Positions 1 through 64,000 of a DNA stretch of 64,000 bases are shown piece by piece. The notes beneath the pieces were generated by a model. That model saw only the letters and a program-made list of their open reading frames with translations, did not search any database and was not told the origin of the DNA. Positions within the stretch are counted from its first letter, which is position 1; every line of letters begins with the position of its first letter. The position numbers were made by a program, and so were the translations under genes. The stretch is from a virus, in IMG/VR virus record IMGVR_UViG_3300046694_000296, positions 151,657 to 215,656 of that record; one strand, 5' to 3'.

Positions 1-4
1 GCCG

Positions 5-895
5 GTGCCCGCAGCGCTCAATTCGCGCAAGGGTCCGATCGAAATCACCGTGTTCGCCTCGCCGCGTGACGCCGATATGGTGCCGGCGATCGACCCCGGC
101 TTCATCTTCGATATCGAAAACCTGCGCAACGCGATCATGGCGCTCGAACTCCGCAAGAACCTCTACGTGTGGGGTCACGCCGGAACGGGCAAGACGACGC
201 TCATCGAACAGATCATGGCGCGCACCGGGCGGCCGGTGATTCGCGTGCAGCACTCGATCGGCACCGAAGAGTCGCACGTCCTCGGTCAGTGGGTGGTGCG
301 CGGCGGTCAGACCGAGTTTCAACCGGGCCTGCTCCCGCTCGCGATGCGCAACGGCTGGACCTACCTCGCCGACGAATACGACTTCGGTAACCCCGCGGTC
401 CTCGCCGTGTATCAACCGATCCTCGAACCGGGCAAGAGCCTCGTCATCAAGGACGCACCCGACGAGTGGCGTGTGGTGAAACCGCACGAGAACTTCCGCT
501 TCGTCGCAACGGGCAACACGAACGGTTCCGGTGACGACACGGGCCTCTATCAAGGCACGCAGATTCAGAACGCCGCGAACTATGACCGTTTCGGCATGGT
601 GCTCGAGGCGACCTACATGCAGCCGGAGCTCGAGTCGGCGATTCTGGTGCAGCGCAGCCGGATTCAGAAGAAGAACGCCGATCAGCTGGTGGACTTCGCG
701 AACCGCGTGCGCGAAGCCTATAAGAACAAGGAGATCGCGAGCACCATCTCGCCGCGATGCCTGATCGACGCGGCCGACATCGGTCTGCGACGCGCGAACT
801 GGCGCTTGGGCGTGACGCTCTCCTTCATCAACAAGCTCTCTGCGGTGGACCGCGCTGTCGTTGACGGCGTTGCATCGCGAATTCTCGACAAGTAA
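5..895 (+). CDS. CobS/MoxR-like AAA+ ATPase (5' end may lie outside window)
   Basis: AAA+ ATPase resembling the CobS subunit of cobaltochelatase and MoxR proteins. Walker A (GHAGTGKT) is at about residues 57-64 and Walker B (YLADEYD) at about 119-125, followed by a sensor-1-like FVATGNTNG segment. CobS-like genes are common in large phages without cobalamin genes and their role there is not established; relatives usually work with a von Willebrand-domain partner, which is not visible here. The GTG at position 5 is simply the first start in the window, so the true start may lie further left. The stop falls in an AGTAAC motif just before an operator-like repeat. Confidence 0.75.
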   Translation: MPAALNSRKGPIEITVFASPRDADMVPAIDPGFIFDIENLRNAIMALELRKNLYVWGHAGTGKTTLIEQIMARTGRPVIRVQHSIGTEESHVLGQWVVRGGQTEFQPGLLPLAMRNGWTYLADEYDFGNPAVLAVYQPILEPGKSLVIKDAPDEWRVVKPHENFRFVATGNTNGSGDDTGLYQGTQIQNAANYDRFGMVLEATYMQPELESAILVQRSRIQKKNADQLVDFANRVREAYKNKEIASTISPRCLIDAADIGLRRANWRLGVTLSFINKLSAVDRAVVDGVASRILDK

Positions 896-903
896 CCTAG
901 TAA

Positions 904-915
904 GTAACGGATTAC
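904..915. promoter_or_regulatory. operator-like palindrome (GTAAC-GG-ATTAC)
   Basis: Imperfect copy of the window-wide palindrome (right half ATTAC instead of GTTAC), between the CobS-like gene and the sigma-like gene and six bases before the latter's ATG. No TATACT hexamer is next to it. Confidence 0.45.
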
Positions 916-920
916 CAATC

Positions 921-1559
921 ATGCTGCAATCGGCCCAATCGACTATCAATACCCGCACCTCGACCCGCTACGAGGACCACACCGGCATGCTGCACAAACT
1001 CGCAAAGCGCGGCTGGGGCCGATTGCAGGAGGCAGGGCTCGACGTGACCTACGAGGACGTCTACCAGCATATGTGCGAGAGCTTCGTGAAGTGCCAGTCC
1101 ACCTACAAGGTCGACACCGGCTTCTCGTTCTCGGCGTATTACGGTCGCTCGATCTGGAACAACTTCAACCACTGGGCCGAGCGCCAGATCGAGGAGAAGC
1201 ATACGCTTGGCCTCGTCTCGGTCGAGAGCCTGTGCGGCAGCGACGACGAAGGCGAAACCGACGTGTTCGAATTCATCGAGCAAGAGGACGACGAAGAGAC
1301 GCCTGAAGACCGGCTCGCCGCGCGTCAGGAGTCGCACCGGCTTGCCCGCATGCTCTCGGACGATGCCAAGCGCATGGTCGCGCTGCTCGCGCACCAGACC
1401 CCGGCGCTCGAACAGTGGATGGACGAGCGCAACGCGCGCATGTTGAAAAAGACCTACCAAATCAACCTGTGGCTCATTGGCGAGTTCCTGGGTTTCGAGC
1501 GCAAGAAGGTGAGTCGCCTGCGCCTGGAGCTGGAGCGCGTCTACGGCGTGGAGCTGTGA
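921..1559 (+). CDS. sigma-70-like RNA polymerase factor (putative)
   Basis: 213 aa. Residues about 40-90 resemble sigma region 2: a helix with YEDVYQHM, then YKVDTGFSFSAYYGRSIWNNF, matching the 'F-D-x-x-x-G-F-x-F-S-x-Y-x-x-x-x-I' pattern of primary and ECF sigmas. An acidic linker follows, and the last ~40 residues could form a region-4 helix-turn-helix. If real, it would direct host RNA polymerase to phage promoters. ATG 921 was preferred to an upstream in-frame ATG at 861 because 861 lies inside the CobS-like gene. The stop overlaps the next start (TGATG). The family call rests on pattern recognition only; a non-sigma DNA-binding protein is possible. Confidence 0.55.
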   Translation: MLQSAQSTINTRTSTRYEDHTGMLHKLAKRGWGRLQEAGLDVTYEDVYQHMCESFVKCQSTYKVDTGFSFSAYYGRSIWNNFNHWAERQIEEKHTLGLVSVESLCGSDDEGETDVFEFIEQEDDEETPEDRLAARQESHRLARMLSDDAKRMVALLAHQTPALEQWMDERNARMLKKTYQINLWLIGEFLGFERKKVSRLRLELERVYGVEL

Positions 1560-2173
1560 TGAGCCACCCGAGCTGCTTCGGGCTGCCGTCGGTGTTCACC
1601 GCGAGCACGCAGACCTGCACGGCGTGCGCCTCGCGCAGCGAATGCGTGAGCGCCTGCTATTCGATGCTCGTCTCGCTCTCGGACAAGATCGACGTGACGG
1701 CCCCGCTCGCGCAGCTAGAGCGCACGGCCCGCGTCGTGACCGCGCAGTCGATACCCGCGCACGCGGTCGCAACGACGATCGCGGCGCCCGCGCCCGCCGC
1801 AGTGCAGGTGAACCTGGCGCACGGTGAGCGCGAGCATGACCTTCTTACGAGCCTGCCTGTGCGGGTGCAAAAGGTGATGCGCCCGCTTCTCAAGCGCGGC
1901 GGGGATGCCCGCGCACGCCTTGCGCTCGCGAAAGGGCAGAACCCCTTCGACGGGCGCGGCCCGCAGTGGTTGCGCCTTGCCGGTGAAAAGCTCCTCGCCG
2001 GCAGCTTCACCAAGGGCGAGCTGCGGCACGCCTACATCAACGAATACGGCTGGTCGGAGTCGACCGCCTTCTCGCGCGTGTCCATCGTCGTGTCGGTGAT
2101 TCCGGCGTTGCGTCTGGGCCGCGTCAGGGGCGACACGGTGCTTCGTGCGCCGACGCTCGCCCGGGATCATTGA
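1559..2173 (+). CDS. Cys-rich N-terminal hypothetical protein
   Basis: 204 aa, translationally coupled to the sigma-like gene by overlap. The N-terminus has a compact cysteine cluster (C-x2-C-x5-C-x3-C at about residues 21-34) that could bind zinc or an Fe-S cluster. An Ala-rich linker follows, then a C-terminal region (about 95-204) with helices that could form a helix-turn-helix (GELRHAYINEYGWSESTAF). No family recognised. Position between the sigma-like gene and the polymerase suggests a regulatory or replication role, but this is inference. Confidence 0.6.
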   Translation: MSHPSCFGLPSVFTASTQTCTACASRSECVSACYSMLVSLSDKIDVTAPLAQLERTARVVTAQSIPAHAVATTIAAPAPAAVQVNLAHGEREHDLLTSLPVRVQKVMRPLLKRGGDARARLALAKGQNPFDGRGPQWLRLAGEKLLAGSFTKGELRHAYINEYGWSESTAFSRVSIVVSVIPALRLGRVRGDTVLRAPTLARDH

Positions 2174-2204
2174 AGCATCAACCCATTCACCGCAGGAGCT
2201 CAAG

Positions 2205-5200
2205 TTGAATATCAAGCACCTCCTGTCCGCGCGCAGCGATTTCTCGCTCGGGGAGTCCACCTTGCAGGTCGGCACCCTGATCGACACCGCGAAGGCGCAG
2301 GGCTATGAGACGGTCGCCCTCGTGGACAACATGACCATCTCCAACATGGTCGCGTTCACCGACAAGGCGAAGAAAGCGGGGATCAAGCCGATCGTGGGCT
2401 GCACGATTCGCATGGTCGACGATCCGACCTACCGCAAGCCGCCGAAGGCGTCGGGTGAGGTCGAGCGTCCGAACCCGCTCGTCATGCTCAAGGTCTACGC
2501 CAAGACCGACGCGGGCCTGCGCAGCCTCATGAAGCTGCTCTCCAAGGGAAACAGCCCGGAATACTTCTACTACCACTCGCGCGTGGGCCTCGAGGACGTG
2601 CTGCAGCTGGAGGAGTGCGCGGTGAGCACGGGCGACTTCTATGGCCTGTTCCATCACAAGCGCTGGGAGGAGATCGCATACCGGCTAAGCGAAAAGTTCG
2701 GCCGCGACTTCTGCGTCGAATTCGTGCCCGGCGGCACGCCGCTGCACAAGACGCTCAACAAGCTCGCGCTCCTTTGCCACGACCGCTTCATTTCGACGCC
2801 GATCGGCACCTGGCCCGCGCTCTATGCGACCGACGATCAAGCCGACAGCCTCGACGTGCTGCGCGCGATTCTCGGCAACAACAAGATGACCGACAGGTGG
2901 CTCAACAAGCCCTACCTGCGCAACTTCTCGATCCGCGCGCCGGGCGATCTGGTGCGCGCGCTCGTCGCGGAAGGCTTGCCCGCGAAGGAGATCATCAACG
3001 GCAACCAGGCGCTTGTCGATTCGTGCACGTTCGAATTCAAGAAGCTCGAGCCGTGTCTGCCGAAGATGGCCGACGACGAGTTTCTGGCGCTGGTCGAGCA
3101 GGTCAAGAAAGGCTGGGCGCAGCGCTTCGCCGCGCCCGTGCTCGGGCATCAGCCCGCGCCCGAAGAGCTGCCGCAATACAAAGCGCGCCTCGCTTACGAA
3201 CTGGACGTGCTGCGCAAGATGGGCTTCTCGGGCTACTTCCTGCTGGTGCAGCACATCGTGCAGTGGAGCAAGCAAAACGGCATTCTGGTCGGCCCCGGCC
3301 GCGGTTCGGTAGGTGGGAGCCTCGTCGCCTATCTGATGGGAATCACTGACGTCGATCCGATCCGCTTCAACCTGCTGTTCGAGCGTTTCATCAATCCTGA
3401 GCGTCTTGACTTGCCCGACGCCGACCTCGACTTTATGTCCAAGCGCCGGCATGAGGTGATCGACTACATCGCCGAGCACTTCGGGCGCGAGAACGTCGCG
3501 GGCGTGTCCAACTACAACACGATGGGCGCCGCGGGCGTGATGCGCGATACCTCGCGCGTGCACGAACTCAACCCGTTCGACTACGCCTGCTCGAAGCAGA
3601 TGGAAAAGCAGCACGGGGTTTCCCTCTCGCTGGAAGAGTCCGCTGCGATCGTGCCGGAGATCGACAAGTTCAAGGGCCAGTTTGCCGGCATCTGGAAGCA
3701 TATGGTCAACCTCGAAGGCGCGGCGCGCGGGCTCGGGCAGCACGCCGCCGGTGTGATCGTCGCGGGTGAGCCGATCATCAACCGCGCCGTGGTCGAGACA
3801 CGCACCGGCGGGCCGGTGTGCAATTGGGACAAGCGCACGGTCGAGGACTTCGGGCTCATCAAGATGGACATCTTGGGCCTGACCAACCTCGACGTGATGA
3901 AGCTCGCGGCCGACTACATCAAGGAGCGACACGGCAAGTCGATCGACTTCCTGCGTCTGCCGCTCGATGACAAGAAGGTGATGGAGGCATTCGGGCGGGG
4001 CGACACCACGGGCGTGTTCCAGTTCGAGTCGCCCGGCATGCGTCGGTTGCTGCGCGAGATGGCGCTCGCGGGTCCGGTGACCTTCGACGACCTCGTGGCG
4101 GTGGTCGCGCTCTATCGTCCGGGTCCGCTCGACGCGGGTCTGTGCGACGACTACGTGGCGATCAAGCAAGGGTCCAAGCAACCCTACTACGAGCACCCGA
4201 ACATGGCGCCCGCGCTGAAGGACACCTACGGGGTGATCGTGTATCAGGAGCAGGTGATGCAGATCGCGCGGGACTTGGCGGGCTTCACGATGGCCGGCGC
4301 CGACCACCTGCGTAAAGCGATGGGCAAGAAGGACAAGGAGAAGATGGCCGAGATGCGCCAGAAGTGGGTCGATGGCTGTATGACGCACTCAGGCATGTCC
4401 GAAGGCACGGCGCACGCGCTCTTTGACAAGATCGAAGTGTTCGCCGGCTACGCCTTCAACAAGTCGCACTCGGTGGAATATGCGGTGATTTCATTCTGGA
4501 CGATGTGGCTCAAGTGCTACTACCCGGCCGAATACTTCGCCGCCTCGCTCACCGAAATCGACAAAGAAGAGAAGCGCGAACCGCTCGTGCAGGACGCGCG
4601 GCGCATGGGCATGCAGGTCTTGCCACCCGACATCAACCATTCGAGCGCACGGGTAGAGATCGTGGGCGAGGACAAGCTCTACGCCCCGTTCCAGGCGCTC
4701 AAGGGTCTGTCCGAGAAGGCTGCGGGCTACATCGTCGATGCGCGCAACAAGTGGGGCAAGCCCTTTGCCAACCGCACCGACCTCGACGCGGCACTGAAGG
4801 CGGCGGAATACTCGGGCCGGCACATCAACCAGAGCGTGAAGGACAAGCTGGTGCTCATTGGTGCCTTCGCCGAGTGCGAGGGCGACAAGGTGCCCGCCAT
4901 GCACCCCGATCGGCTGAAAAACCGCATCGAGCTTCTGCCAGGTTTCACGGTCGATACTGTGAAAGCTGATCGAACGCTCAACGCTGAGCACCTTGCCTTG
5001 CTGCAACTGGTGCGCATCGGTGAGGAGACGCGCTCATGCGAGAAGTGTTCGCTCAAGGGCGGCTGTCACCCGATGCCGCGCATCGGTAAGACGCCGAAGT
5101 TCATGGTGGTGTCCGACAACCCGAACTGGCAGGAGGAGAAGGCGGGCAAGCTGCTCGAAGGCGACAACGCGAAGCTCGTCATCAACGCACTGAAGGAAGC

Positions 5201-5549
5201 GGGGCTCTCGGCGCAGGACGGCTATTTCACCACGCTGGTGAAGTCGGGCAAGCCGAAGGAGCAGAAGACGCTCACCAACGAGCAGATAAATGCGTGTAGC
5301 CAATATCTGCAGCGTGAGCTTGAAGTCCTCAAGCCACCAGTCATCGTAACGCTCGGCTCAAATGCCGCCCGTTTCTTCGCGCCGACTGTAAAGGGTGGAT
5401 CAATGGAGTTGGCTGGGAAAGTTATCTTCGATCCAAAGCGCGATGCGTCGATTGTGTTCGGGATCAATCCGGGTCAAATCTTCCACGATCCGGGCAAGTA
5501 TGCGGTCCTTCAGACGGTGGCAGCAAAAGTAGCTGATTTGGTCAGTTGA
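2205..5549 (+). CDS. dnaE: DNA polymerase III alpha-type (DnaE-like) with C-terminal uracil-DNA-glycosylase-like domain
   Basis: Replicative C-family polymerase, 1114 aa. TTG at 2205 was chosen because AGGAG sits at 2194-2198 and the next residues (NIKHLLSARSDFSL) align with the usual PHP start. The PHP domain (about 1-200) lacks the canonical HxH and TDH metal residues, so it is probably inactive; proofreading may come from the DnaQ-like gene at 27626. The palm carries LPDADLDF (Asp405/407/409), and YRPGPL, YQEQ and HLRKAMGKKD motifs are present. Residues about 940-1114 resemble family-4 UDG: C945-x2-C948, a later Cys, NEQINACSQYLQRELEVLKP and VIVTLGSNAA. The usual catalytic motifs GEAPG and HPS are replaced by SDNPN and NPGQ, so this domain may bind rather than excise. 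Confidence 0.92.
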   Translation: MNIKHLLSARSDFSLGESTLQVGTLIDTAKAQGYETVALVDNMTISNMVAFTDKAKKAGIKPIVGCTIRMVDDPTYRKPPKASGEVERPNPLVMLKVYAKTDAGLRSLMKLLSKGNSPEYFYYHSRVGLEDVLQLEECAVSTGDFYGLFHHKRWEEIAYRLSEKFGRDFCVEFVPGGTPLHKTLNKLALLCHDRFISTPIGTWPALYATDDQADSLDVLRAILGNNKMTDRWLNKPYLRNFSIRAPGDLVRALVAEGLPAKEIINGNQALVDSCTFEFKKLEPCLPKMADDEFLALVEQVKKGWAQRFAAPVLGHQPAPEELPQYKARLAYELDVLRKMGFSGYFLLVQHIVQWSKQNGILVGPGRGSVGGSLVAYLMGITDVDPIRFNLLFERFINPERLDLPDADLDFMSKRRHEVIDYIAEHFGRENVAGVSNYNTMGAAGVMRDTSRVHELNPFDYACSKQMEKQHGVSLSLEESAAIVPEIDKFKGQFAGIWKHMVNLEGAARGLGQHAAGVIVAGEPIINRAVVETRTGGPVCNWDKRTVEDFGLIKMDILGLTNLDVMKLAADYIKERHGKSIDFLRLPLDDKKVMEAFGRGDTTGVFQFESPGMRRLLREMALAGPVTFDDLVAVVALYRPGPLDAGLCDDYVAIKQGSKQPYYEHPNMAPALKDTYGVIVYQEQVMQIARDLAGFTMAGADHLRKAMGKKDKEKMAEMRQKWVDGCMTHSGMSEGTAHALFDKIEVFAGYAFNKSHSVEYAVISFWTMWLKCYYPAEYFAASLTEIDKEEKREPLVQDARRMGMQVLPPDINHSSARVEIVGEDKLYAPFQALKGLSEKAAGYIVDARNKWGKPFANRTDLDAALKAAEYSGRHINQSVKDKLVLIGAFAECEGDKVPAMHPDRLKNRIELLPGFTVDTVKADRTLNAEHLALLQLVRIGEETRSCEKCSLKGGCHPMPRIGKTPKFMVVSDNPNWQEEKAGKLLEGDNAKLVINALKEAGLSAQDGYFTTLVKSGKPKEQKTLTNEQINACSQYLQRELEVLKPPVIVTLGSNAARFFAPTVKGGSMELAGKVIFDPKRDASIVFGINPGQIFHDPGKYAVLQTVAAKVADLVS

Positions 5550-5556
5550 GCCTCAC

Positions 5557-5590
5557 TATACTCGGTAGCGTCTAGTAAGTAACAGGTGAC
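5557..5590 (+). promoter_or_regulatory. promoter with downstream operator
   Basis: A TATACT -10 hexamer (5557-5562) is followed by GTAACAGGTGAC (5579-5590), a near-copy of the operator palindrome, ending just before the ATG of the HNH gene at 5593. Confidence 0.6.
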
Positions 5591-5592
5591 AT

Positions 5593-6090
5593 ATGGAACA
5601 GTGGAAAGACGTCGTTGGCTACGAAGGGCGCTATCAGGTATCGGATCTCGGCAATGTGCGCAGCTTGCCGAATGCAACACGCTCGGGGGTCCGGCTTTTG
5701 GCGCTCAACACATTTCGCAACGGCTACAAATACGTGAACCTCTATCGAGGCACGTCAAAGAAGGAGAAGTGGCTCGTGCACATGCTGGTCGCGCAGGCAT
5801 TTATTGGCTCTGCACCGGTCGGGCAAGAAGTTCGGCACCGCGACGGCGTGCGCGGGAACTGCGCGCTTACCAACCTATGTTACGGAACGCGAGTAGAGAA
5901 CCAAGCAGATCGGATCGAGCATGGGACGTCTAATCAAGGCGTTAGGCATCCCCGCGCCAGGCTCGTAGAGACGCAAGTATTGGAGATTAGAAACTCCAAT
6001 GAGATCGCTTCAACATTAGCAGCAAAGTATTCAGTTTCAGAGTCGCTGATCCACCAGATCAAGCGATGCCAAGTATGGCGACACATTTAA
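5593..6090 (+). CDS. NUMOD4/HNH homing-type endonuclease
   Basis: 165 aa. The N-terminus (about 1-45: WKDVVGYEGRYQVSDLGNVRSL) is a typical NUMOD4 DNA-binding motif. The middle (VHMLVAQAFI, VRHRDGVRGNCALTNLCYGT) is an HNH_3-type nuclease core. The C-terminus (ASTLAAKYSVSESLIHQIK) looks like a helix-turn-helix specificity module. Base composition is more A+T-rich than the flanking replication genes, fitting a recently acquired selfish free-standing endonuclease. No intron is evident in the adjacent genes. Confidence 0.85.
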   Translation: MEQWKDVVGYEGRYQVSDLGNVRSLPNATRSGVRLLALNTFRNGYKYVNLYRGTSKKEKWLVHMLVAQAFIGSAPVGQEVRHRDGVRGNCALTNLCYGTRVENQADRIEHGTSNQGVRHPRARLVETQVLEIRNSNEIASTLAAKYSVSESLIHQIKRCQVWRHI

Positions 6091-6106
6091 CACTCAAGGA
6101 ACGAAC

Positions 6107-6763
6107 ATGACAACTGACACCTTCTCCGTCGAGGAAATCGGCGCAATCGTCGGCGATATCGAGAACCCGCCCGTCGGCGGCACGAACGCAGCTGCCACCG
6201 CGCCCACTGTCGCCGCCTCCGCCAACGCACCGGCCGCGCAGCCTGCGGCAACCGTCTCGGGCCTGAAGGTCTTCGTGGATGCCGACCAGCTGAAGAAGGA
6301 TCTGGCGGTCAACCCGAACGATCTGGACGACGCGGTGACCAGCCAAGCGCCGATGTTCGTGCACTACGCGCAGCAAGCCGCGTATGCGCGCCGCCAGTAT
6401 GAGAAGAGCAAGCTCGCCGCTGAGATCATGGAAAGCCAGCTCGATAGCGCCTGGCGCAAGAAGCTCGCGGAAGACGGCGGCAAGGTGACCGAGAAGATGG
6501 TCGAGAACGCCGTGAAGGCCGATCCGCGCTATGCGAAGGCACACAATCAGGTGATCGAGGCCCGGGCGCTCTTTGACATCGCGAACGACGCGCGTGAAGC
6601 CTATATGCAGCGCAAGGACATGATCGTGCAGGTGTCGGTCGATCGCCGTCGCGAGCGCGAAGGGCAGATGCGCATTCTCGCGGCGAAGGAAGGCGAGAAC
6701 GCAACGCAGTCGGGCCGTGAAGCCGCGCTCGCCGCAGAAGCCGCGCGCCGCCAAGCCGCCTGA
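6107..6763 (+). CDS. helical protein, possible UvsY-like recombination mediator
   Basis: 218 aa. A low-complexity Ala/Pro N-terminus (to about 55) precedes a long, highly charged helical region (QYEKSKLAAEIMES, RREREGQMRIL). The layout - a 'DLAVNPNDLDDAV' entry, two long helices, then a DPRYAKAHNQVIEARALFDI helix - resembles T4 UvsY, the RecA-loading mediator. It sits directly before the SSB gene and in the same block as RecA, which supports a recombination role. The match is at the level of size, topology and context; no catalytic motif exists to confirm it. An unrelated coiled-coil accessory protein is the alternative. Confidence 0.45.
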   Translation: MTTDTFSVEEIGAIVGDIENPPVGGTNAAATAPTVAASANAPAAQPAATVSGLKVFVDADQLKKDLAVNPNDLDDAVTSQAPMFVHYAQQAAYARRQYEKSKLAAEIMESQLDSAWRKKLAEDGGKVTEKMVENAVKADPRYAKAHNQVIEARALFDIANDAREAYMQRKDMIVQVSVDRRREREGQMRILAAKEGENATQSGREAALAAEAARRQAA

Positions 6764-6795
6764 CAGGATCTTTTAACTTTTGCGTGGTCCGGTGA

Positions 6796-6813
6796 GTCAC
6801 CCGTTACTATACT
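6796..6813 (+). promoter_or_regulatory. promoter with upstream operator, SSB gene
   Basis: GTCACCCGTTAC (6796-6807) directly abuts TATACT (6808-6813), about 100 bases upstream of the SSB ATG. This leaves a long untranslated leader that ends in a purine-rich AAGGAAAACG ribosome-binding stretch. Confidence 0.65.
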
Positions 6814-6912
6814 TAAGAGGGCAGGGTGAGACGGTGAAGCGAGAGCACACCGGATCGTCCGCAAAACCTGTGACTTACGACCTAAAAACTTCTGACTAAG
6901 GAAAACGAAACT

Positions 6913-7920
6913 ATGTCTACTGCTCAACTGATGGAACTGCTTGCGAAGCGCAAGGCTGCAACGGGCGGCGCAAAAACGATCAAGCCGAAGGCTGGTCGCA
7001 ACCGCTACCGCATCCTCCCGGGCTGGCGCACCAACGGCGACCCGACGTTCTTCCACGACTTCGGTCAGCACTTCATCAAGGACGCAGCGGGTCAGGTGAA
7101 GGCAGTCTACATCTGTGCGGACAAGACCTTCGGTCGTCCGTGCGAGGTGTGCGACGCGGTGGCACAAGGCATCGCCGCATCGACCGATGACGTGACGAAA
7201 AAGCGCATCGAGGAAGCGAAGTCGAGCGGCCGCGTGTTGCTCAACGTCCTCGAGCTCGACGGCACGCAGCCGACGGTGCCGCAGATCCTCGAAGTCGCGC
7301 CCTCGGTGTTCAACGGCAAGAAGGGCGTCGGCGGCATCATCGCGCTGTTCGACGAATGGCCCAACATGCTCGATCCGAACACCGGCCACGACATCATCGT
7401 CGAGAAGTCGGGCTCGGGCCTCGACACCGCCTACAGCGTGCAGATCGCGGGCTCCTCGAAGCCGGTCCCAGCCGAAGCGCTCACGAAGCTGGTTGACCTC
7501 GACGCCTACGTGATGCAGGAAAACGCGCAAGCGCAGCAGCGTGCACTCGCCTCGGTTCGCGCCGTCGCAGGTCTGCCTGCTCCGACGCAGACCTACGCAC
7601 CGGCAGCCCTGCCGCCGGGCGCAGCGAACGCCTACACCGCGCAAGAGCCGGCACCGTGGGAAGCCGACGACACGCTCGACATCGGCTCGTTGTCGAACCC
7701 GGTAGCGGCCGCAGCAGTGGCCCAGCCGGTCGCAGCACCGGCACCGGCACCGGCGGCGCCCGCAGCAACCGTGGAAGTCGCAGCAGCGGTCGCAGCGGTT
7801 GCTACGCAGCCGGTCGCAGCAGCCGCTCCCGCAGCGGTGGCCCAGCCCGTAGCCGCAGCCGCCCCGGCAGCAGCAGGCACGGGTGACCCGGAGCTCGACG
7901 CTCTGCTCGCGGGCCTGTAA
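6913..7920 (+). CDS. gp32-like single-stranded DNA-binding protein
   Basis: 335 aa. The core (about 20-190) has the gp32-style pattern: NRYRILPGW, FHDFGQHFI, then VYICADKTFGRPCEVCDAV with cysteines spaced for zinc (C-x7-C-x2-C). A long Ala/Pro/Val-rich linker (about 235-320) follows, and an acidic tip (DPELDALLAGL) ends the protein, as expected of an SSB interaction tail. It coats ssDNA in replication and recombination. It has its own promoter with operator and a strong terminator downstream, consistent with high independent expression. Confidence 0.85.
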   Translation: MSTAQLMELLAKRKAATGGAKTIKPKAGRNRYRILPGWRTNGDPTFFHDFGQHFIKDAAGQVKAVYICADKTFGRPCEVCDAVAQGIAASTDDVTKKRIEEAKSSGRVLLNVLELDGTQPTVPQILEVAPSVFNGKKGVGGIIALFDEWPNMLDPNTGHDIIVEKSGSGLDTAYSVQIAGSSKPVPAEALTKLVDLDAYVMQENAQAQQRALASVRAVAGLPAPTQTYAPAALPPGAANAYTAQEPAPWEADDTLDIGSLSNPVAAAAVAQPVAAPAPAPAAPAATVEVAAAVAAVATQPVAAAAPAAVAQPVAAAAPAAAGTGDPELDALLAGL

Positions 7921-7941
7921 TCGAAGCCTGATGTAACGACC

Positions 7942-7971
7942 AGCGGCGAGGCTCACCCCTCGCCGCTTTTC
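7942..7971 (+). terminator. rho-independent terminator after SSB gene
   Basis: A 10-bp G+C-rich stem (AGCGGCGAGG / CCTCGCCGCT) with a short loop is followed by TTTT. It isolates the SSB transcript from the exonuclease gene. Confidence 0.8.
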
Positions 7972-7988
7972 AATGAGAGGTTTCGATA

Positions 7989-8930
7989 GTGGCAAAGAAC
8001 ACCATCCTCGTCGACGGCAACAGCATCGGGCGAGCCTCGCACAAGGGCACCGTGCTGACCGTGGGTAGCTTCCAGACGCAAGCCATCTTCGGCTTCGTGC
8101 GCTCAATGGGCGCGCTCTACCGCGACTACCCCGCCTTCAACGCGTCGTTTGTCCTGTGGGACGGCAGGGCCGATCATCGCTATGCGATCTACCCCGACTA
8201 CAAGTTGAAGCGCGCAGAGGCGATGAGCGACCCGGAAGTGAAAGCCGACAAAGAGGCATACAACGCGCAGCTGCCGTTCATCAAGAAGGCGCTCGACATG
8301 CTCGGCGTGCCGCAGATGGTCAATTCGGCGCTCGAAGCTGACGACCTCGCGGGCTACTTCGTGCCGCGTCTGACGAAGACGGGCAAGGTGCTACTCGTCA
8401 CGGGCGACTCAGACTGGTGGCAGCTCGTCGGCCCTGACTGCGATTGGTTTGATCCTCGCAAAGCGGGAATGTATGTGTCGATCGCCGACTTCTTCCAGAA
8501 GACGGGCTACTTCACCCCGGACGAATACATCGAGGGCAAGGCGCTGATCGGGGATTCGACCGACGACATTCCGCCGGCCGGTGGCATCGGCAAGAAGGGC
8601 GCACCCGAATTCATGGCGCAGTTCCGCTCGATGGAGAAGTTCCGCGCGCTCTGTGACTCGGGCGAGTTCCAGCCAAAGCTCAAGAAGCACGTCGAGCTGT
8701 GGAAGGGCGAGAGCCGCCGCAACTGGGACAGGAACATGCAGCTGATGGACCTGCGCAACGCGCCCGCACCGGACCCGGCCAAGACGACGATCATCCCGGG
8801 CACGCTCAACGAGGATGGGTTTCGCGCGCTGTGTGAGCGCCTTGCATTTCGGTCGATTCTTGCGCAATGGGATCACTTCATGAACCCATTTCGCCAACGC
8901 TACGAGGCGCGTCTCGCACGCGCCGCCTGA
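7989..8930 (+). CDS. 5'-3' exonuclease / flap endonuclease (RNase H-like role)
   Basis: 313 aa PIN/FEN-type nuclease. The N-terminus VDGNSIGRAS holds the first metal aspartate. Later acidic clusters follow: VLWDGRADHRY, SALEADDLAGY, VTGDSDWWQLV and IGDSTDDIPP, the last being the typical helix-hairpin-helix entry in phage T4 rnh and T5 exonuclease proteins. The likely role is removal of RNA primers and flaps at the phage fork. The start is GTG 7989, with GAGAGG 9-14 bases upstream. Confidence 0.85.
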   Translation: MAKNTILVDGNSIGRASHKGTVLTVGSFQTQAIFGFVRSMGALYRDYPAFNASFVLWDGRADHRYAIYPDYKLKRAEAMSDPEVKADKEAYNAQLPFIKKALDMLGVPQMVNSALEADDLAGYFVPRLTKTGKVLLVTGDSDWWQLVGPDCDWFDPRKAGMYVSIADFFQKTGYFTPDEYIEGKALIGDSTDDIPPAGGIGKKGAPEFMAQFRSMEKFRALCDSGEFQPKLKKHVELWKGESRRNWDRNMQLMDLRNAPAPDPAKTTIIPGTLNEDGFRALCERLAFRSILAQWDHFMNPFRQRYEARLARAA

Positions 8931-8942
8931 AGGACACAGAAC

Positions 8943-9197
8943 ATGGACGACATTGTGATTGAAAAGAACGTCCCGCCGCCGAAGGCAGGACACGGTTCAT
9001 GGGGCAGCGTGCTTGCCCGCATGGAGATCAACGACTCGTTCGTCGCCGACGACGAGAAGGCAGCACGCGGGGCGATTCGCGTCGCGGCCGCGCGCCAGAA
9101 CATTCACCTGACGATCCGCAAAGAAGTGGACGCAGCCGGCAAACCCGTTGAAGGAAAGATGCGCGTGTGGCGCATCGCAAAGGAGCAAGCAGAATGA
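8943..9197 (+). CDS. small conserved phage protein of unknown function
   Basis: 84 aa, between the exonuclease and RecA genes; its stop overlaps the RecA start by ATGA, so the two are translationally coupled. Sequence is mixed alpha/beta with IRVAAARQNIHLTIRKEV and a basic C-terminus (KMRVWRIAK). No recognised domain. Context suggests a replication accessory. Confidence 0.6.
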   Translation: MDDIVIEKNVPPPKAGHGSWGSVLARMEINDSFVADDEKAARGAIRVAAARQNIHLTIRKEVDAAGKPVEGKMRVWRIAKEQAE

Positions 9198-10243
9198 GCG
9201 CAGCAGACGATCTGGCAAAAGCAATCCTGGGCGCGGTGGGCGCCAACGACGACGAGCTGGAGGTGCCCGGCTACATCGACACTGGCTATGAGCCGCTGAA
9301 CGAGATCTTGACCGGCGACCCGAAGAACGGCGGCATCCCGATTGGGCGCATCGTCGAAATCTTCGGCCCGTCGAGCTCCGGTAAGACGTGGCTCGCGACG
9401 CAGATCATGGTCGCCGCACAGAAGGCGGGCGGGGTGTCGATGTTCATGGACCACGAACTGACGTTCCAGCAGCCGTTTGCGGAGCGCAGCGGCCTGAACC
9501 CGCAGTTCCCGTTCTTCATTTACAAGCGCCCGCCGACGTGGGAAGAGTCCAACACGCTCGCGCTGCAAGCCGCTGAAGCGATCCGCAAGAGCAAGAAGCT
9601 CGACCCGCTGGCGCCCATCGTGTGCGTGTTCGATTCGGTCGCCGCGATGATCCCGAAGTCCGTCTGGGAGAAGGGCATCGGCGAATACTCGATGAACGAC
9701 ACGACGGCGCTCGCGCGGGTGTCCTCGACGACGATCAAGGCGGTCAACCAGAAGGCGGCAGAGTTCAACCTGACCATCGTCTACCTGAACCAGATCCGCA
9801 CGAAACCCGGCGTGGTCTACGGTGACCCGACCACGACGCCGGGCGGCTCGTCCTTCGAGTTCTACGCGACGATGCGCCTCGCGCTCGGCAAGAAGTTCAT
9901 CCGTGCGAAGGTCAACGGCAAGGACGAGATCGTCGGACAGCTGATGGGCATCGAGACGAAGAAGAACAAGCTCTCGCGGCCGCGTCAGGAAGTCGACCTG
10001 CGCCTGCAGTTCGAGGACGACGGCATGACGAAGGTGAACCTCACGCTCTCGCTGCTGGACTACGCGGTCGCCACGGGCAAGCTGAAGAAGCTCTCCACGG
10101 GCCGCATCGAGTGGGTCAATGGTTCGAGCTACCCGCCGGGCCAGCTCGCCGACATGATCGACAAGGGCGGCCTGAAGCCGGTCTTGCTGAACATTCTCTA
10201 CCCGGCGCACTACCCGGCAGTCACGCCCGCTGCCGCAGCCTAA
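9194..10243 (+). CDS. RecA/UvsX-like recombinase
   Basis: 349 aa RecA-fold ATPase. Walker A GPSSSGKT is at about residues 58-65, the catalytic-Glu strand gives MFMDHE, Walker B is IVCVFDSVAAMIP, and loop L2 and the allosteric Gln/Asn segment give YLNQIRTKPGVVYGDPTTTPGG. ATG 9194 was chosen over the upstream in-frame ATG at 9167 because of the 4-base overlap with the preceding stop. It catalyses strand exchange with the SSB and possibly the UvsY-like protein encoded nearby. Confidence 0.9.
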   Translation: MSAADDLAKAILGAVGANDDELEVPGYIDTGYEPLNEILTGDPKNGGIPIGRIVEIFGPSSSGKTWLATQIMVAAQKAGGVSMFMDHELTFQQPFAERSGLNPQFPFFIYKRPPTWEESNTLALQAAEAIRKSKKLDPLAPIVCVFDSVAAMIPKSVWEKGIGEYSMNDTTALARVSSTTIKAVNQKAAEFNLTIVYLNQIRTKPGVVYGDPTTTPGGSSFEFYATMRLALGKKFIRAKVNGKDEIVGQLMGIETKKNKLSRPRQEVDLRLQFEDDGMTKVNLTLSLLDYAVATGKLKKLSTGRIEWVNGSSYPPGQLADMIDKGGLKPVLLNILYPAHYPAVTPAAAA

Positions 10244-10257
10244 GAAATCGCCGTCCC

Positions 10258-10263
10258 TATACT
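10258..10263 (+). promoter_or_regulatory. TATACT -10 hexamer upstream of ASCH-like gene
   Basis: TATACT 14 bases after the RecA stop, with no good copy of the GTAAC palindrome; only a weak ACTCG..CGAGT inverted repeat (10261-10283) lies downstream. The transcript would begin near 10270, ahead of the ATG at 10297. Confidence 0.45.
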
Positions 10264-10296
10264 CGAAAGCAAGTCAAACGAGTATGGGGACAAGCG

Positions 10297-10653
10297 ATGG
10301 AACAACACGTGATCGAATTTGCGCCGCCGGCCGAAGGGCTCGACGGCGTTTTGCCATTCAACACCTTTCGCCTCGGGCGCGTGTGGCATGAGCGTCTGAA
10401 AACGGGCGACGAGGTGTTCCTCATGTGGGCGAAGAAGATGCAGGTGTTCGCCCGCGCCCGCGTCGGTGCCGTCTACAAGGGGAAGCTACGCGAGCTCGCC
10501 AATGAGCATGCGCGCTTCAACCACAACCAGCTTGCGCTGGACGTCTCAGGTGCCCCGGATCGTCTGATGGTGAACATGACGAAGCGCTACGGGCCGCACC
10601 TCATTCACGACAATAAGCTCGCAACGTGCATTTATTTACAGAGGATCGAATGA
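10297..10653 (+). CDS. ASCH/PUA-like domain protein
   Basis: 118 aa. FNTFRLGRVWHERLKTGDEVFLM followed by VFARARVGAVYKGKL and ELANEHARFNH matches the shape of small ASCH domains, which are predicted RNA-binding or nucleotide-processing folds related to PUA. ATG 10297 was chosen because the longer in-frame ORF runs back into recA. The stop overlaps the next start (ATGA). Confidence 0.5.
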   Translation: MEQHVIEFAPPAEGLDGVLPFNTFRLGRVWHERLKTGDEVFLMWAKKMQVFARARVGAVYKGKLRELANEHARFNHNQLALDVSGAPDRLMVNMTKRYGPHLIHDNKLATCIYLQRIE

Positions 10654-10901
10654 TCGACATTCCAATCGAACTACCCCCACTTTGGAAAGCCTCGCGCTAT
10701 GACAACGACTGTGTGCTGATCGAAGCGCCGCACGGCGCAGTCACCATCAACGTGAAGGAACGCTCCTACGTGTATGGGACCATGCGCCCGCGCCGCACGG
10801 TGCTCGGCGTGGACGTCTATCGTGGGCGCGACTGGCGCAAATACCTGTTCGAAGATGCTGTCGAATGTCTCTGGCGATATTCGGAGCTGTCGCATGGCTA
10901 A
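10650..10901 (+). CDS. hypothetical protein
   Basis: 83 aa, coupled to the ASCH-like gene by ATGA. Beta-rich sequence with a GAVTINVKERSYVYG strand pair and a Trp/Tyr-rich end. No family recognised. Confidence 0.55.
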   Translation: MIDIPIELPPLWKASRYDNDCVLIEAPHGAVTINVKERSYVYGTMRPRRTVLGVDVYRGRDWRKYLFEDAVECLWRYSELSHG

Positions 10902-11097
10902 GAACGCATCGCCGGAAGAAGTTGCGCGCCACAACGACGTCACGCGCCAGGTCATCATCGGCACGCTCTGCGAGGCGGGGCTCACCTCCACCGTGTCCGT
11001 CAGACTCGCGCGGGAAATCATGGACGTTATCGCGCGTCGCGGCTACGAGCCGCAGATTCTCGGGCTGAACCAACTCAAGAACGGGAAGAGGATCTGA
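10894..11097 (+). CDS. small hypothetical protein
   Basis: 67 aa overlapping both neighbours by a few bases within a coupled operon. Helical, with TRQVIIGTLCEAGLTSTVSVRLAREIMDVI. The C-terminus is basic. No family recognised. Confidence 0.5.
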   Translation: MAKNASPEEVARHNDVTRQVIIGTLCEAGLTSTVSVRLAREIMDVIARRGYEPQILGLNQLKNGKRI

Positions 11098-11540
11098 TGG
11101 CTGAGCTGAAGGTCAAGGAGTGGAAACCGTCACCCTGCGGCAAGTATCAGTCGGCGCAGGTCAAGAAGGGCCACAACCTCTACGGCGAGATCCGCAAATA
11201 CACGAACGGCATGAGCATCTACTGGGCCTTCAGGAAGCCCGACGAGGTGTTCGTGGAGCTTGACGCCTGGGCGATCGACACCGAGACGATCTCCGTGATG
11301 AAGAGCCGGCGCGTCACCCACATCGGCATCCTCGTCTCGAACGGCGACCAATACCTGACGCGCATCGAGACGATGACCGACAAGGACAAAGGTGCGGTCG
11401 TCCTCAACTACACCACCCATCGCGGCGCACGCGGCAAGTTCGGCGCCCGGCAGTGGTATCTGCCGCGCAGCCAGTTCGTGCAGCAACTCGCGCCGCCCGA
11501 GTCCACCATCGAGCAGATGAAGATCAAAGGACGAAGATAA
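11097..11540 (+). CDS. hypothetical protein
   Basis: 147 aa, starting on the last base of the preceding stop codon. Repeated beta-strand patterns (ISVMKSRRVTHIGILVS, GDQYLTRIETM) and a basic C-terminus (KIKGRR). No recognised domain; last gene before a new promoter/operator. Confidence 0.55.
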   Translation: MAELKVKEWKPSPCGKYQSAQVKKGHNLYGEIRKYTNGMSIYWAFRKPDEVFVELDAWAIDTETISVMKSRRVTHIGILVSNGDQYLTRIETMTDKDKGAVVLNYTTHRGARGKFGARQWYLPRSQFVQQLAPPESTIEQMKIKGRR

Positions 11541-11566
11541 GTAAGCCGTTACGTGTTTGCTACAAT
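11541..11566 (+). promoter_or_regulatory. operator plus TACAAT -10, lysis-type gene
   Basis: GTAAGCCGTTAC (11541-11552) overlaps the preceding stop region, and TACAAT (11561-11566) lies 8 bases further down, giving a leader of about 25 bases before the hydrolase ATG. Confidence 0.55.
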
Positions 11567-11596
11567 CGGTCATTCTGAAATGAGGGAACCAACACG

Positions 11597-12004
11597 ATGA
11601 TTCTAGCCACAGCGCTTTTATGCCTGACCATGAATGTTTACTTCGAGGCCCGCGACCAACCGATTGCCGGGCAATACGCAGTCGCCGCCGTCACCATGAA
11701 CCGCGCGGCCGACGATCCGAAACAGGTCTGCGATGTGGTGATGCAGCCGCATCAATTCAGCTGGACCGATAAGCTCCTCCAGCGCGACGAAGTGGGCTGG
11801 AAGCTGCGCAAGGCCGGCGTGCCCAAGGACGACTTCGCATGGGCTATGGCAAGCCGAGTCGCCTTCAACACGCTCAATGGCCACAAGATCGACGCCACGC
11901 ACGGCGCGACCTACTATCACACGAAGGAAGTGCGCCCCGCGTGGCGCAAGCAATTCATCCACGCAGTGACGATCGGCGACCACGTTTTTTATCGCGTAAC
12001 GTAA
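11597..12004 (+). CDS. SleB-type cell wall hydrolase (endolysin candidate)
   Basis: 135 aa. The N-terminus MNVYFEARDQPIAGQYAVAAVTMNR is the hallmark of the hydrolase_2/SleB family of lytic enzymes, with Glu17 as the expected catalytic residue. The HQFSW and AWRKQFIHAVTIGDHVFYR segments also fit. It cleaves peptidoglycan glycan strands. The extreme N-terminus is hydrophobic but short, so export probably needs a holin; the adjacent membrane protein is a candidate. SD GAGGGA lies at 11582-11587. Confidence 0.8.
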   Translation: MILATALLCLTMNVYFEARDQPIAGQYAVAAVTMNRAADDPKQVCDVVMQPHQFSWTDKLLQRDEVGWKLRKAGVPKDDFAWAMASRVAFNTLNGHKIDATHGATYYHTKEVRPAWRKQFIHAVTIGDHVFYRVT

Positions 12005-12022
12005 GCAACGCGTTACTATACT
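12005..12022 (+). promoter_or_regulatory. promoter with upstream operator
   Basis: GCAACGCGTTAC (12005-12016) directly abuts TATACT (12017-12022), ahead of the membrane-protein gene at 12076. Confidence 0.65.
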
Positions 12023-12075
12023 ATCACCTGTAGCGAACAAGTTTCACCCTATCAACCACTCAGGAGTCACCTCGC

Positions 12076-12621
12076 ATGTCCATCTCGTCGTTCTTCTCCA
12101 AGCTGTTCACACACGTATTCACGTGGGGCTTCCTGCTCTACGGTCTGCTCGCCCCGGCGCATGGCTACGAAAACCTCGCTGTGTTCTCGGTCGGCATGAT
12201 CTCGCTGATGTCGCTCATCGGCACGCTCGTGAGTGGCGGCATCGCCTCGGTCGACGTTCCGGGCAGTCGCTTCGGGAAGATCGCCTTCAAGCTGTTCCAG
12301 TGGTCATCCATGTTCCTGGTCATTGCGCTGGCTGAGCATGGGCACTTCATATCGGCAGCGCTGCTGACGCTCAACTTCTTCGTCCATGACGCCGCATACC
12401 GCGCCTTCCGTGCACGAGAGAAAGCCATCAAGCAGATGCTCAGGGAGTTCGCCGACGAGATGAAAGCCTACGACCAGCAGGTTGCGGCCGACGTCCAGCG
12501 TGCCAACGACGAGTATCGCGACGAGAAGCCGACAACGGTGAAGGCAGATCCGAAAGCCCCGCGTGACCCCGCCTTCGGTTACCCGTTCACCCCGCACGAC
12601 ATCGCCGCGACCAGCGCGTAA
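12076..12621 (+). CDS. membrane protein, holin candidate
   Basis: 181 aa. Three hydrophobic segments (about residues 9-30, 36-56 and 74-103) precede a charged cytoplasm-like C-terminal half (REKAIKQMLREFADEMKAYDQQ). Location next to the cell wall hydrolase makes a holin or lysis-regulation role possible, but sequence alone does not show it. SD AGGAG lies at 12062-12066. Confidence 0.55.
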   Translation: MSISSFFSKLFTHVFTWGFLLYGLLAPAHGYENLAVFSVGMISLMSLIGTLVSGGIASVDVPGSRFGKIAFKLFQWSSMFLVIALAEHGHFISAALLTLNFFVHDAAYRAFRAREKAIKQMLREFADEMKAYDQQVAADVQRANDEYRDEKPTTVKADPKAPRDPAFGYPFTPHDIAATSA

Positions 12622-12639
12622 CGCATCACCAGCAGTAGA

Positions 12640-12662
12640 AACAGGGGCCGCGTGCCCCTGTT
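12640..12662 (+). terminator. hairpin, possible terminator
   Basis: A 9-bp stem AACAGGGGC / GCCCCTGTT with a 5-base loop, 18 bases after the membrane-protein stop. It lacks a T-tract, so termination is uncertain. Confidence 0.4.
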
Positions 12663-12719
12663 CAGCTTCCAGACATCGGTCAGCACAATGACCGTATCAA
12701 ATTGAAAACGAGGGAAACC

Positions 12720-13787
12720 ATGCAGCCATATGGGCTTCTGAGCGACACACACCTGCACGAATGGAGCGCGTTTGCGCAGACCGGCGACGATCTGGTCAAC
12801 ACCCGCCTCAAGACCATCCAAGACGAGTTCTACCGCTGCGCCGACGAGACGAAGAAGGCGGGCGGCGACACCGTGTATCACGGCGGTGATCTGTTTCATG
12901 TGCGCGGGTCGGTTACGCCGCCCGTGCTGAATACGACGCTCGCAATGTTCGCGCGTATCTACCGCGAGCTTGGCGTGAAGTTTCGCCTGCTCCCGGGCAA
13001 TCACGACCTGACACACAAGCACAGCAACGCAGTTGGCAATGCGGTCGAAGCGATGCGCAGCGATTGGGTGGAGGTCGGCCACGACGTGCAGATCCACGAG
13101 GACCACAACGTTGTGATGGTGCCCTGGATCGAGCGTGTCGAAGACCTGAAGGCAAAGCTCGTCGAAATCCGCGACGACATCGGCAGCATCTCCCCTGGCT
13201 CGCTCAGCAACTCCGACCTCATCATCCATGCGCCGATCGACGGCGTGATCGCAGGTCTGCCCGACCACGGCCTGACCGGGGCGTGGCTCGCGGAGCTCGG
13301 CTTCAAGCGTGTCTTCTCGGGCCACTACCACGCGCACAAGGAAATCGTGCCCGGCAAGGTGTGGTCGATCGGTGCCTCGACACATCAAACATGGGGCGAT
13401 ACGGGCACGAAGGCGGGCTTCCTCATCGTCGGCGAGAACGATGTCAAGTGGCACTGCTCGCGGGCGCCGCACTTTGTGGACATCGAAGCGGGCATGGACC
13501 CGAGCGAGGTGGCGCTGCGCTGCGACGGAAATTACGTCCGCGTCAAAGTCAGCAACGCCAAGCCGAGCGAGGTCACTGCGATCCGTGACGCGCTCACGAA
13601 GCACGGCGCGCTCGGGGTGAGCGTCAATGTCGTGAAGACGCCGACCACGGGCCGCGCATCGACGAGCACAGTGAAAGCGGGCGCATCGCTTGAGGTGCAG
13701 GTGACGGATTACGTGAAGGCCGGCAGCTTCGAGCATGCCGATTTGGTTGCGCAGGGCGCAATCGCAGTTCTCGCGGAGGCAGTGTAA
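12720..13787 (+). CDS. Mre11/SbcD-like nuclease (gp47-type)
   Basis: 355 aa calcineurin-like phosphoesterase. Metal-binding motifs in order: LLSDTHLHEW, VYHGGDLFHVRG, LLPGNHDLTHKH and a late FSGHYHAHKE. This matches T4 gp47/SbcD, the nuclease of the Mre11-Rad50 end-processing complex. It abuts the Rad50 gene exactly (stop 13787, ATG 13788). ATG 12720 was chosen over an upstream ATG (12702) because a purine-rich GAGGGAAACC lies just before it. Confidence 0.88.
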   Translation: MQPYGLLSDTHLHEWSAFAQTGDDLVNTRLKTIQDEFYRCADETKKAGGDTVYHGGDLFHVRGSVTPPVLNTTLAMFARIYRELGVKFRLLPGNHDLTHKHSNAVGNAVEAMRSDWVEVGHDVQIHEDHNVVMVPWIERVEDLKAKLVEIRDDIGSISPGSLSNSDLIIHAPIDGVIAGLPDHGLTGAWLAELGFKRVFSGHYHAHKEIVPGKVWSIGASTHQTWGDTGTKAGFLIVGENDVKWHCSRAPHFVDIEAGMDPSEVALRCDGNYVRVKVSNAKPSEVTAIRDALTKHGALGVSVNVVKTPTTGRASTSTVKAGASLEVQVTDYVKAGSFEHADLVAQGAIAVLAEAV

Positions 13788-15749
13788 ATGGAGATTCTTA
13801 AACTACGAGCGGTCAACTTCCTGACGCTCGGTGACTCGGGCGACCTGCTGCTCAAGGACCGCGGTTTGGTCCTGATTCAAGGCGTCAACAACGACGACCC
13901 GTCCGCGATCTCGAACGGTGCGGGCAAGAGCTCCATCGCCGACGCGCTGTGCTGGGCGCTTTACGGCACCACCGCACGCGAAGAGTCGGGCGATTCCGTC
14001 ATCAACAAGAAGGCGAAGAAGGGCACCTACGTGTCGGTGATCCTGCAAGACGGCGAGACGGTTTACGACATTCGCCGCCACCGCAAGGACAAGCAGTTCA
14101 AGAACGCGACCACGATCACGCGCTGGAACCCGGCCGCCGAGTATGAGAACGGTGCGCAGGGCGAGCGCATCGAGAAGGGCACCGAGAAGGAGATCCAGCT
14201 GCAGATCAATGAGATCGTCGGCTGCAACTACGACGTGTTCAAGTCGGCCATCTACGCCGGCCAGGAGGATATGCCCGACCTGCCGAAGATGACCGACAAG
14301 CCGCTCAAGATGCTCATCGAGAAGGCGTCGGGCATCGAACGACTGGAGTCGGCCTACACGATTGCGAACCGTAAGCACGACGAGGCAAAGGCGGCGGTCG
14401 AATCGGTCAACACGAAGATCGCGCTGCTGGAGAACCAGATCGTCAACTGGAAAGTGTCGCTCGCGAACGCCGAGGTCAAGCACAAGGAGTTCGAGGACAA
14501 CCGCCCGGTCACGCAGCAATACTTCCTGAAGGAAGCTGAGACGATCGCCGCGTGTCTGAAAGACAACTTCGCGAAGTTCCAGGCGGTCGGCGAGGCTGCA
14601 CTGATCGAGGAGCGCGACAAGCTGCAAGCGATCCTCGCAGATCACAGCAAGTTCACGACCGAAGCACGCGCGCTGCATGGCGTCGCGGTGCAGGCCGAAT
14701 CAAGCCTCGCTGCGTGGAACCGCAGCTATGAAATGCAGCGGGCCGACATGTTGCGCGCGGTGGAAGCCGTGAAGAATGCCCCCGCAGCGATGGCGAAGCC
14801 CTGCACCGAATGTGGCAAGCCGCATACCGCCGAAGAGCTGGACGAGTTCGTCGCACACCAGACCAAGCGCGCGAAGGAGTTGGCAGCGCAGGTAGCGACG
14901 GTTCAGGCGACGGTGACCGAGCATCAGAACGACCACGCCGCGAAGCTGCGCGCGTATGAGGATTTCCTGAAGACGATTCCCGACGTGTCGGCTACGAGCA
15001 CGCGGCTCGCCGAGGTCAACAAGAGCCTCGCCTACGCGGCCGCCCTGCGCAGCGCCGTGCAGCGCGACAAGCAGAACTACGACCGCATGAAGGAAGAGGC
15101 GGCGAAGGCGCTCACGACCGTCAACCCGCACCAGTCCGCGATCGACTTGGGCCGGGAGAACGTGGGCAAGTGCGAGCAGGCGATCGACAAGCTCAAGGCT
15201 GACGCGGCCGAGCTCATCAAGGCGGTCGAAGTCGCGGCGAGCGTCGCGAAGGTGTTCAGCCCCGGTGGCGTGCGTGCGCAGATCCTCGATACGGTCACGC
15301 CGTTCCTGAACGATCGCACCAGCGACTACCTGTCGGCGCTCTCCGACGGGAACATCAGCGCCGTGTGGTCGACACTGAGCACGACCGCGAAGGGCGAGCT
15401 CCGCGAGAAATTCAACATCGAGGTCGAGAACGCCACCGGTGCTGAGTCGTTCGGTGGTCTGTCGGGCGGGGAAAAGCGCAAGGTCAGGCTCGCGACGATG
15501 CTCGCGCTGCAAGACTTGGTGGCCTCCCGCGCGACCAAGCCGATCAACCTGTGGCTCGGCGACGAGATTGACGATGCGCTCGACGCAGCGGGCCTCGAAC
15601 GGCTCATGACCGTGCTGGAGCAGAAGGCGCGCGAGAAGGGAACCGTGCTGATTATCAGCCACGAAAGCCTCGCCGATTGGGTGGATCAGGTCTGCACCGT
15701 CACGAAGGAAGGCGGGCAATCGACCGTGACCGGAGCGCTCTGCGCATGA
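13788..15749 (+). CDS. Rad50/SbcC-like ATPase (gp46-type)
   Basis: 653 aa SMC-like ATPase. Walker A SNGAGKSS is at about residues 42-49; long coiled coils surround a zinc-hook CTEC pair (Cys339 and Cys342); the ABC signature LSGGEKRK is at about 558. Walker B lies in INLWLGDEIDDALD and the H-loop is IISHES. It pairs with the Mre11-like nuclease to resect DNA ends for recombination-dependent replication. Confidence 0.9.
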   Translation: MEILKLRAVNFLTLGDSGDLLLKDRGLVLIQGVNNDDPSAISNGAGKSSIADALCWALYGTTAREESGDSVINKKAKKGTYVSVILQDGETVYDIRRHRKDKQFKNATTITRWNPAAEYENGAQGERIEKGTEKEIQLQINEIVGCNYDVFKSAIYAGQEDMPDLPKMTDKPLKMLIEKASGIERLESAYTIANRKHDEAKAAVESVNTKIALLENQIVNWKVSLANAEVKHKEFEDNRPVTQQYFLKEAETIAACLKDNFAKFQAVGEAALIEERDKLQAILADHSKFTTEARALHGVAVQAESSLAAWNRSYEMQRADMLRAVEAVKNAPAAMAKPCTECGKPHTAEELDEFVAHQTKRAKELAAQVATVQATVTEHQNDHAAKLRAYEDFLKTIPDVSATSTRLAEVNKSLAYAAALRSAVQRDKQNYDRMKEEAAKALTTVNPHQSAIDLGRENVGKCEQAIDKLKADAAELIKAVEVAASVAKVFSPGGVRAQILDTVTPFLNDRTSDYLSALSDGNISAVWSTLSTTAKGELREKFNIEVENATGAESFGGLSGGEKRKVRLATMLALQDLVASRATKPINLWLGDEIDDALDAAGLERLMTVLEQKAREKGTVLIISHESLADWVDQVCTVTKEGGQSTVTGALCA

Positions 15750-16264
15750 GCGCGCGAAACAAGAAGTCCAGCGTGCTCGACGACCTTGTGGCGAGCGCCA
15801 CCCAGTTCACACGATATGAGGAGAATCGAAGCATGACACTCGATGCCAAGCAGAAGGCAGCAGACGAGATAGCCGCACGCATTAACAGCGGGCTGCGCGG
15901 ACACGGACGCACGTCGTTCAAGCTCACCGGCCCGGCGCAACTGACCATCAAGACGCGCCAGTCGCAATACAAGAAGAAGGCATTCTTGGGCGACGAGGAG
16001 ATGGCGCTCACCAGCGCATACGCGGGCAAGCGCGGCGACGTGATCGCGGTGTTCAAGAACAACGTGCCGACCGAATACGCCTACATCGAAATTCCGCTGA
16101 TGGAAGCGCGCGAGCGACTGAGTGGCTTTTCAGATTTCATTGCGGCGCTCAACATCGAGGACTTCGACAAGATCGTCGATGGCATCGAGCAGGGTATCGC
16201 GCAGGCAGCCGCCGTCGAGCGCGAAGAGGCAATGGCAGAATCCCCCGAGTTTGGTAGCTGGTAA
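15746..16264 (+). CDS. hypothetical protein with C-terminal GSW
   Basis: 172 aa, coupled to the Rad50-like gene by ATGA overlap. Mid-protein beta strands (KLTGPAQLTIKTRQSQYKKKAFLG) and helical C-terminal half ending AESPEFGSW. The terminal Gly-Ser-Trp is shared with four proteins encoded at 34-35.4 kb. Function unknown; recombination context only. Confidence 0.6.
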   Translation: MSARNKKSSVLDDLVASATQFTRYEENRSMTLDAKQKAADEIAARINSGLRGHGRTSFKLTGPAQLTIKTRQSQYKKKAFLGDEEMALTSAYAGKRGDVIAVFKNNVPTEYAYIEIPLMEARERLSGFSDFIAALNIEDFDKIVDGIEQGIAQAAAVEREEAMAESPEFGSW

Positions 16265-16276
16265 AAGGAAAGGAAC

Positions 16277-16843
16277 ATGAAACTCAAGTTGGTCGGCTTG
16301 GACCCGAGCCTCACAAATACGGGCATCGCGATCATGGAATACGACACCGACACGTGCGCGCTGTCGGTTGCGAAGCTCCATCTGGTCGAGACGGAAAACC
16401 AGAAGGGCAAGCAGGTGCGCCAGAACTCTGACGACCTGCGTCGCTGTCGCGAGATCGTCGCGGGCATGCGCGCCGCGTGCGACGGCGCGCTCTTCGCCAT
16501 CTCTGAAGTGCCCACGGGCGCGCAGAGCGCCCGGGCAGCGCTCGCATTCGGTATGGTCATCGGCATGCTCGCGACGCTGCCTGTGCCGCTCATTCAGGTC
16601 ACGCCGACCGAGGTGAAGCTCGCCGCAGTCGGGCACCGCCAGGCCGCGAAGGAGGAAATGATCGAGTGGGCGATGGGCCGGCACCCGAACGCGGGCTGGC
16701 TCACGAAGAAGGTCAAGGGCGTGGTTTCCCCGGTCGCCAAGAACGAACACTTGGCCGATGCGGTCGCGGTCGTCGAGGCTGGAATTCTGACCGACCAGTT
16801 CAAGCAAGCCGTCGCCATGCTGTCGTTCGCGAAGGCAGCTTGA
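16277..16843 (+). CDS. RuvC-like Holliday junction resolvase
   Basis: 188 aa RNase H-fold nuclease. Acidic residues sit where RuvC needs them: LVGLDPSLTNTG (Asp9), FAISEVP (Glu77) and the C-terminal HLADAVAV (His158, Asp161). It would cut branched recombination intermediates before packaging. Follows the Mre11/Rad50 block and ends just before a new promoter. Confidence 0.85.
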   Translation: MKLKLVGLDPSLTNTGIAIMEYDTDTCALSVAKLHLVETENQKGKQVRQNSDDLRRCREIVAGMRAACDGALFAISEVPTGAQSARAALAFGMVIGMLATLPVPLIQVTPTEVKLAAVGHRQAAKEEMIEWAMGRHPNAGWLTKKVKGVVSPVAKNEHLADAVAVVEAGILTDQFKQAVAMLSFAKAA

Positions 16844-16865
16844 GCGCGCAAGCGCTCTGCCTACC

Positions 16866-16937
16866 TATACTGAAAAGGGAAGAGGTCGCAAGGGCGACTT
16901 ATTTTTTGGCTTTGCTGTAGAGTAACCGCTGACTTAC
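16866..16937 (+). promoter_or_regulatory. promoter and distal operator, RNR operon
   Basis: TATACT (16866-16871) lies 23 bases after the RuvC-like stop, and a variant operator GTAACCGCTGACTTAC (16922-16937) sits in the leader, 40 bases before the nrdA ATG. The same variant, differing by one base, occurs at 36936. Confidence 0.55.
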
Positions 16938-16976
16938 AATCTCTTCCCCCTCTCCGAACGAACCCGAGAAACACTG

Positions 16977-19253
16977 ATGAACGTGATTAAGCGTGACGGC
17001 TCAAGCGAGCCGCTGGACATTGCCAAGATTCAAAAATGCGTCGAATGGGCCTGTGCGGGCCTGAACGTGTCGCAGTCCGAGCTCGAGACGAGCGTCGGCG
17101 ACATGCTCTTCGACGGCATGAGCACCCAAGACATTCACCGCGCGACGATTCTCGCCGCCGCGGGCCTGATCTCCCTCGCTGCACCGGACTACACGTTCGT
17201 CGCTGCGCGCCTCTTGAAGCAGCAGATCTTCAAGGAATCGGTCGGCTCGATCAACTACCCGCACCTGTCTGAATACGTGGGCGCAGCGGTCGCTGCCGAG
17301 AAGCTGACGCCTGAGCTGACGGATGGCCGCTTCGACCTGGAAAAGCTCAACGACGCCATCGTGCCGGACCGCGACTACCAGTTCGACTATCTGGGCCTGC
17401 AAACGCTCGCCGATCGCTACTTCATCCGTGAGACGCCCGACGGCCGCATCATGGAGATGCCGCAGCACTTCTTCATGCGCTGCGCGATGGGCCTGGCCCT
17501 GCGCGAAGACAACCCGACCGCCCGGGCCATCGAGTTCTACACGGTCCTGTCGAGCTTCGAATTCATCAACTCTACCCCGACGCTGTTCAACTCGGCGACG
17601 CTGCACCAGCAAATGTCGTCCTGCTACGGCAACCGCGTGGGCGACTCCATCGTGTCGGACCCGGGCGCGCACCCCTACGACTCGATCTACGGCGCGATCA
17701 CCGAATGCGCGCTGCTGTCGAAGTATGCCGGTGGCATCGGCACCGACTGGACGCCTGTGCGCGGCAAGAACAGCCACATCAAGGGCACCAACGGGAAGTC
17801 CTCGGGCGTCGTGCCTTACCTGAAGGTCTACAACGACACCGCGGTCGCCGTGAACCAAGGCGGCAAGCGCAAGGGCTCGTTCGCGCCGTATCTGGAGACG
17901 TGGCACCCGGACCTGCCGGCCTTCCTGCAACTGCGTAAGAACACGGGCGACGAGCACGCCCGCGCGCACGACATTTTCCCGGCGAACTGGATTCCCGACC
18001 TCTTCATGGAGCGCGTCGAGCAGAAGGGCAAGTGGCACTTCTTCGATCCGCACCAGCACCCGGACCTGCACGAGCTGCACGGCGACGCCTTCAAGGCCCG
18101 CTACGAGGAGCTGGAAGCACAGGGCGCATACGTGGGCGAGGTCGAAGCGCTCTCGCTCTGGAAGGATATGCTGACCGCCTTGTTCGAGACGGGCAACCCG
18201 TGGATGACGTGGAAGGACGAGATGAATCGTCGCAACCCGCAAAGCCACGTCGGGGTGATCCACAACTCGAACCTGTGCACGGAGATCGCACTGAACAACT
18301 CGGACACCGAGACGTTCGTGTGCAACCTCGGCAGCGTGAACGTCGCCAAGGTCAACCCGTTCGACCATCCCGAGCGCTTCGCCGAAGTCGTCGCGACCGC
18401 GATGCGGATGCTCGACAACGTGATCGACATCAACTTCTACCCGAGCGACCGCGCCGCCGAGTCGAACCTGAAGCACCGTCCGGTGGGCCTGGGCCTCATG
18501 GGCATGACCGACCTCATGGCGCAAAAGGGCATCGACTGGGAGTCGGAAGCGTGTCTCCAGTTCAACGACGAGCTGCTGGAAGGGCTCTCGTATTGGGCGA
18601 TTCACGCCTCGGTGGGCCTCGCGATTCAGCGCGGCGCATACAGCACGTTCGCCGGCTCGAAGTGGTCGCAGGGCATCCTGCCGATCGACACGGCACGTGA
18701 CCAGACGACCAGCGGCAAATACAACTGGGACTACCTGCGCTTCGCCGTGAAGGCTTACGGCATGCGCAACTGCAACACGATGGCGATTGCGCCGACCGCG
18801 ACCATCAGCAACATCATCGGCGTGACGCCGTGCATCGAGCCGAACTTCGAACTGTTCTTCTCCAAGAAGAACATGGGCGGCAAGTTCCTCGTGCTGGCAC
18901 CGTCGCTGCGCTACGCGGCACCGGGCTACACGGTCAAGACCTGCTTCGATATCGACCCGGACTGGATCGTCAAGGCCGCCGCGCGACGCCAGAAGTGGAT
19001 CGACCAAGCCCAGAGCACGAACATCTGGATCAAGGCGGGCACGAAGGGCAAGCGCCTGTCGGAGATCTACATCATGGCGTGGAAGCTTGGCCTGAAGACG
19101 ACCTACTACCTGCGCAGCCAGTCGGCAGAGGAAGCACAGAAGCCGGCCGATCACGCCGTCGATGCGCTCGCGCCCGCAGTCGATGTGATGGAGCAAGACG
19201 TCTCGGCGGGCCTGTGCTCGATCGAGAACCCCGATTGCACGTCCTGCCAATAA
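16977..19253 (+). CDS. nrdA: ribonucleoside-diphosphate reductase, alpha subunit
   Basis: 758 aa class I RNR large subunit, reducing NDPs to dNDPs. An N-terminal ATP-cone (MNVIKRDGSSEPLDIAKIQKC) suggests allosteric activity control. Family signatures include NSTPTLFNSATLHQQMSSCYG, SKYAGGIGTDWTPVRG, the radical-site NSNLCTEI and NLGSVNVA, and MAIAPTATISNIIGVTPCIEPNFEL. The C-terminal CTSCQ pair is the redox shuttle that a thioredoxin such as the one at 56806 could reduce. No intron or intein is visible. Confidence 0.95.
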   Translation: MNVIKRDGSSEPLDIAKIQKCVEWACAGLNVSQSELETSVGDMLFDGMSTQDIHRATILAAAGLISLAAPDYTFVAARLLKQQIFKESVGSINYPHLSEYVGAAVAAEKLTPELTDGRFDLEKLNDAIVPDRDYQFDYLGLQTLADRYFIRETPDGRIMEMPQHFFMRCAMGLALREDNPTARAIEFYTVLSSFEFINSTPTLFNSATLHQQMSSCYGNRVGDSIVSDPGAHPYDSIYGAITECALLSKYAGGIGTDWTPVRGKNSHIKGTNGKSSGVVPYLKVYNDTAVAVNQGGKRKGSFAPYLETWHPDLPAFLQLRKNTGDEHARAHDIFPANWIPDLFMERVEQKGKWHFFDPHQHPDLHELHGDAFKARYEELEAQGAYVGEVEALSLWKDMLTALFETGNPWMTWKDEMNRRNPQSHVGVIHNSNLCTEIALNNSDTETFVCNLGSVNVAKVNPFDHPERFAEVVATAMRMLDNVIDINFYPSDRAAESNLKHRPVGLGLMGMTDLMAQKGIDWESEACLQFNDELLEGLSYWAIHASVGLAIQRGAYSTFAGSKWSQGILPIDTARDQTTSGKYNWDYLRFAVKAYGMRNCNTMAIAPTATISNIIGVTPCIEPNFELFFSKKNMGGKFLVLAPSLRYAAPGYTVKTCFDIDPDWIVKAAARRQKWIDQAQSTNIWIKAGTKGKRLSEIYIMAWKLGLKTTYYLRSQSAEEAQKPADHAVDALAPAVDVMEQDVSAGLCSIENPDCTSCQ

Positions 19254-19260
19254 CCTGAAG

Positions 19261-19281
19261 GAAGGGCCGGGCAACCGGCCC
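19261..19281 (+). other. hairpin with GCAA loop between nrdA and next gene
   Basis: A perfect stem AAGGGCCGG / CCGGCCCTT closed by a GCAA tetraloop (about 19262-19283) lies immediately after the nrdA stop, with no T-tract. Similar GCAA-loop hairpins follow nrdB (20585-20601) and precede thyX (21078-21099). They may be mRNA-stabilising or processing structures. Confidence 0.5.
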
Positions 19282-19290
19282 TTGTCACCT

Positions 19291-19551
19291 ATGAGCAATG
19301 TCATCGACCTCGGCGCCCGACGCGCCGCCAAGCAAGCGCCCGCACCTGTTGTCGAAGAAGCGCCGCTGCCGGCCGCCATGCAACAGGCGATCGAGCAGAA
19401 CTTCGCGCAGATCGGATTTGCGCACTCGCTCGTCGGCCAGGCGCTTCACTTCTACGCCAATCAGGGCTTCGATCATGGTCAGCACGCACGCGTTGCGCTC
19501 GCGGCGATGAACGGCGCTCTCGAACTCGTTCCCGGAGAAACACAAGCATGA
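19291..19551 (+). CDS. small protein between nrdA and nrdB
   Basis: 86 aa. Mainly helical (MQQAIEQNFAQIGFAHSLVGQALHFY) after a short disordered Pro/Ala segment. Stop overlaps the nrdB start (ATGA). ATG 19291 was preferred to TTG 19282. Function unknown; its position suggests an RNR accessory. Confidence 0.6.
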   Translation: MSNVIDLGARRAAKQAPAPVVEEAPLPAAMQQAIEQNFAQIGFAHSLVGQALHFYANQGFDHGQHARVALAAMNGALELVPGETQA

Positions 19552-20540
19552 AAACCGCCGCACAGATTATCAACGAACGCCGGCTGGCCTTCGGCCCGAA
19601 GTCGGAGCTGATGGCGATCTCGCCCGCCAAGCACAAGTGGGCGCGCGACATCTGGCGTCAGATGAAAGCGAACAACTGGGACTTGCACGAGACGGATCTG
19701 ACCGAGGACGGCCCGTGCTGGCGCAGCGGCCGCATGACCGAAGGGGAGAAGTTCGCCTACGAGAGCGCGCTCGCATTCGCCTCGAACCTCGATGGGTTCC
19801 AGCTGCACTCGCTCGCCAACGTCGAGGCGTGCATCACCTCGCCCGAGGTGGAGATGTGCATCAAGCGCCAGATGTATGAAGAGGCGCTGCACGTCGACGC
19901 CTACAGCGAGATGGTCGAGACGATCAGCTCCGATCCGATGAGCGTCTACATGCGTTTCGAGCGCGACGGCATGCTCGCAGCGAAGAACGAGCACATCCTC
20001 GAGCAAAACCATATTCTGAAAGCAGAGCAGACGCCCGCACAGTTCGCCCGCGCCATCGTCGCGAACATTGCGCTGGAGGGCATCTACTTCTATAGCGCGT
20101 TCCTGGTGTTCTACGCGCTCGCACGCAACGGGAAGATGACCGGCTCGGCCGACAGCGTGAAGCTGATCCACCGCGACGAGCGCACGCACCTCGGCCTCTT
20201 CAAGAAGATGCACGAGACGTTCATGGCCGAGAACCCGGAGGTCTACGACGCGCAGTTCTGGGCCGACGCAGAGGCGATCCTGAAGGGCGCGGTGGATCTC
20301 GAAGCAGCATGGGGCGGCTACATCGTCAGCAAGGGCATGCTGGGCCTCACGCCGAAGATCATCACCGAGTTCCTGCAGACGACGGCGAACGAACACGCGG
20401 TCGATATCGGCCTGGCGCCCCTGTTTCCCGGCGTCAAAGACCCGGTGCCGTGGTTCGGCCCGTTCTCGCGCGGCGAAGAGTCCAACTTCTTCGAGGCCAA
20501 GGTCGGGGACTATGCCGTGGGCACGCTCGACTGGGATTAA
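19548..20540 (+). CDS. nrdB: ribonucleoside-diphosphate reductase, beta subunit
   Basis: 330 aa, the radical-generating small subunit of class I RNR. EEALHVDAY provides metal ligands Glu112 and His115 and a Tyr119 in the position of the E. coli radical tyrosine. Further ligands are plausible in IALEGIYFYSAF and LIHRDERTHLGLF. The C-terminal DYAVGTLDWD is a plausible NrdA-binding tail. Coupled to the upstream small gene. Confidence 0.92.
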   Translation: MKTAAQIINERRLAFGPKSELMAISPAKHKWARDIWRQMKANNWDLHETDLTEDGPCWRSGRMTEGEKFAYESALAFASNLDGFQLHSLANVEACITSPEVEMCIKRQMYEEALHVDAYSEMVETISSDPMSVYMRFERDGMLAAKNEHILEQNHILKAEQTPAQFARAIVANIALEGIYFYSAFLVFYALARNGKMTGSADSVKLIHRDERTHLGLFKKMHETFMAENPEVYDAQFWADAEAILKGAVDLEAAWGGYIVSKGMLGLTPKIITEFLQTTANEHAVDIGLAPLFPGVKDPVPWFGPFSRGEESNFFEAKVGDYAVGTLDWD

Positions 20541-20557
20541 TTCGCCGTAACGTATAA

Positions 20558-20575
20558 GTCACGCGTTACTATACT
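20558..20575 (+). promoter_or_regulatory. promoter with upstream operator, lipoprotein gene
   Basis: GTCACGCGTTAC (20558-20569) directly abuts TATACT (20570-20575), followed by a GCAA-loop hairpin in the leader (GCCCGG-GCAA-CCGGGC). Confidence 0.65.
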
Positions 20576-20619
20576 GTCACCTAACGCCCGGGCAACCGGG
20601 CATTACCTGAAGGAAGAGC

Positions 20620-21048
20620 ATGAGAAAGAAACTGATGTGCCTGTTGAGTGTCGCCGCGCTGTTCGTTGTCACCGCGCTTGCGTTGACCAGCTGCGGCCAC
20701 CGCGACGACTACGCCTATCCGCAAGCACCGGCGGTCGCCCAAGCGCCTGTCATCCAGCAAGCGCCCGCGTATGTCGCGCCGCCGGTCACGGTCGTGCAAG
20801 CCGCGCCTGCCCATGACGGTTTCCTCACCGGGATGCTGATGGGCCACCTGATGTCGGGCGGCGGCACACAGAACCACTATTACCACCCGCCTGCGCCCGC
20901 GTATCACCCGGCGCCCGTGGTGCGCAACACAACGATCGTCCAGCGCAACACGACTATCGTGCGACCGGCGGTTGCGGCACCACGCGCCGGGGCATACGTG
21001 TATCGCCCATCCCGCCCGAGCAGCTTCGGCTCGTTCAAACGTCGATAG
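20620..21048 (+). CDS. phage lipoprotein, Pro/His-rich
   Basis: 142 aa. A basic N-terminus and hydrophobic stretch lead to the lipobox LTSC, with Cys25 or so as the expected lipidated residue. The mature part is low-complexity (Pro, Ala, His, Tyr) with a repeated NTTIV motif and a basic end. Probably exported to the host envelope during infection; a role in superinfection exclusion or lysis is possible but unproven. It is expressed from its own promoter. Confidence 0.7.
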   Translation: MRKKLMCLLSVAALFVVTALALTSCGHRDDYAYPQAPAVAQAPVIQQAPAYVAPPVTVVQAAPAHDGFLTGMLMGHLMSGGGTQNHYYHPPAPAYHPAPVVRNTTIVQRNTTIVRPAVAAPRAGAYVYRPSRPSSFGSFKRR

Positions 21049-21177
21049 TCGCGCCAGAAGTCTGATTTGAGAATGTCGGTCGGGCGCAATGCCCGACCCA
21101 ATCGAGAGGTTCCATTGACGTCGCACACCGGACCGGTGGCGAGCTCAATGCAGTCTTTCAACGAGGAGTAACCACAC

Positions 21178-22050
21178 ATGATCGAAGTCAATGGCAAGAA
21201 CTGCCGCGTGCGCGTCATTGCGCACAGCGTCCCGGATTTTCGCGACAACGCGAAGGAAATCTTTACGCTGGAGTTGCGTTACTGGCGGGCGGTGCATTCC
21301 GAGCTTATGACGCACCGCGACTTCAGCCGCAACGCCGGCTCGTCGCGAGCGATCCCGGTCGCCAAGATGATCGAGCAGGTCCGCAACGACCCGGCCGGCC
21401 CGCTGCATTGGGGCAAGAACCAGCCCGGCATGAAAGCGCAAGAAGAACTCACGCTTGACCAGCAGGAGCACGCGAAGATCATTTGGCGCGACGCGGCGAA
21501 CGCAGCGGCCGACTACGCTCAGCAGATGATGGATCTCGGGCTGCACAAGCAAGTCGCCAACCGGGCTCTTGAGCCGTATCAGTGGATCAACGTGCTCGTC
21601 ACCTCGACGGAATGGGACAACTGGTTCAATCTGCGCGCGCACGCCGACGCCCAGCCCGAGATTCAAGACCTCGCCTACACCATGCGCGACGCGATGGAGC
21701 AGAGCACGCCGGTCAAGCGCGGCATCAAGCGCGACAGCGAAAACGGGTGGCACCTGCCGTATGTGCTTGACAGCGAGCGCGAATTCATTCGCCTCGACGT
21801 GCTCAAGAAGCTCTCGACGGCCCGCTGCGCGCGCCTGTCCTATGAGCCCTTTGACGGCAACGCGGCGATCGAGAAGGAGATCGAGCGCTACAACCTACTG
21901 GTCGGCAGCGAGCCGCTGCACGCATCGCCCACTGAGCACCAAGCCTGCCCGCTGCCGGCCGGCTCGGATCAAAGCCGCAACTTCCGGGGTTGGCACCAGT
22001 ATCGCGTGAACGTCGAGGCAGACGCTTATCTGGCGAAGCGCGCAGCGTAA
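21178..22050 (+). CDS. thyX: flavin-dependent thymidylate synthase
   Basis: 290 aa. The ThyX signature appears as THRDFSRNAGSSRAIP (residues 45-60), a variant of R-H-R-x7-S. YQWINVLVTSTEWDNWFNLR and AQPEIQDLAYTM match the substrate-binding region. It makes dTMP from dUMP using methylene-THF and FAD. SD GAGGAG is well placed before the ATG. Confidence 0.9.
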   Translation: MIEVNGKNCRVRVIAHSVPDFRDNAKEIFTLELRYWRAVHSELMTHRDFSRNAGSSRAIPVAKMIEQVRNDPAGPLHWGKNQPGMKAQEELTLDQQEHAKIIWRDAANAAADYAQQMMDLGLHKQVANRALEPYQWINVLVTSTEWDNWFNLRAHADAQPEIQDLAYTMRDAMEQSTPVKRGIKRDSENGWHLPYVLDSEREFIRLDVLKKLSTARCARLSYEPFDGNAAIEKEIERYNLLVGSEPLHASPTEHQACPLPAGSDQSRNFRGWHQYRVNVEADAYLAKRAA

Positions 22051-22057
22051 TGCAACG

Positions 22058-22097
22058 GTAACGGGTTGCCTCACTATACTGATAAGTAACCCGTTAC
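22058..22097 (+). promoter_or_regulatory. promoter flanked by two operators
   Basis: TATACT (22075-22080) lies between GTAACGGGTTGC (22058-22069) upstream and a perfect GTAACCCGTTAC (22086-22097) downstream over the start region. The double arrangement is best explained by repression. Confidence 0.7.
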
Positions 22098-22135
22098 ACA
22101 CGGTTAAAACGAAACCTCTACAGGAGCAACACCTC

Positions 22136-22816
22136 ATGACCGAAGCCGCAAACATGAACACGATGGACAACACGACCTACCACGCTGAAGTCCTGTCGAC
22201 CGAATCGAAGCCCGACGCGATCAACTTCGGCCCGGCGACGCTGATGATGGCGCTGAACCTCGCCGTGCAAGCGGGCAACCTGCTCGACCAGATCAAGCGC
22301 GCCGTGTTCTACGGCAAGGACATCGACCCGCAGATCGCCGGCCAGGCGCTGCAAGCGATTCCTGCGATGGCGAACGACATCAAGTTCCCGCTCGCGACGG
22401 ATCGCTACCGCGACCCGCGCGACGCCGATTTCTACAACAGCATCGACCCGAAGGCGAAGGAAATCCTGTCGCTGCATGGCGTGGACGTGCGCCTGCTGCA
22501 CGCGGCCCTCGGTCGCTTTACCGAGTCCACCGAGTTCATCGAGGCGCTGGTCCCGACGTTCTTCGGTCAGGTGTTCGACAAGGTGAACGGTCTGGAAGAA
22601 ATCGGCGACGGCCGCTGGTATGACGAGATTGCGCTCGACGCACTCGGCTACACCGCGGAGCAGTGCAACTTCACGAACATCAAGAAGCTGAAGGACAAGA
22701 AGGCGGGCCGCTACCAGAAGGGCGCGTTCGATCCGAACGCTGCAGTGGATCGTGACACGACCGCCGAGCGCGCACTGCTCGAAGCGGGCGCGGCCACCGA
22801 AGCACAGGCGGCGTAA
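22136..22816 (+). CDS. MazG-like nucleotide pyrophosphohydrolase
   Basis: 226 aa. The C-terminal half matches the all-alpha MazG pattern: LLHAALGRFTESTEFIEAL, then VNGLEEIGDGRWYDEIALDALGYTAEQCNFTNIKKLKDKKAGRY in overlapping pieces, with a late VDRDTTAERALLE. MazG enzymes hydrolyse NTPs or dNTPs to monophosphates and may also affect (p)ppGpp. In several catalytic positions the acidic residues are replaced (TEST for typical TEAGE), so activity needs checking. Confidence 0.7.
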   Translation: MTEAANMNTMDNTTYHAEVLSTESKPDAINFGPATLMMALNLAVQAGNLLDQIKRAVFYGKDIDPQIAGQALQAIPAMANDIKFPLATDRYRDPRDADFYNSIDPKAKEILSLHGVDVRLLHAALGRFTESTEFIEALVPTFFGQVFDKVNGLEEIGDGRWYDEIALDALGYTAEQCNFTNIKKLKDKKAGRYQKGAFDPNAAVDRDTTAERALLEAGAATEAQAA

Positions 22817-23443
22817 GTGATTGGGCTTGCAGGTTCGCAAAGAACGGGCAAGTCCACGCTCGCGAAGGCGTATGCGGAGGAGTCGGGGGTGAAGTTCATC
22901 GCCACCGGCGCTTCGGCCACCTTCGCGCGTCTTGGACTGGATCCAAAGAAGGACTACGACTTCGCGACGCGCCTGCGCACACAGCGTGAAATTCTCGCCG
23001 ACTGCGACCGGCTCTATGACAGCGCAGGGGTGCGCTTCATCACCGACCGCACGCCGATCGACTTTCTCGGTTACACGCTCGCCGATGTCACACGCGAGAA
23101 CGTGCGCGGGAAGCTCGAAGTGGAGCTGCAGCGCTACGTTGACGATTGCTACGCCTGTGCGAATAAGCACTTCACCGTGCTCATCCTCGTGCAGCCGGGC
23201 ATCGCGCTCGTCGAGGCAGAAGGCAAGGCGCCGGCAAGTCCGTCGTATATGGCGCACGTGAACGCGCTGATGCTGGGCCTGATGGCTGACGAAGCACTGC
23301 AAGCCGACCACTACAAGATTCCGCGCCGGGCCATCGAGCTCGAGATTCGGATCAGCGCGGTCGAGGAAGCAGTGCGGAAGTCAGCGCAGCGCCACGTCGC
23401 GAAGATGGAGCGATTGCACGAAGACGGGCTGGTGCTGCACTAG
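22817..23443 (+). CDS. P-loop kinase, possible deoxynucleotide kinase
   Basis: 208 aa AAA/NadR-like P-loop NTPase. Walker A GSQRTGKST at the extreme N-terminus and a lid-like segment TDRTPIDFLGYTL. The GTG start immediately follows the stop of the MazG-like gene. Its place beside MazG, ThyX and RNR suggests nucleotide salvage or dNMP phosphorylation; substrate cannot be read from sequence. Confidence 0.65.
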   Translation: MIGLAGSQRTGKSTLAKAYAEESGVKFIATGASATFARLGLDPKKDYDFATRLRTQREILADCDRLYDSAGVRFITDRTPIDFLGYTLADVTRENVRGKLEVELQRYVDDCYACANKHFTVLILVQPGIALVEAEGKAPASPSYMAHVNALMLGLMADEALQADHYKIPRRAIELEIRISAVEEAVRKSAQRHVAKMERLHEDGLVLH

Positions 23444-23450
23444 CCAAAAG

Positions 23451-23485
23451 AGGGAACCGACAATATCAATCAGTCGGTTCCCTTT
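23451..23485 (+). terminator. rho-independent terminator
   Basis: Perfect 10-bp stem GGGAACCGAC / GTCGGTTCCC with an 11-base A+T-rich loop, followed by TTTC. It closes the nucleotide-metabolism operon. Confidence 0.75.
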
Positions 23486-23511
23486 CAAAACAACGAATTA
23501 GAGGACATTCC

Positions 23512-24138
23512 ATGACCACTCAGAACGTCAAGCTGACGAATCACGCCCGCGACCAGATCATCCAGAACGCCCTGCACGGCGCGTTTGAAAAGGAGCGCAA
23601 GGCGAACAAGGCTCGTCTGACCAAGCTCGCCGACAAGTGCTATCGCTCGACGGTCAGCGTTGCGACCGAGAAGGCTGCCCGCCAGGCGCCCGACGACTTC
23701 CTGTATCTGTGCAACGTGATCTCGCGCATCTACTTCCGCGATGCGGAGCTGCGTCGGAACATGGACACGGCCTACGATGTGGAGCTCTCGCGTGCCGTCC
23801 CGTTCCCGGGCCGTCATACCACGCTGACCATCGAGTCCAAAGAGCTGCATGCCGAGTATGTGGAGATCATGCGAGTGGAGCGCGAGCTGGACCAGAAGCA
23901 CAACGACCTCGCGGAAAGCCTCAAGCGCACGGTCTACAGCACGTCCTCGCTCAAGAAGCTGATAGAGATGTGGCCGGAGGTCGAGAACTTCCTGCCCGCC
24001 TCCGTCACCGCACCGAAGCCCATGCTTCCGGCGCTGCCCGTCGGCGATCTGAACAATGCGCTGCGCGCCGCCGGGGTCAAGGTCGGTGTCATCGTCACGC
24101 CGAAAGCAACCGGCGGCCTTGTAGCGGTGGCAGCATGA
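23512..24138 (+). CDS. possible Nmad5-type nucleotide-modification-associated protein
   Basis: 208 aa. KLTNHARDQIIQNALHGAFEKERKANKARLTKLADKCY, seen here in pieces, resembles the start of Nmad5 domain proteins found beside phage DNA-modification genes; VPFPGRHTTLTI is a central strand. Identification is from memory of the family pattern and is tentative. Follows a terminator, so either a weak promoter lies in 23486-23511 or it depends on read-through. Confidence 0.4.
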   Translation: MTTQNVKLTNHARDQIIQNALHGAFEKERKANKARLTKLADKCYRSTVSVATEKAARQAPDDFLYLCNVISRIYFRDAELRRNMDTAYDVELSRAVPFPGRHTTLTIESKELHAEYVEIMRVERELDQKHNDLAESLKRTVYSTSSLKKLIEMWPEVENFLPASVTAPKPMLPALPVGDLNNALRAAGVKVGVIVTPKATGGLVAVAA

Positions 24139-24563
24139 GCGACCACCCGACGATCCGCGAGGAACTGGAGCGCAAGGTCACGGAAGAGGTCGAGCGCGTG
24201 TTCCTCGCCGTGCGCAGCGGCAAGATGAGCACCTACGGCTACCACCAGGCGCTCGAAGGGCTCTGGGGCGGTGTGGCGGGGCTCGTCTCGAAGGAGTCGA
24301 TGGAACTCATCACGCAGGCCCGCCGCGAGCATACGGCCGCGCCGAACATGACGCTGCGCACGGTCATCGTGATCGGTGAGGCGGTCGCCAGCGTGAAGTG
24401 GATGGTCGGCAGCGACACGGTTGCGACCATGATTAAGAAGCCCGGCGCGCAGCCGCAGGTGGTCACGCGCACGGTCGAGGACAACAGCCCGTTGTCGGCG
24501 TTGAAATACTACGCGGCAGCGGCCAAGAAGTTCCGGGACATGCCCGGAGCGGTGGAGTTTTGA
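24135..24563 (+). CDS. hypothetical protein
   Basis: 142 aa, coupled to the preceding gene by ATGA. Helical N-terminus (EELERKVTEEVERVFLAV) and central strands; C-terminus LKYYAAAAKKFRDMPGAVEF. No family recognised. Confidence 0.55.
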   Translation: MSDHPTIREELERKVTEEVERVFLAVRSGKMSTYGYHQALEGLWGGVAGLVSKESMELITQARREHTAAPNMTLRTVIVIGEAVASVKWMVGSDTVATMIKKPGAQPQVVTRTVEDNSPLSALKYYAAAAKKFRDMPGAVEF

Positions 24564-24565
24564 CC

Positions 24566-24874
24566 ATGACGAACGAACGGAAGAAAGAGATCGAGGCGAT
24601 CGGCGACCAGGAATGGCGACAGATGATGAACGAGGTGGACGTCGCCGATGGGTTGAGGCCCGAGCGGCGGATTTTCACCATCATGCCGAGCGTGAAGCAG
24701 AACATTTCGTTCTTCGGCGCAGCGCACGAGACGATCCTCTACGTCACGGAGGAGGGCGAGTTCAACTGGTGCGCGAACCCGGAGGAGGCGATCCTCGCGA
24801 TGGAGGCGGCCGGCACGAACAAGCCGATTGCCGCGCTGCTGCGTCGTTTGCGCGATTACGAGAATCAAGTTTGA
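24566..24874 (+). CDS. hypothetical protein
   Basis: 102 aa, starting 3 bases after the previous stop. Acidic, with IFTIMPSVKQNISFFG and an ILYVTEEGEFNW strand. ATG 24566 was preferred to a TTG at 24560. No family recognised. Confidence 0.55.
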   Translation: MTNERKKEIEAIGDQEWRQMMNEVDVADGLRPERRIFTIMPSVKQNISFFGAAHETILYVTEEGEFNWCANPEEAILAMEAAGTNKPIAALLRRLRDYENQV

Positions 24875-24895
24875 GCTCCAATCGCTCACGCTTAC

Positions 24896-24918
24896 TATAC
24901 TGGTAAGTAACACGTTAC
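24896..24918 (+). promoter_or_regulatory. promoter with downstream operator
   Basis: TATACT (24896-24901) followed by perfect GTAACACGTTAC (24907-24918), in front of the gene at 24942. Confidence 0.7.
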
Positions 24919-24941
24919 CAACCAACTATTACAGAGGGAAC

Positions 24942-25409
24942 ATGACCACCACGATTTCGGCGATGCGACTCGACGTCGCCAACCTCGTCAAGCGCGCAGA
25001 CGAACTGCCGTTCAAGCGCGACGAGGACTTGCTCTTCACGATCCTGGGCGAGCTCCAGAACCGCAGCGACGCGCAGAAGCAGGAAGTCTTCGCGCAGTCG
25101 CGCAAAGGCGGCGGGGTGTTTCTCTTCGAGAGCAAGAACTTCCCGGGCCACATCGCCGAATACATTCCCGGCATCGTCGAGACGGACAGCATTTCATGCC
25201 TGTTCACGCCGCACCCGATGCTCGCCGAAGCGCGTCTGGTGCTCAAGTTCCGCGAGGAGCTGATCGAAGCCATCGAGCGCGTGCAGCAAGCCGCGCCGGG
25301 CTCGCTCAAGAAGGCCGACCCGGGCCGCAGCCGCGCGGTGTTCCTCAACGAGATGTCCACGCTGCAGCTCGCCGACACCCTGCGCGAACTGGGCCGCGTG
25401 AAGCTGTAA
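24942..25409 (+). CDS. hypothetical protein
   Basis: 155 aa, led by the purine-rich ribosome-binding stretch AGAGGG. Segments include LVKRADELPFKRDEDLLFTILGEL and FREELIEAIERVQQAAPGSL. No domain recognised. A C-rich hairpin follows at 25428-25445. Confidence 0.55.
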   Translation: MTTTISAMRLDVANLVKRADELPFKRDEDLLFTILGELQNRSDAQKQEVFAQSRKGGGVFLFESKNFPGHIAEYIPGIVETDSISCLFTPHPMLAEARLVLKFREELIEAIERVQQAAPGSLKKADPGRSRAVFLNEMSTLQLADTLRELGRVKL

Positions 25410-25477
25410 AGCCAAGAACCCGAAAATCCCCGCCGAGCGGGGAGCGATTTTCCACCACCTATAAGGATCACCCGATC

Positions 25478-25900
25478 ATGGCAAACCTCATCAAGCGCGT
25501 CGTCAAGGCTCAATACGAAACCACGGACGGCCAAGTGTTCGAAGACAAAGCGGAAGCGGTCAAGCATCAGGCCGATCTGGACCGTGTGCGCAAGGTCGCC
25601 GAGCTCGTCGACACGAAGGCGGGGCTCTACGCGGCGACCGTCACCCGCAACGGCGATTCGGTCATCGAGCACTGGGGCACCTTCGACTTCGGCAGCATCG
25701 CCCGCTTCATCATCGACAACGCCGACGCGCTGCGCGAGATCCTGCCGAAGCGCGCCAAGAGCATCCAAGTCGTGCCGGCCGAGCCTATTCCCGCGAGCGA
25801 ACTGATCGACCCCGCCACGCCGCAGACCGCGGAAGAGGCGCTGCTGCCCTACAACCCGGTCCTGAACGCCGCGCCGCCGGTCGCGATGCTGAACGTCTAA
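25478..25900 (+). CDS. hypothetical protein
   Basis: 140 aa. A short beta motif YETTDGQVFEDKAEAVKHQ at the N-terminus is common in small phage proteins that begin with a 'transcript-like' strand-helix. C-terminus is Pro/Ala-rich. SD AAGGA at 25463-25467. Function unknown. Confidence 0.55.
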   Translation: MANLIKRVVKAQYETTDGQVFEDKAEAVKHQADLDRVRKVAELVDTKAGLYAATVTRNGDSVIEHWGTFDFGSIARFIIDNADALREILPKRAKSIQVVPAEPIPASELIDPATPQTAEEALLPYNPVLNAAPPVAMLNV

Positions 25901-25932
25901 GCGACCCACCGCAGCAGCACCAATCCGAACGG

Positions 25933-25953
25933 GCGCCATCGAGCGCCCGTTAT
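25933..25953 (+). other. intergenic hairpin
   Basis: AACGGGCG / CGCCCGTT stem with an 8-base loop after the 25478 gene; no T-tract. A direct repeat of ATCTTGATA (25952-25972) follows it. Confidence 0.4.
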
Positions 25954-25997
25954 CTTGATAGGTATCTTGATACCAAAATACCAGTGACGAGGACACT

Positions 25998-26441
25998 ATG
26001 AGCAACGAGCCGAACTTCGAACTGTTGAAGGACGCATACGAGATTGTCGACGGCATTCCGGCCGAGAATTTCAACCTGAACCAGTGGCGCAAGAAAGACC
26101 GCGGTATGAGCTGCGGCACGATCGCCTGCGCGGCCGGCTGGCTCTCGCTGCACCCGAAGTTTCAGGCACTCGGGCTTGGCTACCGGGACTTCGGCATTGA
26201 GGGCTATCAAGTCACGTTTGGCGACGAATATCACTTCGCAGCGCTCGCCGAGCTCTTCAACATCGGCAACACACAAGCACACGTTCTGTTCGGATCGGCG
26301 CATGAGTTCGAACCCGAGGAACACAAAGCTGAGTTCCTCAAGCGCGTGCGTGTCTTCCTGCAGAGGCACGGGCAACTGAAGGAGCAGATCGTGCGGCGCG
26401 AGCGCCATCGGACTGTCGTGCAGCGGAGTCTCACGCGATGA
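25998..26441 (+). CDS. Cys-motif phage protein (CGTIACAAGW family)
   Basis: 147 aa. MSCGTIACAAGWLSLHPKFQALG, continued by a helical C-terminus, defines a small phage family. The gene at 40589 is a divergent paralogue (C-x4-AC-x-CGHA, then PEFHALGF). Function unknown. The stop overlaps the phosphoesterase start (ATGA). Confidence 0.6.
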   Translation: MSNEPNFELLKDAYEIVDGIPAENFNLNQWRKKDRGMSCGTIACAAGWLSLHPKFQALGLGYRDFGIEGYQVTFGDEYHFAALAELFNIGNTQAHVLFGSAHEFEPEEHKAEFLKRVRVFLQRHGQLKEQIVRRERHRTVVQRSLTR

Positions 26442-27016
26442 GCCGTATCTTCTTCACCGCCGACACCCACTTCGGGCATCGCAAGGCGATCGGCTTCGAG
26501 AACCGCGCGTTCGAATCCGTCGAGGAGATGGACGAAAAGCTGATCGAGAACTGGAACGAGGCGGTCGGGCGGGGCGACACCATCTACCACCTCGGCGACC
26601 TGTCGTTCTCCAATGCCGAGCGCACCATCGAGATCGTGCGCCGGCTCAACGGGCAAAAGCACTGGATCGTGGGCAACCACGACAAGGCGCTCGCCAAGAA
26701 GCCCGACCTCGCGCGGCTGTTCAACACGGTCGGCCCGCTCAAGGAGATCAAAGTCGATGACCCGGATGCCCGCGCCGGCGGCAAGCAACGCATCATCATG
26801 TGCCACTTCCCGCTCCTGACGTGGAACTGCGCGCATTACGGCGCGTGGATGCTGCACGGGCACTCACACGGCCACATGCGCTACCCGGTTTCGATGCGCA
26901 TCATGGACGTGGGCGTCGATCCCAACTGGCTTGCGCCGGTCAGCTACGAGAACGTCAAGCGCTTCATGGCAGACAAGGAATACGTCGCGCTCGACCAGCA
27001 TCAAGAGCGCTCCTAG
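26438..27016 (+). CDS. calcineurin-like metallophosphoesterase
   Basis: 192 aa. All motifs of a small metallophosphoesterase are present: FTADTHFGH, YHLGDLSF, VGNHDKAL, MCHFPLLTW and LHGHSHGH. Substrate unknown; phage members may act on cyclic nucleotides, RNA ends or nucleotide signals. Last gene before a minus-strand insertion. Confidence 0.85.
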   Translation: MSRIFFTADTHFGHRKAIGFENRAFESVEEMDEKLIENWNEAVGRGDTIYHLGDLSFSNAERTIEIVRRLNGQKHWIVGNHDKALAKKPDLARLFNTVGPLKEIKVDDPDARAGGKQRIIMCHFPLLTWNCAHYGAWMLHGHSHGHMRYPVSMRIMDVGVDPNWLAPVSYENVKRFMADKEYVALDQHQERS

Positions 27017-27020
27017 TCGG

Positions 27021-27491
27021 TCACGTCCGAAGCTTGTCGAGCACGGTCGCAGCGTTGCAGGACGCCTCATCAACGTCGACGGTGAAGCGTTCAAGCTCAT
27101 CCTCGGGCCATCTCATATCGCTGATTGCCTTCTTCGACGAACCCTGATAGTTGAGGATCTGATCACCGTTCGTGTCCGTAATAGGGTGTGCGTGAATAAG
27201 CGCATTCCGTTGGTGTATCAACGCCCCGAATTCCACACATACGGCATTCAGTTCGTCTTTCGAAACGCGCGTGAAATCTGTCCGACTGTCGATGACCGAT
27301 TGCAGCTTCTTGGCGACATCGCCGGACATGATCGGCTTTCCGCGAGAGTAGGTCGAAACGAAGCCGGGGTTCAAATACTCGATGATGTAAATAATGGTCC
27401 ACTCGTAGTAAGCGAACAAGTAGACGGCGGTCCCCAAGCGAGCGGTGTAGCTCGGATCGAACGGTGTGCGCAATTCAAGGTTTGATGCCAT
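27021..27491 (-). CDS. HEPN-like protein on opposite strand
   Basis: 156 aa from ATG at 27491, preceded by GAGG 7 bases upstream. It is the only minus-strand gene within 44 kb of plus-strand genes and is A+T-richer than its neighbours. The sequence VEFGALIHQRNALIHAHP contains Arg95-x4-His100 (RNALIH), the pattern of HEPN domains, many of which are toxin or defence RNases. Hydrophobic helices (AVYLFAYYEWTIIYIIEYL) precede it. The plus-strand ORF across the same region lacks protein-like features. Probably a cargo gene with a defence-like or superinfection role; this is inference. Confidence 0.6.
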   Translation of the reverse strand: MASNLELRTPFDPSYTARLGTAVYLFAYYEWTIIYIIEYLNPGFVSTYSRGKPIMSGDVAKKLQSVIDSRTDFTRVSKDELNAVCVEFGALIHQRNALIHAHPITDTNGDQILNYQGSSKKAISDMRWPEDELERFTVDVDEASCNAATVLDKLRT

Positions 27492-27587
27492 TGCTGCCTC
27501 ATAGCAGTTGAAAGCAGCGATGCTAGCGAGTTCCTGCGTCGAACACAAACTCCAAAATGTATACGCAGCGGGCCGACCAGCGCTCAC

Positions 27588-27607
27588 TATACTGAGTAAC
27601 AGGTAAC
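27588..27607 (+). promoter_or_regulatory. promoter with downstream operator
   Basis: TATACT (27588-27593) then GTAACAGGTAAC (27596-27607), in front of the DnaQ-like gene. Confidence 0.6.
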
Positions 27608-27625
27608 TTATTTATTGAGGTGTGT

Positions 27626-28207
27626 ATGACCCGAATCGCGGGCCTTGACCTAGAAACCACGGGCCTTGACCAGTCGGCCGGACATCGGATCATCGAAGTC
27701 GCGGTGACGCTCCACGAGCTCGAAACCGAGCGCTTCCTGGGCAAATACGTCCAGCGTATCAACCCGCAGCGTGCCATCGACCCCGATGCGCAGCGCGTGC
27801 ACGGGATCACCTTCGAGCAGCTGGCGCACGAGCCGACGTGGGAACAGGTCGCGCCGAACGTCCACCGCGTGCTCTCTGCGGTGCGCTACATGGCCGGGCA
27901 CAACATCATCGGCTTCGACTGGCCGTTCCTCTCAGGCGAGTTCAAGCGCATCGGCATGGCGGTCCCCGAGCTGGAGCTCATCGACACGATGGTGGACGCC
28001 CGCTGGGCGACGCCGCTGGGCAAGCTCCCGAATCTCTCGGAGCTCTGTTTTGCCACCGGTATCGAGTATGACCCGAGCCAAGCACACGGCGCCCTATACG
28101 ACATCGACGTAAACATGAATGCGTATTTCGCCGCGCGTCGCATGGGCTTCTTCGGCCCGCAAATCGTTCAACCCGTTCCCGCAATCGTGGAGGAAGCAAC
28201 AGCATGA
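27626..28207 (+). CDS. DnaQ-like 3'-5' exonuclease (epsilon-type)
   Basis: 193 aa DEDD-family exonuclease. Exo I is AGLDLETTG (Asp8, Glu10), Exo II region is MAGHNIIGFDWPFL and Exo III is AHGALYDIDVN. It is the likely proofreading partner for the phage DnaE-like polymerase, whose own PHP domain looks inactive. ATG 27626 follows a TGAGG ribosome-binding site; GTG 27620 is also in frame. Confidence 0.85.
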   Translation: MTRIAGLDLETTGLDQSAGHRIIEVAVTLHELETERFLGKYVQRINPQRAIDPDAQRVHGITFEQLAHEPTWEQVAPNVHRVLSAVRYMAGHNIIGFDWPFLSGEFKRIGMAVPELELIDTMVDARWATPLGKLPNLSELCFATGIEYDPSQAHGALYDIDVNMNAYFAARRMGFFGPQIVQPVPAIVEEATA

Positions 28208-28419
28208 ATGAAACCCGAAAGATGATTCCAGTCATGGTGACTCGGAACTTCGAAGTTCGCCCATGCGTGGACGCGCCGCCGACTTTGACTCTTTCAAAGG
28301 GCGACGTCATTCACGTTGATGCCGATATGCACGCCAGCGATTCGAAGCTGGTGTTCGCGGTCGGGCCGACAGGTCGCCAGTTCCCGATGGCGAAGATTGC
28401 ATATCAGGTGGCGTCATGA
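28204..28419 (+). CDS. small hypothetical protein
   Basis: 71 aa, coupled on both sides by ATGA overlaps. All-beta look: PVMVTRNFEVRPC, LTLSKGDVIHVDAD, KLVFAVGPTGRQFPM. No family recognised. Confidence 0.55.
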   Translation: MNETRKMIPVMVTRNFEVRPCVDAPPTLTLSKGDVIHVDADMHASDSKLVFAVGPTGRQFPMAKIAYQVAS

Positions 28420-28994
28420 GCCGCATCAAAGTCATCGTGAAGGGCCAGTCCGGCAGCGGTCACCACCGCACCGCAGAGGCGATCTTCGCCATGCTCGACA
28501 GCAAGGGCGCAAACATTCGCGTGGACAGCGGCGACGCCGTGCTGCGCACCGGTTACGCCACTATGTTCAATGCCAGGGGCCTGCGCGTGAAGTTGAAGGT
28601 CGTGCAAGAGCCGCGCGAGGAGGTGCCTGTGCGCGCGGCCGACGAGCCATGCAGGTGCAAGACGCTGGGCGACTGGAATGGCAATCATCACCCCTTGTGC
28701 GACGGCGAGGTGATGATGGCGGTGAACGAGGAAGAGGCTCGCTACATTCTGACCCGCCGCGGGCAGAAGATGACCCACTACAGCGTGCATCAGGACAAGG
28801 AAGGCCGGTTCTACTACTGGTCGTGGGGCCGACAGCCGGCGGGCGAACTGCTCAACCAGATCGCCGACATCAACCCGGTGATCGCGGCGAAGAAGTTCCT
28901 CACGATCTACCTGCCGTGCGATCCGGCGAGTTGGGGCAGCTGCATCCAGCCCAAGCGCAAGGATGGACAGCCGATCGTGGGCGAGACATGCTAG
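28416..28994 (+). CDS. hypothetical protein with degenerate P-loop-like start
   Basis: 192 aa. N-terminal VIVKGQSGSGHHRTAEAIFAML resembles a kinase P-loop but has His-His where Lys-Thr is expected. A middle Cys/His cluster (CRCKTLGDWNGNHHPLC) could bind zinc. Overlaps the RNase HI start by 7 bases. Function unknown. Confidence 0.55.
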   Translation: MSRIKVIVKGQSGSGHHRTAEAIFAMLDSKGANIRVDSGDAVLRTGYATMFNARGLRVKLKVVQEPREEVPVRAADEPCRCKTLGDWNGNHHPLCDGEVMMAVNEEEARYILTRRGQKMTHYSVHQDKEGRFYYWSWGRQPAGELLNQIADINPVIAAKKFLTIYLPCDPASWGSCIQPKRKDGQPIVGETC

Positions 28995-29698
28995 TCAGCG
29001 TGTTCGCCGACGCATCATTCGACCCTAACACGCGTGCCGGCGGCTTCGGCTGCTGGATGAAGTCTCAGCGCGGCGGCCACTCAGCGGGCGGGCCGTTCAA
29101 GTCCCGGGCGCGCAATAGCGGCATCGCCGAAATGATGGCGTGCCTGAATGCGGCGCACCTTGCGTTCGTGCATCAGGTTGCCTTCCCGGGCGACGAGCTC
29201 CTCATCCAGACCGATTGCCAGGCCGCGATCCTTGCATTCGAGGGCAAGCGGGCTCTGCAAGAGGACGAGAAGATCATCGCGGATGGCATGGCGACCATCG
29301 CGCAGATCAAGCAAGCGCGCATTCGTTTCCGCCACGTCAAGGGGCACACGAAGGGCGATCAGCCTCGCTTGTGGGTGAATAATCATTGCGACGCACTCGC
29401 AAAGCAGGGCAGACGCGAAGCGCTTGCCCTGCACAAAACGCAGTCCTTGCCGAACCTGATCGAGGTGCCAGCGCGCCGCGTCAAGAGCGAGGACGAGCGT
29501 TCGCAAAAGCGCGCTGCGCGAAAGCACGCTAGGATGGCGGATCAAAATAACCGCCGTGCATTCGCTTTCGGCTTTAATAACAAGGAGAATCATTCGCATG
29601 TGGGCACCGGCGTTTCACCAATACCGCTTCGGCAAGAACAAGAGCTGGCTCAACAGCCTGTGGCTGGGCACGATCTGGGCGTTTCTCACGCTGCCTGA
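28988..29698 (+). CDS. rnhA: ribonuclease HI-like protein
   Basis: 236 aa. The catalytic tetrad is recognisable: VFADASF (Asp8), IAEMMA (Glu48), IQTDCQAA (Asp76) and NNHCDALAKQ (Asp135), with the RNase HI motif HVKGHTKGDQ. Degrades RNA in RNA-DNA hybrids, complementing the 5'-3' exonuclease. The last ~33 residues overlap the next gene in another frame and are probably a non-conserved tail. Confidence 0.85.
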   Translation: MLVSVFADASFDPNTRAGGFGCWMKSQRGGHSAGGPFKSRARNSGIAEMMACLNAAHLAFVHQVAFPGDELLIQTDCQAAILAFEGKRALQEDEKIIADGMATIAQIKQARIRFRHVKGHTKGDQPRLWVNNHCDALAKQGRREALALHKTQSLPNLIEVPARRVKSEDERSQKRAARKHARMADQNNRRAFAFGFNNKENHSHVGTGVSPIPLRQEQELAQQPVAGHDLGVSHAA

Positions 29699-29876
29699 GA
29701 TCCTGCTGTTCAACCTGCTGGTCCCCGCAATTGCTCACCCGAAGGTGGCGCATTTACGGCTGCTCTCGACGCTTGCGCTCCTCATCAAGCTGCCCGTCTT
29801 AGGTATGCTGGGTCGGGTGACCTCGGAAGACGTGAGCATTGAGGAATTAACCAAGCGTCTGAAATCGGTCCAATGA
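29598..29876 (+). CDS. small membrane protein
   Basis: 92 aa starting inside the rnhA 3' end; AGGAG at 29583-29587 marks the start. Two hydrophobic segments (LGTIWAFLTLPEILLFNLLV and LLSTLALLIKLPVLGML). A short charged C-terminus follows. Role unknown. Confidence 0.6.
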   Translation: MWAPAFHQYRFGKNKSWLNSLWLGTIWAFLTLPEILLFNLLVPAIAHPKVAHLRLLSTLALLIKLPVLGMLGRVTSEDVSIEELTKRLKSVQ

Positions 29877-29909
29877 CCAGTCTGTAGAGTCTGAATTTGC
29901 AATTGGTTG

Positions 29910-29947
29910 CACAGGGAAAGCGCAGAGGCGCTTTTATTTTCCCTGTG
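29910..29947 (+). terminator. rho-independent terminator
   Basis: Inner stem AAAGCGC-AGAG-GCGCTTT followed by TTATTTT, enclosed by an outer pairing CACAGGGAAA / TTTCCCTGTG. Both strands can form terminators. Confidence 0.8.
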
Positions 29948-29954
29948 TGTGTAA

Positions 29955-29978
29955 GTAATGCCTTACTCATACTATACT
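29955..29978 (+). promoter_or_regulatory. promoter with upstream operator
   Basis: GTAATGCCTTAC (29955-29966), an imperfect operator, then TATACT (29973-29978) just before a GGAGAGG ribosome-binding site. Confidence 0.6.
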
Positions 29979-29992
29979 GAGTGGAGAGGCTA

Positions 29993-30220
29993 ATGAGAAC
30001 GCCGCGAAAGAGCTACCGCATCTATGGCCGCGCCCCGCGCCACGGTAGTTTCAAGGCAATGGATATGCATAATATGATTCAAGCGTCTCGGATAAGTAAA
30101 GCAACAACTTACTGGGACCGCACCGAAGCTGAGGCAAAGAAGCTGAAGGCTTGGGTGGATGAGTTGAATGCTGAGAAAACTGGCTGGTTGTATGAATTGA
30201 GGGAGGTAAAGGACAAATGA
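29993..30220 (+). CDS. small basic hypothetical protein
   Basis: 75 aa with a basic N-terminus (TPRKSYRIYGRAPRHGSF) and a helical C-terminus. More A+T-rich than downstream genes. SD GGAGAGG. Overlaps the next start (ATGA). First gene of a long coupled operon. Confidence 0.55.
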   Translation: MRTPRKSYRIYGRAPRHGSFKAMDMHNMIQASRISKATTYWDRTEAEAKKLKAWVDELNAEKTGWLYELREVKDK

Positions 30221-31035
30221 AGTGTCCTCACTGTGGTTCCGAGGGTCGAATTCACGTCCAAGTGTCTTTGAGTGCACCCGGAAGCATGTATCGACAGTTC
30301 TCCAAGCAGAATTTGCGGAGCAAAGAGGTCCACCTCCAAGGTGTTCTTTGGGAAACGACGGACTTTATCTGCGAGAGCAAGGACTGCGGTCGCGTCACCA
30401 ACGGATACGGCAACTACGTCTCGAAGCTCAAGGAGCGGGTCGACGAGCTGGAAGCGCAGCTGGCCGCGCTCGCCGCCTACGCCACCGCCGCCAACCCGAT
30501 GACCGAGGAGGGCGACCGGGTGGCAAACGGCCGCTCACGACTGCGCGAAGCGTATTGCAAGCAGCAGCCGCTTCCGGTGCCCGACCAGATGGCGCTGGTG
30601 TTCCGCGCGGACCTTATGCGCGTCGAGAACCAGAACATGCAATACGCCACGCATCGTCGATTCCTGATGGAGCGCGAGGATGCGATCAAGCACGCGATCG
30701 GCGACTACTACATGGCGCTCGACCTGCGCGCGCACGGCAGCGTCGCGGCCGGCGACGCCCTCGCCAAGATCCAGAACGTGCTCGGCATGCGCTGGAAGCA
30801 GAACGAAGAACTCACGCGCCGCCTCGGTGAAGCCGCGCAGACTGCCGCAGTGCCGCCCATGCTCGAAGGCACGTGGCTCATCACGCAGGGCAACGGCCGC
30901 CAATACACGGTGCACAGCAGCGCCAAAGCGAACATCGCGCGTGACTGCGGTTACACGGTCGAAGAGATCCGTCGCGACGCCGAGAGCGCACCGGGACAAT
31001 CGAATCAATGCATCACCACGGGGAACCAAGCATGA
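30217..31035 (+). CDS. Ogr/Delta-like zinc finger fused to coiled-coil protein
   Basis: 272 aa. N-terminal CPHC (residues 3-6) and a later C-x5-C in FICESKDCGRV (about 51-57) form the four-Cys layout of the P2 Ogr / P4 Delta activators. A coiled coil (KLKERVDELEAQLAALAAY) follows, and then ~180 residues without recognised family, ending in WLITQGNGRQYTVHSSAKANIA. Ogr-type fingers activate late promoters; the long tail is unusual for that family. The first ~130 bases are lower in G+C than the rest, hinting at a fusion. Confidence 0.55.
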   Translation: MKCPHCGSEGRIHVQVSLSAPGSMYRQFSKQNLRSKEVHLQGVLWETTDFICESKDCGRVTNGYGNYVSKLKERVDELEAQLAALAAYATAANPMTEEGDRVANGRSRLREAYCKQQPLPVPDQMALVFRADLMRVENQNMQYATHRRFLMEREDAIKHAIGDYYMALDLRAHGSVAAGDALAKIQNVLGMRWKQNEELTRRLGEAAQTAAVPPMLEGTWLITQGNGRQYTVHSSAKANIARDCGYTVEEIRRDAESAPGQSNQCITTGNQA

Positions 31036-31577
31036 AAACGCAGCAGCAAAGCGCCTTCGACGCGCTCAAGAAGCAGCTCCACGACGACGAGGATATGGCG
31101 TGGGCCTGGCACTGCAACATCGCGATGGCCGTCTACGACACTACGCAGCCGGCGGTCGATCACCACAACAAGCACCGCTTCGCCAACGAGGGGGCCGCGC
31201 GCACGCTGAGCCGTCTGTTCGACGTGGATATGACGAAGCATCCGCATTGGGAGGATATGAAGGCGGGCTGGGCGATCCTCGACCAGCAGCGCGCCGCCCT
31301 TCGCGCGCCGGAAGAGGGCGAGGTGTGGCTGCACCGCAAGGGTGACCGCTACACGGTGATCGGCACGACCGACGCGCCCGATGCCGGGAAGGCCGACAAG
31401 TTCCCGCGCGTGGTGTTCTACCGCGGCCCGGACGGTCGGAAGTGGTCGCGCCCGCTCTTGAGCTTCCTCGAGTCCTTCACGCTGGTGCCGGTGGAAACGC
31501 AACCCGGCTCGCCCAACTTCGACGGCGCAGAAGCCTACGAAGCGCATCTGCGCGCCACCGCGGGAGCGCAGGCATGA
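31032..31577 (+). CDS. DUF1653-like C-terminal domain protein
   Basis: 181 aa. C-terminal GDRYTVIGTTDAP..FPRVVFYRGPDGRKWSRPLLSFLESF matches the small DUF1653 beta fold. The N-terminal half is helical with WHCNIAMAVYDTT. Coupled to neighbours by ATGA overlaps. Function unknown. Confidence 0.6.
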   Translation: MKTQQQSAFDALKKQLHDDEDMAWAWHCNIAMAVYDTTQPAVDHHNKHRFANEGAARTLSRLFDVDMTKHPHWEDMKAGWAILDQQRAALRAPEEGEVWLHRKGDRYTVIGTTDAPDAGKADKFPRVVFYRGPDGRKWSRPLLSFLESFTLVPVETQPGSPNFDGAEAYEAHLRATAGAQA

Positions 31578-31807
31578 AGCTCACCCCGTGGTTCCCGCCG
31601 GACACGAAGCCTGTCCGTCCCGGCATTTACATGGTGGAGGCGACTAACCTCTGGTGGCGCTATTGGGACGGCGAACGCTGGCACTTTGGGGTGAGTGTTT
31701 CGGAAGAAGTGCCCGCTCCGACACGCGCCTCGAAATGGAATATCGCGCCGAATCAGAACGTCGCGTGGCGCGGCTGCGCAGAGGAGCAACCATGCCTGAG
31801 CTCCTGA
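31574..31807 (+). CDS. small Trp-rich hypothetical protein
   Basis: 77 aa. PGIYMVEATNLWWRYWDGERWHFG is typical of small phage proteins that report field-like strands. Coupled by ATGA to the gene before. No function assigned. Confidence 0.55.
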   Translation: MKLTPWFPPDTKPVRPGIYMVEATNLWWRYWDGERWHFGVSVSEEVPAPTRASKWNIAPNQNVAWRGCAEEQPCLSS

Positions 31808-32031
31808 CCGACGAAGAGATCGAGGCGATCACCCGCGCCGCCTACACGGGCGGTAAGGGCGATCCCGAGCGCGACGTGCGCCGCCTGCTCATGCACACGG
31901 AAGTGCAGGGCGGGGCGCTCAAGGCTGTGGACGAGTTCTTCGCCATGCGTGAGAAGGAACTCGGCAGCCTGTCCAAAGAAGCCGCAAGCGTGCACAAGCT
32001 GGTGCGCGCAGCACGGGGGATCAAGGAATGA
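31792..32031 (+). CDS. small helical protein
   Basis: 79 aa, overlapping the previous gene by 16 bases with SD GAGGAG inside it. LLTDEEIEAITRAAYTGG start is frequent in small phage regulators of unknown role. C-terminus helical. Confidence 0.5.
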   Translation: MPELLTDEEIEAITRAAYTGGKGDPERDVRRLLMHTEVQGGALKAVDEFFAMREKELGSLSKEAASVHKLVRAARGIKE

Positions 32032-32423
32032 CCGACGAGCAGAAAACGCAGCTGGAAGCGATCGTCGCGTGCCGGCCCGACTTCCTGCTGCATCACATCG
32101 AGCACGACACCAACTACGACGCCAAGCTGCTGAAGAAGGTGTTCGAGCTGGCGAAGGAGCGCGCGAACGCGCTGCTGGAGAGGGACGCGCTCTACACGAT
32201 GGGTCAGATGCGCGACTACGCGCTTGGGTTCCACGAGTTGCGGGTCGGGGAACTGCGAGTCGATGCCGAGCGGTATCGACTCGTGCGGCAGGGCAAGGCG
32301 TTGACTGTGCGCGTGCCCGTGAAAGACAAGCAGATCATCTACTACCTCGCGGACAAGCCTGAGCCGGGCTTTCCCGAAGCCTATGACGCCGCGGTGGACG
32401 CGGCGCGAGGGGTATCGCGATGA
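32028..32423 (+). CDS. hypothetical protein
   Basis: 131 aa, ATGA overlap. Helical N-terminal two thirds, then strands RYRLVRQGKALTVRVPVKDKQIIYYL. No family recognised. Confidence 0.5.
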   Translation: MTDEQKTQLEAIVACRPDFLLHHIEHDTNYDAKLLKKVFELAKERANALLERDALYTMGQMRDYALGFHELRVGELRVDAERYRLVRQGKALTVRVPVKDKQIIYYLADKPEPGFPEAYDAAVDAARGVSR

Positions 32424-32617
32424 GGATCACGATCACCACCGCGCCGGCCCGCCGTAAGCCGCAGGTGGGCGACCGCAAGCTCATCAACGGCGTGGTCCAC
32501 GTTCGCAAGCTGAAGCATTGCCGGGACGCGTATGGGCGCGTCATCGGCGTCGACAAAACAGGCGGGCGCTATCACTACGAGTGGGCGCCGGTCGTCACGC
32601 AGGAGAAGGCAGCATGA
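32420..32617 (+). CDS. small basic protein
   Basis: 65 aa, ATGA overlaps on both sides. KPQVGDRKLINGVVHVRKLKHCRD suggests a small beta-barrel. Very basic; could bind nucleic acid. Confidence 0.5.
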   Translation: MRITITTAPARRKPQVGDRKLINGVVHVRKLKHCRDAYGRVIGVDKTGGRYHYEWAPVVTQEKAA

Positions 32618-33159
32618 TGACGTTGCAGCAGTTCTATCTGACGAAGATCGCGGAAGAGGCGGCGGAAGTCGCCAAGATCGCGTTGAAGGCGCAGCAATTC
32701 GGGTTGACCGAGGTTCAACCCGGGCGCGAAGCGAGCAATGCCGAGCGCATGTATGCGGAGCTCAATGACCTGAACGCGATGGTGCTGGAACTCAACCGCG
32801 TCGGCTTCGGGCAGTTCTACTACCAAGCCAATCACGCGGCGATGTCCGTGAAGATGCAGAAATGCGAGAAGTATCTCGGCTACTCACGCTCGCTGGGCCT
32901 GGTCGAGCAGCCGCAGCCGGTATCGCTCGAATACGTCGAAGGCATGATGGAGTCGATGAACATGGAGCTCGCGGTCGAGACGTCCCTGCGCGAAGAAGTG
33001 ACGTTCAACGGCCACACCGCCGTCGTCGAGCAACGCTATGACAGCCAGGAGCGCCGCTACGGCCAGTGGATCATCGACGGGCTGGAGATGGACTACTACA
33101 AGGCGGTCGTCGCGCTGATGAAGCCGAAGGTGGTGCACACCGAGCAGGTGGCGGCGTGA
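32614..33159 (+). CDS. MazG-like protein (second copy in window)
   Basis: 181 aa. The N-terminus (FYLTKIAEEAAEVAKIALKA and ERMYAELNDLNAMV) matches the first helices of small MazG-type NTP pyrophosphohydrolases with the EExxE and ExxD metal-binding pattern. Helical middle, then an unfamiliar C-terminal extension with VVEQRYDSQERRYGQWII. Different from the MazG-like protein at 22136. Confidence 0.55.
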   Translation: MMTLQQFYLTKIAEEAAEVAKIALKAQQFGLTEVQPGREASNAERMYAELNDLNAMVLELNRVGFGQFYYQANHAAMSVKMQKCEKYLGYSRSLGLVEQPQPVSLEYVEGMMESMNMELAVETSLREEVTFNGHTAVVEQRYDSQERRYGQWIIDGLEMDYYKAVVALMKPKVVHTEQVAA

Positions 33160-33569
33160 GCGACGGCGAGGCATTGCGGCGCGAATTGAAGGCGGGCGAT
33201 CAAATCATCGCGACGGATATCGCCTTTTTCAGACACGCGCCGGATAAGCAATCGCAGCACATTGGCGATCTGCTGATGGTCAACAACCCGCGTATCGGCG
33301 ACGCTGTTGGCGGTGTGTCGCTGAACAACCGGCCGGGCGAGTCGAGCCGAATCGGGCTAGGCAGCTCGCTGGTGGTCGGCAAGTTTCGTCGAGCAACACC
33401 CGACGACCCCGGCTACTTGGCAACCCGCGAGCAGTGGTTCGCCATCAAGAACTTGGAGATCGAGAAGCTGCAAGCTCGGCTATGGGCGAAGGGAGTGGAT
33501 TTTTGGGCCGTTCTCTCAGTCGCAGTTTTGCTGGCTGTTTGTCTGGTCACGAAAGGCAGTGTCCAATGA
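33156..33569 (+). CDS. single-pass membrane protein
   Basis: 137 aa from GTG 33156, which overlaps the preceding stop (GTGA). A soluble N-terminal part with SSLVVGKFRRA is followed by a coiled coil and one C-terminal transmembrane helix (FWAVLSVAVLLAVCLVT). Function unknown. Confidence 0.5.
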   Translation: MSDGEALRRELKAGDQIIATDIAFFRHAPDKQSQHIGDLLMVNNPRIGDAVGGVSLNNRPGESSRIGLGSSLVVGKFRRATPDDPGYLATREQWFAIKNLEIEKLQARLWAKGVDFWAVLSVAVLLAVCLVTKGSVQ

Positions 33570-33916
33570 GACTCCTAATCTGCGGCGGCCGAGACTTTGA
33601 GAACCTGCCGTGGGCATTCGAGAAGCTCGATGCGTTCCGGCGGGCCAATGCGGTCACGGTGGTGATCCACGGTGATGCGCGAGGTGCCGACACCATCGGG
33701 GGAAAATGGGCTGACACGCGCGGGATACCGGTCGAAAAGTATCCCGCCGACTGGGCCCGCCTCCGCAACGCAGCGGGGCCGGCTCGCAACGCGCAGATGC
33801 TCCGCGAGGGCAAGCCCGATCACGTGTTCGTGCTGCCGGGAGGACGGGGCACTGCGAACATGGTCATTCAGGCAAAGGAGGCGGGCGTGCCGATTACGTT
33901 CGCGAAGGGATTATGA
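33566..33916 (+). CDS. DUF2493/SLOG-family protein
   Basis: 116 aa Rossmann-like protein. MRLLICGGRDF, VVIHGDARGADTIGGKWA, PARNAQMLREGKPDHVFVLPGGRGTANM in sequence are the hallmarks of the YspA/DUF2493 branch of the SLOG superfamily, predicted to bind or process nucleotides and often linked to nucleotide signalling or tRNA. Ligand unknown. Confidence 0.8.
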   Translation: MRLLICGGRDFENLPWAFEKLDAFRRANAVTVVIHGDARGADTIGGKWADTRGIPVEKYPADWARLRNAAGPARNAQMLREGKPDHVFVLPGGRGTANMVIQAKEAGVPITFAKGL

Positions 33917-34089
33917 GCCTCAAGCACGAGAACGATCCAGTGATGAACATCATCGCGCCGGAGGACATTCCGACCGAGTGCGTGCACAACGGATGCGGCG
34001 CGCGCACGACGCTCATCGAAACACACGCCAACTACACGCACGAGGAATGCGTCATGTGCGGGCAGCAGTATCACGTCTATCAGGACTGA
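33913..34089 (+). CDS. tiny zinc-ribbon-like protein
   Basis: 58 aa read from ATG 33913 (ATGA overlap) to TGA 34087-34089. TECVHNGCGAR and EECVMCGQQYHV give two Cys pairs (C-x4-C and C-x2-C) suited to one zinc. Continuous with the coupled operon on both sides. Confidence 0.6.
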   Translation: MSLKHENDPVMNIIAPEDIPTECVHNGCGARTTLIETHANYTHEECVMCGQQYHVYQD

Positions 34090-34092
34090 ACC

Positions 34093-34578
34093 ATGAGCAA
34101 GGACAAGACCGCCTACGTGAGCCGCGAAGGGCATCGACTCCAGAGGGTCGAGTGGCAACGCCTGCGTGCCGACAACGCCTACCGCACGGTTCGGGCGTTC
34201 GAGAACGACACGATTGGCGTGACCGCCGAGTGGGTGGGTATCGGCCAGAATCCGCAGACCGTGCCGCCCCAGCACTGGAAGCTCTACCGCCTGACGGTCG
34301 AGAACATCGTGCGCGCCGACGCAGAAGGGAATCCGCTGCCGGTGCCGCGCCGCACGGTCGATCCAAGCCTCACGCGCGACTTTCGCACCGAGCAGGAAGC
34401 GATCGACGCCTACGAAGACGCACTGGTGCGTTTCGGTGGTTGTGAGTGGTTGCCCGCGCCCGACGGCGCGACTGGCCCGCTCTTTGTCGAGCACGGCAAC
34501 AAGTTGCAGGTGGGCGAAAGCAAGATCGACGTGCGCGAGCTGGCCGATGACGTCGCGGACCTCGCCGGGAGCTGGTGA
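34093..34578 (+). CDS. hypothetical protein with C-terminal AGSW
   Basis: 161 aa. Strands EWQRLRADNAYRTVRAF and NTIGVTAEWVG-like segment, ending DDVADLAGSW. The terminal AGSW is shared with the next three genes and, as GSW, with the gene at 15746. The stop overlaps the next ATG (TGATG). Confidence 0.6.
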   Translation: MSKDKTAYVSREGHRLQRVEWQRLRADNAYRTVRAFENDTIGVTAEWVGIGQNPQTVPPQHWKLYRLTVENIVRADAEGNPLPVPRRTVDPSLTRDFRTEQEAIDAYEDALVRFGGCEWLPAPDGATGPLFVEHGNKLQVGESKIDVRELADDVADLAGSW

Positions 34579-34826
34579 TGACGGAATGCGATGAAGTCGC
34601 CGAAGGGATGCGCGACGATTTTCTCGGCTGGATTCGCGCCGAAGAGCGCGAGTTGTCGCACTACGCGGCGCGCAGATTCGTGACCGCGCAGATGCCCGAC
34701 GAGACACCGACGATCCGCGATGACGTGTCCTTGAGCCTCTTCGCCATCGCGCGGGTGCATGTGCACGACCACACGATGCGCCAGAAGATCGCTGAGATGG
34801 ACAGTCCGATGGCCGGGAGTTGGTGA
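34578..34826 (+). CDS. tandem paralogue 1, C-terminal AGSW
   Basis: 82 aa. FLGWIRAEERELSHYAARRFV, then a helical half, ending DSPMAGSW. Clear paralogue of the two following genes by the pattern F-x2-W-[IL]...AA...P...v-x3-L-x-x-[IL]A. Function unknown. Starts at ATG 34578 inside TGATG. Confidence 0.6.
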   Translation: MTECDEVAEGMRDDFLGWIRAEERELSHYAARRFVTAQMPDETPTIRDDVSLSLFAIARVHVHDHTMRQKIAEMDSPMAGSW

Positions 34827-35086
34827 TGGCACGGGATCGCAGCGGGGAAGCCCGGCGGTGGGTGCCGTCGTTCGCACAGTGGCTCGTCGAGAACAAGATG
34901 GAGCTCGATGGGTATGCCGCCTACATCTATGCGCGCAAGGTCGTCGTGCCGGATAGCGGCCGTCAATACCAGAAAGAGATCGGCGTGGCACTGCTCAAGC
35001 TGGCGCAGCAGGAATACGAAGTCGAGGCTCAGAAGCGAGAGCGCGACGAGGAGATGGCGAGCAACCCATTGGCCGGGAGTTGGTGA
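34826..35086 (+). CDS. tandem paralogue 2, C-terminal AGSW
   Basis: 86 aa. FAQWLVENKMELDGYAAYIY and VALLKLAQQEYEVEAQ align with the neighbouring paralogues; ends SNPLAGSW. The 21 bases around its start (34811-34831) recur identically around the next start (35071-35091), so the junction itself is duplicated. Confidence 0.6.
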   Translation: MARDRSGEARRWVPSFAQWLVENKMELDGYAAYIYARKVVVPDSGRQYQKEIGVALLKLAQQEYEVEAQKRERDEEMASNPLAGSW

Positions 35087-35355
35087 TGGCAGAAGCCTCA
35101 AGAATCACTGCCGCGAACATGCTTCATGATTTCATGCGCTGGCTCGCGAAGGAAGGCTATGTGGTGGACGCCCTCGCGGCGCGCGAGTTCGTTGCCAAGC
35201 GACTACCGCACCAGTCCATCGACTATCGCATGAGCGTCGTCCACAAGCTGCTCGAACTGGCGGAACGGGAAGCGAAGAAGGCGCGCGAGCAGCACGAGGC
35301 ATCGCCGCCTCAAGATGAAGATTCAGCCGGCAGCCCATTGGCGGGTAGCTGGTAA
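35086..35355 (+). CDS. tandem paralogue 3, C-terminal AGSW
   Basis: 89 aa. FMRWLAKEGYVVDALAAREFV and VVHKLLELAEREAKKAR align with paralogues 1 and 2; after a disordered acidic patch it ends AGSPLAGSW. Last gene of the long coupled operon, followed directly by a terminator. Confidence 0.6.
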   Translation: MAEASRITAANMLHDFMRWLAKEGYVVDALAAREFVAKRLPHQSIDYRMSVVHKLLELAEREAKKAREQHEASPPQDEDSAGSPLAGSW

Positions 35356-35383
35356 CGGTTTGTCCATGAGTGGTTGGTTTTCA

Positions 35384-35410
35384 GGGGCGCCTTTGGGCGC
35401 CTCTTTTTTT
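35384..35410 (+). terminator. rho-independent terminator
   Basis: Stem GGGGCGCC / GGCGCCTC (one G-U) with loop TTTG, followed by a run of seven T. Ends the 30-35 kb operon. Confidence 0.85.
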
Positions 35411-35668
35411 GCCTCCAGCGCGCAGCCAAGCCTCGCGTGCTATTCGCGCGCCCGCACGCATTCCCTGTTAGCAAAAACGCATCCGAGATGCGAGTGCCGG
35501 GGCCAAAGACCCGTCTTTAAAGTCTCTCTTGTCGCGACGCACTAAGCGACGCGAGACAGGGAAGGGCAAAACGGTCCAGCACCATGCGATACGCGCCTTC
35601 TCCCGGTCGTGAAAATTGAAACCAGCGCGAACACAGCGCAAACCAATCTCACTCAGGAGAAATACGCC
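35411..35668. other. non-coding spacer and long leader
   Basis: Together with 35356-35410 this makes about 313 bases without a gene. It contains an imperfect GTCTC..GTCGCG / GCGACGCGAGAC inverted repeat (35521-35560) and the leader of the next gene. No TATACT or GTAAC palindrome is seen, so the promoter for 35669 is unidentified. Confidence 0.4.
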
Positions 35669-36721
35669 ATGTCCAAGAAAGCCAACGCCTCGAAGAAGTC
35701 CCTCGTCGTCAACATGATCGGTGCCGCCGAAGCCGCACCGATGGACGCTGATCTCGCAGCGCTCCTGAACGTGCTCGAAGTGCCGGGCGCTGCCGACGCA
35801 AGCGCGCCGACCATCGAGGTGATCGAGCAAGCCAATGCGCCGGTCATCGAAGCCGGGGGCGACATCATCGAGTCCGCTGATGTCGAAACGCTCGACCTGT
35901 CCGAGTCGCTTGCTGCGCTCGAAGACAGCGCGCCGATCATTGCGCTGCCTGAGCTGCTGCCCGAGACGCCTGCGGTGATCGAAATCCCCGCCGAAGTCCT
36001 CGCGGGTGGTGAATCCGCTGAGCTCGACGCGGTGCTCGCCAGCATCGAGGTGCAAAACAGCTACGCCGCAGCGCCCACGGGTGACGTCGATCCGACGATC
36101 GAAGCCGCGACCGAACAAGAAGTCGCAGCCGCCACCGAAGAGCTGCCCGCGGTCGCCGCAGAGCCGGACGAAGAAGCGGGTGCCGCAGCGGGCGCTGCGC
36201 CTGCGAAGACCCGCACGCCGCGCGTGCACTACGCCAACAAGACCGATCGCATCAAAGCGCGCCTCGGTGCGAAGTTGGGCGACTACCTCGTCCTCGAACT
36301 CGCAGACGCCGAGCTCGACGGTGACGCCTTGAAAGCGAAGCAGGACGAGACGCTTGCGGTTATCGACGCGATGTCCGTGAAGGTGAAGAACCGCGCGAGC
36401 CTGCTGCTCGACTGGTTGTCGGGCAAGACCGCGCAGCCGAACGAGATCCTCAAGCGCGCGCTTACCGTTCTGCACGCCGACGGGAAGATCACGACCGGCG
36501 ACAACGGGAACCTCCACAAGAACCTGATCGCGAAGCCGTATTCGACGAGCGCTGCCCGCGCGATGGGCCGCAACACAATCACGGTCATGGAGAAGTGCAA
36601 GATGATCGTCGCCAGCGGGACCAAGGGCGAATACGTGCCGAACGAGAACTCGCTCTTCCTCGGTTTCGCAAACGAGATGATGGGCTTCGCCGCAGCGCCC
36701 GAAGAAGCGTCGGCAGCGTAA
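35669..36721 (+). CDS. large acidic-N / basic-C hypothetical protein
   Basis: 350 aa, SD AGGAG at 35656-35660. Residues about 20-180 are low-complexity, acidic and Ala-rich, probably disordered. Residues about 190-350 are a folded, Lys-rich domain (YANKTDRIKARLGAKLGDYLVLELA, ILKRALTVLHADGKITTGDNG, MGRNTITVMEKCKMIV). The arrangement suggests a nucleic-acid-binding domain with a flexible acidic arm. No family recognised. Confidence 0.6.
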   Translation: MSKKANASKKSLVVNMIGAAEAAPMDADLAALLNVLEVPGAADASAPTIEVIEQANAPVIEAGGDIIESADVETLDLSESLAALEDSAPIIALPELLPETPAVIEIPAEVLAGGESAELDAVLASIEVQNSYAAAPTGDVDPTIEAATEQEVAAATEELPAVAAEPDEEAGAAAGAAPAKTRTPRVHYANKTDRIKARLGAKLGDYLVLELADAELDGDALKAKQDETLAVIDAMSVKVKNRASLLLDWLSGKTAQPNEILKRALTVLHADGKITTGDNGNLHKNLIAKPYSTSAARAMGRNTITVMEKCKMIVASGTKGEYVPNENSLFLGFANEMMGFAAAPEEASAA

Positions 36722-36924
36722 GCGCGAGGGAAGCGGGCTTCGGCCCGCTTCGTCGGCCGGGCACCGCGCCTTGGAGATTGCGGGCCGGGCCCGGGATTTC
36801 GACCCATGCGCAGGTATTCCCGCGTCTATCGACGGGCAGGCAGACGCGCGGCACACGCGCAACATTTTGCGCACATACCGCAACAAATTTCTTACGAAGA
36901 TGCAACGCATCCGTGGCGGGTGGC

Positions 36925-36951
36925 TATACTGGACAGTAACCGCTAACTTAC
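36925..36951 (+). promoter_or_regulatory. promoter with downstream variant operator
   Basis: TATACT (36925-36930) then GTAACCGCTAACTTAC (36936-36951), nearly identical to the site in the nrdA leader. The 288-base gap 36722-37009 also holds a G+C-rich hairpin near 36730-36750 (no T-tract). Confidence 0.6.
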
Positions 36952-37009
36952 TAAACGCCAATGATCGGTGCGCAGAATAAGCACATCGCAACCACAACGA
37001 GAAACGACC

Positions 37010-37555
37010 ATGTTTCCGAGCAGCACGAACGACGTCCCGTATGCCTACGCCTTCGCACGCGAGTCCACGCCGGGCTACGCCTTCGTCGAGATCCAGCTGC
37101 GCCGCCTGGTGAAGAACTCCAGCGGCTACCAGCAAAACATCGACCTGATCGTCCGCACGTCCGTCAATCGCGAGTGGGACTACACCTACGCCACGAAGTT
37201 CGCGATGGCCGAGCAGCACGGCCCGGTGGAGATGCAGGAATTGAGCGACACGATGAAGGTGATGACGGCGATCGCCAAGAAGCTCAAGAAGATGGAGCTC
37301 GAGCTCGGCTACGTGAACGACTCCAACTTCCCCGAGTTCGCGCGCCGCGTGCTGGTCGCATCCGGCATCCGCACGGTGTTCGCCGAGCGCTCGTTCAATC
37401 AGGGCGCGCGGAACCGCGACGGTGATCTGCTCGCGGACGGGATTTTCGGCCTGCCGCAGCTCGATCCGAAGCAGGGCGCACGCTTCCTCGACGTGATCGG
37501 TGGTCTGGTGAAGGACACGCTTGAGAAGCGCGGCAAGCAGAAGGAGGTCGCATGA
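37010..37555 (+). CDS. hypothetical protein
   Basis: 181 aa. Beta N-terminus (GYAFVEIQLRRLV, NIDLIVRTSVNREWDY) and helical C-terminus (MQELSDTMKVMTAIAKKLKKME). First gene of a coupled run of small genes; stop overlaps the next start. No domain recognised. Confidence 0.6.
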   Translation: MFPSSTNDVPYAYAFARESTPGYAFVEIQLRRLVKNSSGYQQNIDLIVRTSVNREWDYTYATKFAMAEQHGPVEMQELSDTMKVMTAIAKKLKKMELELGYVNDSNFPEFARRVLVASGIRTVFAERSFNQGARNRDGDLLADGIFGLPQLDPKQGARFLDVIGGLVKDTLEKRGKQKEVA

Positions 37556-37749
37556 CCACTGCCGCGACGCAGGTCCAAATGTATTACGCCGCAGAGCGCC
37601 GCTCTGCTGAAGTCAACCTGACCTTCCTCGATCTGGTGAAGGACGGGATGACGTGCGAGGAGCTCGCCCGCAACATCGAACGCCGCCCGAGCCTCTGGCA
37701 GCGCTTCGAGCACTGGGTTCCGCACCTGCCGTCGAAGGTGACGGCATGA
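37552..37749 (+). CDS. small hypothetical protein
   Basis: 65 aa, ATGA overlaps both sides. LTFLDLVKDGMTCEELARNIERRP resembles a small helix-turn-helix-like region. Function unknown. Confidence 0.5.
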   Translation: MTTAATQVQMYYAAERRSAEVNLTFLDLVKDGMTCEELARNIERRPSLWQRFEHWVPHLPSKVTA

Positions 37750-37931
37750 CCGTCAACGAGTGCATCCGAGTGATGCAAGCGCTCAAGGATCAGGGGCACG
37801 GCCGCAAGCAGATCGTGCTGACCGACTGGCAAGTCAATTCGTCCATCGACACGATCCAGCTGAGCGAAGGCAAGCGCCAGCGCGTGCTGGTGTCGTTCGA
37901 CTACGGCGACCTCGATGGGGAGGACGCATGA
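37746..37931 (+). CDS. small hypothetical protein
   Basis: 61 aa, coupled. MTVNECIRVMQALKDQGHGRKQIV is a common start in short phage proteins; strand-rich C-terminus with an acidic end. Confidence 0.5.
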   Translation: MTVNECIRVMQALKDQGHGRKQIVLTDWQVNSSIDTIQLSEGKRQRVLVSFDYGDLDGEDA

Positions 37932-38128
37932 AGCTCACCTGCAATCAGATGATCCTCCTGCTCGCGCTCTATCGCGGCTCGGTCATCGCGCACGTCGCCA
38001 CGGGCACGAAGGAGGCCGACTTCAATCGCCTTCGTGAGCTCGGCTATGTCGATGGGCTGGACTGCATCACGCGCGCCGGTGATGAGCGCGTGGTCAAGGC
38101 GCTCGCAGGTGTCGGGGTGGCCGCATGA
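37928..38128 (+). CDS. small winged-helix-like protein
   Basis: 66 aa, coupled. QMILLLALYRGSVIAHVATG followed by RLRELGYVDGLDCITRAGDE has the layout of a minimal winged helix (helix, turn, recognition helix, beta wing). Possible regulator; not confirmed. Confidence 0.45.
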   Translation: MKLTCNQMILLLALYRGSVIAHVATGTKEADFNRLRELGYVDGLDCITRAGDERVVKALAGVGVAA

Positions 38129-38364
38129 GCACCCTCACTGTTCGCCTCTATCAATCTGGCGCTGACCGCGAAGAGGCGGTGCGCGCCGGTGTCGCGGGTG
38201 AGTTCGACGCGCTCGTGCGGCGTTACAAAGACGCCTCGATTCCGGTCCACGTGCTCGTCGGGTTCAAGCCGACCGCGCCGTATTCGAGCGACTACCACAC
38301 GGGCGGCCGACAGGGCGCGCTCCTGCGGGAAATGTGCCGTCACGCGAACGGGGTGGCCGCATGA
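38125..38364 (+). CDS. small hypothetical protein
   Basis: 79 aa, coupled. VRLYQSGADREEAVRAGVAG and a positively charged C-terminus. No family recognised. Confidence 0.5.
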   Translation: MSTLTVRLYQSGADREEAVRAGVAGEFDALVRRYKDASIPVHVLVGFKPTAPYSSDYHTGGRQGALLREMCRHANGVAA

Positions 38365-38564
38365 GCATCGCTTTCTGCGACAAGCCGCTCGCCGCCGAAG
38401 GCTACACGAGCTATCGCTACAAGGGCCGCTTCGGCTGGATCATGATCGGCGCGCACGACACGGACGACGCGCTGCGTGAAGCTCGCCGCAGCACCGACGA
38501 TCCGGTGACGGTCGCCGGGCTTCAAATCTGGAATGGCAACGAATACACGGAGGTAACAGCATGA
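38361..38564 (+). CDS. small hypothetical protein
   Basis: 67 aa, coupled. YTSYRYKGRFGWIMIGAHDTDDALREARRS is the kind of short strand-helix module seen in many accessory phage genes. Function unknown. Confidence 0.5.
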   Translation: MSIAFCDKPLAAEGYTSYRYKGRFGWIMIGAHDTDDALREARRSTDDPVTVAGLQIWNGNEYTEVTA

Positions 38565-39028
38565 CCCGCCCCTACAACGTCATCAACATCAACGGCTACA
38601 TCGTGCCCGCCACGTTTCACGACGCGCTCAAGAAGATCCTCGTCGCCATCAAGGAAGGGCGCGTCAAGGCCAAAGCAGCGCGCCGCTATGTCAAGCAGGT
38701 CAACCTCGCAGGCGACACCTGCATGTGCGCCATCGGCGCGCTGCTGACGCGGGAACAGTTGGCTGAAATCCTCGATGAGGGAATGAACGGCAAGGGGCTT
38801 TCCCGCCTTGCGACTTGGTTCGGCGCGCGCAACATCGAGGCGATGACGGCCATGACGTCGTGGGATTCCGGCTGGTTGCAGGCAAATTTTGACAGCTACG
38901 CCGAAGACGACGCGATGCCTGCCTTCGAGGTGCGCCTACTCCGCTACATGGATGAGAAGCCCAACTACCCGAACCCCGCCATCGAACACACCGGCGCGTG
39001 GCACTTCCCGGTGAGCCTGACGGCATAA
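38561..39028 (+). CDS. Cys-motif phage protein
   Basis: 155 aa, coupled. A central DTCMCAIGALLTREQLAEI resembles the C-x-C-x2-G-[SA] signature in the genes at 43333 and 43743. Lys-rich N-terminal helix. Function unknown; may be part of one accessory family in this phage. Confidence 0.55.
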   Translation: MTRPYNVININGYIVPATFHDALKKILVAIKEGRVKAKAARRYVKQVNLAGDTCMCAIGALLTREQLAEILDEGMNGKGLSRLATWFGARNIEAMTAMTSWDSGWLQANFDSYAEDDAMPAFEVRLLRYMDEKPNYPNPAIEHTGAWHFPVSLTA

Positions 39029-39042
39029 GCACGCCCGACGAA

Positions 39043-39228
39043 ATGTGGAAGTGTCAGGACGGTCGCCTCATCGCAGTCGGCGACATGACCGAGGCCCACG
39101 CCAAGAACGTGCTGCGCATGATCCTGCGCAATAACCGCCAGCGCCGCGCGTTGCAAGCCGATCTCGATCGCCTCGAAGTCTCGCTACGCGAGATGGTGGA
39201 AGAGCATCGCAAGTGGGGCAGCGATTGA
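39043..39228 (+). CDS. small helical protein (MWKCQDGRLI family)
   Basis: 61 aa. The start MWKCQDGRLIAVGDMTEAHAKN matches a small family in phages and plasmids whose members begin 'MWK-x-x-DG-x-x-I-x-V-x-D-M-T-x-x-H'. The rest is an amphipathic helix. Function unknown. Confidence 0.6.
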   Translation: MWKCQDGRLIAVGDMTEAHAKNVLRMILRNNRQRRALQADLDRLEVSLREMVEEHRKWGSD

Positions 39229-39232
39229 ATCC

Positions 39233-39280
39233 AGCCGGGCGCCACAGCCCGGTCGGGAGAATTCACACATCGACAACGCG
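39233..39280 (+). repeat. intergenic leader repeat A1
   Basis: Hairpin CCGGGC-GCCACA-GCCCGG, then TCGGGAGAAT and ACATCGACAACGCG before the next SD. A second copy with substitutions lies at 42923-42972. Confidence 0.5.
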
Positions 39281-39297
39281 CACAGGGAGCGCACAGC

Positions 39298-39636
39298 ATG
39301 AAATGGTTGATCCTCAAAGAGCCCATCGCTGCCGAGCTGGGCACGCCGCCTGACTCCATCGGGCACGGGCGCGTGAAGCCTGCCCATCGTCCGGTGATCG
39401 ACGCGATCAACGCCGAAGCGCGCGAGCAGTTCCTCGCCGAATACACGGTCCTGTGGCCGTATGAGTTCCAGCTCCTCGATGACGACGGTGCCGTCTACTT
39501 CGAGGGCAAGTGCGGCGACATCGCGCTCGCGCCGGCCGACGAAGCATTCGCGCCGCTCGACTGGGCCAAGAACGACTCGGGCTGCACGGAGCTGCGCTAC
39601 CGCAAGGTGGGCGCCGACAAATGGGAGACGCTATGA
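39298..39636 (+). CDS. hypothetical protein
   Basis: 112 aa, SD AGGGAG. WPYEFQLLDDDGAVYFEGKCGDI suggests a beta-rich fold. Overlaps the next start (ATGA). No family recognised. Confidence 0.55.
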   Translation: MKWLILKEPIAAELGTPPDSIGHGRVKPAHRPVIDAINAEAREQFLAEYTVLWPYEFQLLDDDGAVYFEGKCGDIALAPADEAFAPLDWAKNDSGCTELRYRKVGADKWETL

Positions 39637-39959
39637 CCGTCCTCTACGAAGCGGTGCGCGAATTCCTCGAACGGGCCAAGGGCGACGATCTAGTCGATGC
39701 GCTCACAGACCTGCGCGACGCCTACGTGAACACGACCGTCGCCGACGGTGGGCTGATCGAAGCCGCACGCGACCGTTACGCGCTCGGGAGCAGCGACAAC
39801 ATCGAAATCGACGACGGCGCGCTGACGTCCATCGGCGACGAGGGCACATGGGTGCAGGCGTGGGTCTGGATGGAACACGAGGACGACGAAGACGACTGCG
39901 GCTGCCCGCTCGGTTTGCTGAAAGGTGAGACGTGTGGCGTTTGCGGGAAGACCACCTGA
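39633..39959 (+). CDS. acidic protein with C-terminal Cys cluster
   Basis: 108 aa. Helical start, acidic middle, then CGCPLGLLKGETCGVCGKTT with four Cys in a possible metal site. Stop overlaps next ATG. Confidence 0.55.
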   Translation: MTVLYEAVREFLERAKGDDLVDALTDLRDAYVNTTVADGGLIEAARDRYALGSSDNIEIDDGALTSIGDEGTWVQAWVWMEHEDDEDDCGCPLGLLKGETCGVCGKTT

Positions 39960-40162
39960 TGCGCCTCATCTTCTTCCCGAAGTCGTTGCCTAATCCGTTC
40001 ACCATCGCGCTGTCAGGCATGACCGTCGATGATTTCGGCAATCAGATCCACCTGGAGGGCAACGCGCAGTGGTTCGCCGCCGCGAACTTCAGCGACGAAA
40101 ACTACTTCGACGCATCGACCGGCTTCGGCCCGCTCGGTTGGCGCGAAGCCATGAATAAGTAA
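39959..40162 (+). CDS. small hypothetical protein
   Basis: 67 aa. Beta-strand pattern LIFFPKSLPNPFTIALSG and an aromatic C-terminus. Its stop lies inside an operator-like repeat. Confidence 0.5.
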   Translation: MRLIFFPKSLPNPFTIALSGMTVDDFGNQIHLEGNAQWFAAANFSDENYFDASTGFGPLGWREAMNK

Positions 40163-40170
40163 GGGGTTAC
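40159..40170. promoter_or_regulatory. operator-like palindrome
   Basis: GTAAGGGGTTAC overlapping the stop of the previous gene and 2 bases before the next ATG. No -10 hexamer nearby, so this copy could act as a roadblock rather than a promoter operator. Confidence 0.45.
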
Positions 40171-40172
40171 TC

Positions 40173-40592
40173 ATGCACCTGACAGCAAGAGAGCGTCGCC
40201 TCATGAAAGCGGCACCCACCCTGAGCACGACGCAGCGCGTGTCCATCGCCCGTCATTGGCCCAAGTCGCGCGGGCAAGCGGCGACGGTCCTGTCTGCTGA
40301 GCATGTGGCGCGCGATGCGAACTACCCGGACATCGACCAGACCGGCAAGGGCCAGTTCAAGGGCAAGTGCAATCGCACGGCGTGCGAAGAGCGGGGCGAG
40401 GACATCGCATGGTGGAACCGCCCGATGCGGGCCTTCTACTGCTCGGACTGCCGCCGCGAGATCAGCCGCTTCGACGACTACCGCGGCACGCCGCAGCAGA
40501 TCTTCGAAAACGCTCCGCGCGTCGATGCTGATACGCCAGCACCGCATCCCGAAAATGAATCTGTCGCAACCAACCACGCAACCGCACCATGA
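40173..40592 (+). CDS. zinc-ribbon-like phage protein
   Basis: 139 aa. CNRTACEERGEDIAWWNRPM and FYCSDC give a C-x4-C / C-x2-C zinc site in the middle, with a basic N-terminus (LTARERRLMKAAP). Disordered C-terminus carrying the ACCAACCAC-type repeat. Role unknown. Confidence 0.6.
   Translation: MHLTARERRLMKAAPTLSTTQRVSIARHWPKSRGQAATVLSAEHVARDANYPDIDQTGKGQFKGKCNRTACEERGEDIAWWNRPMRAFYCSDCRREISRFDDYRGTPQQIFENAPRVDADTPAPHPENESVATNHATAP
40561..40582 (+). repeat. A/C-rich leader repeat B1
   Basis: CTGTCGCAACCAACCAC, identical to the stretch at 42032-42048 and similar to 41155-41170. It overlaps the 3' end of one gene and precedes the ATG of the next. Confidence 0.5.
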
Positions 40593-41116
40593 GCCTGAAC
40601 ATAGAACGCCTCGAACTGCTCGCCGCCGCGCTTGAGCAGCAGAAATTCGCCGCGCCCGCCGAATTCGATCTGTCCTACTGGATCAGGAACAACGGCGATC
40701 ACCTCGCTCTCCGCAACCGCGAGAACGCCACTGTCGTCGCCGACAAAGAGTTCGGCAGCGCCGAGTGCGTGGTCGTCGATCCAGCCCGCGTCGATTGCAG
40801 CGCTGCCGCATGTGCGTGCGGGCATGCCGCACTCATGCCTGAATTCCACGCGCTCGGGTTCAAGCTGGTCGTGCCTGTCTCGGGTGTTTTCGCCGGCTCT
40901 GCGCAGCCATTCTTCGACGGGCATCTCGGATGGGACGCCGTGCGCCTGTTCTTCGGGCTCCAGAGTGAGTGGGCCGACTACTTGTTCGATATCGACTCCT
41001 ACGTCGACGAAGACGACGATGAGCCGCCGACGGCCGCAGACGTTGCCTTGCGCATTCGCAATCTGGCCCACGACGAGCGCCTGTCGCACCAGATGGGCCT
41101 GTCGGGCGCGCAGTAA
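40589..41116 (+). CDS. Cys-motif phage protein (paralogue of 25998)
   Basis: 175 aa, ATGA overlap. CSAAACACGHAALMPEFHALGF aligns with the CGTIACAAGW protein at 25998, followed by LFFGLQSEWADYLFDID versus LFNIGNTQAHVLFG there. Acidic C-terminal patch. Function unknown. Confidence 0.6.
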   Translation: MSLNIERLELLAAALEQQKFAAPAEFDLSYWIRNNGDHLALRNRENATVVADKEFGSAECVVVDPARVDCSAAACACGHAALMPEFHALGFKLVVPVSGVFAGSAQPFFDGHLGWDAVRLFFGLQSEWADYLFDIDSYVDEDDDEPPTAADVALRIRNLAHDERLSHQMGLSGAQ

Positions 41117-41137
41117 TCCGATCGTCATCCGTCATGC

Positions 41138-41170
41138 GACCGGGAAACTGGTCGTATCGCAACCACACAC
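41138..41170 (+). repeat. intergenic leader repeat B2
   Basis: GACCGGGAAACTGGTC hairpin, then TCGCAACCACACAC. A related block is at 42013-42052. Confidence 0.5.
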
Positions 41171-41181
41171 GGGGAAGCCCC

Positions 41182-41478
41182 ATGCCGAAGCACCAAATGA
41201 CCGAGAGCGTCATCATCCGTCCCGCCAGCACGCGCTACGGTGGGCAAGACGCCGACTTCTCGATGTTCGACTATATCCAGAACGAATTCGAGAGCGACAA
41301 GATCCACGCGGTTCTCACGCACGTTCCGTATGACATCAGCGCGAAGATGCAGCGCCTCGAAAACGACCGCGCCGCGCTGCTCGACACTGCCGCGCTGGTG
41401 ATCGCCTCGTGGGAGGAGGGCGACTTGGCCGGCGCCGTTCGCGCGCTCGAACGTGCCGTCAAAGAGGTCCAGTCATGA
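41182..41478 (+). CDS. hypothetical protein
   Basis: 98 aa. FSMFDYIQNEFESDKIHAVL and a long helix KMQRLENDRAALLDTAALVI. Ends coupled to the next gene. No family recognised. Confidence 0.55.
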   Translation: MPKHQMTESVIIRPASTRYGGQDADFSMFDYIQNEFESDKIHAVLTHVPYDISAKMQRLENDRAALLDTAALVIASWEEGDLAGAVRALERAVKEVQS

Positions 41479-41762
41479 GCGGCCGCCACCTTGTCGCCGC
41501 CGCGCTCGACGACGCCAACGACGAGAAGCACCACGGGGAAGCCTACACAGTGCACCTGTGGCTGCGCTCGGGTCGCGAGGTGCGCGGAGCGGTCGAGCGC
41601 GGAATGATGCGCCCGTTCAACGGCGGGCTGCTGCTGGAGCTGGAGGTGTGGAGGCAGCCGCTCCACAACGGCTACCCGCGCGGCGGTGAGCCGCCCATCC
41701 CGACAGGTCATCGCGTCCTCATCGACCCCGACGAGGTGGAGCAGATCGAGATCGTCTGGTGA
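41475..41762 (+). CDS. hypothetical protein
   Basis: 95 aa, coupled. All-beta look (YTVHLWLRSGREVRGAVERG, LLLELEVW). A small barrel like those of Sm-type folds is possible but not supported further. Confidence 0.55.
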   Translation: MSGRHLVAAALDDANDEKHHGEAYTVHLWLRSGREVRGAVERGMMRPFNGGLLLELEVWRQPLHNGYPRGGEPPIPTGHRVLIDPDEVEQIEIVW

Positions 41763-42016
41763 TCCGCGACCCGTTCAAGGGCTGCTCGCCGCGCTACGCC
41801 GCCTACTGCATCGCGCATGGGCTCACGCCGGCGGGCACGCAGCCCACGTCGCGGCATATCCGCCCGTTCGTCTACTGGATCGGGCATCACCTGGACATCT
41901 GGTGCAAGGCGCACGGCAAGCGCCGCCATACCCTCGGGTTCGTCGAGCACAGAGCGTTTGACGAATGGATCGCGCAGAAATACCCGCGACCCATCCGCAA
42001 GGGCTCCACACCCTGA
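41759..42016 (+). CDS. hypothetical protein, GTG start
   Basis: 85 aa from GTG 41759, overlapping the previous stop. Basic, aromatic-rich (RYAAYCIAHGL, FVYWIGHHLDIWC). Resembles short proteins that recur in phage late-early operons; function unknown. Confidence 0.5.
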   Translation: MIRDPFKGCSPRYAAYCIAHGLTPAGTQPTSRHIRPFVYWIGHHLDIWCKAHGKRRHTLGFVEHRAFDEWIAQKYPRPIRKGSTP

Positions 42017-42052
42017 CCGGGAAACTAACACCTGTCGCAACCAACCACACAC
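42013..42052 (+). repeat. intergenic leader repeat B3
   Basis: GACCGGGAAACT, then CTGTCGCAACCAACCAC and ACAC before the ATG at 42064. Shares both halves with 41138-41170 and the second half with 40561-40577. Confidence 0.5.
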
Positions 42053-42063
42053 GACAACGCATC

Positions 42064-42573
42064 ATGCCCATCCGATACGAAGAAATCATCGCCACCGTCG
42101 ACACGTCCGAACACAAGCTCGATCCGGGCAGCCTCGCAGTCGAAGCGCCTGCGACCCTCGACAACCTGTATCTCGACGCCTATGGGCTCGTGATCGACGC
42201 TTTCCACCAGCACGTCGTCTGCGCTGAGTCCGTCTCGATGGTCTACGCCGCCGCGAAGGTCATGTTCGCGCGCCACGGTGACACCAACCCGGTCCTGACG
42301 TTCGACCTTGCGACCGCCGCTGCAATGGGCTCGCCGTGGGAACACCAGTGCAAGAGCGCCGAAGAGTGGGCCGTGTGCTTCGCGCGTCGTCACGTCGAAA
42401 CCGACGAGGGCACGGTCGATGACGATGCCGTCGATGCCGATTGTGTCAGCCGTGCTTTCTACGCGCTGAGCGTGCTCATCGGTGCCGGTGTGCCCCGCAC
42501 CGATGCGGCGCTCGCGCAGCTGTGCCACGACAACGAGACACTGATCGCCTCGCTCAACGCGACGCCCGCCTAA
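42064..42573 (+). CDS. hypothetical protein
   Basis: 169 aa, acidic and helical. Segments: LDNLYLDAYGLVIDAFHQHVV, CVSRAFYALSVLIGAGVPRTD. No family recognised. A long G+C hairpin (GCCCGGGC / GCCCGGGC, about 42580-42600) follows. Confidence 0.55.
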   Translation: MPIRYEEIIATVDTSEHKLDPGSLAVEAPATLDNLYLDAYGLVIDAFHQHVVCAESVSMVYAAAKVMFARHGDTNPVLTFDLATAAAMGSPWEHQCKSAEEWAVCFARRHVETDEGTVDDDAVDADCVSRAFYALSVLIGAGVPRTDAALAQLCHDNETLIASLNATPA

Positions 42574-42616
42574 CACATGCCCGGGCCGCGCGCCCGGGCG
42601 CAACTTGGAGAAGAAC

Positions 42617-42916
42617 ATGACCAGCAACGTTCGAACCTTCCAGGTGGATCTCGTGCCCGTGATTTCGACCTGCCACGTCAGCAAAGATACCGCCGCGCGC
42701 CTCGATCTGGGCGACCGCGAAAACGACTGGACGATCACCGCCGCGTATGAGCACGGCTGGCTCCTCTACGTGCAGCCGGAAGAATTGATCGCCGACCTCG
42801 GGATGCCTGAAGACCTCGCGACGGTGATGGCATGGGGCCGCCGGCACAAGGTTCAGTGGATTCGCATGGACTGCGACGCGGGTGCCGTGCACGACCTGCC
42901 GCAATACGACTGGTGA
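42617..42916 (+). CDS. hypothetical protein
   Basis: 99 aa, SD GGAG. FQVDLVPVISTCHVSKDTAARL and IRMDCDAGAVHDLPQYDW; the protein ends in Trp like several others here but without the GSW motif. Confidence 0.55.
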   Translation: MTSNVRTFQVDLVPVISTCHVSKDTAARLDLGDRENDWTITAAYEHGWLLYVQPEELIADLGMPEDLATVMAWGRRHKVQWIRMDCDAGAVHDLPQYDW

Positions 42917-42922
42917 CGCATC

Positions 42923-42972
42923 CTCGGGCGGGCCACAACCCGCTCGGGAGAATAGAACCATCGAAACCAACG
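42923..42972 (+). repeat. intergenic leader repeat A2
   Basis: GGGCGGGCCACAACCCG hairpin, TCGGGAGAAT, then CATCGAAACCAACGCG. Diverged copy of the block at 39233-39280. Confidence 0.5.
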
Positions 42973-42983
42973 CGAGACACGCG

Positions 42984-43322
42984 ATGAAGACCCCGACCAC
43001 CCTGCCGATCAAGAACCTGTCCGACTTCTACGCCAACACGCGCAACAAGCCGTGCGTGTTTGACGATCAGTGCTTCCTGTTTCTCGCGTCCGGTTTCGCG
43101 AACTACGCCGTCGTGCACGACGCCAAGACCGAGCAGTTCGTCGCGCTTGAACAGCGCACGTTCGGTTCCGCAGACGTCGAGACGGTCTGGGAGATTGCCC
43201 GTTCTGAGCCGCGCGGGAACATCGACCCGTGCAACGCCGCGTGCATGCGCGGTCTGTATTTCGACTGCAACAACCACCTCGACGCCGAGACGCACGTCGC
43301 GCCGAAGTTCATCGCCGATTAA
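42984..43322 (+). CDS. hypothetical protein
   Basis: 112 aa. CVFDDQCFLFLASGFANYAVV suggests a beta core; C-terminus has Cys residues in CNAACMRGLYFDC. Function unknown. Confidence 0.55.
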   Translation: MKTPTTLPIKNLSDFYANTRNKPCVFDDQCFLFLASGFANYAVVHDAKTEQFVALEQRTFGSADVETVWEIARSEPRGNIDPCNAACMRGLYFDCNNHLDAETHVAPKFIAD

Positions 43323-43332
43323 GAGATCCACC

Positions 43333-43737
43333 ATGAATATCGCCAACATCGCCCATGCGCGCCACACGCTCGAAGTGATCCGCGTCAAAGCGCTTGCCAA
43401 CGAGTTCTCGGGCGCGGGCCGCTACCACGACAAGAACACGGGCTGCCTGTGCGTGATCGGGTCCATCATGCCGCCGAGCATGCTCGAAGTCGCCGCACGC
43501 GAGCACAACGGTTGTCCGATCGACGGGTTCTACGTCCGCAGACACGGTGCTGAGGGGCTGGAGCTCGCCTCCGACGCGCTCGCACGCGAAACCGGGATTC
43601 CTTCGGGCATGCTCGCGTCGCTCCAGATCGAGCACGACGAGGTATCGCACCAGTTCGGCCCGGGTCCGGGCACCCGCGCGGTCGCCAACAAACGTATCGC
43701 CAAATGGGCGACGACGACACTCTCCACGCTCTTCTGA
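43333..43737 (+). CDS. Cys-motif paralogue pair, member 1
   Basis: 134 aa. HARHTLEVIRVKALANEFSG and GCLCVIGSIMPPSMLEV align with the following gene (RRTLEQIRVRALHNEFSG, GCLCAVGALMPDFVLDK). Both end in a basic helix and Leu-Phe. A tandem duplication of a small accessory gene of unknown function. Confidence 0.6.
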   Translation: MNIANIAHARHTLEVIRVKALANEFSGAGRYHDKNTGCLCVIGSIMPPSMLEVAAREHNGCPIDGFYVRRHGAEGLELASDALARETGIPSGMLASLQIEHDEVSHQFGPGPGTRAVANKRIAKWATTTLSTLF

Positions 43738-43742
43738 ACGCC

Positions 43743-44171
43743 ATGAACATCGAACAACTCCGACTCGCCCGCCGCACGCTCGAACAGATCCGGGTGCGGG
43801 CACTCCACAACGAATTCTCGGGCAAGCCGCGCTACCGAGACTTGAACGGCTGCCTGTGTGCGGTCGGCGCACTGATGCCCGACTTCGTGCTCGACAAGAT
43901 CGCGGACAGCAAGAACAACGAGTCGAGCATCGGCGGGCTCGTATTCACGCCGCCGGGCGATTCGCCGTATCGCCGGGTCCGTGTGATCCAGGTGATCGTG
44001 GAAGAGACGGGGCTGGGCCGCTGGGACATCAAGGATCTCCAGCAGACGCACGATAACGTGCCGCACTCTCAGTTCCGCGAGAGCGAAACATGGACCGCAG
44101 ACGAACGTCGCGCACGGGCCAACGAGCGTGTCCGTAAGTGGGCCGAGAGCCGGCTGGAACAACTGTTTTAA
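43743..44171 (+). CDS. Cys-motif paralogue pair, member 2
   Basis: 142 aa, 5 bases after member 1. Shares start, Cys motif and C-terminal helix with it; the middle segment differs. Last plus-strand gene before a sparsely coding stretch. Confidence 0.6.
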   Translation: MNIEQLRLARRTLEQIRVRALHNEFSGKPRYRDLNGCLCAVGALMPDFVLDKIADSKNNESSIGGLVFTPPGDSPYRRVRVIQVIVEETGLGRWDIKDLQQTHDNVPHSQFRESETWTADERRARANERVRKWAESRLEQLF

Positions 44172-44294
44172 CGGGGGCAGTGCGAAGGACCAAAACGGGT
44201 GCCGATAGCGGGCAAAAGACCCGCGTCGAATCCGTTTTAACAGCCCGAATCCTGGCGGGCCAAACACCGGGCAACGCACCATAGGAGGCGCGCC

Positions 44295-44309
44295 ATGAAG
44301 GGACGCTAA
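44295..44309 (+). other. four-codon minigene (Met-Lys-Gly-Arg)
   Basis: ATG AAG GGA CGC TAA, preceded at ideal distance by AGGAGG (44284-44289). The strong ribosome-binding site with only four codons may be chance, a remnant, or a minigene. It lies in the leader region before the terminator at 44341. Confidence 0.3.
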
Positions 44310-44340
44310 TCCACCACGAAACCACACATCTACACGCCAA

Positions 44341-44380
44341 TAAGGCCCGGGTTACGCACTGTAATACCGGGCCTTATTTC
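44341..44380 (+). terminator. rho-independent terminator
   Basis: Stem AAGGCCCGG / CCGGGCCTT with a 16-base loop followed by ATTTC. Marks the end of the 36.9-44.2 kb accessory block. Confidence 0.65.
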
Positions 44381-44411
44381 ATGGTCCGACAGCCTGTTAC
44401 GCCGAGGAACA

Positions 44412-44714
44412 CTAAGTCATTGATAGTAAACAAGAATGTTGTATTTCCGTAACTTGCTCGTTTACGCAGTCAATTCGCTGCCAATGCAGACCGCCCTGAA
44501 GAGGCTCGACCCGCAATTGAGACACGGCAGAAGCGTGCCGAACCACCAGCAATACCGAGACAACCTGCAACGCAAACGAAGCGAATGCCGAGCGATCTGA
44601 CACGCCCGAGACGATCATCCAGACCAGCAGCGATCCCGCAATCGCCCGACCGGTAAGCGAATAGGATAAGAATCGTGCTTTTGACCGCAACGACGAATCC
44701 GAGGAGATCAACAC
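44412..44714 (-). CDS. possible small membrane protein, opposite strand
   Basis: 100 aa from GTG 44714. Two hydrophobic stretches (AIAGSLLVWMIVSG and FASFALQVVSVLLVV) look protein-like. Upstream on the same strand are a possible 45-codon ORF from a TTG near 44852 and a 20-codon ORF (44849-44911), each overlapping or abutting the next, as in a coupled mini-operon. A competing ORF (44470-44718) also starts at a GTGA overlap. Evidence is weak. Confidence 0.3.
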   Translation of the reverse strand: MLISSDSSLRSKARFLSYSLTGRAIAGSLLVWMIVSGVSDRSAFASFALQVVSVLLVVRHASAVSQLRVEPLQGGLHWQRIDCVNEQVTEIQHSCLLSMT

Positions 44715-44970
44715 TCACACACCGGATCGCGGAGACTCAATCACCCGTATGGACCCATTCATATAGCACTCATCCATACATAGAGAGAACACACTCCACA
44801 CGCCTTTACGTATAAGAACTCCTGGTGGCTGGGCCTGATCGTTCTCTTTCAATCGTCGCCCTCCAGCAATTTCTTATACCGCGCCGCCAACCCATAGCCG
44901 CACTCACACATGCCAATTACCGCCAATGCCAAGCTGGGTAAGGGATTGCGGGCTTTCGAATCCGTGGACT

Positions 44971-45011
44971 CGGTGCCGTGGAATGGGGATGGCGAGAGGC
45001 CCGTATAGGCG
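44971..45011 (+). repeat. 41-bp dispersed repeat, copy 1
   Basis: Begins CGGTGCCG and ends CCCGTATAGGCG; 37 of 41 bases match copy 2 at 48108-48148. Its last 15 bases recur exactly at 48041-48055. Confidence 0.65.
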
Positions 45012-45017
45012 CGTTCC

Positions 45018-45164
45018 TATAAGATCCGAGGCCCGCCGTATAAGTTCTTCCTATAAGAGTCTCCTATAAGGTTCGCCACGGCCCTATAAGTTTGGCCCCG
45101 CCTACCTATAAGTTTGGCATGCCGTGGCACGTGCGTGTGTGGAAAGACGATCTCTTCCTATAAG
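45018..45164 (+). repeat. array of seven TATAAG repeats
   Basis: TATAAG begins at 45018, 45039, 45052, 45065, 45085, 45107 and 45159, mostly as CCTATAAG followed by A/G-T-T. Spacing is 13-22 bases for the first six. Could be iterons, a stack of -10-like elements, or a protein-binding array. Confidence 0.6.
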
Positions 45165-45220
45165 GTTCCAAGCCTTCGTCTCGATACTGGTGTCTCTCCC
45201 ACCACGAAGCGAGCAACGCA

Positions 45221-45457
45221 ATGCAGATCAATCATCCGAACGTCGTCCCGTGCCAGGGCTACGGTTATGGTGCCGTGCAGAAGCCGACCGATGTGTATTC
45301 CTCGATGAGCGACAACTTCGTCTATCTCGGCGAGCGGGTCTTCAACTGCCATCCCTTCCGTGATGATGTGCAGGGTTGGCCGATTCGCTGGGAGATGAAC
45401 GAGCACGACCGCGCTGACCTGGCGTCGCACCGCGAGTTTCTTGCATCGCTCGGGTGA
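45221..45457 (+). CDS. small hypothetical protein
   Basis: 78 aa immediately after the TATAAG array. MSDNFVYLGERVFNCHPFRDD and an acidic helical end. No good SD (GAGC only). Function unknown. Confidence 0.5.
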   Translation: MQINHPNVVPCQGYGYGAVQKPTDVYSSMSDNFVYLGERVFNCHPFRDDVQGWPIRWEMNEHDRADLASHREFLASLG

Positions 45458-45466
45458 TCCAATGAC

Positions 45467-45484
45467 GGGCCAAGCGCCCGTCTC
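45467..45484 (+). other. intergenic hairpin
   Basis: GACGGGC-CAAGC-GCCCGTC hairpin after the stop of the 45221 gene. Nearly the same hairpin follows the genes ending at 45999 and 46407. Confidence 0.5.
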
Positions 45485-45615
45485 TCTTCATGGTGTGAAC
45501 GCCAAGGCACGCCGTGGAACGCCTTGGATTGCCGTGGCACCGGGAGAGTGAGAGGTCCGAGCCTCATCCGTGACCCGGGCGTCACAATGAAAGCTCACCA
45601 ACAACGAGGTTCACC

Positions 45616-45999
45616 ATGAGCACGACCAACATCACCCCGGAACGCAAAGCAGAACTCTCGGCAAAGGGCTTCTACATCGAGGACATGAAAGCGGTGTGGG
45701 GCGAGGGCTGGTGGGACGGTTCGTTTCGCTGGATGAAGAAGGGCTCGGATGAGTTTCAGGACGGCGACGTGAGCAGCTTGGAAGAGAACGCATGGAAGGT
45801 GTGCGACGCATACGATCGCGAGACGAGCGTTGCCAAGCCCGGGCACTATCTCGTCTCGCGCGAGGTGGTCGGTTCGGAAGCCCGGGACAAGATGGTCGCT
45901 GGTCTGCGCGATGAGGAGTTCGACTTCACGATCACGGAGACGCAACCGGGGCACTTCACGGTCACGGTGCAGTCGCCCGAGGGCGTGTGTTGGGGCTGA
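45616..45999 (+). CDS. hypothetical protein
   Basis: 127 aa, SD CGAGG. ERKAELSAKGFYIEDMKAVWG is a recognisable small-protein pattern (helix then Trp-rich strand), and the C-terminal half EEFDFTITETQPGHFTVTVQ forms strands. Function unknown. Confidence 0.6.
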   Translation: MSTTNITPERKAELSAKGFYIEDMKAVWGEGWWDGSFRWMKKGSDEFQDGDVSSLEENAWKVCDAYDRETSVAKPGHYLVSREVVGSEARDKMVAGLRDEEFDFTITETQPGHFTVTVQSPEGVCWG

Positions 46000-46013
46000 T
46001 AGTGGTTGACGGG

Positions 46014-46030
46014 CCGAGCGCCCGTTGTTC
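46014..46030 (+). other. intergenic hairpin
   Basis: ACGGGC-CGAGC-GCCCGT stem-loop, related to the hairpins at 45467 and 46416; no T-tract. Confidence 0.45.
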
Positions 46031-46146
46031 GAACACACCGCCGTGGATCGCCAGGGCAGGGCGCATCAGATCCGCACACACCGGTTCGGGCGCCGCATGT
46101 CGATCGTCAAAATAGAGTCTCACCCACTCAGAGATTCACCGAAAAC

Positions 46147-46407
46147 ATGGTCACAGCCACCATCACGAAGTTCACCCCCGAAACCAACGTCGCCGTCGAG
46201 GGCAACCCGGGCGGGTATGCCGCGTTCGAATACAGCCTGTTCAACGACGACGACGTGAGCATCGTCGCCTCGATCACGGTCCCGATGTGCTACTTCCTCG
46301 ATGAGCACACCAACCTCGCGACGACCGCCTTCGCGTCGATGGTGACCGAGATCGTCAACACCGAGCCTGAAGACTACGCGAAGCTCGTGGGCCGCACCTT
46401 CGAGTAA
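46147..46407 (+). CDS. small hypothetical protein
   Basis: 86 aa. Beta-rich start (TATITKFTPETNVAVEGNPG) and acidic C-terminus. Followed by ACGGGC..GCCCGT hairpin. No family recognised. Confidence 0.5.
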   Translation: MVTATITKFTPETNVAVEGNPGGYAAFEYSLFNDDDVSIVASITVPMCYFLDEHTNLATTAFASMVTEIVNTEPEDYAKLVGRTFE

Positions 46408-46505
46408 CCACCCGACGGGCCAGTGTGCCCGTTGTGCAGCTGCAGCGCCGTGGCAGCACTCTCACGCATCCTCATCGCCCTATGCGGGCGCCAATGCCTC
46501 GTCGG

Positions 46506-46524
46506 GAGACTGAAGTCTCTTACA
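46506..46524 (+). promoter_or_regulatory. GAGACT-GA-AGTCTC element in leader
   Basis: Perfect 6-bp inverted repeat followed by TTACA, 15-30 bases before the SD of the 46539 gene. A related element (GAGAATGACGTCTCTTGCA) stands before the gene at 47762. Confidence 0.35.
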
Positions 46525-46538
46525 CAACGAGGTGCATC

Positions 46539-46715
46539 ATGGTTGAACAGCTCCAGTGGTTTCTCGCCGTCTTGCTCGTGATCGCTGCCGCGGTCGGTAT
46601 CGGTGCGGTGTTCTGGTTCGCTATCGACGTCGCAACGGGCGGCATTCGTCGCGCACGGGAGCGCCGACGCTGTGCGATGCCCAATCGCATCGCAACCCTT
46701 ATGCGCGGGCGTTGA
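46539..46715 (+). CDS. small single-pass membrane protein
   Basis: 58 aa, SD CGAGG. One strong transmembrane helix (FLAVLLVIAAAVGIGAVFWFAI) then a basic tail (RRARERRRC). Short length and topology are compatible with envelope-modifying or lysis roles; unknown. Confidence 0.5.
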   Translation: MVEQLQWFLAVLLVIAAAVGIGAVFWFAIDVATGGIRRARERRRCAMPNRIATLMRGR

Positions 46716-46808
46716 GCGACCTACCGGGACACTCCGTGTCCCGAGTTGCAAAAACGACACTCATGTAAGAGGGTGCCTACAAATAATTCGGTTGATATAG
46801 GCATACCA

Positions 46809-46958
46809 ATGGCCGAGGAGCCGCACCGGACAAGGAATCGGAATTTGTTACTCGAAGTTACACCCTATTACACCTCTTTCATCCGCCAATCGTTTGGCGC
46901 ACAATTTCTACATGCACTGACCGGTGAACAAAACCTCTGTGCAGCCAAAAACCAGTAA
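46809..46958 (+). CDS. possible 49-aa protein
   Basis: ATG 46809 to TAA, lower G+C than neighbours. LLLEVTPYYTSFIRQSFGAQFLHAL is protein-like, but no SD is visible. The rest of 46716-46987 shows nothing else. Confidence 0.3.
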   Translation: MAEEPHRTRNRNLLLEVTPYYTSFIRQSFGAQFLHALTGEQNLCAAKNQ

Positions 46959-46987
46959 ATAATTCCTTCCCGAAGAGCACTACGGCA

Positions 46988-47371
46988 ATGAGCAAGATCG
47001 CATTCGAATGCATGGACGCATCCAACAACACGTTCACGGTCAAGATGGAGTCGGACTCCGCGGAGATTGAGCAGGTGGTCGCCGCCACCGTGCAAGCCTA
47101 CAAGCGCGAGGGCATCGAAGTGTTCTCGGCAACCCGCATCGAGGAGATGGTGGTCGACGTCGATATGTATGCGCCGGCCGAGCGCCGGGCCGCAGTGCCG
47201 ACGGCTACGCTTGAGCGCCTGGCGGGCCGTAGCGGCTCATGGCTGCAGCGCGGGGCGGCGCTCGGTGCGCTAGTCCTCGCGATCCTTGGCTTCGATGCTG
47301 ATCTGTCGATGGTGGCGCGCGTCGCCCATATGGGCGGGGCCGTTATGACCGTCGTCCACGCGGCTGTCTGA
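46988..47371 (+). CDS. hypothetical protein with transmembrane helix
   Basis: 127 aa. N-terminal domain (FTVKMESDSAEIEQVVAATVQAYKR), then RSGSWLQRGAALGALVLAILGF with one transmembrane helix and a second weak one near the end. Function unknown. Confidence 0.55.
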   Translation: MSKIAFECMDASNNTFTVKMESDSAEIEQVVAATVQAYKREGIEVFSATRIEEMVVDVDMYAPAERRAAVPTATLERLAGRSGSWLQRGAALGALVLAILGFDADLSMVARVAHMGGAVMTVVHAAV

Positions 47372-47444
47372 ATCCGCGGAAGCGAAATCCGTAGAGGGCG
47401 CTCTAAAGTGATGAGTCTCGTTGCTCGCACAGGTGCCCTCTCCA

Positions 47445-47612
47445 ATGTTGTCATGGTTCAGTGAAGGAATGTGGATGATCCCCCTCTATGGGGTGGTGTT
47501 CATCCTGTTTGTGCTGGTGTTGTGCGTAGTGTCCGCGTTCTGCGATATGCGCGCACGGCACCGGTATGAAGCGAGCGTGCGCCGCTACTACGCACGCCGC
47601 CGTCTGTTCTAG
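47445..47612 (+). CDS. small membrane protein
   Basis: 55 aa. One transmembrane helix (IPLYGVVFILFVLVLCVVSAF) and a very basic tail (RHRYEASVRRYYARRR). In-frame TTG at 47421 is an alternative start. Unknown role. Confidence 0.45.
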   Translation: MLSWFSEGMWMIPLYGVVFILFVLVLCVVSAFCDMRARHRYEASVRRYYARRRLF

Positions 47613-47701
47613 TCGTGCCTCACCTGCGGTGCCCATGCGCACCGTCTTGGCCGGGCCGTGGCGGGGCAGGTGACGCGTCCAAGCGCGTGCCGTGAGGTAG
47701 T

Positions 47702-47749
47702 CGAGAGAATGACGTCTCTTGCAGCGAATGAGTCGCTGCACCACCTCTC
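47702..47749 (+). promoter_or_regulatory. structured leader of the 47762 gene
   Basis: Outer GAGAG / CTCTC pairing encloses a GCAGCG / CGCTGC hairpin and the GTCTCTTGCA motif, directly before AGGAG. Structure close to the ribosome-binding site could control translation. Confidence 0.35.
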
Positions 47750-47761
47750 AAGGAGACTGTC

Positions 47762-47929
47762 ATGCTCGCCCGCCTCATCCACGTCGAAACGCTGCTTGCC
47801 GATAACGATCTCGATCGCGAGCTGGATGAGCTGGAACGAATGCAGGAGCAGGAAGAGCAGCGCGCCGCCCGGGCCACCCGCAGTGTGCGTCGCCGCTCGC
47901 ATGCGCAAGACTGGGCGCGGATCGACTAG
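47762..47929 (+). CDS. small charged coiled-coil protein
   Basis: 55 aa, SD AGGAG at 47751-47755. Acidic helix (DLDRELDELERMQEQEEQ) followed by a basic tail (RATRSVRRRSHAQ). Codon pattern and SD support expression. Followed by a strong terminator. Confidence 0.6.
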   Translation: MLARLIHVETLLADNDLDRELDELERMQEQEEQRAARATRSVRRRSHAQDWARID

Positions 47930-47985
47930 AATTGCCGTAACAACGATTTACCTGAGTGGTCTTCGCCTAACACGCAAGATCTTTG

Positions 47986-48014
47986 ACGGCACCCGTTTGG
48001 GTGCCGTTTTTTTT
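47986..48014 (+). terminator. rho-independent terminator
   Basis: 9-bp stem ACGGCACCC / GGGTGCCGT with loop GTTT followed by eight T. Confidence 0.9.
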
Positions 48015-48107
48015 CGTGTGGCCGATTTTGCCACGGCTCAAGGCCCGTATAGGCGACTAGGCTGAAAAGCGCTCACCGGCGTGCAGCGGGTTTGGTGCCG
48101 AGCCGCC

Positions 48108-48148
48108 CGGTGCCGCGGAATGGGGATGGCGACGGACCCGTATAGGCG
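48108..48148 (+). repeat. 41-bp dispersed repeat, copy 2
   Basis: Differs from copy 1 (44971-45011) at four positions. Both copies lie in non-coding DNA on either side of a small-gene cluster. Confidence 0.65.
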
Positions 48149-48270
48149 GCTTGGACGAAAAGAGGGCGACGCCGGGCAGGGCGCCGGGCCAAGGGCCAGG
48201 GCCAAAACCGGGTGCCAAGACCCTTCGGGCCGCAGAAGATCAGGGCCACAGAGCATCGGGCCATGACGAT

Positions 48271-48304
48271 GTTAGAGATGCGTAACAATATCGTTAGAGA
48301 TGCG
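48271..48304 (+). repeat. GTTAGAGATGCG direct repeats
   Basis: Two exact 12-base copies 22 bases apart (48271-48282, 48293-48304), i.e. about two helical turns. GTTAGA recurs at 48330 and the inverse ATCTCTAAC at 48463-48471. Likely a protein-binding cluster upstream of the 48597 promoter. Confidence 0.55.
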
Positions 48305-48489
48305 ATACATCGCACCGCGTAACACATTCGTTAGAACTACCAGATATCCCAGGGTGACGCATCGCGCGCCCGCCCCTCACATAAGAACAGAACGCGCACG
48401 CACGCGACTACCAGACGCGCCCGGGCGTCGTCAAGCGGTCCTCGTAAAAACAACGTCAACAAATCTCTAACTTTTTTTGCACAAACCTA

Positions 48490-48517
48490 TTGCGTAAGTA
48501 ACGCGTTACTCTATAAT
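48490..48517 (+). promoter_or_regulatory. strong promoter with internal operator
   Basis: TTGCGT (48490-48495), a 16-base spacer containing the perfect palindrome AGTAACGCGTTACT (48497-48510), then consensus TATAAT (48512-48517). The operator lies between -35 and -10, an ideal repression site. Confidence 0.75.
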
Positions 48518-48596
48518 TCATCCCTGTAGCACGCAGTAACGAACGGGACGCACAAAGCGCCCGACGAAAAAATCAATCACTCAATAAGGTAAGAAA

Positions 48597-49268
48597 ATGT
48601 CGAACGCAAAAGAGCAAGTTATCACCCTCGAAAACGTCAAGCTCGCTATCTCGCGCGCAAATGACCGTCACTCGAAAAAGACCGGTGAAACGGGTTTTCA
48701 AGCTGACTTGCTGAAAGCAGTCAAATACTGGGACGATGGTTTGTGTGTCTTCGTCGCGGGCATGCTGAACCGGGCGCGCATCGACCAACTGACGTTCTTG
48801 TCTACCATCGCAGATAACATGCCCGTTAAAGCGGTGATGCGCGCTTCTGAGTTTTTCGCTTGTTTGCATGCAAAGAACTACAAACAGCTTGACGGTGTAA
48901 CCGCGCTTTCGATTCTGAGCGCGATTCATGCGGGCGCTGTCTCCCGTAGCGCGATTTTCTTCGCATCGACCGGGCGCGGGAATGAATCGACGTCTGACGT
49001 CGTTAGCGATGTTTCGCTTGTTCGCAAGCTGCAAAAAGCACTTGGTAAGACGGTCGGTGCTACCACTGAAAGCACGCAGAATTCCCGGTCGTTTGGTGTA
49101 AACGGGTTCTGTCGCTTTCTCAATATGGGCGAAATGGTAAAGGTGAAGGGCAAAGAAGCAGTGTTAGAAGTTAATGCTAAATCGCCCTTTGTTGCTGCTA
49201 TCGCTAAGATGGTAGAGGTAGCAAGCGAAGATACCCTGTCGCTTGTTAAGGGCGCGAAGAAAGACTAA
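48597..49268 (+). CDS. isolated, strongly promoted protein of unknown function
   Basis: 223 aa, noticeably lower G+C than most genes here. Mainly helical: VITLENVKLAISRANDRHSKK, LLKAVKYWDDGLCVFVAGMLNRA, VTALSILSAIHAGAVSRSAI. No recognised domain. It has the best promoter in the window and a perfect operator on each side (48498 and 49269). An early, highly expressed host-takeover or DNA-binding protein is a reasonable guess. Confidence 0.65.
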   Translation: MSNAKEQVITLENVKLAISRANDRHSKKTGETGFQADLLKAVKYWDDGLCVFVAGMLNRARIDQLTFLSTIADNMPVKAVMRASEFFACLHAKNYKQLDGVTALSILSAIHAGAVSRSAIFFASTGRGNESTSDVVSDVSLVRKLQKALGKTVGATTESTQNSRSFGVNGFCRFLNMGEMVKVKGKEAVLEVNAKSPFVAAIAKMVEVASEDTLSLVKGAKKD

Positions 49269-49280
49269 GTAACGCGTTAC
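49269..49280. promoter_or_regulatory. perfect operator palindrome after stop
   Basis: GTAACGCGTTAC directly after the TAA of the 48597 gene, within TAAGTAACGCGTTACTTG. No -10 sequence follows, so it may block transcription like a stoperator. Confidence 0.6.
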
Positions 49281-49331
49281 TTGCCCGGGCGCTAATCGCG
49301 CCCGGTTCTCTACTCTGCTAGGTATCCCGCT

Positions 49332-49550
49332 ATGTCTTCGCAAGTCTTCGCCCTTGTCGTGCTCTGGTCTGTTCTCATGGTCGTCGCATCGTTCGCCCTT
49401 GTGCATATCGCTTTCCCTGCTCGCACTAGCACGCAGATTGACATCGAACGCGCCCGCGCCCGCATCGACGCTAACCGCAAGCGTCGCGCGATGAAAGCAA
49501 ACGCGCCCGCTAAACGTCGCATTGCCCGCGCTATTCGCGCCCGCGTCTAA
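49332..49550 (+). CDS. small membrane protein with basic tail
   Basis: 72 aa. N-terminal transmembrane helix (FALVVLWSVLMVVASFALVHI) and a long Arg/Lys/Ala-rich tail. Same overall plan as the genes at 46539 and 47445. Function unknown. Confidence 0.5.
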   Translation: MSSQVFALVVLWSVLMVVASFALVHIAFPARTSTQIDIERARARIDANRKRRAMKANAPAKRRIARAIRARV

Positions 49551-49614
49551 CCGCACCATACGGGCGCTACGCGCGCCCGCTACACCTTGCCCACTGCTTA
49601 CCCTTACCCGCATC

Positions 49615-49827
49615 ATGAAAACCGCTCAGACAGTCTCTAATCGCTTCGTCGCATCGCACGCATACCATGCCCGCACGTGTCATGGGTTCAATGCAGAGAA
49701 TGACGCATGCGACGCCCAGCGTTACACCACTGCGCACGGTGCGTGCTGGGTCGATTCGTTCGATACCATGCACGATGCACTAGACCATTTCAGTCTATCA
49801 CTTGGTTGGGATCACGAACCATTCTAA
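49615..49827 (+). CDS. small hypothetical protein
   Basis: 70 aa. ASHAYHARTCHGFNAENDACD and ACWVDSFDTMHDALDHF; the Cys/His content could bind metal. No SD visible. Last plus-strand gene before convergent genes. Confidence 0.45.
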   Translation: MKTAQTVSNRFVASHAYHARTCHGFNAENDACDAQRYTTAHGACWVDSFDTMHDALDHFSLSLGWDHEPF

Positions 49828-50150
49828 TACATAGCAAACCGAACTATTACGCGCCCGGGCACCTCGCACCGGGCGATGAATCGAAACGGTTGGGGCACCT
49901 TGGTGGTCTTAGAAGGAATCGCGTTACTGGTGGGGCCTCGTTGGAAATTTTTTCCAGATCCAGACCCGATCCTTATACAGCCAGGAGCCGCGAAATCCGA
50001 GATCCTTATAGGGCCAAGGCAGAGTGGGGAAGGGGGAAGTGGGGCTTTGGGAAGATGGAAAGCCGAGAGCCGAAAGGGTGGACGTGAGCAATCCACCCTG
50101 GCCGGCGGCGCTAGGGGCGCTGGCGCGCCCCGCAGCTGCCCGCCTGGGCC
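49828..50150. other. convergent intergenic region with G-quadruplex motif
   Basis: No gene supported (a 102-codon plus ORF here looks like chance). Holds GATCCTTATA twice (near 49969 and 50001) and four G-runs at 50026-50051 (GGGG, GGGGG, GGGG, GGG with 2-4 base gaps). Confidence 0.5.
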
Positions 50151-50483
50151 TTACTGGGGGAGTGCCCCGTCGCGCTGCGCCTGATGCACCATCGCGAGCC
50201 AGTTGTCCATGCAGTAGGAAAACGCCCAGCGCGCCGCCGAGTCCCGATCGTATGCCGTCGGATTCGCGTAGATCACGTCTTCGATGTGCTGCCGCATGGG
50301 CTCCGACCACGCTGGATCATGGCCCGTGGGCTTCTTGCCCTGCAGCGCCATGCGGTAGTAGAGGTCGCCCGTCTTGCCGTAGAGCTCGCACGAGCTTGCC
50401 CTTGCCTCGTAGTTCTCCCACCCACCCGCGTGGCACACCCCTGCGGCCGTCGCAAGTAGCGCGGCGATCATTGTCTTCTTCAT
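50151..50483 (-). CDS. secreted/periplasmic protein
   Basis: 110 aa. Clear signal peptide (MKKTMIAALLATAAGVCHAG, cleavage after CHA). Mature part has two Cys and WENYEARASSCELYGKTGDLYYRMAL. SD GAGGG. Small exported phage proteins of this type may protect the infected host or inhibit envelope enzymes; specific role unknown. Confidence 0.65.
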   Translation of the reverse strand: MKKTMIAALLATAAGVCHAGGWENYEARASSCELYGKTGDLYYRMALQGKKPTGHDPAWSEPMRQHIEDVIYANPTAYDRDSAARWAFSYCMDNWLAMVHQAQRDGALPQ

Positions 50484-50531
50484 TGTGACCCTCGTATTGG
50501 CCTGATTTTCATTTTTGAAACCGCGCCGATT

Positions 50532-51086
50532 CTACCAGCCGCCCCATCGGTCATCGAGCAGCGGCGCCGTCTCGAGTAGCCGGCCGACGATCGCGGTCAT
50601 GGGTTCGTCCGACGATGCGAGCTCGTCCGCGGCCTGGCGGGACCGAATGGCGTCGCGCTCTTCTTCCCGCGCCCGCAGAATCCCCGCTTCACGTCCTTCC
50701 CGGGCCTCCCGCGCATCGGTGGTGACCCACTCGCCGCCGTCATACCCGTCGGACACCCACTTGAACTCCTTGCGCCAGTCGATCTGCGGCAGCCCCGCGG
50801 CCCGGCGCTCGAGTGCGGCCATCAGCGCGTCGATCATCGGCTCGTTCATATCGGCGGCCATCGCCCGGTATTGCCGCGCTGCCTCCTTCGGGTCGGTGAT
50901 CGGGAACCGTCCGCTCCACTTCGCCATCGCATCCATCAGGTTGCGGGGATCGGGCACGTAGCTCATGCGGCGCATGATCTCGCCCAGTGCCGCGACCTCG
51001 GTGCCGCGAGCGCCGAGTTTGATGTCGGCGAACGCATCGGGCATCTCGTTGCGCGCGTAGTTGATGACGTTCAGTAGCATGGACAC
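50532..51086 (-). CDS. hypothetical protein, C-terminal GGW
   Basis: 184 aa from GTG 51086 (GAGG 8 bases upstream; ATG 51080 is an alternative). Helical with MLLNVINYARNEMPDAFADI and a strongly charged ARE-repeat region. Ends DDRWGGW, recalling the GSW endings elsewhere. Function unknown. Confidence 0.55.
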   Translation of the reverse strand: MSMLLNVINYARNEMPDAFADIKLGARGTEVAALGEIMRRMSYVPDPRNLMDAMAKWSGRFPITDPKEAARQYRAMAADMNEPMIDALMAALERRAAGLPQIDWRKEFKWVSDGYDGGEWVTTDAREAREGREAGILRAREEERDAIRSRQAADELASSDEPMTAIVGRLLETAPLLDDRWGGW

Positions 51087-51110
51087 AGTGCAGACCTCGG
51101 AATTTGGCTT

Positions 51111-51116
51111 CTTACC
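51111..51116 (-). promoter_or_regulatory. minus-strand TATACT promoter
   Basis: TATACT on the minus strand, 25 bases upstream of the GTG at 51086, with a GGTAAG half-site downstream. Serves the 50532 gene after the terminator at 51150-51180. Confidence 0.5.
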
Positions 51117-51149
51117 ATCGAGTATAGGGTTGCCCGGCGCTCCTGCCGC

Positions 51150-51180
51150 GGCAAAGAAAAACGGCGCCCGAAGGCGCCGT
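51150..51180 (-). terminator. rho-independent terminator (minus strand)
   Basis: Stem ACGGCGCC / GGCGCCGT with loop TTCG (CGAA on the plus strand), followed on the minus strand by TTTTTCTTTGC. It ends transcripts of the 51226-54019 minus operon. Confidence 0.8.
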
Positions 51181-51225
51181 CGATGATGGGTTACTAGACC
51201 GGCCAGAGATCAGCCGAAGCAGCAG

Positions 51226-51456
51226 TCATATGAAGCCCATCGGGTTCCCGGAACCACCATCGGCATCCTCGAGCTCGCGCTCGATGTGTTGGATGCGCGC
51301 AACCTGCTCGGGGTCTTGCATCACGGGCGGCTCGGGCATGAAGAACAGACCCATGAGCGCCAGTGCGTTGCCGGTGAGCGCCAGCGTGAGTGCGACGATC
51401 GCAATCACCCCGACGATGTGCAACACGAACAGCAGCGGAACACGTGAAGGGAACAC
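51226..51456 (-). CDS. small membrane protein
   Basis: 76 aa from GTG 51456 with AGGAG six bases upstream. Two hydrophobic segments (FVLHIVGVIAIVALTLALTG, ALALMGLFFMP) and an acidic C-terminal helix (ARIQHIERELEDAD). Part of the helicase operon. Function unknown. Confidence 0.6.
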   Translation of the reverse strand: MFPSRVPLLFVLHIVGVIAIVALTLALTGNALALMGLFFMPEPPVMQDPEQVARIQHIERELEDADGGSGNPMGFI

Positions 51457-51473
51457 AGCTTTCTCCTTGAAAA

Positions 51474-51489
51474 GTAAGCTGGCGCTTAC
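51474..51489. promoter_or_regulatory. GTAAGC-TGGC-GCTTAC palindrome
   Basis: A palindrome related to the operator but with a 4-base centre, located between the 51491 and 51226 minus-strand genes. Could be a distant operator variant or an mRNA hairpin. Confidence 0.4.
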
Positions 51490-51490
51490 T

Positions 51491-51655
51491 CTACGCGCTT
51501 CGGCGCCCGAACACAAACCCTGCGGCGAACACGCACCACAGGATTTGCCCTGCCACGGCGCCGGCCGTCCAGTGCCCACCGTGTTCGAACGCGAACAGCA
51601 GGCCCGCGATGGTCGCGCCGATGAAGCTGCCCATCAGGACGAGAAAAGGTTTCAT
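51491..51655 (-). CDS. 54-aa membrane protein
   Basis: Read on the minus strand from ATG 51655 (overlapping the helicase stop, ATGA) to TAG 51491. Two hydrophobic segments: FLVLMGSFIGATIAGLLFAF and AGAVAGQILWCVFAAGFVF. The coupling and membrane pattern support a real gene. Confidence 0.65.
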   Translation of the reverse strand: MKPFLVLMGSFIGATIAGLLFAFEHGGHWTAGAVAGQILWCVFAAGFVFGRRSA

Positions 51656-53370
51656 GCTGCCTTCCTGAAAACGGAGTAGTCGAAGTCCTGCACGATGTTC
51701 TCGGCAAAGCCCGGGGTGTTCGCGATGATCGACATACGCTCCTTCTGGTGGTCGCGCAGGGTCGAGTTGACCGCTTCCTGATAGTCCACCACGAACGCGA
51801 TGTTCGGCCCGTTCTTCTTCTTGCGCAGCCCGCGCCCGATGCGCTGGCGGGTCTGCACCTCGGCCTTGCCCGCGCCAGCGAGCACGATCAGGCCCACGGC
51901 CGGCACATCGACCCCGACGTCCATGATCGAGGTGCCGATCACCGCATCGACCTTGCGGTCGCGCAGCGCGTTAAGCGCCGCCTTGCGCTCGTTCTGGTCG
52001 TTGGCGCCCTTGATGAACGCCACGCGCACGCCCGCTTGCGTGAGCATGTCCGAGAGGATGCGCCCGTGCTCGGTGCGCGACACCAGAATCATGCCCGGCA
52101 GGCCGTGCTGCTTCGCGCGGCTCACCTCGTAGACGATCGAGCGGTTGCGCTCCTCGTTGTGCACGACGCCGATCTCGTAGCACTTGGGCCACGGGGTCGA
52201 GCGAAAGAGCCGGTGCGTGACCATCTTGCCCCGGACCTCTTCCTGATAGAACGGGGCGGCTGTGCGCAGCTGCACGAACTTGAAGTAGGGCTTGGCGAGC
52301 ACGCCGAGGTCGATCAGTTGCTTCTCGGTGACGGTGATGGCCACAGGCCCGGAGCATGCCTCGAGGCGCAGGTTGTCCTCGGGCGAGTCCTTCATGAAGG
52401 GAGTGGCGGTCAGCGCGAGGCGGTAATGGGCGTTCACGCAGTGCCGCATGATCTCGTAGAAGCCGCTGCCCGACGCCTCGTGCGCTTCTTCGAGGATCAC
52501 GAACTCGACGGAGGCCAGGAACTTGATCATTTCCTCGCGCTTCCTGTTGTGTTCCGTGACCTTCGCCTGGATCTCGGCCACCACGTGTGCGTCGGGCGTG
52601 CGCTTCGCCTCGAGCTGCTGGCGCAGCGCGGTTGTCGCATCGGCGACCTGTGTCACTGGTAGCTTCTGCTTTTTCAGCTTCGCCTGCAGCTTCTCGACCT
52701 CGCGGTCTTCGGCGGCGTTGCGGTTCTTGATGAAGGCGAGCAATTCGCCCTCGTCGGTCCAGAGTTCAATCGCGGCGCTGATGGTCTGCACCATCCCGAG
52801 CGTGAACTGACGCGAAAAGTCCCGCTGGCTGTCGCCCACGACGCCCACGCGCTCGCCAAGGTTCTCGGTGACCGCATCGCCCATCTGATACATGAGGATG
52901 CCCCGCGTGGTTAGAAAAAGCGTCTTGCGGCCGATGCGCTTGTAGCAGATCCGGGCAATGCGCGACTTGCCGCCGCCGGTTGCCACGCGCGCGATGATGG
53001 CGCGGTGCTTGACCAGCTTGTCGGCCACCTCGGGCTGATAGTTGTAGGCCGGGTCGTAGCCGAACTCGTCGACCACCGGGCGCTCCGGGCCGAGTGGGGC
53101 GGGTGCGGGCTTCCTCACGAGATGGACCTTGTAGCCGGCCTTCAGGAGCGCCGCGTAGACCTTGTAGGTGAAGCCCGCCGGGAAGGTGTCATTGGCGAAG
53201 TCGTAGAAGCTCGATGAGCCGTCCCACGACGTTCCCTTGAATGCCTGCGTGTAGCTCGCGCCATCGACGAGGTAGGAGAGCTTCTCGCGCACGAGCAGCT
53301 TCGCCTCGCGCGACGCGCCGAGCAATTTTGCGTTCACCGCACCGGCGGCGAGAGTCAGTCCAGGTGTCAT
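51652..53370 (-). CDS. SF2 DNA helicase, UvsW-like
   Basis: 572 aa. Walker A ATGGGKS (residues 130-136), DEAD-box variant LEEAHEASG, motif III LTATP, motif V region GTSIMDVGVDVPA, motif VI QRIGRGLRK. An internal coiled-coil insertion (REVEKLQAKLKKQ ... VTEHNRKREEM) lies between motifs I and II. UvsW-type helicases remodel R-loops and branched DNA and control the switch between origin- and recombination-dependent replication. Confidence 0.88.
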   Translation of the reverse strand: MTPGLTLAAGAVNAKLLGASREAKLLVREKLSYLVDGASYTQAFKGTSWDGSSSFYDFANDTFPAGFTYKVYAALLKAGYKVHLVRKPAPAPLGPERPVVDEFGYDPAYNYQPEVADKLVKHRAIIARVATGGGKSRIARICYKRIGRKTLFLTTRGILMYQMGDAVTENLGERVGVVGDSQRDFSRQFTLGMVQTISAAIELWTDEGELLAFIKNRNAAEDREVEKLQAKLKKQKLPVTQVADATTALRQQLEAKRTPDAHVVAEIQAKVTEHNRKREEMIKFLASVEFVILEEAHEASGSGFYEIMRHCVNAHYRLALTATPFMKDSPEDNLRLEACSGPVAITVTEKQLIDLGVLAKPYFKFVQLRTAAPFYQEEVRGKMVTHRLFRSTPWPKCYEIGVVHNEERNRSIVYEVSRAKQHGLPGMILVSRTEHGRILSDMLTQAGVRVAFIKGANDQNERKAALNALRDRKVDAVIGTSIMDVGVDVPAVGLIVLAGAGKAEVQTRQRIGRGLRKKKNGPNIAFVVDYQEAVNSTLRDHQKERMSIIANTPGFAENIVQDFDYSVFRKAA

Positions 53371-53371
53371 T

Positions 53372-54019
53372 TCAATAAACCGTGTGTTTGCGGATCGGGG
53401 TGTTGATCGCTTTTTCGTGGGACCAGCCTTTCTTGAGCCGGTAGCGAAGGGCCTGTGTCGAGCATCCGATCTCCCGCGCCCATGCTTCCATAGGCTGCGT
53501 GCGCCCGTTCGCGGTCAGCAGAACCGTTGTGCTCATGTTCGCGCCCTGTTCTTGGCGCGTCGCCCATCGACAGTTGGAGGGTTCGTAGTTGCCATCGACC
53601 TCGTTTCGTTCGAGTGTGGTGCCGCGCGAACGCGGCCCCATGTCGGCATAGAAGTTCTCGAACGTCTTCCACCGCTCGCAGACTGTGATGCCGCGGCCGC
53701 CGTATCGCTCGTAGCCATTGCAGCGGGGATCACCGGTGCGATAGAGCATCGCCTGCCACGTCCGGTATTCAGGCGTGTCGGCCATACCGTGCGTGCGCCG
53801 ACAGTCGCCGCTCTTTGCAACCTCAAGCTGCAGGCAGCCGCACGACCGCACCTTGCCGCGCTTCAAATCCGCGCTCGCGGCGGTGTGCTCCTTCCCGCAA
53901 TCGCACACGCACATCCATTTTTCGCTGCCCGCATACGACAGCGCGCGCAGGCGCCCGAACTGTTTATTCGTCAGGTCTTGGGGCTTAGGCCCGCTTTTCT
54001 TCTTGCCGGTCGATTCCAT
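53372..54019 (-). CDS. HNH endonuclease-like protein, AP2-type layout
   Basis: 215 aa from ATG 54019. CVCDCGKEH and SCGC zinc cysteines, GRGITVCERWKTFENFYADMG, then NYEPSNCRWATRQEQGANM, the standard pattern of phage HNH proteins with an AP2-like N-terminal half. A C-terminal EAWAREIGCSTQALRYRLKKGW segment looks like a helix-turn-helix. A homing-type element upstream of the helicase operon. Confidence 0.8.
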   Translation of the reverse strand: MESTGKKKSGPKPQDLTNKQFGRLRALSYAGSEKWMCVCDCGKEHTAASADLKRGKVRSCGCLQLEVAKSGDCRRTHGMADTPEYRTWQAMLYRTGDPRCNGYERYGGRGITVCERWKTFENFYADMGPRSRGTTLERNEVDGNYEPSNCRWATRQEQGANMSTTVLLTANGRTQPMEAWAREIGCSTQALRYRLKKGWSHEKAINTPIRKHTVY

Positions 54020-54033
54020 GTGTGGAAAAATGA

Positions 54034-54057
54034 GTAACGCGTGACTTACCTTATACC
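54034..54057 (+). promoter_or_regulatory. operator variant with -10-like TATACC
   Basis: GTAACGCGTGACTTAC (54034-54049) then TATACC (54052-54057), only two bases before the ATG at 54060. The spacing is too short for a normal leader, so either the true promoter is elsewhere or the first gene starts later. It lies between divergent genes. Confidence 0.45.
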
Positions 54058-54059
54058 AG

Positions 54060-54707
54060 ATGACAACTACTCCGACAGCTCTCCGTGTTTCCGTTGACGC
54101 GCTTCGTGCAAATCCGTGGAACACCAACAGCCTCACACCCGAGAACGAAGCGAAGCTCGATGCTTCCATCGTGCGCTTCGGCGTCTACAAGCCGATCGTC
54201 GTGCGCCCGCACCCGGACGGCGAGGGCTACGAAATTCTGGGCGGTCAGCATCGGTGGGAGGCAGCGCGCCGCGCGGGCCACGCTGATGTGCTGATCGTCA
54301 ACGTCGGCCCCGTGTCTGATCTGACGGCCAAAGAGATTGGCCTCGTCGACAACGGCCGCTACGGCGAAGACGACACGCTGGCGCTCTCGCGCTTGCTCAA
54401 GGAGATGGGCGTCGAGGACATCGGCACCTTCCTTCCCTACACCGACGGCGAGCTGGAAAACATTCTCGCTGCTTCAAGTATAGATCTCGACGACCTAGAC
54501 AAGCTGGATGAGGCCGAAATGCCTGATCTGTCGGGTCCGGGCGTGGGCGCCACGCATCAGGTGATGCGCTTCAAGGTGCCTGTCGAGGATGTCGCGTGGG
54601 TCACGAGCGCCATCGAGCGCCGCCAGCGCGAGGCCGGTTTCACCACCGAAGACTCCATGACGAACGCCGGCATGGCCTTCGTCGATCTGATGAAGGCATA
54701 CAAATGA
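54060..54707 (+). CDS. ParB-like nuclease-domain protein 1
   Basis: 215 aa. VSVDALRANPWNTNSLTPEN, IVVRPHPDGEGYEILGGQHRWEAAR are the classic ParB/Srx motifs (box I GGQHR). VDNGRYGEDDTLALSRLL follows. Phage ParB-like proteins of this kind accompany DNA-modification genes or adenine methylases. C-terminal part helical. First gene of the 54-58.8 kb cassette; stop overlaps the next start. Confidence 0.8.
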   Translation: MTTTPTALRVSVDALRANPWNTNSLTPENEAKLDASIVRFGVYKPIVVRPHPDGEGYEILGGQHRWEAARRAGHADVLIVNVGPVSDLTAKEIGLVDNGRYGEDDTLALSRLLKEMGVEDIGTFLPYTDGELENILAASSIDLDDLDKLDEAEMPDLSGPGVGATHQVMRFKVPVEDVAWVTSAIERRQREAGFTTEDSMTNAGMAFVDLMKAYK

Positions 54708-55168
54708 TCCGCTACATCGGCACCAAGGTCATTCTCGCGCGCCCCATGACGCGCGGCGCATACAACGACTATCGAGGCTGGACGATTCCCGCCAACGAAG
54801 ACCCGCTTGAAGAAGGCTATCTCGTCGAATACACGGACGGCGGTGCGTCGAACCACGTCAACCACGCGGGCTATGTCTCCTGGAGCCCCAAGGACGTGTT
54901 CGAGGCAGCCTACCGACCCACCGTCGGCATGAGCTTCGGTATGGCTATCGAGGCGATGAAGATAGGCATGCGCGTCGCACGCGTGGGCTGGAACGGCAAG
55001 GGCATGTTCCTTGAGCTTTTCAGCCCATCCGGTGCCGGCCTCATTCTCCAATCGGGCGAGAGCATCTCCGAGCTTCCGTGGATCGGTATGAAGACCGTCG
55101 AGGGCAAGTTCGTGCCTTGGTTCGCATCGCAGGCTGACATGCTCTCGGACGACTGGATCACGGTATGA
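54704..55168 (+). CDS. Tad2-like (DUF2829) anti-Thoeris candidate with N-terminal extension
   Basis: 154 aa. Residues about 76-154 (MSFGMAIEAMKIGMRVARVG, MFLELFSP, IGMKTVEGKFVPWFASQADM, LSDDW) match the DUF2829/Tad2 fold; Tad2 proteins sequester the cADPR-isomer signal of Thoeris defence. The first ~72 residues form a separate small domain (YRGWTIPANEDPLEEGYLVEY, GYVSWSPKDVFEAAYRP) that I recall as a frequent partner. Whether signal-binding residues are kept cannot be judged here. Confidence 0.75.
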   Translation: MIRYIGTKVILARPMTRGAYNDYRGWTIPANEDPLEEGYLVEYTDGGASNHVNHAGYVSWSPKDVFEAAYRPTVGMSFGMAIEAMKIGMRVARVGWNGKGMFLELFSPSGAGLILQSGESISELPWIGMKTVEGKFVPWFASQADMLSDDWITV

Positions 55169-55434
55169 GCAAGCCATACGGTTTCGCCGCTATCCCGCGC
55201 GCCGAGTTTCTCTACCCGGAGTGCGAGTCCTGCTACTTCCACAACCTCGAGCCTGCCATCTGCGAGAACTGCGACAACGGCGATCAATACGAGCCGGATG
55301 ACGACCTCGAAGACAAGCTCTCCGAGCGCAAGGCCGCCATCGTGCGGTTCTTCCGCAAGATCAGAACACCCCTGCCGGCCGAGTTCCTGCAAGACGAACT
55401 GCCGGTGCCCGAAAAGGAGCTCGAAGCAGCATGA
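55165..55434 (+). CDS. small zinc-site protein
   Basis: 89 aa, ATGA overlaps both sides. CESCYFHNLEPAICENCDNG supplies C-x2-C / C-x2-C. Acidic middle and a basic helix. Possible adaptor in the cassette; function unknown. Confidence 0.6.
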   Translation: MSKPYGFAAIPRAEFLYPECESCYFHNLEPAICENCDNGDQYEPDDDLEDKLSERKAAIVRFFRKIRTPLPAEFLQDELPVPEKELEAA

Positions 55435-56075
55435 GCCAAGTCACCCGAACCAATGAAGTGCGTGCGGTCGCCGACCTCGTGCCGTATGCGAAGAACGTCA
55501 AGAAGCACGACGACGCGCAGGTCGCCAAGATCATCGAGTCGGTCCAGCAATTCGGCTGGACGCAGCCCATCGTGATCGACGAAGCCAACGTCATCATCGC
55601 CGGCCACGGCCGGCGCCTGGCGGCCACCAAGCTCGGCATGAAGCAGGTGCCGGTGCTCGTGCTGCGCGGCCTGACCGATGAGCAGAAGCGCGCGCTGCGC
55701 CTGGCCGACAACCGCACGAACGAGGGCGGCATCGACACGCTCATGTTCCGCGAGGAGATGCTTGGCATCGAGGATCTGCTCACCGGCATCTTCGACACGA
55801 AGGAGCTCGAGTTCTCGGCGGCCGATCTGGGCACGCTCAACGAGGCTGCCTTCGTGCCCGACGTCGCGGAAGCGGTCGAGATGCAGGAGATGGAAGCGCA
55901 CGCGAAGGCCGATGAAGTCGTTGCGCGCCGCGTGCCGCTCTCCAAGGCATTCGGCTTCAAGGACGTGGCCGGCGCGCACGAGATCCACATCTCGCGCTTC
56001 ATGGCGCGTGCGCAGGCCGAAACCGGGTTGACGGGCGCCGACGCGCTCGCGGCTTTCCTCGAAACCCTCGCGTAA
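55431..56075 (+). CDS. ParB-like nuclease-domain protein 2
   Basis: 214 aa. ADLVPYAKNVKKHDDAQVAK, IVIDEANVIIAGHGRRLAA (box I GHGRR) and LRLADNRTNEGG are characteristic of ParB-like proteins linked to phage DNA modification. Only distantly like ParB-like protein 1. Stop is followed by an operator-like repeat. Confidence 0.85.
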   Translation: MSQVTRTNEVRAVADLVPYAKNVKKHDDAQVAKIIESVQQFGWTQPIVIDEANVIIAGHGRRLAATKLGMKQVPVLVLRGLTDEQKRALRLADNRTNEGGIDTLMFREEMLGIEDLLTGIFDTKELEFSAADLGTLNEAAFVPDVAEAVEMQEMEAHAKADEVVARRVPLSKAFGFKDVAGAHEIHISRFMARAQAETGLTGADALAAFLETLA

Positions 56076-56087
56076 GTAACCCGTAAC
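56076..56087. promoter_or_regulatory. operator-like repeat inside cassette
   Basis: GTAACCCGTAAC directly after the ParB 2 stop and two bases before the ATG of the ABC ATPase. No -10 hexamer nearby. Confidence 0.45.
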
Positions 56088-56089
56088 TC

Positions 56090-56806
56090 ATGACCACATA
56101 CACCATCGACAAGCGCTTCCACACGCGCGTCGCGCGCAGCCAGCGCGTCGTGGAAGTCGCTGAAGCGTTCGGCCTTGGGCTGGACGACAAGGAATTCGTG
56201 ATCTTCGACCAGCTGAAGCTGGACGTCGCGCAAGGCGACGTGATCTACATCACCGGCCAGTCCGGCAGCGGCAAGTCGCTGCTCCTGCGCGAGCTGTCCG
56301 CGCAGATGGCCGCCGAAGGCCAGAAGGTCGCGAACCTCGATGAGGTGGCGATCGACCCGGATGCGCCGCTCATCGACCAGATCGGCACCAGCACGAACGA
56401 TGCGATCCGGCTGCTCTCGATTGCCGGCCTGAACGACGCGTATCTCTTCATCCGCAAGCCCGGCGAGCTCTCCGACGGCCAGCGCTACCGCTTCAAGCTC
56501 GCCAAAGCCATCGAGTCGCAGGCCGACGTCTGGGTCGCTGACGAGTTCATGGCGGTGCTCGACCGGACCGCGGCCAAGGTGATCGCGTATGCCGTGCAGA
56601 AGACCGCGCGCAAGGTCAACGCGACCGTGATCGTTGCGACTACCCACCTCGACCTCGTGGAAGACCTGCAGCCGTCGCTCTACATCGAAAAAAGGTATCG
56701 AGAAAAGCTGCGCATCGAAGCATTCACCGACCTCAACGCGGCGGCCGAAGGCTCGAAGACCCTCACGCGCGATGAAGCCTACGACCTCATGAAAAGGATG
56801 GCCTGA
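56090..56806 (+). CDS. ABC-type ATPase of DNA-modification cassette
   Basis: 238 aa soluble ABC ATPase. Walker A GQSGSGKS (56-63), signature LSDGQRYRFKLA (127-138), Walker B VWVADEF (147-153), and TTHLD H-loop. No transmembrane region, so not a transporter. In many bacterial and phage genomes this ABC module is fused to, or next to, a Mom-like GNAT and a ParB protein; here the parts are separate genes with a thioredoxin between. Confidence 0.85.
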   Translation: MTTYTIDKRFHTRVARSQRVVEVAEAFGLGLDDKEFVIFDQLKLDVAQGDVIYITGQSGSGKSLLLRELSAQMAAEGQKVANLDEVAIDPDAPLIDQIGTSTNDAIRLLSIAGLNDAYLFIRKPGELSDGQRYRFKLAKAIESQADVWVADEFMAVLDRTAAKVIAYAVQKTARKVNATVIVATTHLDLVEDLQPSLYIEKRYREKLRIEAFTDLNAAAEGSKTLTRDEAYDLMKRMA

Positions 56807-57135
56807 TGAACCCGAAGTATGAAGCGGCGCTCGAAGCGTCGAAGACCCGCCCGCAAGTCGTGATTTTCACGGCAGCCTGGTGCGGCCCGTGCAAGCTGCT
56901 CAAGCCCGCGCTGCAGGCGCTCAAGGCCGACTACGGCTTTGACTATCACGAGTTCGACGCAGCGGAGTTCGAGCAGGCGGAGTTGCTGACGCTCGGCGTG
57001 CGCAACGTGCCGAACGTGCGCGTGCTCCTGAACACCGTCGTGAAGGCACAGTTCGTCGGCGCGCGCACGAAGGCGCAGGTCGAGGACTGGCTCACGGAGC
57101 TGGGCGTCATCTCGCGCGGACTGAGCTTCGAATGA
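56806..57135 (+). CDS. thioredoxin-like protein
   Basis: 109 aa. FTAAWCGPCKLLKPALQ has the active-site CGPC; VRNVPNVRVLLN has the cis-Pro loop. May reduce the RNR alpha subunit or serve the neighbouring modification enzymes. Overlaps both neighbours by ATGA. Confidence 0.9.
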   Translation: MNPKYEAALEASKTRPQVVIFTAAWCGPCKLLKPALQALKADYGFDYHEFDAAEFEQAELLTLGVRNVPNVRVLLNTVVKAQFVGARTKAQVEDWLTELGVISRGLSFE

Positions 57136-58109
57136 GCGCGCCGGCGACCGCGGTGCCGATCGAGTTCGACACCGACATCGACAACCTCACACTCGGCTGG
57201 CGCGATCCGGCGGCCGGCACGCGGCCGCTCTCGCTCATGAAGCACATGTATGTCGAGCGCGGCACGCTGGAAGACTGGCAACTGCTGCACGAGCTCCACT
57301 ACAAGGCGAGCAACAACGGCATCGGCCCGCGCTACGTGCGTCTGGTGATCGACGACGGCGTGGAGCCGGCGCTCACCATCGGCGTGATGGTGTTCACGGT
57401 GCCCAAGCCCCTGGACTCGGGCCGCAATCAGGTGTTTCCGCACCTGCGGCCGAACCAGAACGGGCGCGACAACCGGCTCATCAACGTGCAGCGCATGGCG
57501 TGGATCAACAAGAACCTGATCCTGTCCTCGCGCACGGTGCTCGACACGATGTATCGCGGCGGCGGCATCGCCTACCGCTTCAAGAACATCGGCTACCGGC
57601 TGATGGGCTTCCGCTATGTCGAGAGCCGCAGCTCGATGAGCCGCTACAACCCGTTCTCCATCAAGGCGGGCATGCGCTTCGTGAAGCCGAAGTCGGCGCC
57701 GGCGTTCGAGACGGGCCTCGCGTTTTTCGCGCGGCACTTCAAGAGCCCGGCCTACGACTACGTGGCGATCAAGGCCGAGATCGAGGCGATGCCCGACTAC
57801 CTGCGCGAGCACACGCTCAAGGAGCTGCGCGCCTTCTACTACCGCAACAGCTCGATGGAAAAGTCGGGCGACAACCGGTTGAACGGCACCTCCCGCGTCG
57901 AGCAGATGGAGCTCGGCTACCTGCTCAAGCAGACCCAGCAGCTCGTGTTCGGCGCGACCGTCTATGCCGCGTGGGCGAACCCTGACTGGGATCCAACGAC
58001 GCAGGCCATGCGCGCGCTGCCCGCGCGTATCCCGCTTTCCGCATTCGACAACCAAGCGGTCGATGAACCGCTGCGACTGGACCTTCTGGAGACACACCAT
58101 GACGCTTAA
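57132..58109 (+). CDS. Mom-like GNAT acyltransferase
   Basis: 325 aa. VRLVIDDGVEPALTIGVMVF, then LSSRTVLDTMYRGGGIAYRF (acyl-CoA-binding-type loop about 141-147) and SMSRYNPFSIKAGM (about 168-181), a signature I associate with GNAT domains partnered with ABC ATPases. A C-terminal helical domain follows. By analogy to Mu Mom it may acylate adenine or another base. Substrate and base are not predictable. Confidence 0.65.
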   Translation: MSAPATAVPIEFDTDIDNLTLGWRDPAAGTRPLSLMKHMYVERGTLEDWQLLHELHYKASNNGIGPRYVRLVIDDGVEPALTIGVMVFTVPKPLDSGRNQVFPHLRPNQNGRDNRLINVQRMAWINKNLILSSRTVLDTMYRGGGIAYRFKNIGYRLMGFRYVESRSSMSRYNPFSIKAGMRFVKPKSAPAFETGLAFFARHFKSPAYDYVAIKAEIEAMPDYLREHTLKELRAFYYRNSSMEKSGDNRLNGTSRVEQMELGYLLKQTQQLVFGATVYAAWANPDWDPTTQAMRALPARIPLSAFDNQAVDEPLRLDLLETHHDA

Positions 58110-58326
58110 AACGACTGCCAAGACGCTGTGCGTAGTGGGCACCAAGGGCGCGCTCTCGCCCTGGACGATGGAAACGGTCGACGACGTGGCCGACGTGCGC
58201 GGCAAGGCGTATGACTTCGTGATCTGGGCGCGCACCCCCTCGAAAGAGGAATACGAGGCCGTGGCCGCGACGCTGAAGGGCTCGGAGTATGGCGACCACT
58301 TCTGGACCTGCCGGCGGCCGCGATGA
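58099..58326 (+). CDS. small hypothetical protein
   Basis: 75 aa, overlapping the Mom-like gene by 11 bases. ALSPWTMETVDDVADVRGKAYDF suggests a short alpha-beta fold. Overlaps the next start (ATGA). Function unknown. Confidence 0.5.
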   Translation: MTLKTTAKTLCVVGTKGALSPWTMETVDDVADVRGKAYDFVIWARTPSKEEYEAVAATLKGSEYGDHFWTCRRPR

Positions 58327-58760
58327 ACCTCACGATCAAGCAGATCGAGATCATGAAAGTGGTGGCCGCAGCCACCGCTGCCGAGCCGGTCGATCTGGAT
58401 CAGCTGCTCGAACGCCTGCCCTACGCGACCACCAAGGAGAGCCTGCAGTTCTCCTTGCGTGCGATCGAGCGGCACGGGCTGATCGACCGCAGCCACGCCG
58501 AGCACCGCCGCGGGCGTCTGCGGCGGCTCGTCAAGCCTACGGATATGGGGCGCGCGGTGATTGGCGGAACCGGCAGGCCGGCGCCCGGGCCGGGCTCTTC
58601 GATCGGAACGAAGTCGGACGAACCGCAGTTTGTGGCGAGCTCCGATCCGCGACTCATGGAAGAAGTAACGCAGGACTTACCGGAGCCGGAGCTTCTTTCT
58701 CTCCCGGAGCTGTCTCTTCCCGAGCCGGTGCCTTTCCTCGAAGAAGAGTTTATTGATTAA
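58323..58760 (+). CDS. winged-helix-type regulator candidate
   Basis: 145 aa. LTIKQIEIMKVVAAATAAEP, LLERLPYATTKESLQFSLRA and IERHGLIDRSHAEHRRG give helix-turn-helix plus wing. C-terminus is acidic and Leu/Pro/Glu-rich. Last gene before the AT-rich island. Confidence 0.5.
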   Translation: MNLTIKQIEIMKVVAAATAAEPVDLDQLLERLPYATTKESLQFSLRAIERHGLIDRSHAEHRRGRLRRLVKPTDMGRAVIGGTGRPAPGPGSSIGTKSDEPQFVASSDPRLMEEVTQDLPEPELLSLPELSLPEPVPFLEEEFID

Positions 58761-58764
58761 AAAG

Positions 58765-58900
58765 TAAGCATTTTTTGTAGTTTTTACCACTTGTCACTTT
58801 TTCGGTTTCCCTCTTATATATAACCTTCTTTTTTATACATAGTAAAAAACTACATTCTAAAAACTATGGGAAACCCCAAAAAGTGACAAGTAAGTAAGGA
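58765..58900. other. AT-rich island with interleaved inverted repeats
   Basis: Very A+T-rich DNA. Arm ACTTGTCACTTTTTCGG plus TTTCCC (58789-58811) is mirrored by GGGAAACC plus CCAAAAAGTGACAAGT (58868-58891). A second inverted pair, GTAGTTTTTAC (58777) and GTAAAAAACTAC (58842), interleaves with it. Candidate replication origin or packaging-recognition site. Confidence 0.6.
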
Positions 58901-58966
58901 ACATGAAAGGATAGAGAGCACGATGAGATCAGGACCGCGGGCGGGAAATGCTGCCCAAAGAAGTAA

Positions 58967-59006
58967 GTCACGGGTTATTTACTTTCGGCCCGCGGCCCGG
59001 TATAGT
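58967..59006 (+). promoter_or_regulatory. operator plus TATAGT -10 before terminase genes
   Basis: GTCACGGGTTAT (58967-58978) within GTAAGTCACGGGTTATTTAC, then TATAGT (59001-59006). Transcripts would start near 59013 and run into the hairpin at 59031. Confidence 0.5.
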
Positions 59007-59030
59007 CTGCCCTTAGAGAAACACCTCCAA

Positions 59031-59067
59031 GGGGCAGACCGAGCAACGGCTGCCCCATTTTTTTTGC
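59031..59067 (+). terminator. leader terminator/attenuator before terminase small subunit
   Basis: GGGGCAG-A-CCG / CGG-CTGCCCC stem (loop AGCAA) followed by ATTTTTTTT, ending 14-16 bases before the ATG at 59081. The left arm can alternatively pair with GTCTGCCCTT at 59004-59013, which would disrupt the terminator. Confidence 0.75.
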
Positions 59068-59080
59068 TTGAGAGCCAGTG

Positions 59081-59764
59081 ATGACGGATACGACGACCGA
59101 GCCGAAAAAGACCGGTGGCCGCAAGCCCGGCAGCCGCTCGCTTTCAGAAAAGCAAAAGGCCGAGGCGTGCGCGCTCTATGCTGCGGGCGAACTGACGATT
59201 GAGCAGCTTGCCACGCGCTACCAGCGCACCCCGCGTGCGATGAGCGCGATGTTCTCGAAGGCGGGCGTGAAGAAGGGCGAGAAGCGCGCCGAAGTGCAAG
59301 CCGCTGTCACCCAGCAGGTCAACCAGCAGATCGCGGGCGACGCGGCGGTGATGGCCGGCAAGATTCGCGAGACGAAGGACTCGCACTACGCGGCAGCGAA
59401 GGTCATCGCGGGCCTGATCCAGAAGCAGCTCGTCAATGCGCAGTCGCAGGGCAAGCCGTTCGCCACCGTCCAGAACGAGATCAAGACGCTCAAGCTCGCG
59501 GCCGAGGCGCTCGCCACGCTGCGCGAGGAGCGCTTTGTGATCCTCGGCATTGCCGACGGTGAGAAAGACGAGAACAACGAGCTGCCGGAGCTGGGCATTC
59601 ACGAAATGACCGCCGAGCAAATCCTCGAGATGCAGTCGCGGCAGGACGACGGCGGCCTGGACCTGAGCCCGGACGAAGACGCAATGCCGGTGCTGCCGTC
59701 GCCGGCCGAAGAAGAGGGCGTGGCCGACGCAATCGACATCGAGGACGACGATGCGGGTGCGTGA
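59081..59764 (+). CDS. terS: terminase small subunit-like protein
   Basis: 227 aa. KKTGGRKPGSRSLSEKQKAEA and YAAGELTIEQLATRYQRTPRAM form a helix-turn-helix DNA-recognition domain. Long helices follow (QQVNQQIAGDAAVMAGKIRE), then an acidic tail (AIDIEDDDAG). It precedes and overlaps the large subunit by 14 bases. It would recognise the packaging site. Confidence 0.75.
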   Translation: MTDTTTEPKKTGGRKPGSRSLSEKQKAEACALYAAGELTIEQLATRYQRTPRAMSAMFSKAGVKKGEKRAEVQAAVTQQVNQQIAGDAAVMAGKIRETKDSHYAAAKVIAGLIQKQLVNAQSQGKPFATVQNEIKTLKLAAEALATLREERFVILGIADGEKDENNELPELGIHEMTAEQILEMQSRQDDGGLDLSPDEDAMPVLPSPAEEEGVADAIDIEDDDAGA

Positions 59765-61037
59765 GCCGGGGCTGCCCGGGGTCACACAGCTGGCCGCGGA
59801 GATGCAGACGTTGTTCCTCCATCCGAAGCAGATGGAGGTCTTCCGATCGCCGCATCGTTTTCGCGTTGTGACGGCGGGGCGACGCTGGGGCAAAACTCAG
59901 CTCGCCAAAGTCTCGCTCATCAAATACGCCAAGGTGCCCGCGCGCCTCGTGTGGTATGTCGCGCCGTCCTACCGGATGGCCAAGCAGATCATGTGGCCGG
60001 ACCTGATCGCCGCGATCCCGCGCAAGTGGGTCAAGAAGATCAACGAGACGACGCTCACGATCACGCTGAAGAACGACACGCGGATCGAGCTGAAGGGCGC
60101 CGACAACCCCGACTCGCTGCGCGGCGTGGGCGTGCACTTTCTCGTCATGGACGAGGTGCAGGACATCAACCCCGAAGCGTGGAAAAAGGTGCTGCGCCCG
60201 ACGCTGGCCTCGACCGGCGGCCACGCGCTCTTCATCGGCACGCCCAAGTCATACAACTTCCTGTATGACCTGCACATGCTCGGCCAGGATCCAAAGAACC
60301 AGATTCTCGGCCGCTGGAAGAGCTGGCAGTTCCCGACGATCACCTCGCCCTTCATTCCGAAGTCGGAAATCGAAGCGGCGCGCGCCGACATGGACGAGAA
60401 ATCGTTCAAGCAAGAATTCGAAGCCTCGTTCGAAACGATGTCGGGCCGCGTGTATCACCCCTTCGATCGCAAGGTCCACACGGGCAACTATCCGTTCAAC
60501 CCGAGCCTGCCGATCTGGGTGGGGCAGGATTTCAACATCGACCCGATGAGCTCCTGCATCTTGCAGCCGCAGGAGAACGGCGAGGTGTGGGTGATTCACG
60601 AGCTCTCGCTCAAGTCCTCGAACACCGAGGAGGTGTGCGACGAGCTCGAACGCCTCTACTGGAAGCTCATCAAGCGGGTGTCGATCTTCCCCGATCCGGC
60701 CGGCGGCTACCGGCAGCACGCGCGCGGCGAGTCGGACGTGGACATCTTCAAGCAGAAAGGCTTCAAGAGCGTCGTCTACCGCAAGAAGCACCCGCCTGTG
60801 GCCGACCGGATCAACGCGGTGAACCGGATGCTGCGCTCGGCCGACGGGCGCATTCGCCTGCGAGTCGACAAGCGCTGCAAGGAAGTGATCCGGGCGCTGG
60901 AGCAGACGATCTACAAAGAGGGTGGGCGCGAGGTCGACAAGGACATGGGCGTCGATCACATGGGCGACGCTCTGGGCTATCCGATCGAGTATATGTTCCC
61001 CGTGCGTGAGATCAGCATTGCAGGCGTGTCGCTGTAG
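59751..61037 (+). CDS. terL: terminase large subunit
   Basis: 428 aa packaging motor. Walker A GRRWGKT (43-49), adenine-binding VVTAG, Walker B FLVMDE (130-135), coupling motif LFIGTPKS. The nuclease domain has VGQDFNIDP (RNase H-type metal Asp), ISIFPDPAGG-like VSIFPDPAGG and late DHMGDALGY. Cuts concatemers and pumps DNA into proheads. Confidence 0.93.
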   Translation: MRVREPGLPGVTQLAAEMQTLFLHPKQMEVFRSPHRFRVVTAGRRWGKTQLAKVSLIKYAKVPARLVWYVAPSYRMAKQIMWPDLIAAIPRKWVKKINETTLTITLKNDTRIELKGADNPDSLRGVGVHFLVMDEVQDINPEAWKKVLRPTLASTGGHALFIGTPKSYNFLYDLHMLGQDPKNQILGRWKSWQFPTITSPFIPKSEIEAARADMDEKSFKQEFEASFETMSGRVYHPFDRKVHTGNYPFNPSLPIWVGQDFNIDPMSSCILQPQENGEVWVIHELSLKSSNTEEVCDELERLYWKLIKRVSIFPDPAGGYRQHARGESDVDIFKQKGFKSVVYRKKHPPVADRINAVNRMLRSADGRIRLRVDKRCKEVIRALEQTIYKEGGREVDKDMGVDHMGDALGYPIEYMFPVREISIAGVSL

Positions 61038-61048
61038 TGCTAGGATAA

Positions 61049-61068
61049 GTAACCCGTTACTCTACGAT
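61049..61068 (+). promoter_or_regulatory. operator plus TACGAT -10 before portal gene
   Basis: Perfect GTAACCCGTTAC (61049-61060) followed by TACGAT (61063-61068), 17 bases before the portal ATG. Confidence 0.6.
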
Positions 61069-61084
61069 AGGCCGACCCTGAACC

Positions 61085-62656
61085 ATGTCGCTTAGCCAGA
61101 AACAGCTCCAGACGTTCATCAAGCGCCGTCATCCGCTCTATGAGCAGATGCAGGCGCATTGGGACTTCCTCGAGCAGACCTATGAAGGCGGCCGGCAGTG
61201 GTTCGTCGACAACCTGCACAAATACCGCAAGGAGGGCGATCAGGAGTATCAGGATCGCCTCAAGCGCGCCTATCGCTTCAACCACACGCGCGAGGTGGTC
61301 GATCTCCTGGACAAATACGTCTTCAAGATCGACATCAAGCGCAACGAGGACGCGCCCGACTACATCAAGGAGTTCTGGAAGCGCTCGACGCTCAATGGCA
61401 GCCCGATCGCCGACTACATGAAGCGTGTGTCCAACCGCTCATCGACGTTCGGCCGGATCTGGATCGTGGTCGATTCGACGAAGACCGCCGATGTGAAGAG
61501 CGTGGCTGACCAGAAGGCGGCCGATGCGCGCTGCTACAGCTACATCGTCAAGCCCCGCCACGTGCTCGACCTCTCGACCGACGAACTCGGCAAGCTCAAC
61601 TGGATTCTGATCTACGAGACGGCGCGCGATGACGCAGATCCGCTCACTTCGAGTGGCGAGATCATCGAGCGCTACCGCCTGTGGACGCGCGATGCCTCGC
61701 AGCTCTTCACGGTGGTGTATCAGCGCGGCAAGCCGATCATCCTGGTCGATGAGCCTGTCGCGCACGGTCTGGGCGTGGTCCCGGTGTTCGCCGCCGACAA
61801 CGTGATTTCGGACGAGCCCTACACGTCGCCCGCGCTGATCGCCGACGTCGCGTATCTCGACCGGGCGGTGGCGAACTACCTCTCGAACCTCGACGCGATC
61901 ATCCAGGACCAGACGTTCAGCCAGCTCGTGATTCCGAGCCAGGCGATCCCGGCGGGCGACGAGGGCTACGACAAGCTGGTGGAGATGGGCACGAAGCGCA
62001 TTTTCACGTATGACGCGACCGGTGGCGGCAAGCCCGAGTTCATCAGTCCGGACGTGAAGCAGGCGCAGCTCATCGTCGCGACGATCTCCAAGATCATCAA
62101 CGAGATTTATCACTCGACGGGCCTCGCCGGCGAGCGCACCAAACAGGACAACTCACAGGGCATCGACAACAGCTCCGGCGTTGCCAAGGCGTATGACTTC
62201 GAGCGCGTCAATTCGCTGCTCACCGCCAAGGCTGATTCGCTGGAACAGGTCGAGCGCCAGCTGTGCTACTTCGTCTCGCTCTGGAACGGCAAGAGCGACG
62301 TGGACTTCGCGCCCGACGCGACGGCCACCGATAAGGTCGGCCAGATGGTTGAGTATCCGAAGGACTTCGATGTCCGCGGCCTCTACGACGAATTCGACAT
62401 CGCCGCGCGCCTCGCGCTGATTGACGCACCGGACGCGATGCGCCGTCAGCAAATGGAAGCGACGATCGACAAGCTGTTCCCGATGCTCAAGCAGGATCTC
62501 ATCGACAAGATGAAGGCCGAGCTCAAAGCATGGCCGCCGAAAGACGTTTTGGCGGCGCCGGGCGCAGGTGGTTCGCCTGTCTCCTCGCAAGAGATTCAAA
62601 AGACAGGCGGCAAGCAAGTCGCCGGGCAGATGTTGAACCCCGGCAAAGCAGCATAA
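61085..62656 (+). CDS. portal protein
   Basis: 523 aa. N-terminal RHPLYEQMQAHWDFLEQTYEGG, central YRFNHTREVVDLLDKYVFK and SSTFGRIWIVVD, and EIYHSTGLAGERTKQDNSQG typify portal proteins of siphovirus-like phages. Forms the dodecameric ring at one head vertex through which DNA passes. Follows terL as expected. Confidence 0.85.
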   Translation: MSLSQKQLQTFIKRRHPLYEQMQAHWDFLEQTYEGGRQWFVDNLHKYRKEGDQEYQDRLKRAYRFNHTREVVDLLDKYVFKIDIKRNEDAPDYIKEFWKRSTLNGSPIADYMKRVSNRSSTFGRIWIVVDSTKTADVKSVADQKAADARCYSYIVKPRHVLDLSTDELGKLNWILIYETARDDADPLTSSGEIIERYRLWTRDASQLFTVVYQRGKPIILVDEPVAHGLGVVPVFAADNVISDEPYTSPALIADVAYLDRAVANYLSNLDAIIQDQTFSQLVIPSQAIPAGDEGYDKLVEMGTKRIFTYDATGGGKPEFISPDVKQAQLIVATISKIINEIYHSTGLAGERTKQDNSQGIDNSSGVAKAYDFERVNSLLTAKADSLEQVERQLCYFVSLWNGKSDVDFAPDATATDKVGQMVEYPKDFDVRGLYDEFDIAARLALIDAPDAMRRQQMEATIDKLFPMLKQDLIDKMKAELKAWPPKDVLAAPGAGGSPVSSQEIQKTGGKQVAGQMLNPGKAA

Positions 62657-62733
62657 GACCCCGGCGGGTCGAGTGACCGGCCCGCCACACACAACCGACG
62701 GGCAAGAGAACGCCCACTGAAAGGCAACACACG

Positions 62734-63633
62734 ATGAACGCACTTCTTCGCAAGCTCCTGATGCAACAGGGCTACATGGACTCCCAAGGCGCCGAGGGCG
62801 GCGCAGGCGGTGGCGGCAATGCTCCGGCCAATGCTCCGGCAGGCGACCCGCCCGCAGGTGGTGCAGGTGGCGCAGGTGAGAACACCGGCAAGGCCGGCGG
62901 CGCAGGCGGCCAGGGTGGTCAAGGCGACCCGGCTGGCGGCAAGCCCTCGGACGAGGAAGCTCGTCTGCTCAAGGAAGTGATGGACAAGAAGGACAAGCTG
63001 AAGAATGCCCAGACGGCGCTCGAGCAAGCGAATGCTCGGCTGAAGGACTTCGACGGCATCGACGCCGCGCAGGTGCGCGCACTGCTGAAGGAAAAGGCTG
63101 ACGCTGAACTGGCGAAGCTCGAAGCGAAGGGCGAGTGGGATCGCCTGAAGCAGCAGATGGCCGACCAGCACGCCGCCGACATCGCTGCGCGCGATCAGGC
63201 GATGACCGCTGCGCAGTCGCAAGTGTCCGAACTCCAGTCACAGATCGCGGAGCTGACCGTGGGCAATGCCTTCGGCCAGAGCAAGTTCATCGCCGACGAG
63301 CTGACGCTCTCGGTTGCCAAGGCACGTCGCATTTACGGCGCGCACTTCGAGTTCAAGGACGGCGCAGTCGTCGCCTATGACAAGCCCGCGGGCGCCAAAG
63401 AGCGCACGGTGCTGGTCGATTCGAAGGGCGAGCCGCTGAGCTTCGATGCGGCGCTCTCCAAGCTCGTCGATGGCGATCCCGACAAGGACACGCTCATCAA
63501 GAGCAAGCTGCGCGCGGGCGCGGGCTCCAGCACCAACCCGGCGGCCGCACCGAGCGCGAAGCCCGGCGTGAACGCACCGCTTACGGGGCGCGCGAAGATC
63601 GCTGCGGGCCTCGCGAGCGCGGGCCTCAAGTAA
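62734..63633 (+). CDS. capsid scaffold-like protein
   Basis: 299 aa. A Gly/Ala/Pro-rich N-terminal segment (about 20-70), a long coiled coil (LLKEVMDKKDKLKNAQTALE ... ADAELAKLEAKGEWDRL), then FGQSKFIADELTLSVAKARRIY. The composition and position between portal and capsid match head scaffolding proteins. Sequence alone does not exclude a head-decoration role. Confidence 0.7.
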   Translation: MNALLRKLLMQQGYMDSQGAEGGAGGGGNAPANAPAGDPPAGGAGGAGENTGKAGGAGGQGGQGDPAGGKPSDEEARLLKEVMDKKDKLKNAQTALEQANARLKDFDGIDAAQVRALLKEKADAELAKLEAKGEWDRLKQQMADQHAADIAARDQAMTAAQSQVSELQSQIAELTVGNAFGQSKFIADELTLSVAKARRIYGAHFEFKDGAVVAYDKPAGAKERTVLVDSKGEPLSFDAALSKLVDGDPDKDTLIKSKLRAGAGSSTNPAAAPSAKPGVNAPLTGRAKIAAGLASAGLK

Positions 63634-63679
63634 GCCGTGCACAAAATGTTGTAAACCCGTGGCGTTCCTGTTAAAGTAA

Positions 63680-63691
63680 GTCACGGGTTAC
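63680..63691. promoter_or_regulatory. operator before capsid gene
   Basis: GTCACGGGTTAC within AAGTAAGTCACGGGTTACTT. A weak TTTACC could be the -10 of a capsid promoter. Confidence 0.5.
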
Positions 63692-63724
63692 TTTACCCAT
63701 TTTCTTTTCGAAAGGAAGATTGAT

Positions 63725-64000
63725 ATGCCATTGCTGCGAGAAGAAGCCGACAAGCTGAGTAACAACCAGCTGGTCGCAGGCGTGATCGAGGAAATCATCG
63801 ACAAGGATGAGCTCTTCGCGCTCCTGCCGTTCGTCGGCATCAACGGAAAGGCTTACGTCTACGATCGCGAGAGCACCCTGCCGGACGCAGAGTTCTACGA
63901 CGTGAACGACGAGCTGGATGAATCGGCTGGCACGTTCACCGAGGTCGTGGCGAAGCTGCGCATCCTCGCTGGTGACGTGGACGTCGACAAGTTCCTGCAG
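63725..64000 (+). CDS. major capsid protein-like, cut by window end
   Basis: First 92 residues only. AAGGAAG ribosome-binding site precedes ATG 63725. LREEADKLSNNQLVAGVIEEIIDKDELFALLPF and DVNDELDESAGTFTEVVAKLRIL resemble the N-terminal arm and E-loop region of HK97-fold capsid proteins. Directly after the scaffold-like gene, the normal head-gene order. Confidence 0.7.
   Translation, partial: MPLLREEADKLSNNQLVAGVIEEIIDKDELFALLPFVGINGKAYVYDRESTLPDAEFYDVNDELDESAGTFTEVVAKLRILAGDVDVDKFLQ

Follow-up and report, generated by a model that had tools for sequence, protein, structure and literature searches.

A conserved ParB, ABC ATPase and GNAT cassette beside phage terminase genes is a candidate system for DNA-base acylation

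In a window of 64,000 nucleotides taken from the IMG/VR virus record IMGVR_UViG_3300046694_000296, we analysed a cassette encoding two ParB-like proteins (ParB1 and ParB2), an ABC ATPase, a thioredoxin (Trx) and an acyltransferase of the GNAT fold (Table 1). All five genes were recovered in frame, with matches far better than chance, and they form a tight operon directly 5' of the terminase genes. Neighbouring genes either adjoin or share a few bases (base 56806 is common to the ABC and thioredoxin genes, and the thioredoxin and GNAT genes share 57132-57135), which makes it probable that the cassette is transcribed and translated as one unit. A comparison of the two phage genomes that the 215-kb record contains gives dN/dS values of 0.088 for the ABC ATPase, 0.15-0.19 for the ParBs, 0.18 for the GNAT and 0.25 for the thioredoxin, and all of them are thus under purifying selection. 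The original prediction had read these genes as a probable cassette for DNA base modification; the two ParB-like proteins, the soluble ABC ATPase and the GNAT that it named are confirmed by their PF02195, PF00005 and PHROG 886 matches.

Table 1. Features of the cassette and its surroundings, in positions of the window.
Feature	Position	Strand	Match or remark
Nmad5 (PF18757)	23512-24138		86 bits, cut-off 27
UvsW-like DEAD/DEAH helicase	51652..53370	-	conserved left neighbour; not counted among the machine's parts
ParB1, phrog_723	54060..54707	+	PF02195 E 2.6e-12; PHROG E 1.8e-56
Tad2-like protein	54701..55168	+	PF11195 E 1.9e-21; accessory, not core
89-aa protein	55165..55434	+	accessory; precedes ParB2; present in 33/91 loci
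ParB2, phrog_930	55431..56075	+	PF02195 E 5.5e-7; phrog_930 E 2.9e-67
Soluble ABC ATPase	56090..56806	+	PF00005 (ABC_tran) E 4.6e-13; ABC-ATPase fold
Thioredoxin (CGPC)	56806..57135	+	PF00085 E 3.5e-13; variable slot between ABC and GNAT
GNAT-fold acyltransferase, phrog_886	57132..58109	+	PHROG 886 E 1.4e-99; catalytic candidate
Small protein phrog_900, between GNAT and TerS	58323..58760	+	PHROG E 2.9e-17; 84/91 loci
DNA-binding TerS candidate, phrog_867	59078..59764	+	PHROG E 1.6e-38; 86/91 loci; linked neighbour
Terminase large subunit (TerL)	59751..61037	+	matches annotated TerL of RHEph10 and nickie; 86/91 loci; linked neighbour

We searched 91 loci for the block. Throughout the group of SSU5, nickie and the Rhizobium phages the order helicase (minus strand), ParB1, ParB2, ABC, variable slot, GNAT, wHTH, TerS, TerL and portal is conserved, and the helicase keeps its position and strand in 71 of the 91 loci, the others being mostly truncated. 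The phrog_900 protein gave weak winged-helix matches in Pfam (E 0.08), and the 89-aa protein had no family match in the Pfam and PHROG searches. The pairing of ABC and GNAT is obligate: every one of the 85 loci that are long enough to judge it has both genes, and in the six GNAT loci without an ABC gene the sequence ends about 1 kb or less from the GNAT. The ParB genes lie directly 5' of this pair. Moreover, the distances of GNAT, ABC and ParB correlate with each other (rho 0.72-0.84) and with those of TerL (rho 0.66-0.77), supporting ParB, ABC and GNAT as a conserved unit.

The ABC ATPase has intact Walker A (GQSGSGKS), signature (LSDGQ), Walker B (VWVADE), D-loop and H-loop (TTH) motifs. The conserved block encodes no transmembrane partner subunit for it, and the database annotation 'ABC transporter' was therefore rejected. 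Its PADLOC matches, to the Mads and Septu ATPases, are at the general ATPase level only, and we did not class the gene as defence for this reason.

Both ParB-like proteins score above the cut-off for PF02195 (ParB_N). Invariant in ParB1 are WN, G62-H64 and D97-N98, and in ParB2 the motifs IxGHGRR and DN. A look at the locus for a ParABS partition system found no ParA beside the block and matches of both proteins to ParB_N only, without the C-terminal DNA-binding/dimer domain of a full ParB. The ParB2 kind also occurs fused to phage DNA methyltransferases, where it matches the N-termini of the phrog_498 methyltransferase (E 7.6e-35) and of PADLOC MTase_II (E 2.4e-22). Adenine methyltransferases with the same ParB domain as N-terminus are found a few genes 5' of the terminase in Streptococcus phages, indicating that DNA-modifying enzymes use this genomic place. 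These fusions resemble the cassette in the ParB-like domain and in the position upstream of the terminase, whereas they use a SAM methyltransferase and the cassette has ABC and GNAT instead.

The GNAT protein had no Pfam match. Its AlphaFold2 model (mean pLDDT 84) has GNAT enzymes as its best PDB structure matches, and the predicted YRGGGIA and NPFSIKAGM motifs were located at residues 141-147 and 173-181. Conserved residues are HYK 56-58, R142-G143-x-G145, SSMS 167-170 and N173; within the acyl-CoA motif RGGGIA, which is of the RxxGxA type, R142 and G143 are invariant and G145 nearly so. A PDB sequence search with the GNAT profile gave no match, and a viral fold library returned mostly generic GNATs and no informative family. 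The top fold match in the PDB was NAT10, a weak match at the GNAT level (Foldseek E 5.7e-4, TM 0.31). NAT10 acetylates cytidine in RNA and includes an ATPase part of its own. NAT10/TmcA and the cassette have in common a GNAT, the help of an ATPase and, putatively for the cassette, a nucleobase amine as target; the likeness is at the fold level only, and NAT10/TmcA has a RecD-like helicase where the cassette has an ABC ATPase.

Mom of phage Mu makes N6-carbamoylmethyl adenine, and the GNAT had been called Mom-like. A direct profile comparison of the window GNAT with Mom gave no match (P 0.013-0.022), leaving direct membership of the Mom family unsupported. However, the protein matches the GNATs that are fused to ABC ATPases (hhalign Prob 96, E 4.1e-9; no negative control better than 0.13), and these in turn match Mom (E 6.6e-6). 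By profile comparison, it would thus be Mom-like only indirectly, as a distant relative through the fused GNATs alone. The H56-Y57 pair is invariant in the GNAT, conserved in the fused GNATs and present in eight of eight aligned Mom proteins. With Mom it shares the GNAT superfamily, this HY motif in the N-terminal half and the position as a late phage gene, but it keeps the canonical RGGGIA, which is of the PRNSES type in Mom. Unlike Mom, it has ABC and ParB partners, and no Com regulator was seen.

Between the split ABC and GNAT genes, the thioredoxin gene lies where the original prediction had placed it, and the larger locus set contradicts the idea that it is unique to the clade of the window: the order ABC-Trx-GNAT is found in 57 of the 85 loci. 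That the thioredoxin is a working part of redox-dependent base-modification chemistry, as had been proposed, appears very unlikely to us. No other gene fills the slot as often; the thioredoxin always keeps CxPC and the cis-proline, and its gene overlaps both neighbours. On the other hand, it is missing in SSU5, nickie, ANB28, Cyrano and the Rhizobium phages, where ABC and GNAT are intact. In the 57 Trx loci its distances follow those of GNAT (rho 0.38) and ABC (rho 0.19) much less than do those of TerS, which has a similar divergence (rho 0.85 and 0.67). A glutaredoxin elsewhere in the genome was found in none of 16 genomes with the slot thioredoxin versus seven of 12 without it (Fisher p 7e-4; 0.01 with relatives collapsed); in the Rhizobium phages it adjoins the ribonucleotide reductase (RNR), and all 28 genomes have an RNR-family match. 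Because of the variable slot, the lack of co-variation with ABC and GNAT and the complementarity with glutaredoxin, the thioredoxin is more likely a partner in nucleotide reduction, probably the electron donor of RNR, and is rejected as a core part.

Two further genes had been linked to the cassette. The Tad2-like protein has a complete PF11195 domain (profile 1-73/73) and a putative anti-Thoeris role. Its gene, thought to lie upstream of the cassette, is actually between the two ParB genes, and since the block's second copy (L008) and most relatives lack it, we rejected it as a partner. The gene at 23512 was correctly recognised as Nmad5. It is found in 11 of 28 relatives, is missing from all eight named phages and lies 30 kb from the cassette; we rejected it as an unlinked accessory.

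Fusions of ABC and GNAT, mentioned in the original prediction, do occur in unrelated phages. In the IMG/VR scan the fused forms gave at least 600 matches, and a single ParB adjoins the fusion in 43 of 66 loci. The prediction of DNA modification by ABC-GNAT pairs is already published: where PMC7824862 deals with these pairs it describes them, citing Iyer 2013 and with Tenacibaculum phage pT24, as predicted DNA-modification systems. As far as described there, that system has the same family of ABC ATPase (the window ABC matches that of pT24, E 1e-16), a GNAT partner and a phage context, and its ABC motifs, GNAT homology and constant pairing are all found in the window cassette. In contrast to it, the window has ABC and GNAT as separate genes with a slot gene between them, two ParBs, and a fixed place beside the terminase. 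Five of about 86 fused loci carry neighbours of another kind, namely aspartate decarboxylase (PanD) and a class III CoA-transferase (three loci) or a formyltransferase (two loci), which suits an enzyme that needs a special activated acyl group; the window's block has none of them.

We consider it somewhat probable, and in agreement with the published prediction, that the cassette acylates a DNA base, with ParB directing the reaction to its target and ATP driving it. The best explanation is a core machine of ParB, ABC ATPase and GNAT, with thioredoxin, Tad2 and Nmad5 outside the mechanism, so that the modified-base proposal stands for the core, for which acylation is the best available function, and falls for the other three. 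The ParB-like proteins would sit on the phage DNA and bring in the ABC ATPase, and the ATP cycle of the latter may load the complex or make a base accessible. The GNAT would then move an acyl group from acyl-CoA onto the amino group of that base, late in infection and near the time of packaging. The pairing and co-divergence of ABC, GNAT and ParB, the place at the terminase, the RxxGxA motif, the HY pair common to the fused GNATs and Mom, and the weak NAT10 fold match support base acylation; we infer DNA as the substrate, acyl as the group and protection or marking of phage DNA as the role. In the literature we found no cassette-bearing phage with analysed nucleosides, no experiments that address the cassette or the bases present in SSU5-, nickie- or RHEph10-like phages, and no experimental demonstration of acyl DNA-base modification by any ABC-GNAT member.

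A simple protection from restriction does not require the constant terminase linkage. The block could instead be a module for packaging or segregation, in which ParB marks the DNA, the ABC ATPase acts SMC-like on it and the switch to packaging comes from acylation of a terminase, capsid or host protein by the GNAT. The invariable position directly 5' of wHTH, TerS, TerL and portal, the co-divergence with TerL and TerS and the ParB and ABC folds, typical of DNA organisation, are in line with this. The fused loci agree: of the 54 with at least 4 kb of downstream sequence, 31 have TerL downstream and none has it upstream. We nevertheless regard it as rather unlikely, given that this ParB domain also occurs in fusions with DNA methyltransferases, that the other 23 of these 54 loci have no terminase nearby and that PanD and CoA-transferase match a special small acyl group. 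Still less likely, in our view, is a packaging-coupled DNA marking in phages and phage-plasmids across many bacterial phyla, where the GNAT, delivered by ParB and ABC, would place a terminase-tied mark so that only the phage's own finished genomes are packaged, with a special acyl group such as beta-alanyl or formyl in some relatives.

Further points against base acylation are the missing direct Mom match, the restriction of the CoA and formyl neighbours to fused relatives, and the diverse substrates of GNATs, proteins among them. Phage Rac, discussed in PMC7824862, is a proposed case of a GNAT acting on host RNA polymerase, and an acetylation of a host protein in such a takeover, with ParB and ABC as regulatory partners, would agree with the broad GNAT fold matches. 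DNA is the more fitting target for a late gene whose product is obligately paired with the DNA-associated ABC and ParB proteins, which makes this a highly improbable function of the cassette.

PLSDB has 905 records with the GNAT, most of them plasmids of Klebsiella, E. coli, Acinetobacter, Enterobacter and Salmonella. With the same acyltransferase on more than 900 sequenced plasmids, the prediction that base acylation takes place could be put to the test. For one SSU5-type phage, record PV340561 gives E. coli K-12 as the host. If the DNA is modified, this very common group would carry an uncharacterised base modification, with a bearing on restriction, sequencing artefacts and the spread of phage-plasmids. 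The PanD and CoA-transferase neighbours offer a concrete guess for the added group in some members, and the fixed link to the terminase raises the separate question of whether packaging involves a reading of the mark.

The module of two ParB proteins, a soluble ABC ATPase and a GNAT somewhat favours a reading in which it acylates a DNA base. All cassette genes named in the original prediction were found in the window, with Pfam support except for the GNAT, which is recognized by PHROG 886; the GNAT motifs quoted there, YRGGGIA and NPFSIKAGM, are exact. The genes are all encoded on the plus strand, and neighbours abut or share a few bases. Downstream of the GNAT come a small protein that weakly matches winged-helix domains, then TerS, TerL and the portal. 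The Tad2-like gene, thought to lie upstream of the cassette, sits inside it, between ParB1 and ParB2. A likely homing endonuclease of the HNH type is encoded between the helicase and ParB1; none was seen there in the second copy of the block.

Coordinates of the cassette and related features (L, compared loci)
Feature	Position	Strand	Support
HNH endonuclease	window 53372-54019	-	
ParB1	window 54060-54707	+	Pfam
Tad2-like	window 54701-55168	+	Pfam
89-aa ORF	window 55165-55434	+	
ParB2	window 55431-56075	+	Pfam
ABC	window 56090-56806	+	Pfam
Thioredoxin	window 56806-57135	+	Pfam
GNAT	window 57132-58109	+	PHROG 886, E 1.4e-99; unsupported by Pfam
Nmad5 cluster	window 16977-24138		
ABC-GNAT, aspartate decarboxylase, class III CoA-transferase	L033:2926-5691; L069:2829-4895; L086:738-2826		
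ABC-GNAT, formyltransferase	L034:1-2473; L035:3402-5131		
Recurrent slot protein	L197:5406-5951; L203:5406-5951; L215:5367-5951		

The window belongs to a 215,656-base virus record in which two diverged phage genomes of ~107 kb each lie head to tail, 77-90% identical at the nucleotide level over the stretches compared. The record probably joins two strains in a chimeric assembly, or else represents a natural tandem. The second copy of the block contains ParB1, ParB2, ABC, thioredoxin and GNAT and lacks Tad2. Between the copies, dN/dS shows purifying selection on every gene compared: 0.09 (ABC, the strongest constraint within the block), 0.15-0.19 (ParBs), 0.18 (GNAT), 0.25 (thioredoxin) and 0.12 (TerL). 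Tad2 also shifts position among phages, lying between ABC and GNAT in the Rhizobium phages.

Comparison of SSU5, Cyrano, nickie, hairong, RHEph10, RHph_Y2_11, B1VFA, ANB28, BUCTxx99 and IMG/VR relatives revealed a shared gene order: helicase (minus strand), ParB1, ParB2, ABC, a variable slot, GNAT, the winged-helix-like protein, TerS, TerL and portal. ABC and GNAT occur together in 85 of 91 GNAT loci, and the other six end within ~1 kb of the GNAT. Since this pairing is kept and GNAT pairwise distances correlate with those of ABC (0.80), ParB2 (0.84), ParB1 (0.80) and TerL (0.77), the module behaves like a core component of this phage group, passed on for the most part by vertical inheritance. 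The GNAT was also found in 905 PLSDB plasmid records (Klebsiella 341, Escherichia 207), mostly near 110 kb among the matches listed; this size and the relation to SSU5 suggest that the carriers are phage-plasmids. The closest PLSDB match is a Cupriavidus metallidurans plasmid (68% identity). A role in packaging or segregation, involving no base chemistry, is an unlikely alternative.

Fusions of ABC and GNAT in other genomes, as originally proposed, do exist: the window ABC matches ABC-GNAT proteins of the unrelated phages Leptospira LE3, Pasteurella Pmp13, Rhodococcus Jace, Gordonia BiggityBass and Nonlabens P12024S, and the C-terminal half passes the Acetyltransf_1 Pfam cut-off in Jace and P12024S. 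Among 80 IMG/VR loci, 66 are long enough to assess ParB, which lies directly upstream of the fusion in 43 of them; TerL lies downstream in 31 of 54 loci and upstream in none of the 54. The likeness of the GNAT to Mom was recovered through these proteins but not directly. The window family matches the fused GNATs (probability 96, E 4.1e-9; 18 control comparisons gave 0.13 or worse), which in turn match Mom (E 6.6e-6), while the direct comparison with Mom gave no match (P 0.013). The invariant H56-Y57 pair of the family aligns with the HY of the fused GNATs, and an HY pair occurs in 8/8 Mom proteins aligned; unlike Mom, the window GNAT keeps the canonical acyl-CoA motif RGGGIA.

The predicted ABC structure is an ordinary ABC ATPase fold, and the GNAT model (pLDDT 84) matches GNAT enzymes. 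Its best PDB match, the RNA cytidine acetyltransferase NAT10 (E 5.7e-4, TM 0.31), indicates the fold and not the substrate. That the module acts on a protein target appears improbable. For base acylation, the ParB proteins would bind phage DNA, the ABC ATPase would spend ATP on loading or exposing a base, and the GNAT would move an acyl group from CoA onto the base amine. The analysis establishes the genes with their motifs and fold, their pairing and linkage, and the selection acting on them; we infer this substrate and transferred group, as well as the timing and purpose of the reaction. Adenine methyltransferases encoded upstream of the terminase in Javan422 and Javan38 begin with a ParB domain of this kind, and ParB2 matches these ParB-methyltransferase profiles.

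Neighbouring genes bear on the chemistry. In Jace, L069 and L086, ABC-GNAT is followed by aspartate decarboxylase and then class III CoA-transferase, with ParB immediately upstream of the set in Jace. Aspartate decarboxylase makes beta-alanine, and the two neighbours suggest a beta-alanyl-CoA donor for DNA modification. In BiggityBass and Komp_PAO1_1 (Pseudomonas), a formyltransferase follows ABC-GNAT. Both arrangements would fit an enzyme that depends on an unusual acyl or formyl group in activated form.

Thioredoxin is the slot gene at 57 of 85 loci, and CxPC is present in every case. Its proposed part as a redox step of the modification was rejected. It is missing from SSU5, Cyrano, nickie, ANB28 and the Rhizobium phages, where ABC and GNAT are intact, and its distances barely track those of the GNAT (rho 0.38) or ABC (0.19). 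TerS, nearly as divergent, tracks the GNAT at 0.85 in the same 57 loci; because thioredoxin is short and very divergent, saturation adds to its low correlations. Moreover, a separate glutaredoxin occurs in 0/16 genomes with slot thioredoxin versus 7/12 without (Fisher p 7e-4; 0.01 once relatives were collapsed; 28 genomes), five genomes having neither. The glutaredoxin gene immediately follows ribonucleotide reductase in the Rhizobium phages and lies ~1.6 kb from it in ANB28. Ribonucleotide reductase was matched in all 28 genomes, weakly in four. On the simplest reading, thioredoxin serves ribonucleotide reductase. In genomes G010, G016, G020 and G021, the ribonucleotide reductase is of a very divergent type, with weak PF02867 matches in open frames of 827-857 aa. 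In thioredoxin-less loci, e.g. L182, L192, L199 and L201, the slot often holds a small hydrophobic protein of the SNFFVVFLLGLQSKNV type; another recurrent slot protein (~180-195 aa) has a YGGAFYxCT-like motif.

The Nmad5 gene, suggested as a further partner, is real, but it lies 30 kb from the cassette, occurs in 11 of 28 relatives and was not found in any of 8 named phages tested. It clusters with genes for ribonucleotide reductase subunits, ThyX, a P-loop kinase and a MazG-like protein, and this cluster may form a nucleotide-modification route of its own.

A prediction from 2013 holds that GNATs coupled to ABC ATPases carry out an undefined acyl modification of DNA, as restated with phage pT24 in a jumbo-phage survey (PMC7824862). 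Our literature search found no experimental test of this prediction, and we therefore regard the window cassette as a member of the predicted kind. Relative to the portions of this literature available to us, thioredoxin, Tad2 and Nmad5 are now taken out of the model, and three points are new: the steady terminase link, the CoA-supply neighbours, and the finding that SSU5-type phages have the split form, with two ParBs, as a core block.
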